Shown here piece after piece: positions 1-64,000 of a DNA stretch of 64,000 bases (position 1 is its first letter; every line of letters starts with the position of its first letter). The stretch lies in contig JAQOOI010000064.1 in the NCBI GenBank assembly GCA_028554645.1, positions 1,550,001 to 1,614,000 on the forward strand, given 5' to 3'. The translations under genes were made by a program, and so were the position numbers. The stretch is from Omphalotus guepiniiformis (Eukaryota > Basidiomycota > Agaricomycetes > Agaricales > Omphalotaceae). Below the pieces are notes generated by a model, which was not told where the DNA came from, searched no databases, and saw only the letters and a list, made by a program, of their open reading frames with translations.

Positions 1-4
1 AGGA

Positions 5-1035
5 ATGCAGATTCCTATTCCGGCAGCTAAAGAGTTGCAAAATGAAAAACTACCTAAAGTCTCTAAGCAGGCTCCCATCTTCGATAAGAAATATCCATCT
101 GGACTGGTTGCATGGTTGGCAGAGCTGGAAAGCATTTTTGTGTCAACCGGAACTAAAACAGATGCGGCTAAAGTAATGTTGGCTCTCAGATATATGGAGT
201 TCCATACTTATGAAGAGTTTCAACAGCTTCAAGCTGTTAAAGATTTAGATTGGGATGCTTTCAAAGAGGCATTAATGAAAAATTTCCCTGAATCTGCAAA
301 TAGAGGACTGGGATCTAGACAAAGATTGTATGCTATCATTGATGCATACAAACTCATAGTGCTTGGTGCTATTCAGAAACTGATGGCATTCAAGAGAGAA
401 TGAATTTGAGTATGAAAAACTGTCTTCTGGTGCTACACCTGTAGTATCAAACTCAGAAGCTGTAGCTGGTTTCTTGAGTGCACTAGATAAACCCTTCAGA
501 AGGAAACTTCTGGACCACTTGGAAAACAAAGTGATCAATAGCCACTTACAAGTTTAGAGAGAAGATAACTCTGAAAGATGTAATGTCTGAGGCTGAAAAA
601 CTCTGTTCTGTAAAAAGAGCAGGGGGATACAACTTTGGTTTATTCTTGAATGGTCCAAATCTGGCTGAAGGATACTCTAGGATACTCCCAACAACTGAGC
701 AGAGTGCTACAAGGAAGTTATATGATCCTTACCAAGTAGCATCTACTATAAAGTCAGAACCAGATCAGTGGGCAATGAATTTGTCTGTAACAGTGGATAG
801 TCACCAGAACCAGTTTAACAAGCCCAGGAGACGAATCTGGCAGCTCTTGCAAAGCTATCTGAGACAGTTGCTAACTTGGCAAAAATGACCCAAGCAACTT
901 CTAGCTCAGTTAGGATGAACATGAATGCTCCAAATTCCCAATCTGGACCTGGAATGAACTCCAATGGACACAATAGTGTACAAAGATTGTCCCAGATGTT
1001 AGAAGTTCACAACCCCTACAAAGGTCCATCTCCAA
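5..1035 (+). pseudogene. Ty3-type gag fragment, frameshifted
   Basis: The first reading frame (5-403) contains KLPKVSKQAPIFD and ALMKNFPES. These match the outer element's gag around 28.8-29.1 kb (KLPKKSKMAPIFD, ALKQNFPES), so this is the N-terminal half of a related gag. The reading then shifts frame near 340-400 (FEYEKLSSGATPVVSN is recoverable, like the outer FEYKKAAKPPAVISN) and again near 560. A last piece at 583-888 corresponds to the region before the zinc knuckle. No zinc knuckle is visible and the similarity fades by about 1035. It is a dead remnant, possibly from the same family as the third Ty3 element at 56.8-64 kb. It may continue left of the window. Confidence 0.7.
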
Positions 1036-1632
1036 GTATTTGATGGTGCAATTTCCTGCTGCCATGCCATTCCTGTTTTTCCTGAAGTCTTCTAGGAATG
1101 TGCCACATTCTACCTGTGTTCATATTCAGGGAAAGTGTGCGTCACCTTTTTACATGTTCTCCATGTACACATCTAAAACCAGCTCTCTACGCTAGGCTAA
1201 GTACACATATCGTTCAATTGCAGGATGTGTAAAGCACATCACCAGCAATGCCGCAACACACGAACCCTTTCTGGAACTATTACGTCCGCCTTCCACAATC
1301 TCCGTCGATAGCGAGGCAATGAAGGAGCATAAACACCACAAAAGCCAATTCTCACTCAGGAAAAAGAGTTCCAAACCATCGTACAGCATTCTGTGTCGCG
1401 GTCTGTCGAATGTACTCGGGGCTCTTCTTTCTTTTCTGTTTTTCTTTTTGTTTTGTCAGGAGAAATTCGGCTTCGATATTAGCAGGGGTCCCTAAGGGTG
1501 TATAGCTATGAGTAGTCTACCGGTTATCTGTATTGATATCCTACTAGCCCTTGATTTCACAATACATTCCTGTTCTGTTCAAGTGATAGAGTATGAGGTT
1601 TTTCGGGCCTGTTTCTTCTCAGGGAATAGAGC
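1036..1632. other. Unassigned spacer downstream of the MULE transposase
   Basis: No coding region, RNA gene or repeat could be recognised here. The stretch lies downstream of the minus-strand MULE transposase end, so it could hold one end of that transposon. A short match (AGGTGTATAG-like) exists between 1498-1508 and the reverse complement near 34440-34455, but it is too short to call a terminal repeat. Confidence 0.3.
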
Positions 1633-2048
1633 TCAAAGTCGTTTCTGGGAAGGGGGTTTCAAAACGGAGGACAAAGAACCGGCAAGTTCGGTGTTCAGCA
1701 AAGACAAGAGTGTGTGTTTAGAAGTAGCAGGACGGGTTTGGGAGACGGGAGGTTGCATTGTGGTTTGAAGTTTAAGCTCGGAAAGACGAGAGGTAATACC
1801 CCAGAGCACCAAATTGAGCTCTTCAATGGTAGTGCTTCCCGGTTCAAACGAAACCTTTAAATCAGCCAATAAATTATCCAGTCCATAAAGGCGAGGAAGT
1901 AATTGGGCTGTGTTGTGAAGGATTCGACCTTGAATTTGGCTTTGAACTGCACTCCATTGCCCCTCGTTACTGATGCTAGGCGCCTCCTCTAGCTCCCCTT
2001 CTGAAGAGAAGGTATCTTCCTCCTCCACTACCGCATCATCCTCAGCGC
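1633..2048 (-). pseudogene. MULE transposase, C-terminal fragment (split from 31143-34234)
   Basis: The minus-strand frame runs from 2048 to a stop at 1633. It has an acidic stretch (EDDAVVEEEDTF) followed by a helical tail (RLYGLDNLLADLKVSF). Its upstream end is cut by the outer LTR at a GCGC target duplication (2045-2048). On the far side of the 29-kb insertion, at 31143, the same strand ends with QDCTTLG. Removing the insertion and one GCGC copy joins the two parts in the same frame. The tail is therefore the C-terminus of the MULE transposase and not a separate gene. What the acidic region and tail do is not known to me. Confidence 0.75.
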
Positions 2049-3427
2049 TGATGAGAATGAAACGGGGCAATGAACTGCTAAAGGGCTAATGAACAAAAAC
2101 CCAAAAACAACCAAAACAACCAAGTCACTCGAAAGGTGCGAGTCTGAGGGGGCGTTGTCGAAGGTTCTGCACGACCAAACTTATGGCTTCTTTATTAGAA
2201 CTTTATATCTTTATCACAAGGACTTTATAGTTGAGCTTTTAAAATGCACTAAGGCAAAAAGTAGCACAAGACGGTTTTGAACAAGACAGGTGTTCACTGC
2301 ACAATCACAACCAATTGACCACAAGATCAAACAACCAATTCCAATAACACAACCAGTTCAATTCAACCAACAATGATCTTTATACAATATCGCAATAAAC
2401 ACCGGACTATAAACAGACCAGGGCAACTTTATGTTTTTGGTAGGATTTCCCTTCACAGGCACGATTCACGTTATAAAGACGATCCCCAGTGACCCTGTGA
2501 CTCTATGGTACTCTCCTGGATTTTCTTTCTCCAGGTTACTGCCCTTTTATACATACTGCCAGTCCAAAATTAATAAAAACAGAAATTATAGCTAAACTGT
2601 CCTGTTTTATATATATACCTATATCCGTGTATGTAGGTTGTAAGTATCTGTGTCAAGTATGTCCATTATTACTGGTTATAAATCTATTACATGAGGCAAA
2701 CCTCAAAAAATGCGTTTTAATTCCATTATTTTTATTGTAGGCAATATTCAGCCCCTTTATTTCATTTTCACGGATTTCCTTGACATTTCTCGGGCATCCG
2801 GGTTCCATAGGATTAATCACCTGATAGAAATTATACCCCTCAAAGTATCACATTGTTTCGTCCAAGGAACTCCTTCAATTCAGTAGTATTCCGAGAAATT
2901 TTACTGATCGAGTTTTTACACCTCCTAACTGGTTTCTTGTCAAGCCATTTTCACCGGACAATTAATCGAAGCAAATTTCCTCGATCAACTTTTGTTCCTG
3001 GCGATTAATTAAGGAGTAAATACCCCAAAACTATTCTAGATCCATTATTTCAACTCTATTTCGCGTTCCATCCATTTTTAGTTTCCGCCGGGTTTTTATT
3101 CTTTATTGACCGGAGGAAGATGTTCTCCTAATAATTATATGATGCAATTGACGTTGTGATGTCAGAGTTGTCGTTACGAGATTGGGTGAGTCTGATTCAA
3201 CAGTGGATGGCTATTGAACAATTCTCTACATCACAACTGTACTGACTAGCCTAGAACCTTGATACACATGTTGCACCGTAGGTAATAGAACATGCTTTAT
3301 TACTCAAATCACAACACATTTTGATTGACAAGGCGGGCACCTTTCAACCCTCTATATCCCTCACTGCAAATGCCTAAAATGATTAATCACCTGGCTTTTA
3401 ATGCAGGTGCCGAAAATCGGCGCATCA
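2049..3427 (-). repeat. Outer element 3' LTR (1379 bp)
   Basis: Nearly identical to 29764-31142 in the same orientation, and matched in reverse by the solo LTR at 38088-39464. Termini are TGATGAG...CGCATCA. It is followed on the inner side (3428 onward) by TCTCCCCC, which read on the element's strand is the polypurine tract GGGGGAGA. This marks it as the 3' LTR. A 63-codon reading frame inside it (2089-2280) recurs in the other copy only because the LTRs are alike. Confidence 0.95.
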
Positions 3428-3992
3428 TCTCCCCCAAACTAAAATCTTGACCGTCCCCAGTCAATTCTTCAGCCAATCTACTGACTTTATTTTATAGCAC
3501 AGCAGTTGTTAAGAGTTCAATAAAATTTTCCTTCAACATTATTCATCCGGTCAATATTCCATTATTCAAACACCGGATCGAAAGCCGCTATGGCACGATC
3601 ACGTGACTTTTTGCCGAACTGCCGGAACTGAATACAAACAGCTTTGGCCTCACAAACTCAGAAGTGTGTTTTCCTAACTCGTTCATTTGAAAGATTTTCT
3701 GGAATATCGGCCCTCAACACGAGCTATTTCCCATCATAGGTGAGTCATTATTACCTTATACGTTGTCATGTCTTTTATTCACATCTTTTTGCTTTTCACG
3801 CCCGTCACTTCATTATATATGGGCTCAACTTCGCTTTTTCTTTCTTCCTATGATTCCTCTCCCTCCGACTCTCAAAATTTACAGAGCGAGCCGGAACTTC
3901 GTTCTTTCTCTTCTGACTTGCATTCTACTTCTTTTAATCATTCTATTCTTCTTCTGTGTTGGCTACATTCTCTTCCTTCTTCGTTTGCTCCA
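3428..3992 (+). promoter_or_regulatory. Polypurine tract of the outer element and promoter of antisense gene A
   Basis: TCTCCCCC at 3428 is the polypurine tract of the minus-strand element. The next bases, ACTAAAAT and GACCGTCCCCAGTC, match the equivalent place in the inner element (minus strand of 20041-20074). TATATAT at 3814-3820 is a plausible TATA box about 175 bp before the chosen ATG of gene A. An open frame extends upstream of that ATG to 3768, but it starts upstream of the TATA box, so I do not count it as coding. Confidence 0.6.
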
Positions 3993-5900
3993 ATGGCGCC
4001 CAAACCACCAACAGACGATAAACGCGGTAGCAAAAAGACGGCCCCAACCATTGAAGTAACAAGCTCTCGAAAACGCGTCGCTAAATCGAAGAATCCCGTT
4101 CCTTCTTTCGAGCCAGTCTCTCTTCCCCTTGTTCGACACCATATGTTACAAAAGTCGTTAACAAAAATTCAGGCCCAACTCTCCGAGATTTATATCGCCA
4201 ACTTCGAATCTCCGGACTACGAGAACGATTATCCCAGTGCCCGTGTCCTGGAGGCTCTAACATACACATACCTCGACTGGGTAAGACATTTTCTTTATTT
4301 TCTTTGTTCCTTGTATTAATATTTTTATTTCTACCTTCTAGTCTCATTTCTTCGACGACTGGGCTAACGAGACAGATCTACCTTATTACGCCTGTTGCTT
4401 CTGGTGGTCTATTTCTCGCCTTGCTTGGTTACTTCGCGACAAGGAGTGTAAGGAGTACAAAGACTTCGAACCTCTCGTCATCCCAAAAGCGACTACGAAA
4501 CGACTTCGCCAGCTGAAACTTTCGGTAACTCCCTTATTATACTTTCTTTTTCTTTACTAATTCTCTTTATAGCCTTTTCCCCTTTCTCGACAATTACCGG
4601 ACGTGGATTCGTACGACTTCAAGAACGAAGCCTCTTTCCAATTCGATTCCTTGCCTGAGTTTTCCGCTCCTCTCGATACCGAAATGTCTTCAGTTGCGCC
4701 TCCTGTGAAGGTTCTTACTGGAAATCCACTGGTCGAGGATGAATACTTGCCTTCTTCTACCGACTCCGACGATTCCGAGCAGCTAGACGAGCTTGCTTCC
4801 CCTCCTAAAAAGAAGGCGAAACATGACCCTTCTCCTTCTACTTCCAAGATTGTCACGCGTTCTGCAACTAGGAAACCCGAGTCGGTTGCTCCTGCTCGCG
4901 GTCGTGGTAGACCTAAGAAGATTAAACCCGAGGTTCGTATTCTTTACTGCTCTAATTTCCTTTTTATTTATTTCATCTTTGTCTAGGCTACGGAAGCAAG
5001 TGCCGGTGAGGACGATGAAGTTGTCGACACTGTTACCGCCAATCCGTTCGAGATTACTTACGCCACCAACGCAGTAAGTATCGTTTCTTTCATCTTTCTT
5101 CCTTTTATTAACCTTTTTAAAACAGCCTACTGGAAGCCGGAAATCACTCACACGAGATTCACGTTTCGCGTCTGCCGCTGCCACTATCCCTTTCCAATTC
5201 GTCGATCCTACCGGCTTGTGGCATAAATTCAAGGATCTCGTCTCGGTCAATCGGTCTCTCCAGGGTTACAGTCTCAACCCGATTTGCGCTGGCTGTTTAA
5301 CCGGCAATTTGAGTCAACCGTGCGTATGGCGCGGAGAGGATAATAAGTGCAGCGTCTGCGAGAAGTGGAAACGCCCATGTTTGTTCCAGTATTCCCTTGA
5401 CAGCATGGCGAAGGTTCGGGACCTAGCATACCAAGAAGGGCGTCAACACCCTGCAGGTAAGTCTTCATCCTTTTTCCCCTCATTTATATCCTTCTAATGA
5501 CTTTCTAGTTATCAATTCACATGTTTCCAATCTTCTACAGCTTCATACCGAGTTCGATAGCCTGGTTCGACAGTCTAATCAAGCACGCGAGTCTGCCAAA
5601 CGGCTTAGTTTGTTGATCCACACCGAGCAGCAGCGTCTTCGCGATGCTTGCATCGATGCTCGTAGCGTCCTTCGTTCTCTCGAACCTGACGCCGACTTCC
5701 TTGCAAACAAGACTCAGATGGAGCTATTGGCTGCCGCGCTTGGTTGGAAGGTTGACGACTTCCGTCTTCGCAGCGCCGTCGACGTCAACGACCAAGGAGA
5801 ACCGATTGCAGTGGATCAAGCGTACCTTGATAAGGCCAAAGAAAACGCTAATCAAAATGCAGGCGTTGGGGAATCTGAGGAGGTAAGTCCAGAAGCTTAG
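3993..5900 (+). CDS. Gene A: zinc-cluster / AT-hook protein carried antisense in the outer retrotransposon
   Basis: Not a family I can name. Splicing 3993-4280, 4342-4524, 4573-4932, 4987-5073, 5126-5456 and 5509-5900 (all GT-AG) gives an intact 546-residue protein. Around residues 236-240 is a nuclear-localisation-like PPKKKAKH, then an AT-hook (RGRGRPKK). A zinc cluster follows near residue 330 in the pattern CxxC-x6-PC-x8-CxxC-x4-PC. The C-terminal quarter is helical and charged (HTEQQRLRDACIDARSVL). The last codons may instead be spliced at 5883 (GTAAGT). The gene sits between pol and the 3' LTR, opposite to pol, and precedes gene B on the same strand. Its CpG-containing codons contrast with the AT-rich, CpG-poor gag-pol of the same element. 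The cysteine pattern resembles that of gene A in the inner element. A DNA- or RNA-binding nuclear role is inferred, not shown. Confidence 0.8.
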
Positions 5901-6608
5901 GCACTGGACTTTCTTCCTTCATTCATTATTTCGTGCCCCAGCGTCTTCTTTTGAATTACTTTCTTTACGCTTATCTCGATGGTCTCGTTTCTTTGTAGGT
6001 CGTGCTACGTCGCATCGAACATTTATTTTACACCTTGTCATTACCTTATCGCTGCCTGTACCTAAGTTTAAGCTCTACCCATTGCTTGTAGACACTTAGT
6101 GTACAGGAATATCATTTTTATTGTGCACCTTTTCTTAATTATGAAGGATTTTAAACCTTAAGACTCTAAGAAATCAAAATCGCAGCTGACTTTCTGAAGT
6201 CCGGCTGAAATTCAAAATCGAAGATTGTCACTCAGTGCTTAAATTCCATTTTAAGAAATGACCACAACTTCGTTATTACATTCTTTTAGCTTTATTATCC
6301 TTTTTATTCTTTATGTTTCTTTTAATTTGAAGGACGAATATACACCGGATAATAAATATATTGATAAGATAAATATATTGATAAGTTTTCCGGAACTTGT
6401 CACCCTCTCCCCCAAACTAAAAATTTCAGCGCCCCCGCTGAACATTATACCCCTAAGAGAATTTGAAGACAATTTTTCGACCTCAAATATTTTCAGCCAG
6501 GTACAATACATTTTTCAGCTATAAAAGAACAAATGTAAGGATCATAAATTGCATCGAACCAACATTCATTCGTTCTATAACTCATTATCACAAGCTCTTA
6601 CTTTCTCA
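5901..6608 (+). promoter_or_regulatory. Spacer between genes A and B; promoter of gene B
   Basis: 5901-6400 is AT-rich with no gene seen. At 6406 the block TCTCCCCCAAACTAAAA repeats the sequence found just inside the LTR at 3428. It is also found at 43691, where the following TTCAG(C/T)G(C/T)CCCC matches too. TATAAAA at 6520-6526 lies about 80 bp before the gene B ATG. Arrangement and motif suggest an independent RNA polymerase II promoter. Confidence 0.5.
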
Positions 6609-6957
6609 ATGGCCCCTACTCCCTCTTTCATCAAAGAAGACTGGCTTGCTTTGCTGGAACTTTGTCGCGGCACCTTTGACCGTGCTCGTGCTCGTAACGT
6701 TCCTGATGGAGAGATGTTCCATTTGCTAAGACACTTTGTGACTTCTTGGTACGTTATTTCATTTTTAATAATCGCCTGGCATTTAATAATAGTACGAGTT
6801 TAAGGTTAAACCCCTCGATATGGCTACTACAGCTGCCGACGACGAACTCTTCAAGAAGTTTGAAGACAACGTCACTGCCCTGCAGGCAGTTATGGCGGCT
6901 CGTCCTCAAATGTCGCCTCTTCGTTCTGTAGCCGGACTTCAGAAACACCTTGACCGT
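6609..6957 (+). pseudogene. Gene B, 5' part, interrupted by the inner element
   Basis: The ATG at 6609 opens MAPTPSFIKEDWLALLELCR. A probable intron ends at 6792 and the reading continues as ATTAADDELFKKF to 6957. The first intron's donor is uncertain: GTACGT at 6749 leaves a phase mismatch, whereas GTGACT near 6738 would keep the frame. The inner element then cuts the gene at its CCGT duplication, and the reading resumes in frame at 21316. An in-frame ATG at 6549 is possible but lies close to the TATA box. See the 3' part for the product. Confidence 0.7.
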
Positions 6958-8198
6958 TGATACGACCGCAGGAATACCACTACTATTTTCGGCCTCGCGG
7001 GATTGATCACTCCAGTACCAACCTACTAAGTACACTGTATAGTCCTAAGTTCCGCGGTGTATTACGCACATTCAACCACTAGTATATGTGTACAAAGGTG
7101 TACAAGACTGTAGAACGGCACTAAATGGGTCTTCTCAGTGTAGGTATTACCTAAGTATGCACTCAAGTAAAGCGTTGCGGCACTTGTTCTAAGGTCCGAC
7201 GTGTATAACTTGATGGCCACAATACTGTATAAACCAACGCGTAGGTAACGGAGTACCGCGGCACTACTCAGAAGGCCAGACTTAGAAACCAGGTAGCAGT
7301 AGCTCCGTGCACTAGTCATATCTAATGACCATTGTTGAGCCACAGAAGGGTCTAGACGTACGATGTAACACGAAGTACTTCCGACGACGCGGAAGTAAAA
7401 CACGTAAGAAGACACAGTGTTAGCAAACTACCGCGATACTTTCTAAAAGCGGCAAGATTATAACCCGATATAGGATACCCTGTTACCGCGTACTATACTT
7501 CATCCCTACCTTACGCGGTGCACCATATGCACCATATATCTCATAACTGTCAAGTATCGCGACATTTGTTTGTACTATGTAAATAGAAATACTGTATATA
7601 AGAAATAGAACCTGGGCAAGGAAGGACAGGTTCCCGAGCCCCCCCCATAGAGCTAATAGCATTTGTGTGTGGAAAAGCTTAAGTCCCTCTGAGTGATTAG
7701 AAGTTTTAAAGTTTAACCGTCGCGTTAGTTCATAAGTCAGTGTGCCTAAGTGTTTACAAGCGGGATCGTCTGGTACCGCGGAGCCTGTGTGTGTAGTGTG
7801 AATAAGAGTGGATCGTCTGGTCACTTGTTGAACTCGTCGTCTGGCAGTTCTGAAATACTCCTATACCCAACTCCACTAAAGTGAGAAGTCGTCTGGCATC
7901 TCCCAACAATCGTCTGGTTGTTGTATCGTTTGTAGTCACTGGTCGCGGTGATTTGTTAAAGTTACGCGTTAGTTCGTTTGAGTGATGTGTAGCATAGAGT
8001 TATCTGTGCCGCGTCGGTTTTGACTGTGTCTCCGAGCTCCTCTTACAACAACCTTATTCGCTTCACAGCGTTTGTTAGTCCCCCAAACCCCACGAACTTA
8101 AAAGTCTTTGTGTGTTGTGTGTGTGTTTTGAGTGCTTGATAGATTCATTCGAGTTAGTTAGCACTTCTTCTCATTCATACCCCATACCAAGCACATCA
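6958..8198 (+). repeat. Inner element 5' LTR (1241 bp)
   Basis: Matches 20075-21315 and the solo copy 45862-47102. It contains about 14 CGCG sites. Minus-strand frames of 117 and 113 codons occur in all three copies but are explained by LTR identity, not by coding constraint. Confidence 0.95.
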
Positions 8199-8220
8199 TC
8201 TGGAGCCCACCGCGAGGGGT
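8199..8220 (+). other. Primer-binding site of the inner element
   Basis: Immediately inside the LTR is TC followed by TGGAGCCCACCGCGAGGG. TGG complements the CCA end of a tRNA. The next base implies U at the discriminator position, and the following GCCCACC equals the tRNA's 5' acceptor strand. The same 18-base site is used by the outer element (29745-29762, minus strand). I could not assign the tRNA; it is not the usual initiator-Met type. Confidence 0.75.
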
Positions 8221-10049
8221 TTCTGATTAATAAACTAAGTGAAGTGTTTTAGGTTTCGTACGAGACCGAAGAGTTATAGTCGCGGTTGTCTAACCAACAA
8301 TCAGACAAAACGTCTAGACGAAGTTCACGGCCTTCAACGGTAGAGAATACCAGAGAGTCGTTAGCACGTGCAAAGGCAATCAAAAGAGTTAGTAGCTACA
8401 GGAAGTCACATCCTGAAGTTGTTGCTCAACCCCGAGAATCGATTAACGTAGTTGACGCGGAAGATTCGAGTATTAGATAGTCGCGGAACTTTGACGAAGA
8501 ACTATCTGATTACGGAGAAGGTACTTCAATTCAATTTCCTAGGCCAGACCCACCGTCGCGTCGAAACTCAGTAGTCCCCCCAACTATTGATAGACATTCT
8601 CATTCGGATGAGGAACTATCCGAAGTCCACACACTTCTATTTGATTTACATATTTCACCGAACTCTGCACCTATTTTACCTATAATTCAAGAAAATATCA
8701 TAAAAATGCCGGCTATGGACAAGATTCCGAGGAGAAGAGAACGTGGAGCGCCGGATTTGCGTCGCGATCATGATGTAGACGACGTCAGAGACTATCTGGG
8801 AGAGATTGAGGATATTATCCAAGATTTCAAAATAGAGGAAGAAGCGGATAAGAAATCAGTCGCGTTGCGTTACCTACCTGCAACTATAAGAGAACAATGG
8901 AAGGCGTTGCCTACGTATGAGAAAGAGGAAGGGACGTTTATCGAGTTCCGCGACGAGATTTTGAAGAGTTATGATGGAGGATCGGACGAGGGAACTTTCT
9001 CCTTCGCAAAATTCGAAAGAGCCGCGAAGAAGTACAAGAATATAACGATGGAAGATCTCGAAGATGTATTAAGAATGAGGAATACCCTACGGCCGTTCCT
9101 TAAGCACTACACTGCGACCGCGTTGTATACTAACAGAGAAATTGTCAGAGTCCTCCGCGGAATGTTCAAAGATGAATTTTGGAGATCCATCACGTTGACT
9201 TTGAAGTTACAAAAGCGTGCGAACCCACCTGCAGAAGCTAGACCGAGAGATGATGCCTATACAGCGGAAGAGATTCTGGACGAGGCAGAATTTAACGCGA
9301 GATCTCAGGTTGAGGAAGTAATTAGTCTTGGAAACGTAAGGTCCGCGAAGGAAGATAGAGGAAAGAAAGTAGAAAGAGTGAAGCATGAGCAAACGGAAGG
9401 ATGGGTGGCGGAATTGAAAGATCTAATCATGATCCAAACAAAGAACCTTACCCAGAGAGCCGCGAGAGAAGAAGAAATGATGGGAAAGCTGCTAGAGCAA
9501 TTAAAGTTCGCAGCACCTGGAACAAGTAGCAGTACCAGGCACCCAGAACGTATACCCTATATGGCGCCGCGGGACTATGGGAGAACCGCGTTGAATGACA
9601 ACCGTCCCGACTACTTTCGAGCCGCAACGTGTTGGTTCTGTGGCTTAAACGGACATATGGCAGGGCAATGTATGGTACGCAAGCAGTACGTAGATGATGG
9701 AAAGATCATTTTGAAAGAAGGGATCACTTGTATGCCAGATGGAGAACCAGTAGCACAGAAAGCTCCAAATGGGCCTCCTCAGAAAGACTTTGTGGACTGA
9801 AGACTGTCTGAAAAGAAAGTACAAGCTTCTCAGGTTGAGGTACTACAGATGCAACTAGAGGAGGTCGAGTCGTACAATAAACAGTACACTAGAGTTTGGC
9901 AAGAATATGAAGAGGCGAAGTGTGCTCAAGAAAGGGTGTTAGAATCCAATCTTAGCGCGGCCTATATTCGAGATTCGGCAAGAGATTCGATAAGTAACGC
10001 GGCAGTTGGTAACAATGAGAAAGGAAGGTTCGAGGAGGGTTTTCGGTAA
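8221..10049 (+). pseudogene. Inner element gag (CCHC), with two in-frame stops
   Basis: The frame is open from about 8281 with no ATG before 8706 (MPAMDKIPRRRER). The region before it is low-complexity and charged. It contains a TAG at 8478-8480 and, after the main 364-codon body, a TGA at 9798-9800, beyond which the same frame continues as a charged helix to the TAA at 10047-10049. The body (about residues 140-500) is the capsid-like region, followed by a CCHC zinc knuckle, CWFCGLNGHMAGQC, near 9633-9674. The TGA follows GAC and could be a decayed CGA. Gag forms the particle and packages the RNA. The stops suggest this copy is dead or relies on readthrough. Confidence 0.75.
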
Positions 10050-10057
10050 GTTCGAGG

Positions 10058-11263
10058 ATGGGAAGCCAGGCCCCTACAAAAGAGAAAAATCCTGTTAGGG
10101 CCGCGGCACCTGAGAATGATACTGAAAACAAGGGTAATAAACGACGGTTGTGGAAAGAAAAGGACGCGGAACCTGAAAAGGACGCGAGCCTAGAGAAAGA
10201 GAAGTATAAGGAGTTGGTCAAGAGGGAAAAACGTTTGAGATTCGATGGTGTCGAGATGCCTCCGCTACCTACAGTAGTGAAGAAGAGCCGTGTACCAGAG
10301 ATTCCTTACGCGAACGTACCTGATGTGTCGTATTCGCCAACTGAGCAAGAAAAACAGAAAGCTCAAAAAGAGCGGTTAGAGAACCCGAGGGGGATAATTT
10401 GGAAGATGAGGAATGAGGAGGCCGCAGAGTCTCCCGTTATTCCGTTAACTAAACATCCTGACGCGGAAGAAACCATAGTGGAATCAGAAATTTCACTCAG
10501 AGGAACAATCAAGTCAAGAGTCAAATTGAAGCCTGAAGAGACCGCGGGAGGTTTGAGAGAGATCCTAGCCAAAAACCCCCTACTGCCTTTTAGTGAGGAA
10601 AATGTAGGAGAGGTTCACGTAACAGCAAATACAGTCGCGTTAGCTGACCTTAATGTCACCGCGGAAGTTTTTGTTCTGAAACAGGCGGAAGGAGATCTTC
10701 CAGCAGGAGCGGTTGTGATTAGCGATCCAGTTGAGCAGTACGTGGAAAGCCTGGGAAGCAAAGATAACCCAATTCAGATCTACTTGGCAAGAGATTCAGA
10801 GTCGCTTCGATGCGTGTATCCTTTGGTAAATGGTACCGCGAAGATCGAAAGTCTGCTAGACTCGGGTTCGCAGATTATCTCTACATCGGAGAAAAGAGCC
10901 CGCGAAGCAGGTTTATCGTGGGACCCGGACATAGTAATCTTTATGCAATCGGCTAACAAGGGTGTTGAGAAGTCTTTGGGATTGGCGCGTAATGTACCAT
11001 TCTTACTAGGCGGAATCACCGTGTACTTACAAGTACATGTAATTCGAGATCCCGCGTATGAATTGCTACTGGGACGGCCTTTTGACACGATCACGGAAAG
11101 TTTAGTGGATAATTATGCAGATGGAACGCAGGACCTTGTTATTCAGGACCCTAACACTAAGAAACGAGCTGTTGTACCTACCTATGAACGAGGGAAAGGG
11201 TCTGTACCTATAAGCAAAGACAAGGAACAGACTCAGGGTTTTTCAGCAGCTTCGAGGAATTGA
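10058..11263 (+). CDS. Inner element protease ORF (pol N-terminal part)
   Basis: 401 codons, starting at an ATG 8 nt after the gag stop and in another frame. The N-terminal half is lysine/glutamate-rich and disordered. A retropepsin-like domain lies near residues 255-370, with the active-site motif LLDSGSQI around 10855-10878 and the hydrophobic ELLLGRPFD segment typical of the end of the fold. It overlaps the next ORF by 4 nt. The outer element's equivalent (26370-27761) has the same order and the motif VLDSGSQI. The stop-ATG spacing suggests re-initiation after gag; this is inference. Confidence 0.8.
   Translation: MGSQAPTKEKNPVRAAAPENDTENKGNKRRLWKEKDAEPEKDASLEKEKYKELVKREKRLRFDGVEMPPLPTVVKKSRVPEIPYANVPDVSYSPTEQEKQKAQKERLENPRGIIWKMRNEEAAESPVIPLTKHPDAEETIVESEISLRGTIKSRVKLKPEETAGGLREILAKNPLLPFSEENVGEVHVTANTVALADLNVTAEVFVLKQAEGDLPAGAVVISDPVEQYVESLGSKDNPIQIYLARDSESLRCVYPLVNGTAKIESLLDSGSQIISTSEKRAREAGLSWDPDIVIFMQSANKGVEKSLGLARNVPFLLGGITVYLQVHVIRDPAYELLLGRPFDTITESLVDNYADGTQDLVIQDPNTKKRAVVPTYERGKGSVPISKDKEQTQGFSAASRN
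11236..11242 (+). promoter_or_regulatory. Candidate -1 ribosomal frameshift heptamer (G GGT TTT)
   Basis: In the zero frame of the protease ORF the codons read CAG GGT TTT TCA, giving the X XXY YYZ heptamer G GGT TTT eight codons before the stop. Slipping back one base gives FSSFEELIPDQGE, which runs into the RT ORF and aligns with FSDLYDLIGPQGE in the outer element. Confidence 0.6.
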
Positions 11264-14200
11264 TCCCAGATCAAGGAGAAGCCGCGGTGGTTTTTGAGTT
11301 AAATGACGAAGGTATTCCCATTGGCATAAGTGAGGTAGTATTTGCAGATATAAACGATGAGCAAAAACCAAAATTTGAGAAGCGGGAGTTACGCGATCTA
11401 TACTTATCTGCCGCGGAGAAGTATATTGATCTAAAGAGTGATAAAGAAACGACGAAACCTGTATTGAGATCCTATTTGAGTTCGGTGTATGGAGCGCAAA
11501 ATCCTGCCACGTACTCTCAAGCAAATTTCACGGTGCAAGAAGTAGAGCTAGAAGACGGCGTAGAAGAGTTACAGCAAATTCCCCTGTTTGATGTAAGAAG
11601 CATCGCGATGCTTGATGTATCCCCTGATATGAAAGATCAAGTGAGGAGGCATGCGTCGCGGCTGTGGAAGGAACGGTACGAACCAGTTAGTATCTTGGCA
11701 GGGAAGAAATACAAACCTGTCGCGTTGAAAACACGCCCTGTTCTAGGAGATTTACCATCGAAGTTTAGAATCATAAGAGAAATTAAAGGAGATCCATTGG
11801 CTGATATGCCGCAGCTTTCGCCTAATCCTCCAGAATTCACGCCGACTGGTAGGTATACTCAGGAACGCAAAGAGATAATAGACGAGATACATAAGGAAGA
11901 GTTCCTTTGGCCAGAAGAACGGAAGTTGATGCATCATATGATGATGCAGCAAGAGAAAGGGTTCGCGTGGGACGACAGTGAACGCGGAAGATTCAGAACA
12001 GATTTCTTTCCTTCTGTAGAGATGCCAGTGATATCTCATACACCTTGGGTTGAGAGGAACATTTCTATTCCCCCTGGTATCTTTAATGAAGTATGCGCGG
12101 CAGTTAGACGAAAGATTGACGCGGGAGTGTACGAACCATCGAACTCGTCGTACCGATCGAAGTGGTTCGTGGTGTTAAAGAAAGATGGAAAAAGTATTCG
12201 ACTAGTACATAGTTTGGAGCCGTTGAACGCGGTAACAATAGTACATTCTGGTATACCGCCTGCTACTGAAGAGCTCGCGGAGAAATTCTGTGGTAGAGCT
12301 TGTGGAGGAATTCTAGATTTATATGTTGGCTATGATGAAAGAGAGTTGGCAATAGCATCGCGAGACTTAACTACATTCCAGACTCCCTTTGGAGCCCTGA
12401 GGCTAGTAACGCTACCGATGGGATGGACGAATTCAGTACCAATCTTCCACGATGATGTAACACACATATTACAAGAAGAGATCCCGGAGTTTACGCAACC
12501 ATACATTGATGATGTCCCTGTACGCGGTCCTGAAACGACTTATCAAAGTAAAGATGGCACGTACGAGACCATTCCTGGTAATGATGGGATACGGAGGTTT
12601 ATTTGGGAACATTTCATCAATATGAATCGGCTCATTCAAAGAATGAAGTACTGTGGTGGGACTTTCTCAGGCCCCAAAGCTGTATTGTGTAAAAGCGAGA
12701 TTACCGTGGTCGGACATAGGTGTACACGAGAAGGAAGAGAGATCGATCCGGAACGAGCAAAAACTATTACCAACTGGGGTGGACCTGAGAATATCCTAGA
12801 AGAGAAGGATATAAGACCATTCTTAGGCACCGCGGGACTAGTAAGAATGTTCATCAAAGACTATGCAAAGATCGCAGAGCCTTTAACCCGATTTACGCGT
12901 AAAGATATTCCGTTTGAATGGCGACAAGAGCAAAGTGATGCGTTGGCAAAGTTGAAAGAGGCAGTAAAGAATAGCAAGGCATTACGACCACTGAAGTATG
13001 ATGTGGAAGATCCTGTTATATTGGCAGTAGATACATCGTGGAAAGCTGTTGGGTTCTATATTTGTCAAGTGGATCCAGAGAATCTGCGACGAAGGTTCTA
13101 CTCCAGATTCGGTTCGATTACACTAAGTGATCGCGAAGCTAGGTTTTCGCAGCCGAAACGGGAGTTGTTTGGTTTGTATCGCGCGTTACGAGCGTGCCAG
13201 TATTGGTTGTTTGGTATTCGCAACCTTATAATCGAAACTGATGCGAAGTACATTAAAGGCATGTTAGAGCATCCTGATCAAATGCCAAACGCTGCGATAA
13301 ATAGGTGGATAGAGTCGATCATGATGTTTCATTTTAAACTGAAGCATGTACCAGGCAAGGTTCACGGACCTGATGGACTATCACGGCGGGATAAGCAAGT
13401 AGGTGATGATGAGTATGACAATCCTGAAGATGGTGAAGTTCAAGAACCCTATAAATTAGAGGAGTTTGTAGATAAAATCGACTCTAAGCATGGTTACGCG
13501 CAAGTATTAGTCGATGAGAAAGAAGAAGGGAGAAGTAATTATATGACTGGTTTAGCCGCGTCAGTAAACAACTTTAAGGAAGAATTGACGCGGGCGTACG
13601 AGCAAGAACGAGAGTTCCGCGACATACCAGAAGTAAAACAGTTTATAGCCGCAAACTTGGCTAGTGAAGTACCAGAACTCGAGGAGCCACCAGAGCATAT
13701 TGACGAAACAGAGTATGATGAGTCTAAGCGATCGAAGGGAGCGATAAACCAAGATAAAACAGTCGCGGAGGTTTTCAAATGGCTAACAGACACTTCTAAG
13801 AGGCCTGTAGGCTATGAGAATAACAAACGCTTCAAGAACTTTTTAAGGATAGCGCGGAACTTCTTTATACAAGACGGAAATTTCTATCGACGTGGAATCG
13901 AGGCAAAACATAAGCTGGTAGTTGAGAAGTCGCGTCGCGTCGCCATGATCCATGCTTGTCATGATAGTTTAGGGCACCGAGGCTTCTTCGCTACTAAGTC
14001 CTTACTTATGGAACACTTTTGGTGGCCTGAAATGGAGAAAGACATCTATGAGTATGTGAAGACCTGTCATACGTGCCAAGTAAGACAAAAGACAAAGATC
14101 AGGGTTCCTCCTACCGAGACGAAGACACCGTCAATCTTTCAGAAAATTCACGCTGACACCATGTATATGCCGGCATCGAATGGCTACAAGCTGATTGTGC

Positions 14201-15204
14201 ATGGTAGGTGCGGGTTAACCGGCTGGATGGAAGGAAGACCGTTGAAAGCAGAGTCCGCAAGAGCAATTGGACAGTGGTTGTGGGAAGAAATTATATGCCG
14301 CTGGGGCTGTCTTATAGAGATAGTTAGAGATAATGGCGGACCTTTTCTAAAGGCGTTGGAATGGTTAGAGAAGAAATATGGCGTGCGCGGTATTCGCATA
14401 TCACCCTATAACTCCCAAGCCAACGGTATTGTTGAACACGCGCATTATGATGTGCGACACAGTCTCATAAAGGCCGCGGGAGGTGACGATTCAAAATGGT
14501 TTTACTATTTTTATTTAGTAATGTGGGCCGATAGGTGTACAAGAAAGAGATTTGGTTGCTCCCCATTCTTCGCAGTAACTGGTGCGCACCCCTTGTTACC
14601 TTTTGATATCGTTGAGGCAACATGGCTTGTAGAATATCCTGATCATTTCATAAGTGACGCGGAGCTAATTGGACTACGAGCGAAAGCATTGGCTAAGCAC
14701 GCGAAGCATGTAGTTGAATTGCGGGAACGCGTAACACGTGAGAAAAGGTCACGGTTGTTGAAGTTCGAAAAAGAGTATAAGTATGTTATTAAAGACTACG
14801 CGTTTAAGCCAGGTAGTTTGGTGTTAGTTAGGAATACTCAGATTGAAAAATCTTTGAACTCTAAAACAAAGCCGCGCTATTTAGGACCTATGGTAGTACT
14901 CAGGCGTACCACAGGTGGCAGTTACATTGTGGCAGACCTAAATGGTGCGGTGTTCCAGAATAAAATCGGAGCTTTCCGCATAATTCCATATTGGCCAAGG
15001 TCGCACATTGAACTCCCTGAGAACCTAAGTGAGTTGATTGGTTTGTCAGAAGATGGCTTGTTGAGAATTGAACAAGGTCTAGAAGAAGAAGAAGAAGATT
15101 TATCCGTAGAACACGATCAAGCAGACCTAGATGGTGAAATTCACGCGGACGTTTCAGTATACGACGCGAAGCACTGGATATCGAAGCCGAAGATCTTTCA
15201 GTAA
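11243..15204 (+). CDS. Inner element pol: reverse transcriptase, RNase H, integrase
   Basis: About 1,320 intact codons, reached by -1 frameshift from the protease ORF (first in-frame start-like codon at 11260). The RT domain covers roughly residues 270-460. Its catalytic motif is YIDDVPVRGP (near 12500) in place of the commoner YxDDI. RNase H follows (ILAVDTSWKAVGF with catalytic D near 13030; ETDAKYIKG near 13235). The integrase has an HHCC zinc region (HACHDSLGH ... CHTCQ, about 13950-14080). It also has a D-D-E core: HADTMYMP near 14150, RDNGGP near 14330 and GIVEHAH near 14425. The glutamate is present, but the usual following arginine (ERAH in the outer copy) is histidine here. No chromodomain is seen. 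It copies the RNA and inserts the cDNA. Confidence 0.93.
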
Positions 15205-15423
15205 ATCACTCAAAAGATAGGGCCACATGGCAGTTTTATTATAAAAACGAGTGTATGATCTGTACGTGTTATGTTGAAATATACGCGACAAATTGGAAAT
15301 AAATAAGTTACGCGGTAGTTGAATACAAGTGTGGAAGGGAAACGGAAAGTTACGCGGTACCTCTATTCACGACAAGAAGATTAAAAAGTGTCGCGGAAGT
15401 ATGAGAAAAGTTCACGGAGCAGT
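15205..15423. other. Spacer between pol and antisense gene B'
   Basis: Short 3' ends of pol and gene B' converge here. It contains several ACGCGG/TCGCGG motifs and no coding region. Confidence 0.5.
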
Positions 15424-16862
15424 TCAAGTATCAGTCACGGAGGGCATATCTTCGTCGCCAGTCATATCGATAAGGGGAACGTTGGTTTTATTAACCAGCT
15501 CCTTCTGCTGCGACGCGATGCTCTGGTAGCTCTTCATCAGCAAATCCCGCATTTGGAGCTGGAGACTGATCTGATGGTTGACCGCAATAAGTTTAGAGCG
15601 AGTCTCGAACTCCAGCATGGTGAGGCTACGATCGGTAGGCCCACTAACAGGTTCGAGCACTGCGAGATTGGCACGATCAACGAGTGACTGCACAACTGAG
15701 TTAGAGAAAGTGGAGACAGGGTCTACCAAAAGATAGGTTAGTTGAAAAGTCGCTAGCAGCAGTACGAAAGCGTGACACGTACTAGGAGGTGCCAGAGGTG
15801 GATCGAGCATAGAGAAGTTGTGCGCCCAAGTAGGAGGAGCTGCCGCGACACTAACCACCTCCATCTTAGCTTTCTTGGCAGGAGGATTGATGATACTCTT
15901 ATCCACCGCGGCAACTGCCTTAAGGTATTGCCGTGAAGTAATAAGCATGCGTGGTATCTCAGAAAAGTGGAGATATCTTACGGGGTGATTAGTCGATGTG
16001 TGAGGCTATGAAAGGAGCGTTTAAGTCAGAATAACAGTGAGGGAAGGAATTGTGGTCGTACCCTTTTAACCGCCGCGACGCTAGGCTCAACCTTTGGAGT
16101 AAAGGGAGCAACGCGGGTAACTTCTTCAACTGCTGCGAGGTCGAGAGTCTGAAGCGAGGTACATAGTTTTAGCAACAGAGCAAGCTGGTTCGGGGTAGTG
16201 TGGCGACCTACCGTGGTATTAGTAGTGGAATCTGCAATAGAGGGGGATTCATCGTCACCCATAGCAATATCGCTACCCGCCGCGTCGTCGTCGACCTCCT
16301 CATCACTACTACCAATACGAGCTTGGGAGGCGATACGCTTGCAAATCTAAGAAAAAGTTTAATACCGGTGGTTATTCAAGAAAAGGACTGATTACTTACG
16401 CGGCGGCTAGTACGAACACGACCTTTGCCTTTGACGGGCACTGGGGTTACAGCAGTTGGAACAGGAGCAGCCGCGGTGACTTTAGGAACCTCCTTGGGTT
16501 TACCAAACTGAACACATTTACCGCGGTACGGACCAAGTAAATGATGAGTTGGGGTATACTTCGCGGTAACTGGGTCCCGCGGCAGTTGTTCAAAGAAGAA
16601 CAGCGTGAAAGTACGAATGTCAGCATTAGCCAACGCGGCATCAGGGTGGGCTTTCCAGAGCTCAAGCTAAAAAGAGTGAAGTAAGGTGCGGGAAGAGAAG
16701 TCAGCACAGTAGAAAACTTACGAGTTTTTGCGCACAAGACATCGCGATGTGATTAGCATCGTCAGCACCACGTTTGGCTCGACGCTCGCTAAACAACTTA
16801 TAAAGAGGTGCCACCTCTTCCACGAGAAACTGGACGTCAACAGAAGAAGTATCAGTGGACAT
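15424..16862 (-). CDS. Gene B': antisense accessory gene of the inner element
   Basis: Function unknown. Exon 1 (16862-16722, 47 codons) opens MSTDTSSVDVQFLVEEVAPL. Exon 2 (16666-16400, 89 codons) contains AALANADIRTFTLFFFEQL. Exon 3 starts at 16346 (ICKRIASQARIGSSDEEVD) and is acidic. A further splice from GTACGACC near 16060 to about 15960 links it to the last exons, with one more probable intron near 15780-15720. The C-terminal region is helical (RSLTMLEFETRSKLIAVNH) and ends in an acidic tail, DMTGDEDMPSVTDT. If the third intron is not removed, the protein ends at 16026. Position, exon layout and acidic ending match gene B of the outer element, though sequence similarity is weak. Confidence 0.65.
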
Positions 16863-17347
16863 AAGTGAATCTGATAGGAAGAACTTAGTGTTTGGAGGTC
16901 CTTTTTATACCTGGCCAGGGCAGTCTGGACCAGAAGGAAACTTGTCAACGTAGAATTCTAATTCCGCGACACTTACCGTCTTTCAAAGTTGACGCGGTGG
17001 AACATATAGTACTTTACCGAACGTCGCGAGTGTTCGCAACAACTGAGGACAGTTGTGATTTCAAAGATGGGGAAGGGTTGTAGGAATAGAAAGCACCGCG
17101 TACAGTTTAGTACCGTGTAGAATCGCGTGAATTTGGGAAAAGTGCCGCGTAGAATTTCTTGAATATTTTTGATTTTATTTAACAAGGAAAAAGTCACACA
17201 GCTTAAAATCACTCGATATAAAGCTAATAACATTTCCAAGTAAGTAAAATAAGAGAAAACAAGCTCCGCGATACTACAAACACTACGAGACTAAGAGCTT
17301 TTACTTCCGTGGAACCAGAACAAGAAGATGAAAGAAGGCAGGGACCA
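16863..17347 (-). promoter_or_regulatory. Promoter of gene B' and 3' end region of gene A'
   Basis: On the minus strand TATAAAA (16909-16903) lies about 40 bp before the gene B' ATG, so transcription would start very close to it. The rest is AT-rich spacer with several CGCG motifs and no other gene. Confidence 0.55.
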
Positions 17348-19629
17348 CTATTTCTGATATGCCTGATGTTCAGAGGTCGCGTTGATTGATTTGAGCTGCC
17401 CAGCCTCGATGGCGGGCAGGATCTTCTCATCCACAATCATTTGAGCAAGGTCACCACTAAGGCGGACCTGCGTCAAATAATCGCGACCGAAGTTATAGTA
17501 ACCCTGTACCAAAACGTCCGCGAGCTCGTCGATTTTAGCTTGGGCCATCTTCTGAATACCATGCATCGCGGCAACTTGTTCATTCAAGCGGTCAGTAAGC
17601 ATTGACGCTTCAAGCTGCAGAGCCATAGCATCTAAAGGAAAGATCAGAGAAAAGGGAAAGTAGTAAGAGAGAAGACATACGGCGCGCAGAAAAGAGGCCG
17701 CGGTTGTGGAAAGCTTCATCCTCCAACGCGATCTTGCGAATTCCATAGCGAAAGGTACATGCGGAGTCCTTCTTACTAAGACACTCATTGCACGACTCTC
17801 CAGCCTTGACGAAGACGCAGGGTTTGCCATGAATGATGCAAGACCCGCAGCGAATAGAGGGCTAAGAGGCAATGTAAGAAAAATAAGAAGAGAAAAAGCA
17901 CCGCGGAACTTACCAGGTTCACGGAGGAGGCCACAATCTGGCGAAGGCGAATATGGCTAGTCATTAGAGGGGGCACCATGCCCGGCAAATCATAATTAAT
18001 GAAACTGTTTGCAGGAATATTGTTGGCAGTATACCAGCGAACTCCGCCTTTGTAAGATCCGCCCACTGTAGTAGGTACCGCGGTGGCTTTGTCACCCTTC
18101 TCGATGGGATGAAGGTTATGCGGGATAAAAGCACCAAAGTGCTCCGCGGCGGGGAAAACTTTGTCGTACCAATGTTGGGGGTAACCCTCGACTTCACGAA
18201 GGAACCGACGTCTAGTTTTGAGGTCGCCTGGGCGAGGAGAGGGAGTGCGAAAGCGGTCGGCCTCTTGAATAGTCGACGCGGTAGTTTTTGTCGCCGGTTT
18301 AGACTTCCGCGAAGCTTTTCTTTTGCCCTGGAAAAGAAATGAGCAACGAAGCAGTTTACACAGGGAAGGAACTCACCTTGGTTTCAACCTGGGTAGTAGC
18401 AGGAGGCTCCATAAGAGTCGAGGGTCCCACCACAGAAGAAGGAGCCGCGGAAGTTGAAGGTAGCACAGGTACAGCAGGAGGAATGGGTACGGTACTAGTC
18501 AGAGGAGAAAACGCGGCTGGGACACCAGAAGGAGTGAGAGGCGCGGGACCAGATTCCACCAGTGGGGACCGTGTAGGAGTGACAGGAATAAGGTTCGTAG
18601 GAACCGAAGGTTCCGCGGCAGTAACAGTGAACCCTTGCGATAAGTCCACAGGAGGGGGAGAACGAGAAAAAGACTGGGAAGTAGAGTGAGTAAAACTAGT
18701 TGGAATAACAGGAATTACTCATGAAGCGAGGAGTTGGCGCTGTGTGAGGCAAGTCTCGCGTCACTGAGGTTACAGCAGCCACAATACCAACGGAGTTATC
18801 AGGCTCCGCGGAAGCCTCAGAATCACTCTCTACTCGTTTGCGCAAAGGGCCACGGCGACGCTTGGCAGCAGGAGGAGAGCCCTCGTTGGAAGACTCGACC
18901 GCCTCGTCGTCAAACTAAGGATAAGAATGAGAAGAAGAGTTAGTAGACAAGGAACAAAGGAGTACTTACCAGACGTGTGGGCCAGGGTTGGCGCTCCAAG
19001 TCAGACAAAGTACGAGGAGGCCACGGACGAGTTGTAACGGCAGTAGGCACAGGAGTCGCGGGAGGGAGCGAATAAGTCTCGTCACGGAACGCCAAAAAGT
19101 CATCGGCGAATTTCGCCTGATCCTCAGCGGTAACGGGAGTAAGCTATCGCAAGTTAGTTAAATACAACAGATAAAACGAACGCGGAACTAACCAGAGCGG
19201 ATTGACTAGGATGACGAGCACGACGTTTCTTGAGAACAGACAAAGCTTTATCACGGCGCTCTCGACGACGGCGTACGGGTGCGGAAGCCTCGGGAATGTT
19301 TGAAGGAATGGGAAGTACCGCGGAAGGTTGAACGGAAAGTTGCCCGGTACGGATCTGTTCAAGCAAGATAAGCTCCGCGGCGGATATAGACCGCTGTGAG
19401 CTGTCCAGGACTGAAGGCAAAGTAGAGGAAGGTCGAGGCGAAGCGTCGCGTCGTCTTCGTTTGTGTACGCGTGAAGTCGAGGGTTGAGAAGAAGGCATGA
19501 TAAAGGCGGCCTCAGAAGCAGTAGGAGAAAAAGCCTATCAAACGGGGCTAAGCAAAGAAGACAAGCAAAAAGTACCGCGTCACTTACTATTAAAGAATTA
19601 TAGTCAAGGGGTTCAGCCTTGATAGGCAT
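17348..19629 (-). CDS. Gene A': zinc-cluster protein carried antisense in the inner element
   Basis: Function unknown; counterpart of gene A. About eight exons. Exon 1 (19629-19588) is MPIKAEPLDYNSLI, exon 2 19534-19193 (basic, VHKRRRRDASPR and VLKKRRARH), exon 3 19143-18970. Then come a KRRRG basic patch, a proline-rich linker (18650-18380) and a conserved block with GYPQHWYDKVFPAAEHFGAF. The zinc cluster near 17870-17780 reads CGSC-x2-HGKPC-x8-CNEC-x5-C. After it a helical C-terminus ends at the TAG 17350-17348. The C-C/PC/C-C/C order and spacing match gene A (CAGC...PC...CSVC...C). The basic patches suggest a nuclear protein. The exact donor of exon 4 is unresolved. It has its own TATA box (19693-19687). 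Confidence 0.75.
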
Positions 19630-20074
19630 AAACCAGTGATGAAAGAGGGAGCAAAAAGTTGAAGTTCGGCACCCGGGCGCTGAAGGTTATATACACCTCG
19701 CGGCGATGGGGTCCTCAGATTGGTGCCAGTATCAAGCTCCATTCCTAGAAGACGCGAGAGCAAGAGTTTGATGTATTACACACTTATTCAGGGTACGACA
19801 TACAGCTTTGACAAAGAAGCGATGGCAATTCATTAACTGAATAACCGGTATGTCCGGGAACTAACGTAACCGGGCGATGAGGAATGAAGAGACGCGGCGA
19901 TTTACCAATAAGGCAACGTGATGAAATGTGATGTGACAAGAAGGAGGGAGAGCGCTACATGAGTCAGAAAGAAGTTTGTGATATCCAGAAAAGGGAGGTT
20001 GATGCGCCTTTCCGGGATAGACCCTGAGTAGGACCCCAGCGACTGGGACAGTCGATATTTTAGTCAGGGGGAGA
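19630..20074 (-). promoter_or_regulatory. Promoter of gene A' and polypurine tract of the inner element
   Basis: TATATAA (minus strand, 19693-19687) lies about 58 bp before the gene A' ATG. CAGGGGGAGA at 20065-20074 abuts the 3' LTR and is the polypurine tract. Read on the minus strand, 20074-20041 gives TCTCCCCC, ACTAAAAT, GACTGTCCCAGTC, nearly the same block as at 3428-3465 in the outer element. Confidence 0.6.
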
Positions 20075-21315
20075 TGATACGACCGCAGGAATACCACTAC
20101 CATTTTCGGCCTCGCGGGATTGATCACTCCAGTACCAACCTACTAAGTACACTGTATAGTCCTAAGTTCCGCGGTGTATTACGCACATTCAACCACTAGT
20201 ATATGTGTACAAAGGTGTACAAGACTGTAGAACGGCACTAAATGGGTCTTCTCAGTGTAGGTATTACCTAAGTATGCACTCAAGTAAAGCGTTGCGGCAC
20301 TTGTTCTAAGGTCCGACGTGTATAACTTGATGGCCACAATACTGTATAAACCAACGCGTAGGTAACGAAGTACCGCGGCACTACTCAGAAGGCCAGACTT
20401 AGAAACCAGGTAGCAGTAGCTCCGTGCACTAGTCATATCTAATGACCATTGTTGAGCCACAGAAGGGTCTAGACGTACGATGTAACACGAAGTACTTCCG
20501 ACGACGCGGAAGTAAAACACGTAAGAAGACACAGTGTTAGCAAACTACCGCGATACTTTCTAAAAGCGGCAAGATTATAACCCGATATAGGATACCCTGT
20601 TACCGCGTACTATACTTCATCCCTACCTTACGCGGTGCACCATATGCACCATATATCTCATAACTGTCAAGTATCGCGACATTTGTTTGTACTATGTAAA
20701 TAGAAATACTGTATATAAGAAATAGAACCTGGGCAAGGAAGGACAGGTTCCCGAGCCCCCCCCATAGAGCTAATAGCATTTGTGTGTGGAAAAGCTTAAG
20801 TCCCTCTGAGTGATTAGAAGTTTTAAAGTTTAACCGTCGCGTTAGTTCATAAGTCAGTGTGCCTAAGTGTTTACAAGCGGGATCGTCTGGTACCGCGGAG
20901 CCTGTGTGTGTAGTGTGAATAAGAGTGGATCGTCTGGTCACTTGTTGAACTCGTCGTCTGGCAGTTCTGAAATACTCCTATACCCAACTCCACTAAAGTG
21001 AGAAGTCGTCTGGCATCTCCCAACAATCGTCTGGTTGTTGTATCGTTTGTAGTCACTGGTCGCGGTGATTTATTAAAGTTACACGTTAGTTCGTTTGAGT
21101 GGTGTGTAGCATAGAGTTATCTGTGCCGCGTCGGTTTTGACTGTGTCTCCGAGCTCCTCTTACAACAACCTTATTTGCTTCACAGCGTTTGTTAGTCCCC
21201 CAAACCCCACGAACTTAAAAGTCTTTGTGTGTTGTGTGTGTGTTTTGAGTGCTTGATAGATTCATTCGAGTTAGTTAGCACTTCTTCTCATTCATACCCC
21301 ATATCAAGCACATCA
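20075..21315 (+). repeat. Inner element 3' LTR (1241 bp)
   Basis: Direct repeat of 6958-8198 with about seven transitions between them (for example ACGCG/ACACG and TTCGC/TTTGC near the end). It is followed by the target duplication CCGT at 21316. Confidence 0.95.
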
Positions 21316-22287
21316 CCGTATGGTTCAAGAACGTCTCAAGAATGCCACTGCTGCTGCCGAAGCAGTCGCTAAGGCTAAGGAAGAAGGTAACAATCGGAAA
21401 CGCAAGGTACAAATATCTACCGGACTTATATTCATTATCTAACTTTATTCCAGGGCAAGGAAACCCCCAAGTCAAAGGCTGTTTGTGACGACGACGACAA
21501 TGTTGAAGTCATTATTACCCCTTCTCTCAACAAAACTGTCGGTGAAGCACTTGTAAGTAATTTCCACCCGGTAATTAATACTTTGTACTAACATTTTGTA
21601 CACATTGTTCTTACAGATGACTGATGGTACCAAGGACTCTAGCAGCGCTAAAGAAGCTAGTGCTATCAAGAATCTTACTGTAAGTCACTCATTATTTTCA
21701 ACCGGACATATATTAATTCGTTACTAGTTCCGTAAGGCAGAACTTATCGCGAACCAACACGCCGTTGTAAGCATGCCATACTCAGCAGTTCCGGGATTGG
21801 ATCAATCCTCTAGCGCATACAGGAAGGCTAACCACTACATTTCGAAGGGCTTTGCGACATCCGGCCAAAAACGACTTAAGTTGGAAACAGCTGTTTCAAA
21901 CCTTAGTGAAGAAACTGACTGTAAGTACACACTTAATAGTATTCAATATACATTCTGACATTATTCTTTATAGTTGAGAAGGCCCTACGTGATATGGCTC
22001 ACACCAGTGTTCTTAAGACACTCGCGTTCGTTCCATACTACGATTACGACCAGCTCACACTCGAATCTCTTAAGGCTATACACAATTGCCTTCGTACCGA
22101 GTGTTCTACCCTCGCCCACATTGTTCAAACCAACGGCGCTCATTATCGTGACATGCAGAAGCTAGCAGACAATCTTTCCTTAGTTATTAAGAAGAAGTCC
22201 ATTAAAGGTAGTTCCGATGTAGATGGAGATGACTCCATGGACTCAGTAGATTCTACCTCTACCACCGACATGACCACTGACGAGTAG
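21316..22287 (+). pseudogene. Gene B, 3' part (antisense accessory gene of the outer element)
   Basis: Reading resumes at the CCGT duplication in the frame that left 6957: L-D then R-M-V-Q-E-R-L. Exons are 21316-21406, 21454-21552, 21617-21679, 21728-21920 and 21974-22287, all with clean GT-AG borders. The protein is lysine/alanine-rich and helical at first (AAEAVAKAKEEGNNRKRK), then has a short acidic stretch. Its helical C-terminal domain contains FVPYYDYDQLTLESLKAIHN, and it ends in an acidic tail (SMDSVDSTSTTDMTTDE). I do not recognise the fold. The coding exons look undamaged apart from the insertion, so the gene was probably intact when the inner element landed. Confidence 0.75.
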
Positions 22288-22444
22288 TTCCCCTGGTACC
22301 ACTTTATTTACAACATTCTTTTTAAATATCCGGCATATATTATATATACCTAAACACAGTCCTTACTATACATTATGTTCATACTCAGAGTCGTGTAGTG
22401 AGTAGATGACTTTGTAATGAAGGATACTAGTTGCAACTTCGAGT
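22288..22444. other. Convergent 3' ends of gene B and outer pol
   Basis: 157 bp of AT-rich spacer between the gene B stop and the pol stop; no feature seen beyond the shared 3' end region. Confidence 0.4.
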
Positions 22445-25400
22445 TCACGTCTGTCTTTTTGACCTGGTTTTGACTCTTTCGTCCCAATCTGGTTCCTCAT
22501 TGTCTTCTAAGTTGTCCCCAAGATCCGAATCACTGTCTTCTTCATCAGAATTGTCCCCTTCAAGCCTAAGATTGGGTATGGCATCAAAAATATAATCTGT
22601 ATTTTTGACCAAGTCTTTATCTTCATCCTCAATCATAGCTTCCAATTGCTTACTATCCAAGTCTATTAGTTCATGAATATTGTCTGGCAATTGTATAGGT
22701 TCGTATCTGGCTGCATGTGGTAGGACTCTAAATGCTGCAACTTTTTCTTTGAGCACTGATCCATCCATTTCTGCAATAACATATGATCCACCCTTTGTCC
22801 TTCTGATTACAATCATGGGACCCTTATATCTTGGATACATCTTTCTGTCTAAACTCTTCTCAATCTGAGTGTTCCTGACTTGAACCAGAGTTCCTGGTTT
22901 AAAGTCATAGTCCTTTATAGTATTTCCATATTCTTGTTCAAACTTTATTAATGCTTTTCTTTTATTTTCATCTACTCTTTCCCTCATTTCATTCACATGA
23001 GTTCTATGCTTAGCTAGAGCTTGTGCTCTGAATCCAAGTAATTCTTCATGAGTCAGAATTCTGTCTGGAGGTTTAACCAACCAAGTTGATTCCACAATAT
23101 CCAAAGGTAGTATTGGCTCTGCCCCAGTAACTATGAAGTATGGAGAACATCCAAGACCTCTTCTAACAGTCACTCTATCTGCCCAAAAGACATGTTTCAG
23201 AAACCAATACCATCTTTTCAAATCTCCACCAGTTGCTTTTGCCAAAGCAGTTCTGATATCAAAATGAGCTCTTTCTATCTTCCCATTGGCTTGAGAATTG
23301 TATGGAGATATAGTAATACCTTCTATACCATATTTCTCTTCCAACCATCTCAACATTGCTCTCATAGCTGGGGCATTATCAGTGATAACCTCATCAGGGC
23401 AACCCCATCTACAGATAATATCTTCAAAGAACCATTCACCCATTAACCTTGCTGTCTCTGATTTCAATGCTCTACCTTCTGACCAAGAAGACAATGCACA
23501 TCTACCATGAACAACATTTGAACAGCCATTACTAGGTGGTGATACTTTAAACACATCTACATGAACCTTTTGAAACAAAGAAGGTGTATAGGTAAGAGTG
23601 GGTGGTATTTTCAGAAGTTCCAACTTTCTATTTTGACAAGCCTGACATGATTGGACAAACCAATTAATATCTTTCTCCATATCTGGCCACCAAAATTGCT
23701 TGTCTATGACAGCTTTAGTTGCAAACATCCCTTTATGACCCAAATTATCATGTGCAGCATGCATCATGTACATTCTCTTTGCTTTAGATACAACCAACTT
23801 GTGTTGACCATCTAGTTCTTCATTCCTTCTATACATTTTACCATCTTTATCAACAAAGAACTTAACAGCTTGTCTTAGAAAAGATCTCTTTGCAGTTTTA
23901 TTCAAACTTTTAATAACAGCTGAGTTCTTGTCTTGATGCCAATCCTTTATTAAAGGTAGAAGATCATCCATCTTCTTTCCTTCATCCCTTCTATGTACCT
24001 CACTATAAGGATGAGAATTACTCCACTCTGGATCTCCTGGTGGAATTACTAAAGTTTGAGCAAAAGCACTCTTCACCATTCCATGAGCTTCCAAAACTCT
24101 AATCCTATAACATTCTGCAATCCTCTCTTCCTCTATGCATTCTTGCAAATCATCTTCAAAATCATTTTCAGAGTTTGCCATTTCAAAAAGATAACCACCT
24201 CTATTGTCTATTTTATCTCTGAAAGACTCAAAGTCTAGTGGTATATCATCTTCTTCATTTTGCATTCTAAACTGTAATGGTTCTCCATTATCTTCATCTA
24301 CATAGTCTTCCTCATTTACAGGTGGTCTTTCAGTTGTTATACCTCCAGGACCCCTTCTAGATAGACCATCTGGTCCATGTAAAGTTCCCTTAACATGTAC
24401 CAATGTAAACTGATATTTCCTTATATCCTCTATCCACCTGTTTATAGTTGCATTAGGACCTGAACTGGGATGATCCAACATGCCCTTATATAGCTAGCAT
24501 CTGTTTCCACAGTCAAATTCCTACACCCATAAATCAAGTAATAAGAAGCTTCTAAAGCTAATTTCAGACCATACAGCTCTCTCTTTGGTTGAGAAAACCT
24601 TGCTTCCCTTTCATTCAATGTAATTGAACCAAAGTAGTTAAAGTACTTCTTCTTAGGATCTTCTGGGTCAGTTTGGTATATATAATATCCAACTGCCATC
24701 CAAGAGGTATCTACAGCAAGTGTAATCCCATTTTCTGACATATAGTCTATAGGTCTCAAACAAGGTGCAACTCTGATAGCTTCCTTAAGAGCTACTACAG
24801 AATCCCATTGTTCAGCCTTCATCTCAAATGGAACATTTCTGGTCAAATATTGCAAAGGTGCAGCAATTTTAGCATAGTCCTTTATAAATTGTCTAAGTTG
24901 GCCAGCAGTACCCAAGAAAGCCCTGACATCCGTCTTAGAGTCAAATCTTTGCCATGTAGTAACCACTTCTGCTATCTTATTAGAAGGTGCTTGACCCTCA
25001 TATAAACAACGGTGACCAACAACCATGCCTTCTTTTACACAAATGAATGCCTTTGTACCAGAAAATGTACCACCAACATATTTCATTCTTTGTATCACTC
25101 TATTCATATTCTGCATATGTTCCCATACAAATCTCCTTATACCATTGTTTTGAGGAATAGTTTCATATCTGCCATCTGGTAACTCATACCTTGTTGCTGG
25201 ACCCCTTACAGGTACATCATCAACATAAGGTATAGTCACATGTGGAATTTCATCTCTTAGAATGAAAGTAACATCATCATGAAAGATAGGTACTGAGTTA
25301 GTCCAACCCATAGGCAGTTTTACTAGCCTATGTGGGCCAAATGGTGTTTGGAAGGTGGTTAAGTCTCTAGAATCATCATCTATCAACCTTTCATCATATC

Positions 25401-26387
25401 CAACAAAGATGTCCAGTGTTCCTAGACATGCTCTTCCTGCAAAGTTTCTAGCAACATCTGCAGTAGCTGGTGGAATTCCTGAATGTTGTATAGTAACTTT
25501 ATTCAATGGTTCCAGACTATGCACCAATCTCAAACTTTTTCCATCTTTCTTTAAAACACAAAACCATTTTGATCTGTAAGAAGAACTTGAAGGTTCATAA
25601 ACTCCAGAATCAATTTTTGCCTTTATAATTTTACACACATCATCAAATATACCAGGTGGTATTGGAATGTTTCTTTCAACCCAAGGTACATGTGGTAAGA
25701 CTGGAAATTTCACAGATGAAAAGAAATCTGTTCTAAAGTTTCCTCCTTCTGCAGGTTCCCAAGCAAAAGCTTTTTCCTGTTGTTTCATCAAATGATGAAC
25801 TAACTTCATTTCTTCTGGCCATAAAAAACCTTCATCATGATTTTTATCTATGATATTCTTTCTTTCTTCATTGTATCTTTCTCCGGGTGTAAACTCAGGT
25901 GGATTTGGAGATAATTCCGGCATTTCTGCTAACGGATCACCAAAAATATTCCTTTCTACACGAAACTCAGCCGGTAACATAGCTTTAACCGGTCTAACTT
26001 TATCCTTTACAGATTTGTACTTTCCATACACCTCTACAAATTCTTTATCATTTTTCTCTTTCCCTATATTACAAGAATTTTCCTCTTGAAACATAGTATC
26101 CTTCTTTTCTTTCAACTCTTCTCTCCAACTACAGAACACTTGCTTGTCTTTTCCCCTACTCTTTATAGTAGTAGAGTTCATATAAGCATCTAGCACTCCT
26201 GCAGCTTCTTTATCTTTTTCTACATACTCTTTAGCAGCAAATACAAAAGTTTCTGCCAATTCTTCTTTCTTAAAAGTTCCATCTTCATCAGGTAGTTTAT
26301 ACCCATCCACAAACAATTCACCATTTTCTTTCAGGCCAACTCTTAGAGCTACCTCTCCCTGAGGGCCAATCAGATCATAGAGGTCTG
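22445..26387 (-). pseudogene. Outer element pol: RT, RNase H, integrase; one 1-nt deletion
   Basis: The first frame (26387-24442, entered by -1 frameshift) encodes RT with PYVDDVPVRGP near 25220 and the start of RNase H (LAVDTSWMAVGYY near 24710). At about 24486 one base is missing: ETDASYIRA goes out of frame, while the second frame (24481-22445) continues MLDHPSSGPNATINRW, which the inner copy reads without a break (ETDAKYIKGMLEHP). The integrase has its HHCC region (HAAHDNLGHKG ... CQACQ), the D-D-E core (HVDVFKV, TDNAPAM, GKIERAH) and an acidic C-terminus (EDSDSDLGDNLEDNEE). The sequence is AT-rich and very poor in CpG. Only this single lesion is seen, so the copy died recently. Confidence 0.92.
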
Positions 26388-27761
26388 AAAATTTACAACC
26401 CCTTCTTGTACATCTTTAGGTACCACAGGTGGAGGTCTACAAATCTCTTTAAGAGTAGATCCTTCTTTCTTCTGTTCAATTCTAACATCTCTTCCTCTCA
26501 GATAGGTTCCAATAGTACACTTGTAGCCAGAATTTAGATCAGTTATGGTTATCTCTTGACCTCCATCCTCAAAGTTCTTTATTATACTTTGGGTGTTTAC
26601 ATCAAAAGGTCTACCAAGTAAAACTTGATATGGAGCCTCTTCCACAATATGAACTTGCAAGTAGACTGTTAAGTCCCCAAATACAAAAGGTACATTTCTA
26701 GCCATACCCTTAGTAGGCTTTAAACTCCCATTTGCACTTTGCATGTGAATCACTACATCAGGATCCCATGACATTCCAAGTCCCATTGCTACCATTTGAT
26801 CCATTGATATGATCTGAGAACCACTATCTAGAACAGCTTCCACAGTTTCATCAGAGTTATTGATTTTTGGGAATACTACTCTAAGTCCTTCTGACTCTCT
26901 AGCCAGGAGTATAACTTTATCTTTCTTGTTAGGACCTAGATCTCTAAGGAATTGCTCAACTACATCTTGGTGAACAATAGTACCAGCTTTCAAATCACCA
27001 GTATCTTTTGTCAATGTAATGAAAGTCTCCTTTAAAGACCAAATATCCTCAACATTTACTTTCTTTATTGGTTCCACCTCAGAGTCCATTTGAATAGGAT
27101 TCAAATCATTCTGATTAGGTTCTATCTGCAAGAAAGCCTTTTCTGCTCTCTCAACAACCCTTCTATTTCTAGCTTTTCTCAATATAACAGCTCTAATGCC
27201 TGGAGATACAGCCATAAGGTCTCCAACTGGAACAGTAATATCCATATTGAAAATCTTTTCTGCCATTTCCTCTTCTAAACCTGGTTTAGATAAAGTAGAA
27301 GCATGTCTAAAATCTCCAATCTTTCTAGCTGTTTCTTTATAAACTATAGCATTCTCTTTGTTACTTTCTTTCTGAACATTTCTAACTTTTTCCACCACTT
27401 CATTTCTAACTTTGTTCAAAGCTTGGTTACTAGAAATAGGATCTCTTTGTAATGGCTCCACTCTATCAAATGGCCTTTCTTTAGCAGGTTCAACATTAAT
27501 CTCTTTTTGACCTGGTTGAATAACCATATCCTTTATAGAAGGATCCATTATATCCTCTTGATCTCTTAGTAAAGCCTCTTCATTATCCTTTGTTTCTTTC
27601 TCTAACTCCTCCATTCTCAAGGGTGGAGGTACATACAACCTTTTATCAAACCCTTTAGGCCTTATAATTTCTACTTCCATTCTCTTTTTAATACCGACTC
27701 TTTGTTTATCCTCAGGGACCTTCTTTGCGGTACTGTACACATTTCTAGTACTAGATCCCAT
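26370..27761 (-). CDS. Outer element protease ORF
   Basis: 463 codons starting at an ATG 11 nt after the gag stop, in a different frame. A long charged N-terminal part is followed by the protease domain: VLDSGSQIISMDQ near 26830-26800 (catalytic DSG) and YQVLLGRPFDVN near 26600. It ends at 26370, overlapping the RT frame. The same segments are found in the inner element, 10058-11263. Confidence 0.85.
   Translation of the reverse strand: MGSSTRNVYSTAKKVPEDKQRVGIKKRMEVEIIRPKGFDKRLYVPPPLRMEELEKETKDNEEALLRDQEDIMDPSIKDMVIQPGQKEINVEPAKERPFDRVEPLQRDPISSNQALNKVRNEVVEKVRNVQKESNKENAIVYKETARKIGDFRHASTLSKPGLEEEMAEKIFNMDITVPVGDLMAVSPGIRAVILRKARNRRVVERAEKAFLQIEPNQNDLNPIQMDSEVEPIKKVNVEDIWSLKETFITLTKDTGDLKAGTIVHQDVVEQFLRDLGPNKKDKVILLARESEGLRVVFPKINNSDETVEAVLDSGSQIISMDQMVAMGLGMSWDPDVVIHMQSANGSLKPTKGMARNVPFVFGDLTVYLQVHIVEEAPYQVLLGRPFDVNTQSIIKNFEDGGQEITITDLNSGYKCTIGTYLRGRDVRIEQKKEGSTLKEICRPPPVVPKDVQEGVVNFQTSMI
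26388..26394 (-). promoter_or_regulatory. Candidate -1 ribosomal frameshift heptamer (A AAT TTT)
   Basis: On the minus strand the protease frame reads GTA AAT TTT CAG, giving A AAT TTT in X XXY YYZ register, six codons before the stop. The -1 frame gives FSDLYDLIGPQGE and continues into RT. It sits at the same place as G GGT TTT in the inner element. Confidence 0.6.
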
Positions 27762-27772
27762 TATTGGAACAC

Positions 27773-29239
27773 TTAGTTTCCCGACTGGTTCAAGTAAGAA
27801 GCCTGACCATTTGAAGTCTGGCTTTTATCCTGATTTTCAATTCTGTCCAATCTTTCTGAAATCTTCAATAATGTGTTGGTAAAGACTGACATATCAAAAC
27901 TATTATGTTGAGATTCAGAAGGTCCACTAGGCATATTATATTCCATGTCACTTTCTTCTGCAAAGATGAAGGCATTTTTGCCAACTTCCTTATCCCAACC
28001 CTTTTGTTTAGCAATAGCTTCAATTTTGTCCTTTCTAGAAGAATTCATATCACCAGATGGAGCAACTTGTCCATCTTTCATGACTATCATTCCTCTTGCA
28101 TTCCTAACTAAATATCCCTTCTCAAACTGTGATTTCTGGTGAGGACAATTTGTAGCAATATGCCCTTTCTCATCACAGAAATAACAAGAATATTCTGTAG
28201 GTCCTTGTGGGTTTGCATATCTATTACCACGGTTCTGACCCATAGCAATAGATTGCATGTGTGGTATATTCATACCATTGTTACCACCTAATGTTTCTGC
28301 AAGAACTTTTTGAACTTGAGAGATCAAGGTAGCTTGATTCTCTTCAAATCTAGATTGCACCTGTTTCAAGGCAATTTCATGCCTATCCATTGTATCAGCA
28401 ATCTTTCTTTCAAATTCATTCTTCTCAACATTCTGCCTTTTAATATTAAAAGGTGTGTAACTTCTCTCTCTTTCTGTTTCTGAAGCTAGAGACATTCCAA
28501 CTATTGCAAAACCATCATCCATGTTATTCTCACAGATGTGGGCAGCAGCAGCTATCACATCCTCAATAGGATACTTGTCTTCTCTTCTTCTAGGATTATC
28601 TGGATTAGCTATATAAGTCTTTTCCAGTCTATCCTTTACTTTATCCCAGAAAGCCGGTTCTAAGAATCTGCCAAACAGAGTTACTGCCTCTAAGTTAGAG
28701 ATAACAGCAGGTGGCTTTGCAGCTTTCTTATATTCAAACAGCCTTTTAAACTTAAAGAACTTATCAAAGTTCTTCAATGGAATATATGCATACTCTGAAT
28801 TTAACTTTCTCAACTTGGTCAGAGAACCTTCTTCTTCTAAAGAAGACTCTGGAAAGTTTTGTTTTAAAGCATCTTTGAATGTTCCCCACTTTCTACTTTT
28901 TGTTTCAGGGTAAGCTTCAACCCTTTTCTTTGTATCATGAGTTATCCAGTCTGTAGCTAAGTAAATCTTTGCTGCATCATCTTTAATTCCCATTTTCAGG
29001 AATATTTCTTCCACTTGTTCCAACCAGCTTATCAAACTGCCAGGATCTACATGGTCAAAGATAGGTGCCATTTTTGATTTCTTAGGAAGCTTATCATTCT
29101 GGATTTCCTTCAATGCTTCTGGGGAAAGTTCATGAACTCCCACAAAAGTTGTCCTTGTATTATCATTGTTTCTGGGTATATCATCATCTCCTCTACTTTG
29201 TCCACTTGGACCAGCACCAGTAGTACTAGTAGCAGGCAT
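27773..29239 (-). CDS. Outer element gag (capsid and CCHC zinc knuckle)
   Basis: 488 codons from the ATG at 29239. The N-terminal region KLPKKSKMAPIFDHVDPGSL starts a capsid-like helical domain (to about residue 220). A coiled-coil stretch (KIADTMDRHEIALKQVQSRF) and a CCHC knuckle, CYFCDEKGHIATNC, follow near 28200-28140. The frame is also open upstream to about 29585 with no ATG (113 more codons, basic and serine-rich), as in the inner element. An upstream non-AUG start is therefore possible. Intact. Confidence 0.88.
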   Translation of the reverse strand: MPATSTTGAGPSGQSRGDDDIPRNNDNTRTTFVGVHELSPEALKEIQNDKLPKKSKMAPIFDHVDPGSLISWLEQVEEIFLKMGIKDDAAKIYLATDWITHDTKKRVEAYPETKSRKWGTFKDALKQNFPESSLEEEGSLTKLRKLNSEYAYIPLKNFDKFFKFKRLFEYKKAAKPPAVISNLEAVTLFGRFLEPAFWDKVKDRLEKTYIANPDNPRRREDKYPIEDVIAAAAHICENNMDDGFAIVGMSLASETERERSYTPFNIKRQNVEKNEFERKIADTMDRHEIALKQVQSRFEENQATLISQVQKVLAETLGGNNGMNIPHMQSIAMGQNRGNRYANPQGPTEYSCYFCDEKGHIATNCPHQKSQFEKGYLVRNARGMIVMKDGQVAPSGDMNSSRKDKIEAIAKQKGWDKEVGKNAFIFAEESDMEYNMPSGPSESQHNSFDMSVFTNTLLKISERLDRIENQDKSQTSNGQASYLNQSGN

Positions 29240-29741
29240 AGTAGTAACTTCTCTGAAACTCTTTTTAGATTTTTGTGCTGAAGCAGGTAGTCTATAAGAC
29301 TTTCCAAATCCAACAGTAGATTTAGGCGGACGTAAACGATCAAATTCACCGGGTATGAACTCCCGATTATTGTCAGATGACAGAACAAAAGATCCAGGTA
29401 ATACTGGATCAACACTTTCAGGCTCTGGTACTGATTTCCCTTTGCCCTTAGATGCAGAACTAGTAACACTTCTTTCTCTTGTAGAAGATCTGGATTGAAA
29501 GTTTAAAACTTCTTCACCAGCTCTTTGGGAATTCTTTGTCTGACGTTTTGGTTTAGGTTTGCTAGGTCCACTAATTTTGACCAGTGAACTTCACAATCCA
29601 AAATAAAGCAAAAGCTCTATGTAGCACTGTATAGAACAAAACAGTACTTTATTGCACAACACAAATTTCCTTGTAATTCAAACAGTAAAATTCCGTTAGA
29701 AAGCCACGAATTCGTCCCTCACAAAGTCAATTTGTACTTTT

Positions 29742-29763
29742 GACCCTCGCGGTGGGCTCCAGA
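29742..29763 (-). other. Primer-binding site of the outer element
   Basis: On the minus strand the LTR end CATCA is followed by TC and TGGAGCCCACCGCGAGGG, identical to the inner element's site (8201-8218). Confidence 0.75.
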
Positions 29764-31142
29764 TGATGAGAATGAAACAGGGCAATGAACTGCTAAAGGG
29801 CTAATGAACAAAAACCCAAAAACAACCAAAACAACCAAGTCACTCGAAAGGTGCGAGTCTGAGGGGGCGTTGTCGAAGGTTCTGCACGACCAAACTTATG
29901 GCTTCTTTATTAGAACTTTATATCTTTATCACAAGGACTTTATAGTTGAGCTTTTAAAATGCACTAAGGCAAGAAGTAGCACAAGACGGTTTTGAACAAG
30001 ACAGGTGTTCACTGCACAATCACAACCAATTGACCACAAGATCAAACAACCAATTCCAATAACACAACCAGTTCAATTCAACCAACAATGATCTTTATAC
30101 AATATCGCAATAAACACCGGACTATAAACAGACCAGGGCAACTTTATGTTTTTGGTAGGATTTCCCTTCACAGGCACGATTCACGTTATAAAGACGATCC
30201 CCAGTGACCCTGTGACTCTATGGTACTCTCCTGGATCTTCTTTCTCCAGGTTACTGCCCTTTTATACATACTGCCAGTCCAAAATTAATAAAAACGGAAA
30301 TTATAGCTAAACTGTCCTGTTTTATATATATACCTATATCCGTGTATGTAGGTTGTAAGTATCTGTGTCAAGTATGTCCATTATTACTGGTTATAGATCT
30401 ATTTTATGAGGCAAACCTCAAAAAATGTGTTTTAATTCCATTATTTTTATTGTAGGCAATATTTAGCCTCTTTATTTCATTTTCACGGATTTCCTTGACA
30501 TTTCTCGGGCATCCGGGTTCCATAGGATTAATCACCTGATAGAAATTATACCCCTCAAAGTATCACATTGTTTCGTCAAAGGAACTCCTTCAATTCAGTA
30601 GTATTCCGAGAAATTTTACTGATCGAGTTTTTACACCTCCTAACTGGTTTCTTGTCAAGCCATTTTCACCGGACAATTAATCGAAGCAAATTTCCTCGAT
30701 CAACTTTTGTTCCTGGCGATTAATTAAGGAGTAAATACCCCAAAACTATTCTAGATCCATTATTTCAACTCTATTTCGCGTTCCATCCATTTTTAGTTTC
30801 CGCTGGGTTTTTATTCTTTATTGACCGGAGGAAGATGTTCTCCTAATAATTATATGATGCAATTGACGTTGTGATGTCAGAGTTCTCGTTACGAGATTGG
30901 GTGAGTCTGATTCAACAGTGGATGGCTATTGAACAATTCTCTACATCACAACTGTACTGACTAGCCTAGAACCTTGATACACATGTTGCACCGTAGGTAA
31001 TAGAACATGCTTTATTACTCAAATCACAACACATTTTGATTGACAAGGCGGGCACCTTTCAACCCTCTATATCCCTCACTGCAAATGCCTAAAATGATTA
31101 ATCACCTGGCTTTTAATGCAGGTGCCGAAAATTGGCGCATCA
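29764..31142 (-). repeat. Outer element 5' LTR (1379 bp)
   Basis: Direct repeat of 2049-3427. It is followed at 31143-31146 by the target duplication GCGC, which continues the interrupted MULE reading frame. Confidence 0.95.
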
Positions 31143-34100
31143 GCGCCAAGGGTAGTACAATCCTGGCCAAAAGCCTGAATAACGGAGAAGTTGACCAGTG
31201 TGGCAGAGGATGAGGTGGGAATGGCTGTAGTAGAAGAACCTGAGTAAGTCGAGTTTAGAGTTTCAGACCCAGTGTCTGTTGTCAATGCTTGAGCCTCATC
31301 CAAGGAAAGGGAATACGAGAACGGTACAGCCTGGCATCTCGAAATCCAGCTGTCGATGTATATACGCATGGCACGTAGGTGTTTACATGCACCCCCTTGG
31401 CTCTGAAAATCTTGGCAGCTACACTAAGCTCGTCCAGATCGATGCATGGAGAGGTTGTAGCACCGCAAGCAATTCATCATAAATTCCGTGGGAAAATGTT
31501 AAAAATATGGTGAAATAACATGAAAAATTAAACTTTTTCATGTTATTTCACGACATCTTTAGCATTTTCCCACAGGATTTATGTTGAATTGTTTGCAGTG
31601 TAGTGGACTGTATTTGTTTTCAAAGACCAACAGGTGGCGGCAAAGTGATCTGGGTCTGAACCTGGTTGTACCATGATATGCTGTAGTGTGACGATTGTGT
31701 TGGCTTTCTCATCTCGAGTTTGATCTGGTGCCCACCAACAGATTGCTCGAGCTGCCTGAGCCTGTTTCTGCTTGTCCAAAACCACTTTCTTATGAAGCTC
31801 CACCAGGTTTTGCCCTCCAGCATGATCTCGAAAATGCTCAGAGAGCCATTGACTGTGCTGAAGTTGAATGTTATAACGATTATAGATACCAGGTAGGATT
31901 TGGGTTACAAGCAAAAAAATGAGAACATCGAATTGAAGACGATGTCCAGAATGCAGCCAGCGTGCTAAGTGCTTCCGCTTGAGAATACCGTTGAATGATT
32001 CAAGATGGTTGGTAGTAGAGATGATACCAGACACAGGAATTCCGATAGCTGCAGCTGCAGCTACACAGCCAAATTCTGACCAGCTCCTCCACATATTCAC
32101 GGGCAGCCAGTTCTTGGTAAGATAGTCAAGGTAATTGTTGCCAGCCTTAGCAGCCTGGAAGGCTTCAGTGCTTCTGCTACCTATCATAGCGAAATAGCTA
32201 TGCTTTTCCTGAACAAGCCCTTCTGCTACGGTGTGCTCCACAGAATTGATTAGCCTAGATACATGTCAGCCCCAGGAAAAGCTAAGAGACAAGCTAATAC
32301 CTACAGAACTTCTAATCCTTGCAACTGATCATGGACGTGATTCTTCCAGAAACTGGGCTTTGAGAGATCCCCTTGACCTATGGCTTTTTTCTGGTGATTT
32401 CCCCAGGACTGTCGCAAATGAAACTTGCATATGAGAAAAATGATGTTGGGCCAGACCTACAGGAGAGCGCTGCGTTCTTTAGTGTCCGTGTCCGTGATGG
32501 CTGAGAAGGGGGAAAAGTACTGCGGCCCTGGGTCATTGCCTGCTTTATCGATAGCGGATTCTCTGGCCATGTTGTTAAGTCTAGTTTTTCAAAGCTGGAG
32601 CAGCTTTTGGAGAATGTCAGTGTTGTATCCAGCATGAGTGGCTTTGCTTTCCAAGGGTGCAGAAAAGAGGAACAAGGCTATTGGAAGGCCTTTACCTTCA
32701 GCAGTGACTGCAAGAGCAATGAAAAGTAGCATTCGAGTGCTACAAACTCCAAAAGTGCCATCCAGGACTAATTGAGAACGGTGAGCGTACTTCCAAGCAG
32801 TCTTGTTCATTTTGGGAGTTGATATACAAACTTCCAATTGTTCTCCAGCCTCTGCACGAGCTGAATAGTGAAATATAGCTTCCTGAATGTCCGGTTTGAA
32901 ACTAGCGGTAGCGGGATTGAGCCAATCATCAAGATTGTACTGAGGTGCTTTGCGGACATCAATACCCAGCTTTTGGCTGAACTTGGAGTAAAGTGTGGGG
33001 CTGTCAGAAGAAAGAAATACATAACGAATGTTTGCGGTTTGAGTATTGTAGTTTGACATGTCTCGGTACTGTTTTTGCAGCATCATTCTTTGATTTCGAT
33101 CTTGAATTGCGCTTAGGCTAGTAAAAAAACGGCTATTAGGGCTGTTTCAGAATCAAGATATAGGATAATTACCTGGCTCCATTTTCAAGTTGGGTAAGAG
33201 CCACTTCATACACGTGTTCATGCAGAGGTACGGGCAGGAGACGTTCTAAAACGGCAGTCTGGCAATCCAGATTATGGGCCAAAATTCCGTATATTTTGAA
33301 GACTGCTCCGCTATTGAGATTCTCCGTCACCTTGATGTGGGCTAAACAACCTATGAATGGGTAGGGCACCCGGCGCTCCCACTCTTTTCCTTCAGAATCT
33401 CGTTTCTGAGCCCGTCTGGTCTGCAACTCCCGCTCTTGCCTAGGGTTAGCAGAGTATCCACAAGAGCTTAGGGTAGAGTCGTTTCGTTAATCTGAACTAT
33501 AGCTGTATAATCTGATAGCCCGCCTTACCATTGGTATAGGGTCTGCTTGCAGCCTGATCTTTTAGTATTCCAAGCTGTAGACCACTGAATAGTCCAGCGA
33601 CTTTCCAACGCCTGCTGGGACTCTGCATCTAACCCAATATCAAGGAGTTTTGTGCAAGCACTCTCCTGCTCCTCTTTACTATCCTCAAATAAGTACAGCT
33701 TACACTGTTTGGAAGCGTAATATTGTTCGATTTCAGAGTGCTGAGTTTTTGTAAGTATCTTAAGCCAATCTTGAAACGGGCAATGAGATTTTTGCATGCT
33801 TCTGACTACGACACAGTGCTAAATATTACCTTTGACTGAGCGTAACTTGGCGTAGCTGGGAGAGACTTTCCAGCTTGAACCCATCCTGTTTCTCCTATTG
33901 TTGGGATATTCAACTCATCGTCCTTCAATTAAAGTATAGAAATAAGTTCTGAGACTCCTCAAGCATTGGAAGTTCTTACCTCTGCAATCGGAAGGCTTTT
34001 TGTGTTCCGTGTCCGGTTTGGAGGAGGTACTAATGCTGGTAAGCTCTGGCCCCTTGCAATCCACAAACCTTGAGGGGTAGGAGAACCCAACATATGGTAA

Positions 34101-34234
34101 AAGACAGACGACAACGGAATTAGAAGGAAAGTTTCTATTGCGGTACCGTAGGTTTGTTTTAATACCTGAAAGGAATGACCACCTCTATGCCTCACTCCAC
34201 CTTCAAATTTCCTTGTATGAACAGCCAAAGTCAC
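31143..34234 (-). pseudogene. MULE (Mutator-like) transposase, broken and split
   Basis: Minus-strand, multi-exon. N-terminal pieces are at 34234-33959 and 33797-33525. Then comes a block with GCLAHIKVTENLNSGAV (33360-33320) that I know from Agaricomycete MULE transposases. The catalytic region has LVLDGTFGVC (first Asp, near 32760), ITDTDTKERSALL (second Asp, near 32490, followed by an in-frame TAG) and TTNHLESFNGILKRKH (Glu, near 32015). A SWIM zinc finger follows, CSCQDF ... GACKH, at 31425-31380. The last part reads to QDCTTLG at 31143, where the outer retrotransposon interrupts it; the C-terminus is at 2048-1633. A MITE (31461-31600) sits just before the SWIM exon. It catalysed excision and integration of a MULE transposon; this copy is dead. 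Confidence 0.85.
31461..31600. repeat. Palindromic CACTG-terminated MITE (140 bp)
   Basis: Almost the whole unit is one inverted repeat: the left arm begins CACCGCAAGCAATTC and the right arm, reversed, begins CACTGCAAACAATTC. The arms meet around 31530 after GAAATAACATGAAAAA. It is flanked by TAG on both sides (31458-31460 and 31601-31603), a 3-bp duplication. CACT(A/G) ends and a 3-bp duplication fit a CACTA-type non-autonomous element. A second copy of the arm is at 41151-41228. Confidence 0.8.
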
Positions 34235-34540
34235 CTGTGTAGCTTATGGTCCGATTTGTCCTTTTGATTGAAAGTATTCAAGGCAATGCTGGGTCTAGAA
34301 AAGTGTAAGTTTGATCTATACTTGACAAGTAAAGCTATAGGCAAGAATCACTGGTAAGTAGGACCTCCCGTTTGATTCAGGCCATACTCACCGATCATCT
34401 GAGTGACCTATAAGCCCCAACATAGAGGAAAGTGTGTACGGCTCTATACACCTAGTGATTTGGTTCCAAATTTCCGGTCAATTTTCCGATTATGATGTAT
34501 TGTATGGACTACAGGCTACAACTATACTAGGTTAAACTTG
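34235..34540. other. Unassigned spacer upstream of the MULE transposase
   Basis: No gene recognised. It probably holds the promoter and one end of the MULE transposon, but no convincing terminal repeat was found. Confidence 0.3.
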
Positions 34541-35670
34541 AATTTGTGTGGAATTGATTGTGGTGGAGAAGCGCTGGAAGAGGCTTGAAGATGGACACTA
34601 TCGATTAACGCGCAACGCACATCCTGTCTTCTACAACTTCAAAGTTCGCCTTGGAAGGTAGGTATATAAAAGACTTATTGGTGTGACTTTGAACTGTGAC
34701 CAGCTGGCATTTCACCGCTCTGCGCCGCGGTATGTTGCCAAGATTCAAATTGTACTTCACACGCACTTTGGAAGATAGCTTTTCTCAATCTGCTGAATCA
34801 GCTTACCAATTTTTTGTGCAGACTGGAAACACAGCTGAGGGCCATCAGCAAGCCTTGGACGAAGTGTTCTCCCTCATTCCTGAGACCCAAGAAAACATTC
34901 AGTTTGAAAAAGAGGAGAAGAAACATTGTCGCAGTGATTTTCCCGCTTTTGTGTATGGTATTTCCTTTGGGAGGGTCAGCCACATCCAATGTGTCTCAAG
35001 TGTTCATGCGAGGATATGATGAAGACACTTCTAGATTGTGTGTGCTTTAACCGCCTTGCTGCTGCGCAAAGTGGTACATGTTGCTTTGCTTTTTATCTTA
35101 ACTCAGCTTACCTGTGCTCTAGCTGCATACACTGCATGATCTCTCAAGAAGTACGAATACTACCACCAATGCAATTGAGAACTGTATCACTGACTTCCTG
35201 ACCTGCAACCTAACTTTAAGAAGAGTGAATTCTCTTGCATAACCGTCAATTTCGGCCCACAAGTTCAGACTCATATACACATTGATTCTAAAAACACCGC
35301 TCATGGCATGTGCACTGTGACATTAGGCGGATTGTACAACCACAAGTTGAGAGGTCACTTGGTCCTCTGGGACTTGAAACTTGTCATAGAATTTCCACCT
35401 GGCTGCACCATTCTACTTCCATCTGCCCTTATTCGCCACTCTAACATTGCCATTGCAGCTGGTGAGACTAGGTACTCGTTCACCCAATACACAGCTGGGG
35501 GTATTTGGCAATGGTTGGATGCTGGGGGTAAAATGGACTGGCCTATCAAATTGAACAGAACTGCTGATGAGATGCGGGAAGTTTTGAAAAGGAAGGCAAG
35601 TCGACGCGAATGGGCAATGTCTATGTTCTCAATCCTCAATGAAATACAAGGAAATGTCCATACACTTTGA
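34541..35670 (+). pseudogene. 2OG-Fe(II) dioxygenase-like (TET/JBP-like) gene, broken
   Basis: A first segment (KRWKRLEDGHYRLTRNAHPV, 34563-34625) is followed by a GTAGGT donor, then by 34696-35019 (ending in a DFPAFVYGISFG block). The best-preserved part is 35194-35670. It contains SCITVNFGPQVQTHIHIDSK with an HxD pair (H-I-D), RGHLVLWDLKLVIEFPPG, ALIRHSNIAIAAGETRYSF with a distal His and an Arg, and ends in QYTAGGIWQW. HxD...H...R is the metal and 2-oxoglutarate signature of the double-stranded beta-helix dioxygenases. Related proteins are expanded in basidiomycetes and linked to transposons. Stops before 35194 and missing joins show that it is degenerate. Assignment to TET/JBP specifically is by resemblance only. 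Confidence 0.55.
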
Positions 35671-35774
35671 AACATGTAAATATGAATACAGTGTATGCCC
35701 TGAACAGATCTGTATGCTTTTGAATATGACTACCACATCTGTAATTACATAAACCCTCTCAATGGCAGACTCTC

Positions 35775-37100
35775 ATGATACCTACTGTCCAAACTTTATG
35801 CACCTTCATCTATCTCTTTTTCTGTCACACTCCTCTTTACGAGCATGGCACCCTCCTGTGGAACACAACAATTCGTCCCAGCTGCTGTTGCTGTAGATGT
35901 GTCTTCCATTCCGACCTTCATAACACTAGTTGCAGATTATCTGCTGCTCAGAAGACGGTTCGTAATTTTTCTCACATCTCTTCTTTCTGCATTCACACCC
36001 CATCAATCCTCTATGATTTAGGCCTCAGTACTTCATTTCTGCTTGATTGTGCACTCCTCTTAAAAACTGTATGCTTTTGTCACAGCTTTGGAATGGTGGC
36101 CATCTTAGCTTGCCTCTTGGTCAACCCCTTGCTTGCTTCCTGCCTAAGCTCTGCATCGTCCTTGCTTTTGCCCTTTGCTACACCCATCTTACCTCTTACT
36201 GTCCTCCACACCGAAGTTCTGTTACACGTCAGGTCTGAATGTATGTGCCTGCTATTTTTCAAAGCTGTGATGCATCTGACACCTTCCCTCAGCACACTAG
36301 CTATGAACCCTTCTGCCACTGTACCCTTCAAACATTTCATGCCGAACTGCCCCAACCTTTTTACACCATACATTGTGAGCAAGTTCTGCCCCCCCTCTCG
36401 CAGTCATAAACTTATTTGTCCACGCACAGGCTTTACCACTGCGAGGTTCATACAGACCCATGCATCCCATCTTTCCGAAGAGGACGTACCTTTGGACGGG
36501 GCCCTCTGTCCAGTTGTTCCTGAACGTGGGTGCTGCTCTGTATATATAACTGTGTATTTACGTGTGTTGCCTTCTGTGTTGCTGAACGTGTTGTTTCCTG
36601 CATCCTTGGATGTGTTTTCTGCATTGTTTGATGTGTCGCCGGTGTATTTACACCTGTTGCTTTGTACATACCAGGACGAGCCTCTGGTTCAGCATCTGCC
36701 TGATCACAGCTTCACACTACATGGCCTCCATGAACTATTGTGTGTCTCTGAGCAAGGTGCCTATACTCTGGGTATCTCACATGCTTCTTTGTCCGAATGC
36801 TTTTTGTACAGTGACTGTATAAATCAGCATGTTCAAAAGTCTTTGTGGTCGATTCCACAAAGTCCGTTCAATTGTACTTGCATGGATGCTTTTTTGTGTA
36901 ATGTGTGTATGTATGTCTCCAATGAACCTCTAGGAAGGCACGGGTTTATTGTGTTAGCTACCTTGCGGGTCTTGAACCTCAATGACGCCCTTTATGATAC
37001 AACACAATATGTTTTGCTTCCTGAGTCTCGATGCTGGCAATCTCTGTGCCCATTTACATCCATCTCGCTCTCTAGCCAGTTAGGTGGTGGGACCATGTGA
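35775..37100 (+). CDS. Long open frame of doubtful coding value (441 codons)
   Basis: The frame is uninterrupted for 1.3 kb, but its translation is rich in cysteine, leucine and serine in an unpatterned way. I see no motif, and the frame is not continued across any intron-like border. It lies between the dioxygenase remnant and the Helitron protein, possibly inside the latter's 5' region. An open frame this long is unlikely by chance in AT-rich DNA, so it may be a real divergent product or a composition effect. Confidence 0.25.
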   Translation: MIPTVQTLCTFIYLFFCHTPLYEHGTLLWNTTIRPSCCCCRCVFHSDLHNTSCRLSAAQKTVRNFSHISSFCIHTPSILYDLGLSTSFLLDCALLLKTVCFCHSFGMVAILACLLVNPLLASCLSSASSLLLPFATPILPLTVLHTEVLLHVRSECMCLLFFKAVMHLTPSLSTLAMNPSATVPFKHFMPNCPNLFTPYIVSKFCPPSRSHKLICPRTGFTTARFIQTHASHLSEEDVPLDGALCPVVPERGCCSVYITVYLRVLPSVLLNVLFPASLDVFSALFDVSPVYLHLLLCTYQDEPLVQHLPDHSFTLHGLHELLCVSEQGAYTLGISHASLSECFLYSDCINQHVQKSLWSIPQSPFNCTCMDAFLCNVCMYVSNEPLGRHGFIVLATLRVLNLNDALYDTTQYVLLPESRCWQSLCPFTSISLSSQLGGGTM

Positions 37101-37130
37101 ACTTTACCTCTTATCCAGGTCAAAGCTGAT

Positions 37131-40100
37131 CAACCTTCTTCTGCAGCTGCAGCAGCTAGCTTTATGAGTGTCTTCAATGTGCGTGGCGGTGCTAGACGAG
37201 GCCGTAAACCAAAGTTGGTGCAGACAAGTGACCCAAAGTCGGTGAAAATAAACGATAAAACAGAAAGAAAAAAACCTCCCTTGAAAGCTGCTAGAAATAC
37301 AAAGCTCTTGTCTGCTCCCTCTGCTGGATTTGATGATCCTGCTTTGAGCCTCACACCTTCTCCAACCTTGTACGCCCCCTGCCCTGAACCTTCTCCAACC
37401 TCGTGCGCCCCTTGCCCTGAACCTTGTCCCCCGCCCCCCTTGTCTCAGAAGCTGGAAGATAAGATTATTTGAGGATGGTGCACTGATCTTCATCAGTCAA
37501 AAAATGAGGAGGCTGGATGCACTGTTTGTGGTCGTCTTACTTTGCTTGTTCATTTGTCTGACCTGAAACATGTCAAATGTTCCCTTCATATGTTGGATGT
37601 TTCAGGGGTCACGCGCCTACTGAGGCCGTCATCTATCCTGCCTATATGTGAGATAAAAGGCCCTGTACTTGTAAGTTCATTTGTGATATGTGCCGTGAAT
37701 CTGTTCGCTGCATTCAGGTACTGCAGATATCTCTTGTGAATGGCCTGTGGATAAGTGCTATCTCCCTGGTTCTCACAGAACTGCGCTACTTTGAATGGTT
37801 GCTAGTTGCAAGGATGCACCATGCTCGCAATTTTGTGAAGATCATGAACGGATAGAAAAAAATGGTTGTGAATATCATCTGCCATGCCACTCCTATCAAG
37901 AAGATTTATGATCAGTTACCTCCACCCCAAGAGAACATGGAAGATGTTATCACTGTCCTTTTTAGCAGACCGTCAAAACCTACACTAAAAGATTATCAGA
38001 GGACTCCACTTCTTGTTAGACACAGAGAAGTATCTGACGTGCTTCAGTGGCTCATTTGTTGTAGCTCTGAATACGCAGATGTGACGTTGATGCGCCGATT
38101 TTCGGCACCTGCATTAAAAGCCAGGTGATTAATCACTTTAGGCATTTGCAGTGAGGGATATAGAGGGTTGAAAGGTGCCCACCTTATCAATCAAAATGTG
38201 TTGTGATTTGAGTAATAAAGCATGTTCTATTACCTACGGTACAATATGTGTATCAAGGTTCTAGGCTAGTCAGTATAGTTGTGATGTAGAGAATTGTTCA
38301 ATAGCCATCCACTGTTGAATCAGACTCACCCAATCTCGTAACGGGAACTCTGACATCACAACGTCAATTGCATCATATAATTATTAGGGGAACATCTTCC
38401 TTCAGTCAATAAAGATTAAAAACCCGGTGGAAACTAAAAATGGATGGAACGCGAAATAGAGTCAAAATAATGGATCTAGAATAGTTCTGGGGTACTTACT
38501 CCTTAATTAATTGCCAGGAACAAAAGTTGATTGAGGAAATCTGCTTCGATTAACTGTCCGGTGAAAATGGCTTGACAAGAAACTGGTTAGGAGGTGTAAA
38601 ACTTGATCAGTAAAATTTCTCGGAATACTACTGAATTGAAGGAGTTCCTTTGACAAAACAATGTGATACTTTGAGGGGTATAATTGCTATCAGGTGATTA
38701 ACCCTATGGAACCCGGATGCCCGAGAAATGTCAAGGAAATCCGTAAAAATGAAATAAAGGGGCTGAATATTGCCCACAATAAAAATAATGGAATTAAAAC
38801 GCAATTTTGAGGTTTGCCTCATAAAATAGATCTACAACAAGTAATAATGGACATACTTGACACAGATACTTACAACCTACATACACGGATATAGGTATAT
38901 ATATAAAACAGGACAGTTTAGCTATAATTTCTGTTTTTATTAATTTTGGACTGGCAGTATGTATAAAAGGGCAGTAACTTGGAGAGAGAAAATCCAGGAG
39001 AGTACCATAGAGTCACAGGGTCACTGGGGATCGTCTTTATAACGTGAATCGTGCCTGTGAAGGGAAATCCTACCAAAAACATAAAGTTGCCCTGGTCTGT
39101 TTATAGTCCGATGTTTATTGCGATATTGTATAAAGATCATTGTTGGTTGAATTGAACTGGTTGTGTTATTGTAATTGGTTGTTTGATCTTGTGGTCAATT
39201 GGTTGTGATTGTGCAGTGAACACCTGTCTTGTTCAAAACCGTCTTGTGCTACTTCTTGCCTTAGTGCATTTTAAAAGCTCAACTATAAAGTTCTTGTGAT
39301 AAAAATATAAAGTTCTAATAAAGAACCCATAAGTTTGGTCATGCGGAACCTTCGACAACGCCCCCTCAGACTCGCACCTTTTGAGTGACTTGGTTGTTTT
39401 GGTTGTTTTTGGGTTTTTGTTCCTTAGCCCTTTAGCAGTTCATTTCCCCATATCATTCTCATCAACATACTCTCCTGAAAACCTCCTAGAATACCCACAG
39501 AATATACCACCAGTTGCTGTTAAGTATGTCAAGAGACACACTATAAAGGTGCCTGAAGATGTCAGTGTTTTCAATGTAGGTGATGAAGACGGTACTGAAG
39601 AGGGTCAATGTCCACTTATAGTCCATGGTCTCATTGGAGAGGACTTGCAAACAATGTCAGTGGACATGTTGAAAAGCCAGGCAATGGCTCACTTAGAATC
39701 AGGTGGTGCTTTTCTGCGGGTCTCCAACAGTTCTTCGCCAGAATCTTTGTGGAACAATCCCAGGCTATATGCCCACATGTTCCCCTGGCTCTTTCCGTAT
39801 GGCATAGGTTCTGTTGGCTCTACAAAGCTTAGTTTTGAAGCACATGTGAAGTACCTTCTGCAATACCATGACAAATAATTCTAAATTGACCCTACATTTG
39901 CGCTTGTTGTTTTTAGTCACATGCAGATGAAAACTGCCACTACACAGGATTGGCTTCTTACAGAGAAGAAGTTATTCAATCAGGTCTCGGAACACATGAT
40001 GAACCTCAATGTCAGCACTCTCAAGAACCTGTCGACTTGCATGCAAAACAGTGAATATGTACAACCTGCCTCTGCCTCTGAGAAGGCATGCTTTGATTTG

Positions 40101-40613
40101 ATGAAAGACCTGGATCATATCACGGGTAAGGTCCTAGGCTTAATGACGAGCAAGAAGTACATGAGGAACAAGATATGGTTATTAATAACACACAAAGGTG
40201 CTCCCACCTGGTACATCACACTTGCGATTGCAGATGTCAGTAGTCCAATTTGCATGTATTATGCTGGGTCAAACGAGAAATTTACACTGGAGATACCCAA
40301 CTGGAATGCCATCAAAAACTTCTCGCTTCAAATCCAGTTGCCGGTAGCACCTTCTTTCATCTTATGGTGACACTGTTTATAAAACACATCCTTGGTGTTG
40401 ACATGGACCATCTTGGTGTGTTTGGTGAGACTTCTGCGTTTTATGGAACGGTAGAATAACAGGGGAGACTTACCTTGCATCTGCATATCTTGTTGTGGAT
40501 AATGAGTGTGCTCACCCCACAGGAGGTACAAGATCGTCTGCTTGATCCTACCTCTGACTTCAAGAGGCGGTTGATAGCGTACCTCAAAATGTTTGAGTCA
40601 GTGTAGTGGCTAT
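37131..40613 (+). pseudogene. Helitron helicase-like protein, decayed and split by a solo LTR
   Basis: After an acceptor-like TTATCCAG the frame has an AT-hook-like RGGARRGRKPKLV, then a TGA at about 37470. Next come CTVCGRLTLLVHLSDLKHVK and LHMLDVSGVTRL, the DUF6570-type domain that precedes the Helitron helicase-like domain. YADVT at 38087 is cut by an outer-family LTR and continues at about 39469 (YSPENLLEYP; MFPWLFPYGIGSVGS). Further on are the Helitron-like segments LMKDLDHITGKVLG, TSKKYMRNKIW and KGAPTWYITLA, then a frame break near 40310. The HUH-type LTLHLHILLW (40471-40500) lies just after an in-frame TAA. Similarity stops at about 40613, before any PIF1 helicase. The protein would have nicked and rolled out Helitron DNA; this copy is dead. 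Confidence 0.85.
38088..39464 (+). repeat. Solo LTR of the outer family, inside the Helitron gene
   Basis: Inverted relative to 2049-3427; 1377 bp, TGATGCGCC...CTCATCA on the plus strand. Flanks are ACGT (38084-38087) and ACAT (39465-39468), a 4-bp duplication with one CpG-to-CpA change. Removing the LTR and one flank copy restores the Helitron frame. It is more diverged than the two LTRs of the outer element, so it is an older insertion reduced by LTR recombination. Confidence 0.92.
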
Positions 40614-41104
40614 GAGATGGATGAGAGAGATACTCAAATTGAGCACAATTTAACTCAAATCAAAAATGTTGGGATGAGGTATGACTGGTGTTGTCAGAGA
40701 TTCCGCACAGTTAGACACAACAGTTGAACTCAAATCTGCAAGGTTACAGATGTTTTTCTCTCAATCTGGATGAAAAATGGCAGAGGGTTTCTCAAAACAC
40801 AAAATTCAAACAGAAGGCAAGTGTGGTTTTCAGGGTTTAGGAGGGTTTCAGGACAGTCAATCTTGATGTTAAACTCAATCCAATGGTCAGACAATGCAGG
40901 AAGCAGTTTTAGATGCAGCACAGACAGTTTTAGCAGGCAGTTTCAGCAAAGATTCAGTATCTCTTTCAATTTATCTGCCACAAGAGACTTTACAGAAGTT
41001 TTCACAACTGGATATTTCTCAAACTGAACTCTAAAGAGCCAGGCTATATTTTGTCTAAGAAGGGTTTCCTGCTTTGGCTTGTAGCTTTGGGCAGTACTAG
41101 CTTG
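40614..41104. other. Unassigned AT-rich spacer
   Basis: No reading frame with recognisable content. The Helitron similarity ends abruptly at its left border, at CAGTG/TAGTGG, which suggests that another insertion or deletion starts here. Confidence 0.3.
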
Positions 41105-41240
41105 CACTGGACACAATTTGACATAAAATCTGTGAGAAAATGCTAAACATATGTTGAATTACACTGCAAACAATTCAACATAAATCCCATGGGAAAATGT
41201 TAAAAATATGGTGAAATAACATGAAAAATGTTTAACATAA
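41105..41240. repeat. Nested CACTG-type terminal repeats
   Basis: At 41104 CACTGGACACAATTTGACAT is followed by AAATCTGTGAGAAAATG. At 41151 a second, related unit begins CACTGCAAACAATTC and repeats the arm of the MITE at 31461-31600 through GAAATAACATGAAAAA. The two units look like the left ends of two related CACTA-type elements, one inside the other. No matching right end was found in the window. Confidence 0.55.
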
Positions 41241-41925
41241 ATTTGGCTACTAGTATTGAAATTATGGTAAAATTATGGTAAATGAGATTAGTATATCTAC
41301 ATAACATGTTCAGCATAAACTGGAGTAGATAACAGTAAACATATGCTAAAGAAATGTTGAACATCATTCAATATACATTTATTATAATTTCAGTATAAAA
41401 TTCTGAAAACTTATGATAAACTTTTCTAAAATTTATACTGAAATAAAGTTTTCAGAATTTTATACTGAAATTGTGCTGGATTTATGGTGACATTATCTTC
41501 ATGTAATTCACATATCTTCACAGTAAAAATGGGTAGTTGTGGTGATATTATGCTAAAACAATATTAAAGTCCTTATGCATTAGTACAAGATAAAGAACAG
41601 AAAATAATGAGAAACTTATGCTAAAGAAATAGTATTAAGAACTCAGCATACCTTCTTCATTTAAGTGAGGTGATTTATGCTAAACTTGTATTACAGAGAT
41701 TGTGAACTTATAATAAACAAGTCTTGTGTTTGTGATAAAGTAGCAGAAGAGTGACTTTGAACTAATGCTACTGATAAGAAGAGCTTATTGTGAAAGTATA
41801 ATAAACTTATAGTAGGCATATATTATATTTGTGCTAAATTTGTGGTAAAGGAATATAAGAGTTATGTTGAACTGATTGGAGATATGTCAGGAATATGTGG
41901 AGAAGATATGATGAACTTTTGGTAA
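41241..41925. repeat. Subterminal AT-rich region with a 27-bp perfect hairpin
   Basis: The stretch is full of short variants of (A)TGCTAAA, TAAAC and ATGATAAAC. Bases 41386-41412 are the exact reverse complement of 41446-41472, separated by 33 bp, giving a strong hairpin. It may be subterminal sequence of the CACTG element starting at 41104. Confidence 0.6.
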
Positions 41926-41929
41926 ACCT

Positions 41930-43016
41930 CAGTAACAGTCAGGTATTGCTGGCAATGGGCAGTGGGATTACTGATATGTCAGTGGGTGGACATCAGTGAG
42001 AACCAACAAGTGTCAGTGGATGCAGTGGATGTTAGTAAGCAGTGAGCCTCAGGGATAGCAGTGACAGGCAGTGAGTGTTAGGAATGTCCAAGGGTGTCCA
42101 TGACTTCAGTGAGTGAGGTCCAAGAGATGCAAGTGACTTCAGTGCAGGTGAGTGAGGGTGAGTGAGGGTCAGTAAGTGTAATTAATGTTTGTTTTGCAGG
42201 TGTCAGTGGGTTTGCCCAGGTGTTAGGAAAGGTTTGTAGGTATGATTGACAATTCTCAGATGCCAGTAAGTGTCAGTGATGTTTGCAGGTATCAGTTACA
42301 TTAGTGAGTATCAGTGAGTGTCAGTGACATTTCACGGGTGTCAGTGACGGCAGTGTTAGTGAGTATCAGTGAGTGTCAGTAATGTTTCGCAGGTGTCAGT
42401 GACATCAGTGAGTATCAGGGAGTGTCAGCGACAATTCACAAGTGCCAGTGACAATTTGCAGGTGTCAGTGACGTCAGTGAGTATTAGTGAGTGTCAGTGA
42501 CATTTCACAGGTGTCAGTAATGTCAGTGAGTGTCAGTGCAGTGAGTATCAGTGAGCATCAGTGATGACTCGCAGGTGTCAGTGACCTCAGTGGGTATCAG
42601 TCAGTATCTGTGACAATTCGCAGGTGTCAGTGACATGAGTGAGTATCAGTCAGTGTCAGTAACAATTCCCAGGTGTCAGTGACCTCAGTGAGTAGCAATG
42701 AGTGTCAGTGAGTATCAGTGAGCGTCAGTGACATTTTGCAGGTCTCAGTGACATCAGTGAGTATCAGTGAGTGTCAGTGATATTTCGCAGGTGTCAGTGA
42801 CATCAGTGGGTATCAGTCAGTATCAGTGACAATTCGCAGGTGTCAGTGACTGCAGTGAGTGCCAGGGAGTGTCAGTGATGTTTCACAGGTATCAGTGATG
42901 TCAGTGAGTATCAGTGAGCATCAGTGACATTTCACAGGTGTCAGTGAGTATCAGTGAGTGTCAGGAACAATTCACAGGGGTCAGTGACAATTCACAGGTG
43001 TCAGTGACATCAGTGA
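41930..43016 (+). repeat. CAGTGA-based minisatellite
   Basis: Dozens of imperfect units built from GTCAGTGACATCAGTGAG, TATCAGTGAGTG and CAATTCGCAGGTGTCAGTGA, with a higher-order period of roughly 60-75 bp. Regular from about 42240 to 43016 and more diffuse before. A plus-strand frame opening at 42914 passes from the repeat into 43017-43168. Confidence 0.85.
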
Positions 43017-43690
43017 GGACGAATGCTTCATCTTCCCGGGTACCTGCGTCGACTGGCTCTTCCTTTCCATCCTCCCTCCCTACCATTACGACACTCAACA
43101 CCCCCCGTTCCCTGGTGGTGGAGGAAAGTGTTGGTCGGATCTTGGCAGAGGATAGTCCAGAGAGGTAGCTCAAGGTCTTTGTCAAGGCTTAGCATACAGT
43201 CTTCGGACTTAAGATAATATTCCATTACACCGCAGCTCAGAGTCTCTTTATAGAGCTCCAAAATTCATTATATCTAGCAAGGGTTCTCTTCAAAGAGGCC
43301 CAAATATCTTTACTTTCATTTCTTGTACCTTGTATACAGAAATCTCGTGGCCTTTGTGCCAAAATAAAAGCTTTTATGTTCCTTTCTTATGTGTGAATTC
43401 TTTCTTAAGTTCAAACTTAATTTAATTTCTTTAGGATTGCCTTTGTTGAAGCTGTAAGTATAGACTCAACTTAGAGAAATCCCAGCTCGAAGGTAATAAG
43501 TAGTAGCTAGACCCCTTATTTATAAGTCTCGTGCCATTACTTACCACTCTGTGCCTCAGGCACTCATTCTCGGGTATCTTTAACCACTAACTGTTCGTTT
43601 CAACCAATCTTAGATATAGATTTAAAACAATCAAGTTTCGATTTTATGAAATCTTAGAATATTCAAAATTCTATGTCCTAGACGGACTCC
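43017..43690. other. Unassigned region, possible 3' end of a lost gene
   Basis: 43017-43168 reads SSRVPASTGSSFPSSLPTIT and ends at a TAG. It could be the last exon of a gene into which the minisatellite expanded, or chance. 43170-43690 is AT-rich with no recognised gene. Confidence 0.25.
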
Positions 43691-44005
43691 TCTCCCCCAA
43701 ATCAAAAGAACTTCAGTGTCCCCAATACATGTCTCGGCTAGACCTTAGTTAAGTCCAGGGCACGTTAGTCAGACAGGCAAGTCACTTCGTCAAAGGAACA
43801 AGGAGTTCTGTTCTCAGTTCAAAAAGTATAAAAGAGGGTCGCCGAAGGTTGGTCCAAGTTATCAGTACTCTTTAAGACCTTCAACCTGCATTCTCAACCT
43901 TACTTTACAGAGTGTACCACCTCATCTTCGTTAAGCACTAAAACAACATATATTGGGAGGAGAACAGTGAGTATGGCCAAGACAAGGACCAAACCCGTGC
44001 GTGCA
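43691..44005 (+). promoter_or_regulatory. Orphan promoter like those of genes A/B
   Basis: TCTCCCCCAA at 43691 is followed by ATCAAAAGAACTTCAGTG and TCCCC, which resembles the block at 6406 upstream of gene B. TATAAAA lies at 43827-43833. An ATG at 43973 opens only MAKTRTKPVRA before a stop. It looks like the cut-off promoter of another Ty3-borne antisense gene. Confidence 0.45.
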
Positions 44006-45054
44006 TAACTTGATTGGTGGCCTGGGCCAGTGCCCAGGTGGGTACGAGTTTGTTTTAGCCGGATTTTAACTTCAGCTTGAGTAGTAATCAGTCTGCGTAT
44101 CAGGAACTTCAACAACCGAATTTATCGTGATTATACGGTACAACGAAGGGAGAGGTATGGATCATGTACAAATCAAGATCTTCAGAATCATCGCAACTGT
44201 ATGGTACGATGACGGGCAGGGATGAAACGACACAAAGCAGTATAAGTATAGGGTACAATGACGGGGAGGGAAGGGTTGGTACAAAGCGGTGTAATCATAA
44301 GTACATTTGAACATTGTAAGACTCCTGACAAAATGTCCCTGATAATTGTGAGACGATAACTGGTACCAAGTGTTTGAAAAGATAAGTACCTTCAGATCCT
44401 GCAGGCGTGATGTATCATTGCCCGGATAATGTTGTGGACGACGTTCGTGGGTGTCTCGTGGACCTCTCAAGAATCTCTCTGTGCCGTTGACGACCTGAGC
44501 AAGGTGGACACAAGCAGTTGGACACGAGTTAGCGCAAAAAGGAGACACTTACAGTATTTGCACACACGGCGGGCATGCCGGGGATTTGTAGGTGGAATCG
44601 TAGGTGGAATCCATAGGATTTGTTGGATTCGAATCGGTGTCAGAGTCATGATTTTGTAAGTTAATCAAATTTATATTATTCTTTTTTTAAATCTATTAAC
44701 ATGTGCAAAAGTAACATATACGAGTCGATAAACAAAGACTTGAACTTGAGCGCTTGAGCCTTGAAATTTGAAAGCTGGCCGTTCTTGAAGTTGAGCGCCG
44801 CATTTGAACGAAGACTTGAGTGTGAGCCTTGAAAGCTTGTCGTTGAGATTGAGCACTGCATTCGAACCGTTCGTGAGTGTTTGAGTATCCTGATCTTGAT
44901 TTTGCGCCGGTTGTACTCGTGTACTTGATTTTTGATTACTATTTGTACCTTCAGAAGACCAAATTCAATGCAATCTACAAAACACTAATAATACATCCTT
45001 TAATCCATGTTAGATGGAACGGAAACTTGGCAGTGAACGAGAATTTTACGCACC
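44006..45054. other. Unassigned region
   Basis: A minus-strand frame at 44548-44162 includes a possible exon (RFLRGPRDTHERRPQHY) that ends at a GTACTT donor near 44390. I do not recognise it. The remainder is AT-rich and holds no clear gene. Confidence 0.25.
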
Positions 45055-45544
45055 TTATAGATTTCTGATCAACCATATGACAGCATGGATATAAGCTACT
45101 ACGTCTTCCGGTTGTCTGTGAAATACAAAAACTTCTCGATGCTGAACACCACCTGAATAAAACAACGCGTTAGAAGAAATGTAGAACGTAAAATTTGACG
45201 TACAGTGGGCGCATCGAATTTGAGGCCGCCGATGGCAAACTCGGCTCAAGAAAATGTGAACGAGACGTTCTATTACCAGTCAAATCAGTGCAAAAACCAA
45301 AAAAAAACTCAAAGTTCACACCAGTTCTTATTGCATACCGCACTGGTACAGGTGTGTACCATGTGTGTATCTGACCCCAGCATTGCCGCCTCCATTCTCG
45401 CTGGCGTTGCTGAATGTCTCGAGTTCTTCCTACTTTGAAAGCAGATGTACCACCGATATGAAAGATGTAGAGCCAGCCAGGCTGGTCATGCTGATGGATT
45501 GGTTGTTGTATGGCATAATCCCAAGCTTGTCTGATAGGAGGCAT
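45055..45544 (-). CDS. GIY-YIG (T5orf172/MUG113-like) protein, copy 1
   Basis: Three exons, 45544-45322, 45269-45204 and 45152-45055, give an intact 128-residue protein with phase-1 introns. The GIY-YIG-like start is GWLYIFHIGGTSAFKVGRT, with the conserved arginine, followed by QQRQREWRRQC. Exon 2 supplies RVCHRRPQIRCAHC. Exon 3 has HREVFVFH, the counterpart of HFEIFEF in copy 2, with the putative catalytic glutamate. Intron positions and the 66-nt middle exon match copy 2 at 54707-55176. The fold is that of a small DNA nuclease domain. The role in fungi is unknown; association with transposons is suggested by where both copies lie. Confidence 0.75.
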
Positions 45545-45861
45545 GACTGAAGAAGCAGTAGGGAGAGAGCTCTTTGAGGAGACCTGGTGTTGTTGAAGTC
45601 AATGTCAAGAAAAAGACTGTGAGAAGAAAAGAAAAACCAACTTACATGTCACTTGACCTCCCAAATGACGACAAATGTACCATTCAGGTGCAGTATTGAA
45701 AGACTCAACCACAATGAGAACGTTGAGAGGAGTGAAGAAGGAGTAAAGAACACAAATGTGCGCTAAGTCCTGCCCAGACGCGAATGTAAAGGAATTGCCG
45801 CCAAAAATGCCAGTGAGGAAAGCCGCCAGGACGCCCAATCGGGTCGGTCAAAGCTGTACGG
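45545..45861. other. Unassigned region left of the solo LTR
   Basis: A minus-strand frame (45838-45605, MGVLAAFLTGIFGG) is hydrophobic and ends at a possible splice donor (ATGTAAGTTGG). I cannot assign it. The last 30 bp (CCCAATCGGGTCGGTCAAAG) are the first unit of a short repeat that continues beyond the LTR. Confidence 0.3.
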
Positions 45862-47102
45862 TGATACGACCGCAGGAATACCACTACCATTTTCGGCCTC
45901 GCGGGATTGATCACTCCAGTACCAACCTACTAAGTACACTGTATAGTCCTAAGTTCCGCGGTGTATTACACACATTCAACCACTAGTATATGTGTACAAA
46001 GGTGTATAAGACTGTAGAACGGCACTAAATGGGTCTTCTCAGTGTAGGTATTACCTAAGTATGCACTCAAGTAAAGCGTTGCGGCACTTGTTCTAAGGTC
46101 CGACGTGTATAACTTGATGGCCACAATACTGTATAAACCAACGCGTAGGTAACGAAGTACCGCGGCACTACTCAGAAGGCCAGACTTAGAAACCAGGTAG
46201 CAGTAGCTCCGTGCACTAGTCATATCTAATGACCATTGTTGAGCCACAGAAGGGTCTAGACGTACGATGTAACACGAAGTACTTCTGACGACGCGGAAGT
46301 AAAACACGTAAGAAGACACAGTGTTAGCAAACTACCGCGATACTTTCTAAAAGCGGCAAGATTATAACCCGATATAGGATACCCTGTTACCGCGTACTAT
46401 ACTTCATCCCTACCTTACGCGGTGCACCATATGCACCATATATCTCATAACTGTCAAGTATCGCGACATTTGTTTGTACTATGTAAATAGAAATACTGTA
46501 TATAAGAAATAGAACCTGGGCAAGGAAGGACAGGTTCCCGAGCCCCCCCCATAGAGCTAATAGCATTTGTGTGTGGAAAAGCTTAAGTCCCTCTGAGTGA
46601 TTAGAAGTTTTAAAGTTTAACCGTCGCGTTAGTTCATAAGTCAGTGTGCCTAAGTGTTTACAAGCGGGATCGTCTGGTACCGCGGAGCCTGTGTGTGTAG
46701 TGTGAATAAGAGTGGATCGTCTGGTCACTTGTTGAACTCGTCGTCTGGCAGTTCTGAAATACTCCTATACCCAACTCCACTAAAGTGAGAAGTCGTCTGG
46801 CATCTCCCAACAATCGTCTGGTTGTTGTATCGTTTGTAGTCACTGGTCGCAGTGATTTGTTAAAGTTACGCGTTAGTTCGTTTGAGTGGTGTGTAGCATA
46901 GAGTTATCTGTGCCGCGTCGGTTTTGACTGTGTCTCCGAGCTCCTCTTACAACAACCTTATTCGCTTCACAGCGTTTGTTAGTCCCCCAAACCCCACGAA
47001 CTTAAAAGTCTTTGTGTGTTGTGTGTGTGTTTTGAGTGCTTGATAGATTCATTCGAGTTAGTTAGCACTTCTTCTCATTCATACCCCATACCAAGCACAT
47101 CA
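45862..47102 (+). repeat. Solo LTR of the inner family (1241 bp)
   Basis: Same length and termini as 6958-8198. Flanks are ACGG (45858-45861) and ACAG (47103-47106), a 4-bp duplication differing by one CpG-to-CpA change. No internal sequence remains. Confidence 0.93.
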
Positions 47103-47240
47103 ACAGGTGCTAAAATGGAAAAATAGCGTGTTTGAGCGCTGGCTCCCAATTAGGACGGTCAAAGCTGTACACGCACTAAAATGAAAAAAGTGCGCTTGAG
47201 CGCTGGCTTGCCCAATTAGGACTGCCAAAGCTGAATGGAC
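47103..47240. repeat. Short tandem repeat disrupted by the solo LTR
   Basis: Units of about 70 bp contain CCAATTAGGACGGTCAAAGC and GAGCGCTGGCT. Copies are at 45830-45861, 47145-47172 and 47208-47232, so the LTR landed in the first unit. Confidence 0.6.
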
Positions 47241-47640
47241 GTTGCAGGGGGTATTTGAGTGGATGCACATTCTCACAGGGGTTTTGGGCAGAGTGAGGGT
47301 GGTTTTGGGTGTGATTGCGCATGTTCGGATTGAATTTGAGTGCAAGTGCGCATTTTGAGAGTTTTTGAGTGTGAGGGGGAGTTTTTTGAGTGCATTTTCG
47401 GAGGGTGTTCAAGTGTGAGGGGGGTATTTGATGTGCAGGGACATATTTGGGAGAGTGCACCTTCTCGGAGGGGTTTCGGGCATGACGATGGGGGAATTTG
47501 GGCGTGAGTGCGCGTGTTTGGAGGGGTATTGAGTGTGAATGTGCATTTTCAGAGGGTTTTTGAGTGAGGACGGGGATTTGAGTGTGGGTATGCGTTTTTG
47601 GTGGGGTTTTGAGTAAGAGGCAGGCCATCTTTTGTCGTAT
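47241..47640. repeat. G-rich minisatellite
   Basis: Imperfect units of roughly 38-45 bp around TTTTGAGTGTGAGTGCGCAT and TCGGAGGGG. The His/Pro-rich minus-strand frame here (47685-47176) reflects the repeat and is not counted as a gene. Confidence 0.7.
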
Positions 47641-48786
47641 ACGGTGGAAAATATAACAAATGTGTCCCATCGGCAAGTGATGCATTGATGTTCGAATGAG
47701 TACTCAGTAACCTTATTATGATTGCTCACGAGTCATGATACAACACCAATGTGATACAACAGGAAATGCCGACACAGTTGGCAGAACCCTTGCTTGAGCC
47801 TCCAATTGCTTCAATTCTTTTGTGAGACTCGCGTATTAACGAGATTTATACACCTGCATACGATACTCATAAGTCCAAAGAGTAGTCCATGAGAAATACA
47901 ACACACCTGCATACAAACAAGTGAAGACATGGAGGAATGAACCCCTTGTCTTACTATTCATCTGCCTTTCTACATGCAATGAGACACAGAGTGAGGAAAA
48001 TGTCCGAAAATCTAAGATGAAAACTCCAAGAAGGTGCACAGCCGTATTGCCATGACTTTGTGGGCATACAATCTCATATGATGCCAGTTTTGTGGCACAC
48101 GGTGCCAGTTTTACACGCAGCATACGATGCCCACGTATGTGACCCACGATAGGGCCTAAAGGCCTAACCGTGTCAGGCGTTATATAATTTGTGGCTAAAT
48201 CTGCTCACCTACACTGCCAGTTCACGCACAGCTGATGGCCACCTGAAATTGATCCGTGTGCCACATGTATCCGGCACCTGACAATTGTGCTATTTTCGGC
48301 TGGTAATTCGATACACGCAGAATGTGGTACCCGACTGTGGCCAGGTCCACTGTGGTACCACCTCACTGGTCAGCTAGTGACGAGTAGTATTGTCTTCTGA
48401 TATTGTCGCATAATAACAGGATTCTGTTGTCTAATTTATTTAGTGCCACACAGGCCAACTTTCAATACAATAAACATGTTTTGCAGAGGATCTCGGATAG
48501 ACAATGCAATGAGTATCCACCAGTCCACTGGTAAGATTGAGTCCGTAGGTGTGAACTATGATACCCTGCCTGGTCTGGATAGTGGAATCCACCTGGAATT
48601 TCGAGATGATTCCCCTGCCCCAGAAAGCGTCACACCACATGGGAAGCCGAGTGGTGTCTCGAGACTTGAGCACCTGAGTTCACTCTGGCTGATGATCTGA
48701 ATTTTATTCGACGGAGCAAGCGGAGACACAATGTACAATGTATAGCAATATATATGGTACATAGGATACATGAAACAGCTGTATAT
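47641..48786. other. Unassigned region left of the CACTA-like pair
   Basis: No gene recognised. Several short motifs (GTGGTACCAC, TGTGGCCA, CTGGTCAGCT) at 48300-48380 recur near 55340-55560 on the other side of the two-gene unit. They could be subterminal repeats of the same transposon, but no clean terminal repeat is visible. Confidence 0.3.
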
Positions 48787-50126
48787 TTAACTGGTTGGGC
48801 TACTCAAAGTATTTGATGCCACGAGATCATCTACCCTCACCTGGAAATCAGAATCAACAACCGGGATTTCGTAGTCATTGACACCATGCTTCTTGCGATC
48901 CTTGTTAAGAATATGCTCGAAACCTTTCATCAACTTGCTCGGCTGATCCTTCGCTCTCACAAATATCTCCGTCAATCGACAGTCAAGAACATCCCAAAAC
49001 TTCTGCGAAGGATCTTTCTGATACGTAGCGCGCTAGTGCCATGAATTTGTCAGTTGGAATTGAAGTATATATGAAGGAAGGAGACCTACCATCAAAGCCA
49101 CCCGAGCACACAGACCCGCAGATGCCGTCGTCGAATTTCCCCTCTGAATAATGCGCTGAGTGAGTGCGTAGATATTTTGACGGTCTTCTGGTTTCTTCAA
49201 TTCCCAAGACTTGGTGTTTTTCTCCTCCTGATACATGCTCGCACGAATCTGCAACGGAACACATTAACAAAATTAATGGTGAAAAATGGAGAACTCACAA
49301 GTTTCTTGACGGTGGCACGAAATTGTGTCAGTGCTTCCTCAACTGCCCGGGTAACTTTGTTCCAGGATGCGCGATTGTGTTCGATATTTGGGGGCAGGTC
49401 GAATCGCAGCCGTTTAATGATTGCCTGTAGAAAAGTTGAGGCTGAGACCTTAGTATTGAACCGAGGGAGGTGGCGTACCAGTAGGTGCTCTCTCGGCATT
49501 TCACCTTTATAAGTACGAAGTTTGCTGGATAGCAATACAGCGCATGCATAAGATTCAATATTTTTCTAAGCAGGACAAATTGTTGATCAGACATGACCCA
49601 GCCAAGAAAGGTGAACATGCCTTCAAATCATTTGAAACAGAAAAAGGCGGTGCCGAAGTTACGATAGTTGATGTGATATTATGTAGTGCGAATAGCTCAG
49701 TATAAAGCTTGCCAAGTTGTACTGGAAGGGGATCCTGGAACAAAGGAGACGTTCAACGAAACAGCACATCAGAGTAGCAAATATAGAACACACTGCCATG
49801 AAAATTTCGACTTCATTGTGTTGATCCACTCGAAGTTTCTTTCTTTCCCCATATCGTTTCACCTTCGAGGCGTAATTGCTTGACCGTGCCACCGTGAGTG
49901 AAGTGGGTAGATCGCTGTTCGAGGCATGACAGTTTGTAAAAGCATCCTCAGAATCGGGCTCTGCACCAAGCTCATCGCCGTTGTCATCATCTGTGCGTGG
50001 GCGTTTTGCAGCGGGGCGAGTAGGTGAAGTAAGGGGGGAGCTACGCATTACGAGGTCCAAGGCCTGGTCATAGCAATCGTCTGTGTCGAGGTTGGGAGAG
50101 CTGGAACGAGCACTGACAGAAGACAT
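48787..50126 (-). CDS. Partner protein of the CACTA-like transposon, divergent from the transposase
   Basis: Six exons. Exon 1 from the ATG at 50126 is acidic/serine-rich (SSPNLDTDDCYDQALDL; KRPRTDDDNGDE) and ends RYGERKKLRVDQ. Later exons carry LGKLYTELFALHNI, AVLLSSKLRTYKGEMPREHL, FDLPPNIEHNRASWNKVTRA, NIYALTQRIIQRGNSTTASA and the last exon ILNKDRKKHGVNDYEI to a TAA at 48787. One intron probably uses a GC donor. I know this as a recurrent uncharacterised Agaricomycete family (FDLP..IE.....W.KV...VQEA pattern). It appears intact, about 320 residues. The shared upstream region (295 bp) suggests a regulatory or DNA-binding partner, as TnpA is to TnpD in plant CACTA elements; this is inference. 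Confidence 0.7.
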
Positions 50127-50421
50127 GGATGACGATGGATGAAGGAAAGTATAAAATGTGAATTGGCGTGAGTTCACTCCTTTAAATGCAGCCTGCTAGA
50201 ACAATAGAATCTGAATGCCACAACAATATAAGATCTGAACATTTTGGGCCACTTCAAATGAGCGAGCAAATCAACATTGAACACAAGGCACAAACTCACT
50301 CACAGCAGGACTTGAAAGCTTCATAGAAATAATGGCACCCCAAGCACAAGAATGTCCTGCATGTACGAAAAAATCCCAATTCAGCTGTCGTGTTTGTGGA
50401 ATCTGATTGAGGTCTTTAGAT
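50127..50421. promoter_or_regulatory. Shared divergent promoter region
   Basis: 295 bp between the start codons of the two divergent genes. AT-rich, no other frame; no specific motif was singled out. Confidence 0.4.
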
Positions 50422-53400
50422 ATGCACATGAGCGAAGATGGGAAGAGAGTTCGGTGCACAATTTGTCCATCAAGTGATTGGATGTTGAAGAAAAATATCA
50501 AGCCTCACCTGAACAGCATCAGACACAAAAAAGCTGAGAACCAAAGACGAGCTGAAGCTTCACACCGAGAGCAACTCGCGCGAGATCAAGAGGAGTCTTA
50601 TCGAGCGTGTCTGTCGGATGCGGACCGTGGAACGGGACTGCGTCATGTTGAGCTGTTTGCAGAAAATAACCGCCTTGCCCATGAGCGCCGGCGTCAACCC
50701 GACCTTGGCCCTGATTCATTTGCCGCTCTATCCAATGATGACTTTCAGCTAGACGAAATGCCAAATCCTGAGGATCTTCTTCAGCGACAAGTGGAAAAGG
50801 AGTTCAGTGCCTGGAATGCAGACTTCTTGGCTTCATCTTTTGAAGCAGGTCTTGGGATTGGTGTTGACGATGAAGACGACCTTTTATTGCTGGATGTCAT
50901 CACGGACCATTCAAACGAGGATATGGTCTGAAACTCTGAGAGTGCCTCTGAGTGGTTTCCGTACGAGACAAAAACAGTGAGTTAACATTACTTTCAACCG
51001 AGATACCTGCGGCTGACTGTGCTCTAGATGTTTTTGTTGGATGTACTTGACAATCTCCCTCGTCTACGCTTTTCCCAAGCTCAAATGCAAGCTATTATTT
51101 GGGTTTTGAAGGAAACCGGATCTCACAATGTACCGTCATTGAAACACTTTCGAGACTGTCAGGAGAACTTGCGAAACCAAAGTGGGATTCCGACCATTCC
51201 TTGTACAACAGTGCAGGGTAAAGTGTTCTACATGAATGATCCTCGAGATATCATTTCCAAGGTGCGTTTATTCTCCTTAATTATTTATTGCCATATTTAT
51301 ACTGCTCTCTATGATTAGGACTGGACAGATCCACAAGTTCGGCCCCACATACGTCTGTACCCCGAAATTCCTGAAAATGGTATCATCTCCGAAGTCTGGC
51401 ATGCACAGAAATGGCGAAAAAACATGGATCTTCGCCACCTGAGTCCCATGTATGATTTACAGGGTGTTCATTACTATGTCAACGAGCTTGCTCGACTGGT
51501 GGATGGACGTTTCATCATACCTCTGCGTTGGGTTACATTTAAAGGACATGTATGTGCTGATGCGTATATTGTCAACGTGAATGAATCAGTGAGTAAAATT
51601 ATTCATTCTTGTCAAAGTGATATCCCTTTTAATAGCTGTTCAGGGTGTGGCAAAGGTTCAAAGAGAGACAACCGAGCTTATACGTGCTAGCGATCTTGCG
51701 AGCAACTTTCTTGATCTACGGGATCAGAATTTACTGCCTGAATGGGATGAAGGTGAAACAATAGAGATGCCAAATCCTGACCGAACCCTTGCTCGAGGCA
51801 AGCCGCTATATTCGAGCTTCATTGATTATTTTGGAGACGATGTTTCCGGCAACCGCTCAAAGTCATGGAATAAACATTGGAATGCATATATCTCCCATCG
51901 GAATCTCCCTCACGCTATGCTACAGCAGCAGTACCACATCCATTTCATCTCGACTTCTCAGCATGCCTCTATTGCTGAGCAATTCACTGTATTCAAGAAA
52001 ATCATGGAGTAAGTCATACCAGCAACCTCTCATACTCTCATCAAATTAATGTATCATAGATCTACCCACACAAAGCCAGTCGAAGTCCGAGACGCATGTA
52101 CTGGAGATGATGCGCTCTTTCGGCTGTATCCTCACGCCGGCACTTCTGACAACCCGATGCAGAGTGAGATCGCAGCTCATATTGGCGGCCAAGGAAGATA
52201 CCCATGCCGGAAATGCAAGGTTGGTGGAACCAAGCAGGAACAGATGGAAAATGAGGGATATCATAAGTTCTTCCAGGCAAGTAACATTTTCATGGTACTA
52301 CTTTCATACACTAACTATGTACTTTACTAGGCTTGTGAACCTCGCTCTAAAGAGGAAATTCTGGCCGAGCTCAAAGCTCAGGTTGACCTCGCTTGTGCAG
52401 GTGTTGCTGCACCAATCGAAAGACGTCAAATGGAAACTGGCATCAAAGACGCTTTCACACAGTATTGGATCGACCGTCTACTTCAGCTAAATCGAGCTAT
52501 GCGTGTTCACACCCCATTGAACAATGAAGTGACCAACGCTCTTCGAACCTGGGTTCAGCAGAACGAAGAAAAGTTGTACAGCGGATTCCTCACTCTTCAA
52601 GGTTTCGACCCGACGAAGGATACACCTGTTGAGATCCTCCATACATTCCTACTCGGTATCGTCAAATACACCTGGTTTTACACACATTCGGCTTGGTCGG
52701 ACGGGCAGAAGAAAACATATGCTCTTCGGTTGCAGAGTACAGATCGTAAAGGCCTCAGCATCCAAGCCATTCGCGCGAATTATATCATGCAATACGCAAA
52801 TTCGCTCATTGGACGTCATCTGAAGACCGTCATTCAAACGAGCAGTTTTCATGTCTTTGGGTTGATTGACGATGCACATTTTACACTCTGGAAGGCTGTT
52901 GGTGACCTAACAGCTCTCATATGGTTCCCTGAGATCCGAAATCTCAATCAGTACTTGGTGAGCAGTATTTAAACTTAACAAACATTCAAACTAACCATTT
53001 GCACAGCACGATATCAACATCGCTGTCGCAAATGTTCTTGATGCATTTGCCACTATCTATCCTTCCAAAATCATCGCGAAGCTGAAGCTTCATCTTTTGA
53101 ATCACCTCCCCGAAGACATCAAGGAATTTGGTCCTCTTGTTGGTGTCATTACCGAAGGTTTCGAAGGGTATAATTCTGTATTTCGTGCCTGCTCTATCTT
53201 ATCAAATCATCTCGCTCCAAGTCGCGACATTGCGTTGCAGCTCGCTGACCAAGAGGGGCTCAAACTACGCACATCAAATGGATGGTGGTACTCTTCTGAG
53301 GCAAACGAGTGGCAGAAAGCTGGTCCGTCTGTGCATAGCTTTGTGGACTCGCAACCCCTCCTACAAGGGCTGCTGGGCTTCTCCAGATCGTTGTCGGCAC

Positions 53401-54266
53401 TGCCTGAGTGCGGATCAGTAAAGCTCCAGCCGTTGGATTGGGAGAAGAACAAATCAAGACCGGTTCGGCCAATTGTAATGTTTAGCGCGTCTGTAGCTAA
53501 GAATGCAGTGAATCGGGCTGACTACGAGCCGAGCTCGTGCTGGTTTTCCTGTGTCTCGACAATATCACAAACTGGAGATGAGTGCCCCGTGGGTTCATGG
53601 GTTGTTGCAGAGTCACCAGTGAACCAGGTAGGCATATTCAACAAATTATTAATACTTGTATACTGAGCCAGAGGCTTGGCTTGTTTAGGATCCCATAATT
53701 GGCCGGATTGCCGAAATTCTCAAGGAGACAAAAACGATGGAACCGCTACGTATTGTTATAATTGAACGTTTTCATCTATCATTACTTCGTCACCGCACGC
53801 TGGGTATGCCAGTACTGGGCCGCCGCCATGGAGAGGCTGAACTTGTGATTGTCCCTACGAAGGTAATTTTCTTTTTCCTTCATTGGGTTTTTAGCAATGG
53901 CTGACTGTAAATTAGAGGGTGAAATTTATCTTCAATGTCCAGCATGACTGTCAGCAAGCGCTGTGTGAAGCAACAGGGTCACAGCTTCAAAAACAAGAGC
54001 GGACAGACTCGGACATACTGGAGTTTTACGTAGAACACAAACCTCTGGACTCGTATCTCATCAACTTACATGCCTTTCATAATGCGCATCTCATACGCGA
54101 AGCGTTGCCACGACATCTCACAGAACCATTACCTTTATTCACGAATAGGGAGGCAAAGCATGCCGAATTCGCCGCCAATTTACGGGAAGAGACCAAAGTG
54201 AGGGACCAGGAGAATAAGCAAAAGAAGCGCAAGGTAGTAGATGAAGCAGAAGGTACTGTAGATTAG
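50422..54266 (+). pseudogene. CACTA-like (Plavaka-type?) transposase with one premature stop
   Basis: Nine exons: 50422-50976, 51028-51261, 51319-51588, 51644-52008, 52060-52276, 52331-52957, 53007-53627, 53689-53862, 53916-54266, about 1,110 codons. An N-terminal zinc finger has CTICPSSDWMLKKNIKPHL and H-x4-H spacing. Conserved blocks follow: FLLDVLDNLPRLRFS, DWTDPQVRPHIRLYPE, YPCRKCKVGGT (zinc), DTPVEILHTFLLGIVKYTW (the likely counterpart of the TNP2 core) and a BAH-like end with IGRIAEILKE, FHLSLLRHRTLGMPVLG and FIFNVQHDCQQALC. Intron 5 appears to use a GC donor (52277). A TGA at 50929 interrupts exon 1 between DHSNEDMV and NSESASEWFP, which belong together. TGA follows GTC, so CGA to TGA is a possible cause. 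The superfamily call is moderate. Confidence 0.7.
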
Positions 54267-54706
54267 CTCCATAGCTTGGTTTTTATACGAGGTGAGCAGG
54301 CTGTAATATTGATATTCACTTTAACTGACAATTCTTGTGTTTTAGAAATGTATATACAGGTTAATATTAATTTTGTGTCGTTCCGTATACCGTGTCGTTC
54401 CCGCACCTCGTCTTGTTCCTTGCCGTCATCTCGTTTACGCGCGTCCATCCGTCGTCTCATTCCCGCCACCATTTCATTGCCTTACCCGCGCCGTATCGCT
54501 ACCGACTTGATTCTAATAACAATCGTATAACCTAGGATTCTTGTCACCATCCACTATCACCTCGACGACCCACCATCACCGACTTAACTGCATCTCTTGG
54601 TAGCACGGACGAAGATTCCTCGATCCCTTTTTTAAGTTCAAGTTCATGCGCTTTTGTATGTTCAGCACAAAACCTACACACTCTCTACTCATTCCCTATA
54701 GCCACA
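54267..54706. other. Spacer between the transposase and GIY-YIG copy 2
   Basis: 440 bp with no gene seen; presumably terminator of the one and promoter of the other (CACTCTCTACTCATTCC just before the ATG). Confidence 0.4.
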
Positions 54707-55176
54707 ATGCCTCCACACTCCCGGATACCACCACTCGTCGGAGACAGACCGGGGTACATTTACGCCTTTTATATCGTCGGAACGCATCGTTTCAAGGTGG
54801 GACGGACGACGAACTTGCAGCAACGTCAACGCGAATGGGCTCGACAATGTAGGGGGCAAAAACATTACTGGTGCTTCGCTGTATATACGAGAAATTATAT
54901 TCACGCAGGTATGTCCAAGTCGCGCAAATTCCTTTCTATTCTTTACTAACTTCATCGCAGAATCAATCTGCCATTCGATCCTTGAACGCGTTTGCTCATG
55001 CCGCCCTCACGAAATTTGTCCACATTGTACGTGTTTTTTTTTCTTTTCTACCGACTGCTTCGAACAACATGATAGGTCATCGACGACACTTCGAGATTTT
55101 TGAATTCAATGAGCCTCCTGACACGATTTTCCGATCCGTCATACGTCCGGCGCTCCTCTGCGTATCCTTGCTTTGA
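54707..55176 (+). CDS. GIY-YIG (T5orf172/MUG113-like) protein, copy 2
   Basis: Exons 54707-54908, 54961-55026 and 55076-55176 give an intact 122-residue protein; both introns are phase 1, as in copy 1. GYIYAFYIVGTHRFKVGRT is the GIY-YIG region with its arginine, then QQRQREWARQC. Exon 2 has ERVCSCRPHEICPHC, a possible metal-binding CxC/CxxC group. Exon 3 has RRHFEIFEFNEP with the putative catalytic Glu. It lies 440 bp downstream of the CACTA-like transposase on the same strand. A nuclease activity is likely by family; its substrate is unknown. Confidence 0.78.
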
Positions 55177-55779
55177 CTTCAACCGTAAGTTTACTTATTT
55201 ATTTCATACTTCTGTCTACAACTAAAGACGATCCAGCGCCGTGTATCGTATTAATTTACATTCTTGGTTATCATAGTCTTATTGTACCGAAAGCTGTATA
55301 TATATTATATTCTTGTAATCCTACTATGTCGTGAGCGAAATTCCACTGAGTGACCAGCTGGGTACCAGCCAGGGAATATTAAACCCCACAGCCCGACGGC
55401 CGGCTGCAAACGGTCTGAATAATTGACTAACAATAAGGATTTTGACCACAAGAACATTTCACGTGGTAACTGAGTGGACTTTGACAATGAAAAATCGAAG
55501 TTTATTGTACAGCCGAGTACCACCTGGTATATACATTGTGGCAACCTGTGGCCACGGCTGTGCTCCATCTCCTATTTACACGTGGCTCCTGGCTGAAGAC
55601 GGGTTGGCAGTGTACATAGCGTAAATCCTTTTTAAACTCGATGAATTCGCTCCGTGGACAGGTCACATGACTTTATTTGTTCGACCCATAACCGCAGTGT
55701 GGTGTTAAGTACTACAGTATCTATCTTAGTATCTATCTACAGTGTCTCTATCAGGTATCTATCGTTCTAGGCTTGTGAC
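55177..55779. other. Unassigned spacer
   Basis: No gene recognised. Contains CACTGAGTGACCAGCTGGGT near 55345 and TGTGGCCACGGCTGTG near 55545, possible subterminal repeats of the CACTA-like unit. Confidence 0.3.
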
Positions 55780-56124
55780 CAGCTCCCTTCCTGTCTTATG
55801 GCCACATGGCCTCTCAGGCTGTACGTTCCGAAAATAAGACTAGGAAGGGGCTGGTCCAAACAGTCGCGATTTTGGCAGGCGCTGCCAAGGGTGACATGGT
55901 GACATTGGACTTCGTATTTTGAAGGCTCAAAACTTCAAAAAAATTTCATTTTACACATTAGCATATTCTTACATTTTGAGTATTGCTTGTTTCACTGACA
56001 TAGCTTATAAAAAAAAAATTTTTTTACATAGATTGATCAGAGAATGATATAGGTCTCTCAAGAAAATCAAAAGTCACAAGCCGTGACCCTGCCAATGTGA
56101 CACCCGTTTGGACCAGTCCCTCCA
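55780..56124. repeat. Small inverted-repeat element (MITE-like)
   Basis: GGGGCTGGTCCAAAC at 55854 is mirrored by GTTTGGACCAGTCCC at 56106-56120; further inside, TTTTGGCAG and CTGCCAA are also paired. Left of it, 55780-55803 (GACCAGCTCCCTTCC...CTTAT) is an inverted copy of 55832-55860 (ATAAGACTAGGAAGGGGCTG). The structure is a compound foldback with an AT-rich centre and no coding region. Confidence 0.55.
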
Positions 56125-56570
56125 CAGAGTATCTCAGTTTGTTGCACAAACAAACCAGATTTAGATTGTTTATCAAATATACTCACGTGGAGAGACTGGT
56201 TGCGAGTCTACTATTGTTCTATCGTTCTACACAAACCTGGTTGCTAAAACGGGGTGAGAGTACTCATAAAGATGCGTGAGCACAGCATTTAAATCACATA
56301 CTGGCAATGCCTCCATCTTAAGGGTACGACCACACTATGTATTCATGACCAAGGAACGACCAAACAAATGTATTTAAAATTGGCATGCTTGCCCAATCAT
56401 AAGCGGTACTACCTAACGATCTACTCCTCATTGCCCCTGGCTACTTTCTCCCTTCGAGGGAGCTTCCAAACGGCGTTGCTTTGCAGGACCCTCAGGACCC
56501 TCAGCTTTCAAAACTGGACATCTATATAACAATCTCAGACCAACGATGAGGAAAAATTTTCTAATGAACA
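56125..56570. other. Unassigned spacer
   Basis: No gene or repeat recognised. Confidence 0.3.
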
Positions 56571-56792
56571 CTACCTTTTGAACAATGTTGCAAACATTGT
56601 ATCTTGATGCTCCCTCTCAATGCAATCATAGTTGCCAGCCCCAGAGGCCTGTTTGACAACTGACGCAAGAAAAGCGGGGTATCTCACATCGCCACCGACA
56701 GTGTTTACCCAGTCAAAGTCGACAAGGCGAATGTGAGCGCATGTGATCCGGTCATCAGGCTCTCCGGGCTCTCCGGGCATGACCATAATCAT
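56571..56792 (-). pseudogene. Protein-kinase-like (FunK1-type) C-terminal fragment
   Basis: The minus-strand frame contains HIRLVDFDWVNTVGGDVRYP and AGNYDCIEREHQDTMFATLF. DFDW takes the place of the kinase DFG motif and the downstream R-Y-P and E-H residues fit basidiomycete FunK1-like kinases. Only this last part is present and no N-lobe is nearby. It is cut off by the Ty3 gag fragment at 56795. Confidence 0.55.
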
Positions 56793-56794
56793 CT

Positions 56795-57240
56795 GTGAAC
56801 AATAATAATACTCATGCTGACTCCAATTGCTATATGTGTGATGAGCCTGGGCATAGATCTATAGACTGTCCACATCGACTTAGATTTATCAGGTTGGGGT
56901 GGATGATCAAAAATAGTGCTAGTAAATGGGCATTAAAAGATGGAGTATATTGGCCAAGAGCTGATTCATCTGATATTTGATCTAAGGAAGAGAAGATGTG
57001 GGAAACTGCCAAAAGGCATGGATGGGAACAACCCCCCTCTCATGTTGACCAGAACTTGTATGCTTTTGAAGATGAGGATTCTGCTATAGCAGGTCCCTCT
57101 CAAAATAGTTCATTAGATGCTATCAACAGAAGGCCTTGTTGCTCAATTCAGCCAAGTTTGCAATATCTTGCAGAATCTGGCACCAGTTGCTAAATCTGAG
57201 ACTAAACAGATTTTGAAACAAGAAAACTGTTGGATGAGCA
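56795..57240 (+). pseudogene. Third Ty3 element: gag C-terminal fragment
   Basis: CYMCDEPGHRSIDC is a CCHC zinc knuckle. The following KNSASKWALKDGVYWP and, after a TGA, RHGWEQPPSHVDQNLYAFED align with the tail of the outer gag (RGMIVMKDGQVAPS; KQKGWDKEVGKNAFIFAEE). The 5' part of gag is missing. Confidence 0.8.
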
Positions 57241-57321
57241 ATAGAAGACCTGGTGCTAACCCCACCATTGAGTGTTAACATCACTTACAGCGAGATAGAC
57301 TAACCTCCATACTCTACCAAC

Positions 57322-57394
57322 AGCATGATAGCTCGGTTGGTTAGAGCACCAGTTATGTGTGCTAGGTGTCGCTGGTTCAATCCCAGCTTATGCC
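57322..57394 (+). tRNA. tRNA-like sequence (possible tRNA pseudogene or SINE head)
   Basis: Contains an A box (TAGCTCGGTTGG) and a perfect B box (GGTTCAATCC). The D arm (GCTC/GAGC) and T arm (GCTGG/CCAGC) pair fully. The acceptor stem pairs 6 of 7 and the anticodon stem 4 of 5. The loop TATGTGT would give anticodon TGT (Thr) but has A in place of the universal U33. This is probably not a working tRNA. It lies within the third Ty3 element, between gag and protease remnants, so it is likely inserted. Confidence 0.45.
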
Positions 57395-57525
57395 AATACA
57401 TTTCTCCTACTTTGTTATGTGGTCACTTGACTGTAAGCAAGTTGCTGCCATTAATTTGGCCTTGTGTACATGGAGCTCTTGATTTCCAACAAAAACAACT
57501 CTGAGTCAAAAAACTAGAGTTTCCA

Positions 57526-58001
57526 ATGAAGGAGATTGGTGAAGAAGCTGTATACACCCAGAATTCTTCTCACAAAACAGGTCAATCTCCTGAGGAAAAT
57601 AAACTTGTAAAGAAAAAGAGAGTTGAGGTGTTACTACCTACACTAAAACCATCTGAAAGGGAGAAGTACAGACCCCCTGCTATGAGGAAAGAGCCTGTTC
57701 GTTTTGAACTACCTGTTGATTCTGACACTGAGGAGATTGAGTCTCCCTCTGAAAATAACAACGATGCTGCGTGGAGAGTATCTACCCATCCATTTGACCA
57801 TGTAAAGGCAATAGATAGGGCACCTATACCTAAGGGAATGCCTGTAGGGAGCCAGAACAAGTCAAATGAGGCTGGAGGGACTCAATCTGGAGCTAAAAAT
57901 GGAATGAATATTGACACAAGGAATGCCATTGTTTATACAAAGCCTCCACGTAAATCTGAGCCTGATTTCAAGCTTAGAAACTCATTATTCAAACCAGGTC
58001 T
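57526..58001 (+). pseudogene. Third Ty3 element: protease ORF, N-terminal part
   Basis: Segments KKKRVEVLLPTLK, EKYRPPAMRKEP, PFDHVKAIDRAPI and NAIVYTKPPRK align in order with the outer protease ORF (KKRMEVEIIRPK, LYVPPPLRMEE, PFDRVEPLQRDPI, NAIVYKETARK). The frame reaches LFKPGL at 58001 and is cut by the copia element. It resumes at 63288. Confidence 0.82.
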
Positions 58002-58391
58002 TGTTAGAATCTAAGACAATGCACTACCAGTGATACACTGATCAGACACAATGAATAGAGTTCAATTACAGTTCACTGAGATCACTAAAGCGTTGTAATA
58101 GTAGCTTAATGCACAAGAATTGCTTTCCAAGTGTCTTAGATTTCTCCAGACATGTAAGGATTTACATATTGTTTGGTCCTGTTGCGTCAGGCCACACATG
58201 AGGTGTGAAAATCAGTGTCCACATTTTTGCGCACGCTCTAAACACTCCAGAATGACCCTACATACATGGTATAACTATCTACAATAGGTATTAAAGTCAT
58301 TACTATGGTATTATATGTACTTGAAGGACTTTCTAATGATATGTACAGTATTTGTATAGTATCTACAAGTGTTCTAGCACTTCATTCAACA
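58002..58391 (-). repeat. Copia 3' LTR (390 bp)
   Basis: Direct repeat of 62898-63287. Bordered on its inner side by ACAGCCCCCTGA, the complement of a polypurine tract. A second CACAGCCCCCTGATGA copy lies at 58486-58501. Confidence 0.93.
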
Positions 58392-58554
58392 CAGCCCCCT
58401 GATAGAACACTTGTGTAATGGAGGTGCTCTATTGATGAAGTGTGTCATCACATATCCCTCAACCTCTTCACTTTCCTCACCTTCTTCACAGCCCCCTGAT
58501 GATGTACTTCTTCAACCTAGGGGTTCTGTATTATGTGCAATCCCATCATCTCCC

Positions 58555-61500
58555 TCAAATTCTCCACCTTGGGCTTACTGAGAGGCTTGGTGAGCAAATC
58601 AGCTGCATTCTCATCAGTAGGCAGATATGAGCCATGACCTTGTATTCAACTTGGTCCCTCAGCCAGTAGTAATGCCGGTCAAGATGCTTCATCCTCCCAT
58701 GATGCTCAGGATTCTTAGCAACCTTGATTGTGGATTGATTGTCCATTAGCAACCTGGGTGGCTGAGGTGTCTGGTATCCCAAATCTTGTAACAGGCTGTT
58801 CATGGCACAAATCTCCTTGCCAGCAGCAACACCTGCCACATATTCTGCCTCTGTAGAGGAGAGTGTTACAAAGGGCTGTAACTTACTGCTCTAGCTAACC
58901 ACACCTGATCCAAGTTTGACCATATACCCACTAGTCTTTGAGTTGTCCCTGTTACCACCAAAGTCTGCATCACAGTATGTAGCAAATAGATCTGGCTGGC
59001 AGGGATCAGGACCATATTCAAGCTTCATGTCCATTGTTCCCTTCAGAAATCTGAATGCATGCTTTACTGCAATCCAGTGTGCCATGCCAGGATTTGAATT
59101 GAACCGTGCCAATACACTAGCTGTGTATGCAATGTCAGGATGACTGGTGGTAGCAAGATACAAAGGAGCCAACAGCACTAATATATGGAATTCTGGCCAT
59201 CTCTTCCTTTCCTTCAGCAGTCTTTGGACACTGTGCAGTTGACAGAGGAGCTCCTGGATCCATGCATGGGTGTACCAACAGGTCTACAGTCAGACATTCC
59301 AAACTCATTCAGTTTGTTGACAATATATTGTTTCTGACCCATATACAATTTTCTCTCCTTTCTATTTCTTGTGATTTCTATTCCCAGCAAATATGATGTA
59401 GGACCCAGGTCACGGAGTTTGAAGTGCTTTGCTAGCTCTGCCACAAAGTGGTCCAAAGATGCCTCTGACTTGGAAGCAAGAGTGATGTCATCCACAAAGA
59501 CAGGTACAAAAACCTTAATGTCATCTTTCTGATAGACATATAGGTTTGGATCAGATTGGGTGTGACTAAAGCCCATTGATTGTAACACTCCTGCAAGCTT
59601 CTCACCCCAAAGTCTGGGTGACTGCTTTAACCCATACAGGGACTTGTTCAGCCTGCAGACAAATCTAGGACCACGCTCCTTGAACCCTTCTGGCTGTGTC
59701 ATGAAGATCTCTGTATCAATGTCACTATTGATGAATGCATGAGAGATATCCACAGAGCGCAAATGCAAGTCCTCAATGGCAGCCAGAGCAAGAATAGTGT
59801 GGATTGTAGTCTGTCTCATAGTAGATGAGAATGTCTCTAGATAGTCAAAGCCAGGTCTTTGGCTGAATCCTTTGGCAACAAGTCTAGCCTTGAACCTTTC
59901 AATGGATCCATCAGCCTTGTGCTTTATCTTGAATACCCATTTAGATCCAATTGCTCTCTTATCTGGTGGAAGTTCCACAACATCCCAAGTGCCATTGGTG
60001 AGGTGTGCATTCATCTCCTCCATCATGGCCTCCTGCCATTGTCTGGCATTAGGTCCTTCCATAGCCTGCTTGAATGTCAATGGCTCTGGACCATTGTCAG
60101 TCATGATGTGGGCTTCCTCCATATTATCATCATCATCTGGCACATCTGCATCCTTGTTTCGCTTGGGAGCAGGGAGGTTCACTCTCCACCATTCACCAGG
60201 AGCCTGTCTCTTCCGCTCAGACCTACGGAAAGCAATTGGTCTATTATCTACAAGGACATCCTCAGGTGGTTCAATCTGTTCCTCCTCTGCAGAACTATCA
60301 TTGTCATCAGCAGGTTCATTATTCTGCTCAGGGCCAGTATTGTCTTGTTCTGTAGAGGACTCAGGTTCAGGTAATGCAGGATCATCTGCTTCAGAGTCAG
60401 AGTCAGAATGAGGATTATCATCAAGAGGAACACAGGAAGTATTGGGTGGTGTATTAGTTGAAGGTTTGGAAGGTGAAGGTTTGGAAGGTGGTTGTGAAGA
60501 TCCAACTTTATAAGTGTACCTCTCATCAAAGTCAGCTCTCTCACTGATCACAACCTTCTTGGTGACAGGATTCCAAAACCTCCATCAATTCACACCATCT
60601 GGATACCCAATGAAGATACATTTTTCCATATGAGAACCCAAGTGTTTCCTCTTATCCTTCTGAACATGCACATATGCAACACAACCCCAGACCCTCAGAT
60701 GATCCACCTTTGGTTTCCTCTTGTACTATCCCTCATAGGGAGTGCAGCTTGGTACAGCAGATGTAGGGCAACGGTTCCACATATGAACAAGTGCAGCCAG
60801 GCACTCTACCCAAAATGACTTTGGTAAACCAGACTCTTCTAGCATTGCAACAATCCTTTCCTCCATCACTCTGTTTGCTCTTTCAGCAACACCATTCTGT
60901 TGAGGCCTATTTCTGACAGTTTATTGACGCTCTATTCCACAGTTGTCCAGAAATGCAATAAACTCCTTTGATATGTACTCTCCACCTTTATCACATCTAA
61001 AGATTTTGATTTTCTCTCCAGTGGTGTTCTCAGCCCAAGCTTTGTACTTCTTGAATGCATCAAATGCATCATATCACTCTTCTTCTTCAGAGGAAGTGCT
61101 GCACGGAAACGCCACTTGTCATCAATGAATGTGATCCAGTATCTGTACCCACTAGGAGAATGTACACCAACATCATGGAGATCAGAATGAATAAGGCCCA
61201 ACACAGTATCAGCTCTGGTGTGTGAGGAATGGAATGGATGTGCATGCATCTTGCCAGCCAGACAAGGTTCACAAACAGGATCTGGCTTTGCACTAGAGTC
61301 TAGCTTCAAGCCCTCTGCCAAATTATCCCTCAACATGCGCAATATATCATCGTGCCCATGATGACAGAAGCGCCTGTGCCACAGCTTCAGATCCAGAGGT
61401 AGAGTTGTTGTCAAACAGAGGCTTTCAGACTTATCTATAGTATGTCCATTCAAGTATCCCACATTGTTTGCAGTAACACGCGCAGTAAAAAGAATAGGAC

Positions 61501-62630
61501 CATTTCTATCAAATTCCATTCTATCAGACCAAATATGTACATGAAAGCCTTTATGTTTTGTTAAGTACAGAACAGAAAGCAGATTATTTTTAAGTGAAGG
61601 TACATGCAGTACTCTACTAAATTCAACATCCCTAGATACTTTTCCATCAATGATTGGTCTAAACACAACATTTCCTACACCTTCAGAATATATAATTCTA
61701 TCATCAGCCAATTTAATAGGTACTCTATAGGGGGTATAATTCCTAATCCAATGGTGATGTGGTGTCATATGAGAAGTGGCCCCCATGTCTGTATTCCAAT
61801 CAAGTATGTCAGAAGATGAGGTATCATTAGAAGAGAATGTACTTGCACTGCCAGCACTTTCAACAACATCTTCCTCTTTCACTTCAGCCTTATTGGCCTG
61901 ATATCTCCCATTCCCACTCTTTCCTTCATTCCTTGCTTTCAAGGTGGGACATTCAGCCTTCCAATGTCCTTCCTTCTTGCAATAATAACAGAACCCCTTC
62001 TTCCAATTAGGCTTGATATAGCCTTGTACTTTGGCAGCAGCATTGGCCTTGTTCACCTGCTCTGCCTGTCTTTTCAGATTTTGTTCTTCAGCAATGAAGT
62101 ACTGAAGAATCTTGTCCTTGTCCAATGTGTCCAATAGCAGCAAGTTTGCAGTGAGGTTAGATTCTGGGGGCAATGCACGGACCAAGGCCAAAGCCTGCAG
62201 CTCTGCATCAAGTTTCTCCAAGGTATATTCCTTGTCTCTGAGATTCCTAATGGTGAAGACTGCATTTTCAATCCTTGTCCCCAGATCAACTAAACTCTCA
62301 TCCTCCTCCTTTGTGATGCTGAACAGAGCATCATAGGCATTGAAGCGTGCTGTTCTGGACACATGCACCCTTTCTAGAGCCTGCCACATGCCAATAGGAT
62401 CACCATTAGCAAGATGACTTGACATGAACCTTCTGATCTTGTTCAAGAGAAAGGTAGATGTCACCAGCAGCTTTACTGGCTTTGATCTCCCAATTGGCCA
62501 GAGGTGAGCCTTCAGCAGGCTTTGACTCTGCACAAGAGACCAATCTCCAATAGCCCATACGCATCAACCAAGCCATCATATCTCCACTCCATTCAGGATA
62601 GTTGGAGTTATTGAGAGGAAGAAGACATAA
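58555..62630 (-). pseudogene. Copia gag-pol, decayed
   Basis: Gag begins in a frame with LNNSNYPEWSGDMMAWLM (near 62600) and shifts frame near 62440. A CCHC knuckle CYYCKKEGHWKAEC follows at 61990-61945. The protease site reads DMGATSHM where DTG or DSG is expected. The integrase has CEPCLAGKMHAHPFHS and HSDLHDVGVHSP, but the frame breaks near 61060 and there is a stop in place of a codon at Q*TVRNRPQQNGVAERAN (60925). The RT frame (60551-59214) is open: WVFKIKHKADGSIERFKARL, AFINSDIDTEIFM, FVDDITLA. RNase H remains at 59178-58555 (YCDADFGGNRDNSKTSGY; MDNQSTIKVAKNP). Not functional. Confidence 0.9.
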
Positions 62631-62880
62631 TTGTGAAGGAAGAATGAATGTGTTTGTGTGAATGTGTTCCAACCCAATTGATTGTGTCCAGATTAATGAA
62701 CTGGTAACAATGAATGACAGTAAATGCCACAAATCCAATAGAGCCAACAATATTTTGTACAGTCAATAGATTGACTTGTAAGGGGTTTCAATAATTGAAA
62801 ATAAATGTCACAGAGCCAACAATAGCAATTGAGCAAGATCAATCAGTTCTGAGATCAATCAGTTCTGTTCAAGTTTTAAA

Positions 62881-62897
62881 GGTCGGGGCCCATAACC
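62881..62897 (-). other. Copia primer-binding site (half-tRNA iMet type)
   Basis: Next to the 5' LTR, the minus strand reads GGTTATGGGCCCCGACC. GGTTATGGGCCC is complementary to the anticodon arm of initiator tRNA-Met (contains CAT), not to a tRNA 3' end. This is the half-tRNA priming known from Drosophila copia. Confidence 0.75.
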
Positions 62898-63287
62898 TGT
62901 TAGAATCTAAGACAATGCACTACCAGTGATACACTGATCAGACACAATAAATAGAGTTCAATTACAGTTCACTGAGATCACTAAAGCATTGTAATAGTAG
63001 CTTAATGCACAAGAATTGCTTTCCAAGTGTCTTAGATTTCTCCAGACCTGTAAGGATTTACATATTGTTTGGTCCTGCTGTGTCAGGCCGTGCATGAGGT
63101 GTGAAAATGAGTGTCCACATTTTCGCGCGCGCTCTAAACACTCCAGAATGACCCTACATACATGGTATAACTATCTACAATAGGTATTAAAGTCATTACT
63201 ATAGTATTATATGTACTTGAAGGATTTTCTAATGATATGTACAGTATTTGTATAGTATCTACAAGTGTTCTAGCACTTCATTCAACA
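62898..63287 (-). repeat. Copia 5' LTR (390 bp)
   Basis: Direct repeat of 58002-58391; followed by GGTCT at 63288-63292. Confidence 0.93.
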
Positions 63288-64000
63288 GGTCTAGCAGAAG
63301 GTTGCAGACAAAATCTTCAGATCTGGGATAGATATAAGTAGTGGGGACCTTATTGCTATCTCTCCAGCACTTTAGAAGATTATGCAGAGAAAGTTGAAGA
63401 ACAATAGAGTGTATAAGTGTCCTGTAAAGGCTTTTATTCATGAAGTAAGGGATGAAGATGATCCTGATGGTATTCTACCAGAAGAAGATCTCAATCTGGT
63501 ACAGGCAAATTATATGATCTTCTCTGGAAGAGCATGCTTGGGGTTACTGGATATCTTTGTTGGTTATGATGAGAGGCTGGTTGATGAAAGTTCAAGAGAT
63601 CTTACAACCTTTCAAACACCTTTTGGCCCACATAGATTAGTAAAGTTACCTATGGGTTGGACAAACTCTGTTCCTATCTACCATGATGATGTTACATACA
63701 TCTTCAGAGATGAAATTCCCCATGTAACTAAACCTTACATTGATGATGTACCAGTAAAAGGGCCTGTCAGCAGATATGAAACTGCAGATGGAGGTTATGA
63801 AACTATCCCTGAGAATTCTGGCATCAGAAGGTTTGTGTGGGAGCATCTGCAGAATATGAACAGAATTGTGCAAAGAATGAAACATGCTGGTGGTACCTTT
63901 GCAGGTACTAAAGCCTTTATCTGTGTAGCTGAAGGTGATGTTGTTGGACATCATGTCAGTTATGAAGGAGAAAAACCAGTTGAAAGGTTAGCTGAGGTTG
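63288..64000 (+). pseudogene. Third Ty3 element: protease remnant and RT, runs off the window
   Basis: After the GGTCT duplication the frame continues from FKPGL into AEGCRQ, then is broken by stops (63336, 63391). From about 63525 a clean RT frame runs to the window end. GRACLGLLDIFVGYDERL, TTFQTPFGPHRLVKLPMGWT, PYIDDVPVKGP and MKHAGGTFAGTKAFICV match the outer RT almost residue for residue. The protease core and the first part of RT are deleted between about 63490 and 63525. Confidence 0.88.

Follow-up and report, generated by a model that had tools for sequence, protein, structure and literature searches.

The window analysed here, 64,000 nucleotides of Omphalotus guepiniiformis contig JAQOOI010000064.1 (positions 1,550,001 to 1,614,000), holds two nested Ty3 elements, each with two predicted spliced genes that run against gag-pol. 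This arrangement raises the questions of whether both elements carry the same gene pair, and what such a pair might do for a retrotransposon.

Two nested elements with antisense gene pairs

The inner element, of family F2, is inserted inside gene B of the outer element, of family F1 (Table 1). Paired LTRs with a target-site repeat, the criterion used for Ty3-type elements, were found in both; the 4-nt repeat is GCGC at 2045-2048 and 31143-31146 for the outer element and CCGT at 6954-6957 and 21316-21319 for the inner one. The primer-binding-site sequence TCTGGAGCCCACCGCGAGGG is common to the two. Domain searches matched aspartic protease, RNase H and Integrase_H2C2 in both gag-pols, in the order protease, RNase H and then integrase zinc domain; the outer gag-pol additionally matched a CCHC knuckle and DUF4100. 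Neither RVT_1 nor the integrase core was matched at E 0.01 in the gag-pol frames of either element. The outer pol is broken in the window, since other F1 copies have a single pol frame of 1323 aa, and the window copy of gene B is doubly broken, by the inner insertion and by an exon 1 whose reading frame differs from that of the C18 and C46 copies.

Table 1. Features of the nested elements in the window
Feature	Position	Strand	Remarks
Outer element (F1)		-	Ty3 family element, ~14.7 kb
Outer 3' LTR	2049-3427	-	1379 nt; 14 mismatches vs 29764-31142
Outer 5' LTR	29764-31142	-	partner of 2049-3427
Outer gag-pol	22445-29590	-	four frames; ORFs and domain matches
Outer gag	27773-29590	-	frame of outer gag-pol
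Outer protease frame	26370-27824	-	frame of outer gag-pol
Outer RNase H frame	24442-26415	-	frame of outer gag-pol
Outer integrase frame	22445-24493	-	frame of outer gag-pol
Gene A TATA-like box	3814-3819	+	read by eye
Gene A (type I)	3993-5900	+	6 exons, predicted splicing; 546 aa, no stop
Gene A exons	3993-4280, 4342-4524, 4573-4932, 4987-5073, 5126-5456, 5509-5900	+	gene model
Gene B TATA-like box	6520-6527	+	read by eye
Gene B, left piece	6609-6957	+	exon 1 frame differs from other copies
Gene B, right piece	21316-22287	+	exons to 21406, 21454-21552, 21617-21679, 21728-21920, 21974-22287
Inner element (F2)		+	Ty3 family element, 14.4 kb
Inner 5' LTR	6958-8198	+	1241 nt; 7 mismatches vs 20075-21315
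Inner 3' LTR	20075-21315	+	1241 nt; 7 mismatches vs 6958-8198
Inner gag-pol frames	8481-15204	+	ORFs and domain matches
Inner gag-pol frame 1	8481-9800	+	ORF
Inner protease frame	10019-11263	+	domain match
Inner RNase H and integrase frame	11188-15204	+	domain matches
Gene B'	15424-16862	-	predicted: 5 exons, 404 aa, or 6 exons, 383 aa
Gene B' TATA-like box	16902-16909	-	read by eye
Gene A'	17348-19629	-	8 exons, predicted splicing; 624 aa
Gene A' TATA-like box	19687-19693	-	read by eye

An initial annotation had placed the genes of both elements in the same A-then-B order and orientation, antisense between pol and the 3' LTR, and this was seen in both; the gag-pol divergence that it reported agrees with integrase ends about 56% identical between F1 and F2. 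The splicing and the separate promoters that it described hold as predicted gene models and as TATA-like boxes recognised by eye, the fourth intron of A' (100 nt, weak donor) being the least certain.

The cassette across families

Clear homologues of A and B were found in a third family, F3. Comparison of F1 with F3 by hhalign gave a probability of 97 for A, with all six cysteines conserved, and of 98.7 for B, and the genes have the same order and the same intron places. A homologous last exon of B lies behind the same phase-1 intron in a fourth family, F4. These comparisons support a cassette that predates the split of the related families (F1 and F3, with the last exon of B in F4), and to this extent the proposal that it is older than the families carrying it stands. 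Extending it to A' and B' is another matter. Alignment of A with A' gave a weak hhalign match (probability 19-21, E ~0.001) that was nevertheless above 60 of 60 column shuffles and lay at the cysteine cluster, and a phase-1 intron is identically placed in both, about 26 residues past the sixth cysteine. For B and B', hhalign found nothing above background, as 5 of 60 shuffles scored equally high, and the two agree in intron phases and first-exon length only. The phase pattern, 0,0,0,0,1, assumes the six-exon model of B' and is uncalibrated, since a single predicted host gene, with mixed phases, passed for the baseline. That A' is the same gene as A appears only partly supported, and so does the identity of B' with B.

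The two genes usually occur together: the C-terminal exon of B followed A within 3 kb, on the same strand, in 24 of 32 typed A rows, lay 8-16 kb away in three and was absent in five, and 4 of 31 typed B rows were without A. A one-off capture of host genes, named beforehand as what would refute a resident cassette, is rejected because the cassette is in two families and is present and selected in many copies of both. Capture of unrelated host genes by each family separately would explain why the sequence of B' is unlike that of B; however, we find it barely credible given the homology and shared layout of A and B in F1 and F3, and the cysteine exon and boundary intron that A' has in common with A.

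Gene A occurs as diverged types in near-identical elements

Pairs of elements with 97.5-98% LTR identity had A proteins of different types that were only 57-64% identical. The dS in these pairs was 0.085 and 0.118-0.121 for pol and 0.113 and 0.119 for B; for A, every part measured gave a saturated value or one above 1.6. Sliding identity revealed this dimorphism in both F1 and F2, with identity regained gradually over the 3' flank of A. Pol, B and LTR were uniform in both families, and gag was uniform across the types of F1 (94-100% in 23 of 23 rows covering 1-605, including the type II elements at C46:232340, C20:2148044 and C12:562701). Since the LTRs are alike between types, A cannot be matched to an LTR of its own. 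In F1, A falls into two discrete types, 38-58% identical over residues 1-300 and 80% after, and its introns diverge along with the exons (54-63% identity between types). Within a type, A was 92-100% identical in 14 near-full-length rows, and 92-100% again in the 15 rows of a second search. Copy L075 is a recombinant between the types (620 diagnostic sites), although over its first 300 nt it aligns well with neither, and the A' of the window is type I with a patch at ~18180-17730, in the cysteine exons, that matches copies L024 and L025. Collectively, these data show that A occurs as deeply diverged, interchangeable and recombining types in near-identical backbones. Hits suggest that A may be dimorphic in F3 too: at five odd loci, on C78, C38, C76, C18 and C20, the A hits run over introns, and two of the five were 66% identical, against 93-95% for type a copies; because the latter were read in the same way, the difference is real and its size rough.

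The dimorphism was invisible to the initial annotation, which saw the window sequence alone. Models of the decayed copies (L071, L073, L074, L076-L082 and L024) may bridge damage via false introns and were used for typing, with L071 and L024 additionally serving as hhalign rows; the L024 model extends into B'.

Locally raised mutation in A, in place of old coalescence, would fit introns that diverge alongside exons, but the small differences within types and the discreteness of the F1 types make it very improbable. A neutral swap, in which recombination of long-separated lineages gave a common backbone a distant A on one or a few occasions, further recombination homogenised the rest and no selection acted to keep the types, is harder to dismiss. 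F1 has just two types, L075 and the patched A' show that exchange occurs, and the gradual recovery of identity fits breakpoints in the 3' flank. Nevertheless, the divergent gene is A in F1 and F2 alike and, judging by hits, in F3, whereas a random swap should strike other parts too, and these are uniform; we consider the neutral account doubtful.

Gene A is under purifying selection. The pN/pS was 0.10-0.23 for A copies and 0.07-0.46 for A' copies, 12 of 14 of the latter at 0.07-0.09, and, relative to the window model, the frame was intact in five of the seven type I copies of A and in 13 of the 14 copies of A'. If the antisense transcripts acted as RNA, through dsRNA or antisense control of gag-pol, the proteins would be incidental; such a role is discussed for other elements in passages of PMC7264820. 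Selection on the protein, intact frames, and introns that diverge while the exon structure is kept leave this explanation little chance. Alternatively, A might counter host silencing or defence, its types following a host factor that is polymorphic or evolves fast, with no self-recognition. The concentration of the F1 type change in the N-terminal part and the independent dimorphism of two families, as under shared host pressure, agree with this possible, though not favoured, reading; on the other hand, A is conserved within types (pN/pS mostly 0.07-0.23), with no sign of positive selection.

Predicted properties of the proteins

The six-cysteine cluster of A spans residues 360-391, and its six cysteines, together with a V and a K, are invariant in seven sequences from three families. 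The GAL4-type Zn2Cys6 domain (PF00172) has the spacing CX2CX6CX5-12CX2CX6-8C. The spacing of A', CX2CX6CX8CX2CX7C, fits it; unlike it, A and the F3 A have X8 between the second and third cysteines. A Pfam scan of A, B' and a partial N-terminal model of A', with E up to 10, gave one chance-level match and none to PF00172 or TRP28 (PF04195), so that the zinc-cluster label of A is taken from cysteine spacing. PDB sequence searches gave no relevant match. F1 A contains RGRGRPKK in type I and GRGRPKK in type II, which we take to be AT-hook-like. Past the cysteines, an amphipathic helix was found in four of five sequences at shuffle p 0.0005-0.018, and in the window A' at 0.10. The AlphaFold model of the cysteine exon was unusable (pLDDT 46), and that of the last exon of B showed two helices (pLDDT 74, pTM 0.39).

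A protein database search found no match for A or for A' residues 330-624, while a pol control in the same database recovered 1159 proteins, with Lentinula edodes and Armillaria ostoyae among the named rows. Because intron-rich genes are poorly captured by metagenome gene calls and rapidly changing proteins have few words in common, the result does not imply absence elsewhere. A viral contig scan with the inner integrase gave 12 pattern matches, none of them confirmed.

A proposed role for A and B

We propose that A and B are resident nuclear accessory regulators and that the A types are kept by rare-type advantage or by an arms race with the host, an account to which we give an even chance. 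Both genes would reside in a clade of large Ty3 elements of this fungus, where host machinery would transcribe them against gag-pol from their own predicted promoters. Their antisense position would leave the introns unspliced in the sense genomic RNA that is copied, which may be how these survive transposition; all 14 near-full-length DNA matches to a 1001-base intron-bearing query cover 997-1001 of those bases. The AT-hook-like motif in F1, the six-cysteine, zinc-cluster-like domain and the amphipathic helix make it most likely that A is a nuclear regulator in contact with DNA or chromatin, and B, with its helical C-terminal domain, is its probable partner. The specificity would lie in A, directed either at same-type copies (self-repression or interference, which a rare type evades) or at a polymorphic host factor, and old types would be kept and would pass from one backbone to another when reverse transcription switches templates. 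Two points weigh against this account: the two types of F1, in the one genome examined, are fewer than strong rare-type advantage might leave, and LTRs that are alike between types give A no LTR of its own to match. The narrower proposal, that A determines type specificity, with interference groups set by A type, rare types escaping control and several Ty3 families keeping types side by side, seems to us unlikely. As the types of A differ, its function is testable, since whatever A recognises should differ between them.

Comparison with known systems

Antisense additional ORFs between pol and the 3' LTR (aORF-3R) are described in plant Ty3 elements, namely Grande (gene23), RIRE2, Retand (TRP28) and PvRetro13, where they are present in most copies; passages of the same sources report an own promoter and a nuclear protein for Grande and predicted DNA binding for TRP28 (PMC7264820, PMC11963269). 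The function of antisense extra genes of LTR elements is given as undetermined in PMC7264820. The A/B cassette resembles the plant ORFs in place, orientation and presence in most copies. It differs in being a gene pair with 5-7 predicted introns each, in the six-cysteine cluster of A, in the interchangeable diverged types of A, and in that A, A' and B' match neither TRP28 nor another Pfam family. Among fungi, Boty/BcGypsy1 of Botrytis has the antisense gene brtn (Zhao et al. 2011, as cited in PMC7264820 and PMC8365987). Boty shares with the elements described here its fungal host, its LTR structure and the presence of an extra gene in antisense; the citing passages describe one gene and mention no pair or types, and the likeness is one of description. 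The initial annotation knew of no such spliced pair in fungi; none was found described in the literature searched, but an antisense extra gene as such already had this precedent.

HBZ of HTLV-1 is named in a passage of PMC11963269. By description it is, as proposed for A, a nuclear regulator coded antisense in a retroelement, and its transcript is spliced; it differs from A in being a bZIP protein and in having its promoter in the 3' LTR.

An antisense extra gene in an LTR element is therefore of a known kind, and it is the interchangeable types that we did not find described in the literature searched: a single gene exists in old alternative versions while the elements around it are nearly identical, as seen in two families and probably in a third. 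If the proposal is true, selection would here be maintaining types of a retrotransposon gene, which is rarely seen. Phage immunity regions, retroviral env subgroups and fungal mating-type idiomorphs are likewise diverged gene versions in near-identical flanks, exchanged by recombination. They offer an analogy only, A being a probable nuclear protein coded antisense; the A groups would then follow a logic like that of phage immunity groups or env subgroups, with a nuclear regulator coded antisense as their determinant.

Nested Elements in the Window and Their Antisense Genes

In a domain search, both the outer element, of family F1, and the inner one, of family F2, had the Ty3 arrangement of protease, RNase H and integrase zinc domain, and their integrase ends were about 56% identical. 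The outer element measures about 14.7 kb without the insertion and the inner one 14.4 kb, and the insertion point lies within outer gene B, which is present in pieces. Besides this broken gene, the outer copy has pol in two frames, whereas other F1 copies have a single 1323-aa frame. The named species among the best pol relatives were the mushrooms Lentinula edodes and Armillaria ostoyae.

Features of the window
Feature	Position	Strand	Details
Outer element (F1)	31142 to 2049	minus	LTRs 1379 nt, 14 differing sites; target repeat GCGC
Inner element (F2)	6958 to 21315	plus	LTRs 1241 nt, 7 differing sites; target repeat CCGT
Weak MULE transposase match	32592-33146		under curated cut-off
Probable solo LTR, outer family	38088-39464		96%
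Degenerate tandem array	42264-43017		CAGTGAGTGTCAGTGACA-like unit, periods 49-182
Probable solo LTR, inner family	45859-47102		99.4%
Ty1/copia-type element	58002-63287	minus	RVT_2, Pol_BBD, gag_pre-integrs, CCHC
Repeats bounding the Ty1/copia-type element	58002-58391 and 62898-63287		390 nt
RT-like DNA resembling outer pol	63526-63950		just past the Ty1/copia-type element

Since RT-like DNA adjoins the Ty1/copia-type element, a third Ty3 element may surround the latter.

In both elements, the predicted gene models gave A and then B, antisense to gag-pol. Outer A has 546 aa in six exons, its inner counterpart A' has 624 aa in eight, and B' has 383 or 404 aa, depending on the gene model; a TATA-like box, read by eye, precedes each of the four starts at about 45-180 nt. 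The 42.5-Mb assembly (80 contigs) was searched for further copies. Compared with window A, seven copies of the same version (type I) showed pN/pS values of 0.10-0.23, and five of them were frame-intact. For A', the frame was intact in 13 of 14 copies and pN/pS was 0.07-0.09 in 12 of 14, the outliers being a very close copy (L010, 0.46) and a broken one (L022, 0.29). B was found within 3 kb downstream for 24 of the 32 typed A matches and at 8-16 kb for three, with none for five.

Relationship between the Two Gene Pairs

The initial annotation held that both families carry the same two-gene cassette between pol and the 3' LTR, and the order and orientation of the genes did match. A and A' agree in six cysteines and in two further residues, V and K, their hhalign alignment (probability 19-21) outscored 60 of 60 shuffles, and a phase-1 intron about 26 residues past the last cysteine of A is common to F1, F2 and a third family, F3; on these sequence features, the two genes are probably homologous. 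The likeness of B' to B is limited to the intron phases (0,0,0,0,1 in the six-exon B' model) and a 141-nt first exon, so that their homology is plausible. The profile comparison proposed earlier gave a sequence signal for the A pair and none for the B pair. All predicted introns in the A and B genes were phase 0 except the last, which was phase 1 (window A, A' and B', and loci L060, L063, L064 and L083), a pattern with no proper baseline for calibration. From this, A and B could be old duplicates of each other; profile comparison detected no sequence similarity between them.

The Cassette in Further Families

A genome search with B returned 31 further loci at 28-32% identity that belong to F3, a family with integrase ends mostly 72-73% identical to that of F1. 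After pol, F3 carries B and then A, both antisense, and comparison of the F1 and F3 profiles gave probabilities of 97 for A and 98.7 for B. The label F4 covers 54 matches at 73-76% in the integrase-end search, which may represent several families. The 651 nt read past pol in one F4 copy encode the last exon of B, and the phase-1 intron before it has a matching position; this exon is the F4 evidence for the cassette. From match positions, an F3 cassette and pol (310-321 kb) appear to be nested inside an F1 element at C18:302700-329550, the A and B genes of the latter lying at 303-307 kb and its gag at 327730. This would be another case of nesting among the cassette-bearing families.

Diverged Types of A in Uniform Backbones

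Identity was calculated in 100-nt bins between the window outer element and one copy on contig C46, and between the inner element and two copies on C74. For F1, it was 95-100% in the LTR and 87-98% in the leader of A, fell in the bin holding the A start codon, stayed at 46-82% across A, recovered from 73 to 97% in the 3' flank and reached 91-100% in B and pol. For F2, it was 95-100% in the LTR and 95-98% in the leader, dropped inside the first 60-100 nt of A', stayed at 38-83% across the gene and was back at 95% where B' starts, with 90-100% in B' and 88-100% in pol. In the compared pairs, dS was 0.085 (F1) and 0.118-0.121 (F2) in pol, 0.113 and 0.119 in B, and saturated or above 1.6 in every part of A measured. 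Between types, A proteins were 64% (F1) and 57% (F2) identical and A introns 54-63%. F1 gag was 94-100% identical in the 23 matches covering 1-605, and these include elements of type II from C46, C20 and C12.

Fourteen near-full-length F1 type I matches were 92-100% identical to the query. Typing of 12 further F1 loci gave nine type II, two decayed type I (L079 and L082) and one mixed, L075, which switches from type II to type I near residue 460 (620 diagnostic sites). In F2, window A' was 92-100% identical to L011-type copies outside the cysteine exons; in a patch spanning these exons (about 18180-17730), identity was 80-89% to the L011-type copies and 93-97% to L024 and L025. Besides type I, F2 has at least a form related to it (L024-L027) and a type II that splits into two subtypes. 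In F3, five loci had A at 52-57% and the B last exon at 97-98%; as these are known from search matches, the dimorphism is probable there. The common A type was found in all three F3 loci in which all or most of the A gene was read (L064, L083 and L084).

Interpretation and Comparison with Known Elements

Old A types under purifying selection, shuffled among uniform backbones, are the pattern that selection maintaining the types would leave. Neutral swapping of A is a possible source as well, and data from one genome cannot tell it from type-maintaining selection. The LTRs are alike between A types, which counts against A recognising its own LTR. The AT-hook-like motif of F1 A, the cysteine cluster and the amphipathic helix after it (p 0.10 in window A') point to a putative nuclear regulator, a role in which all functional steps are inferred.

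Among open-licence papers, a literature search on antisense genes of LTR elements, whether from fungi or of dimorphic kind, gave nothing closer than the following. Antisense ORFs at the place of the cassette have been reviewed in plant LTR elements, with Boty as a fungal case (PMC7264820), the Retand antisense ORF has been characterised (PMC11963269), and brtn is mentioned for Botrytis BcGypsy1 (PMC8365987).
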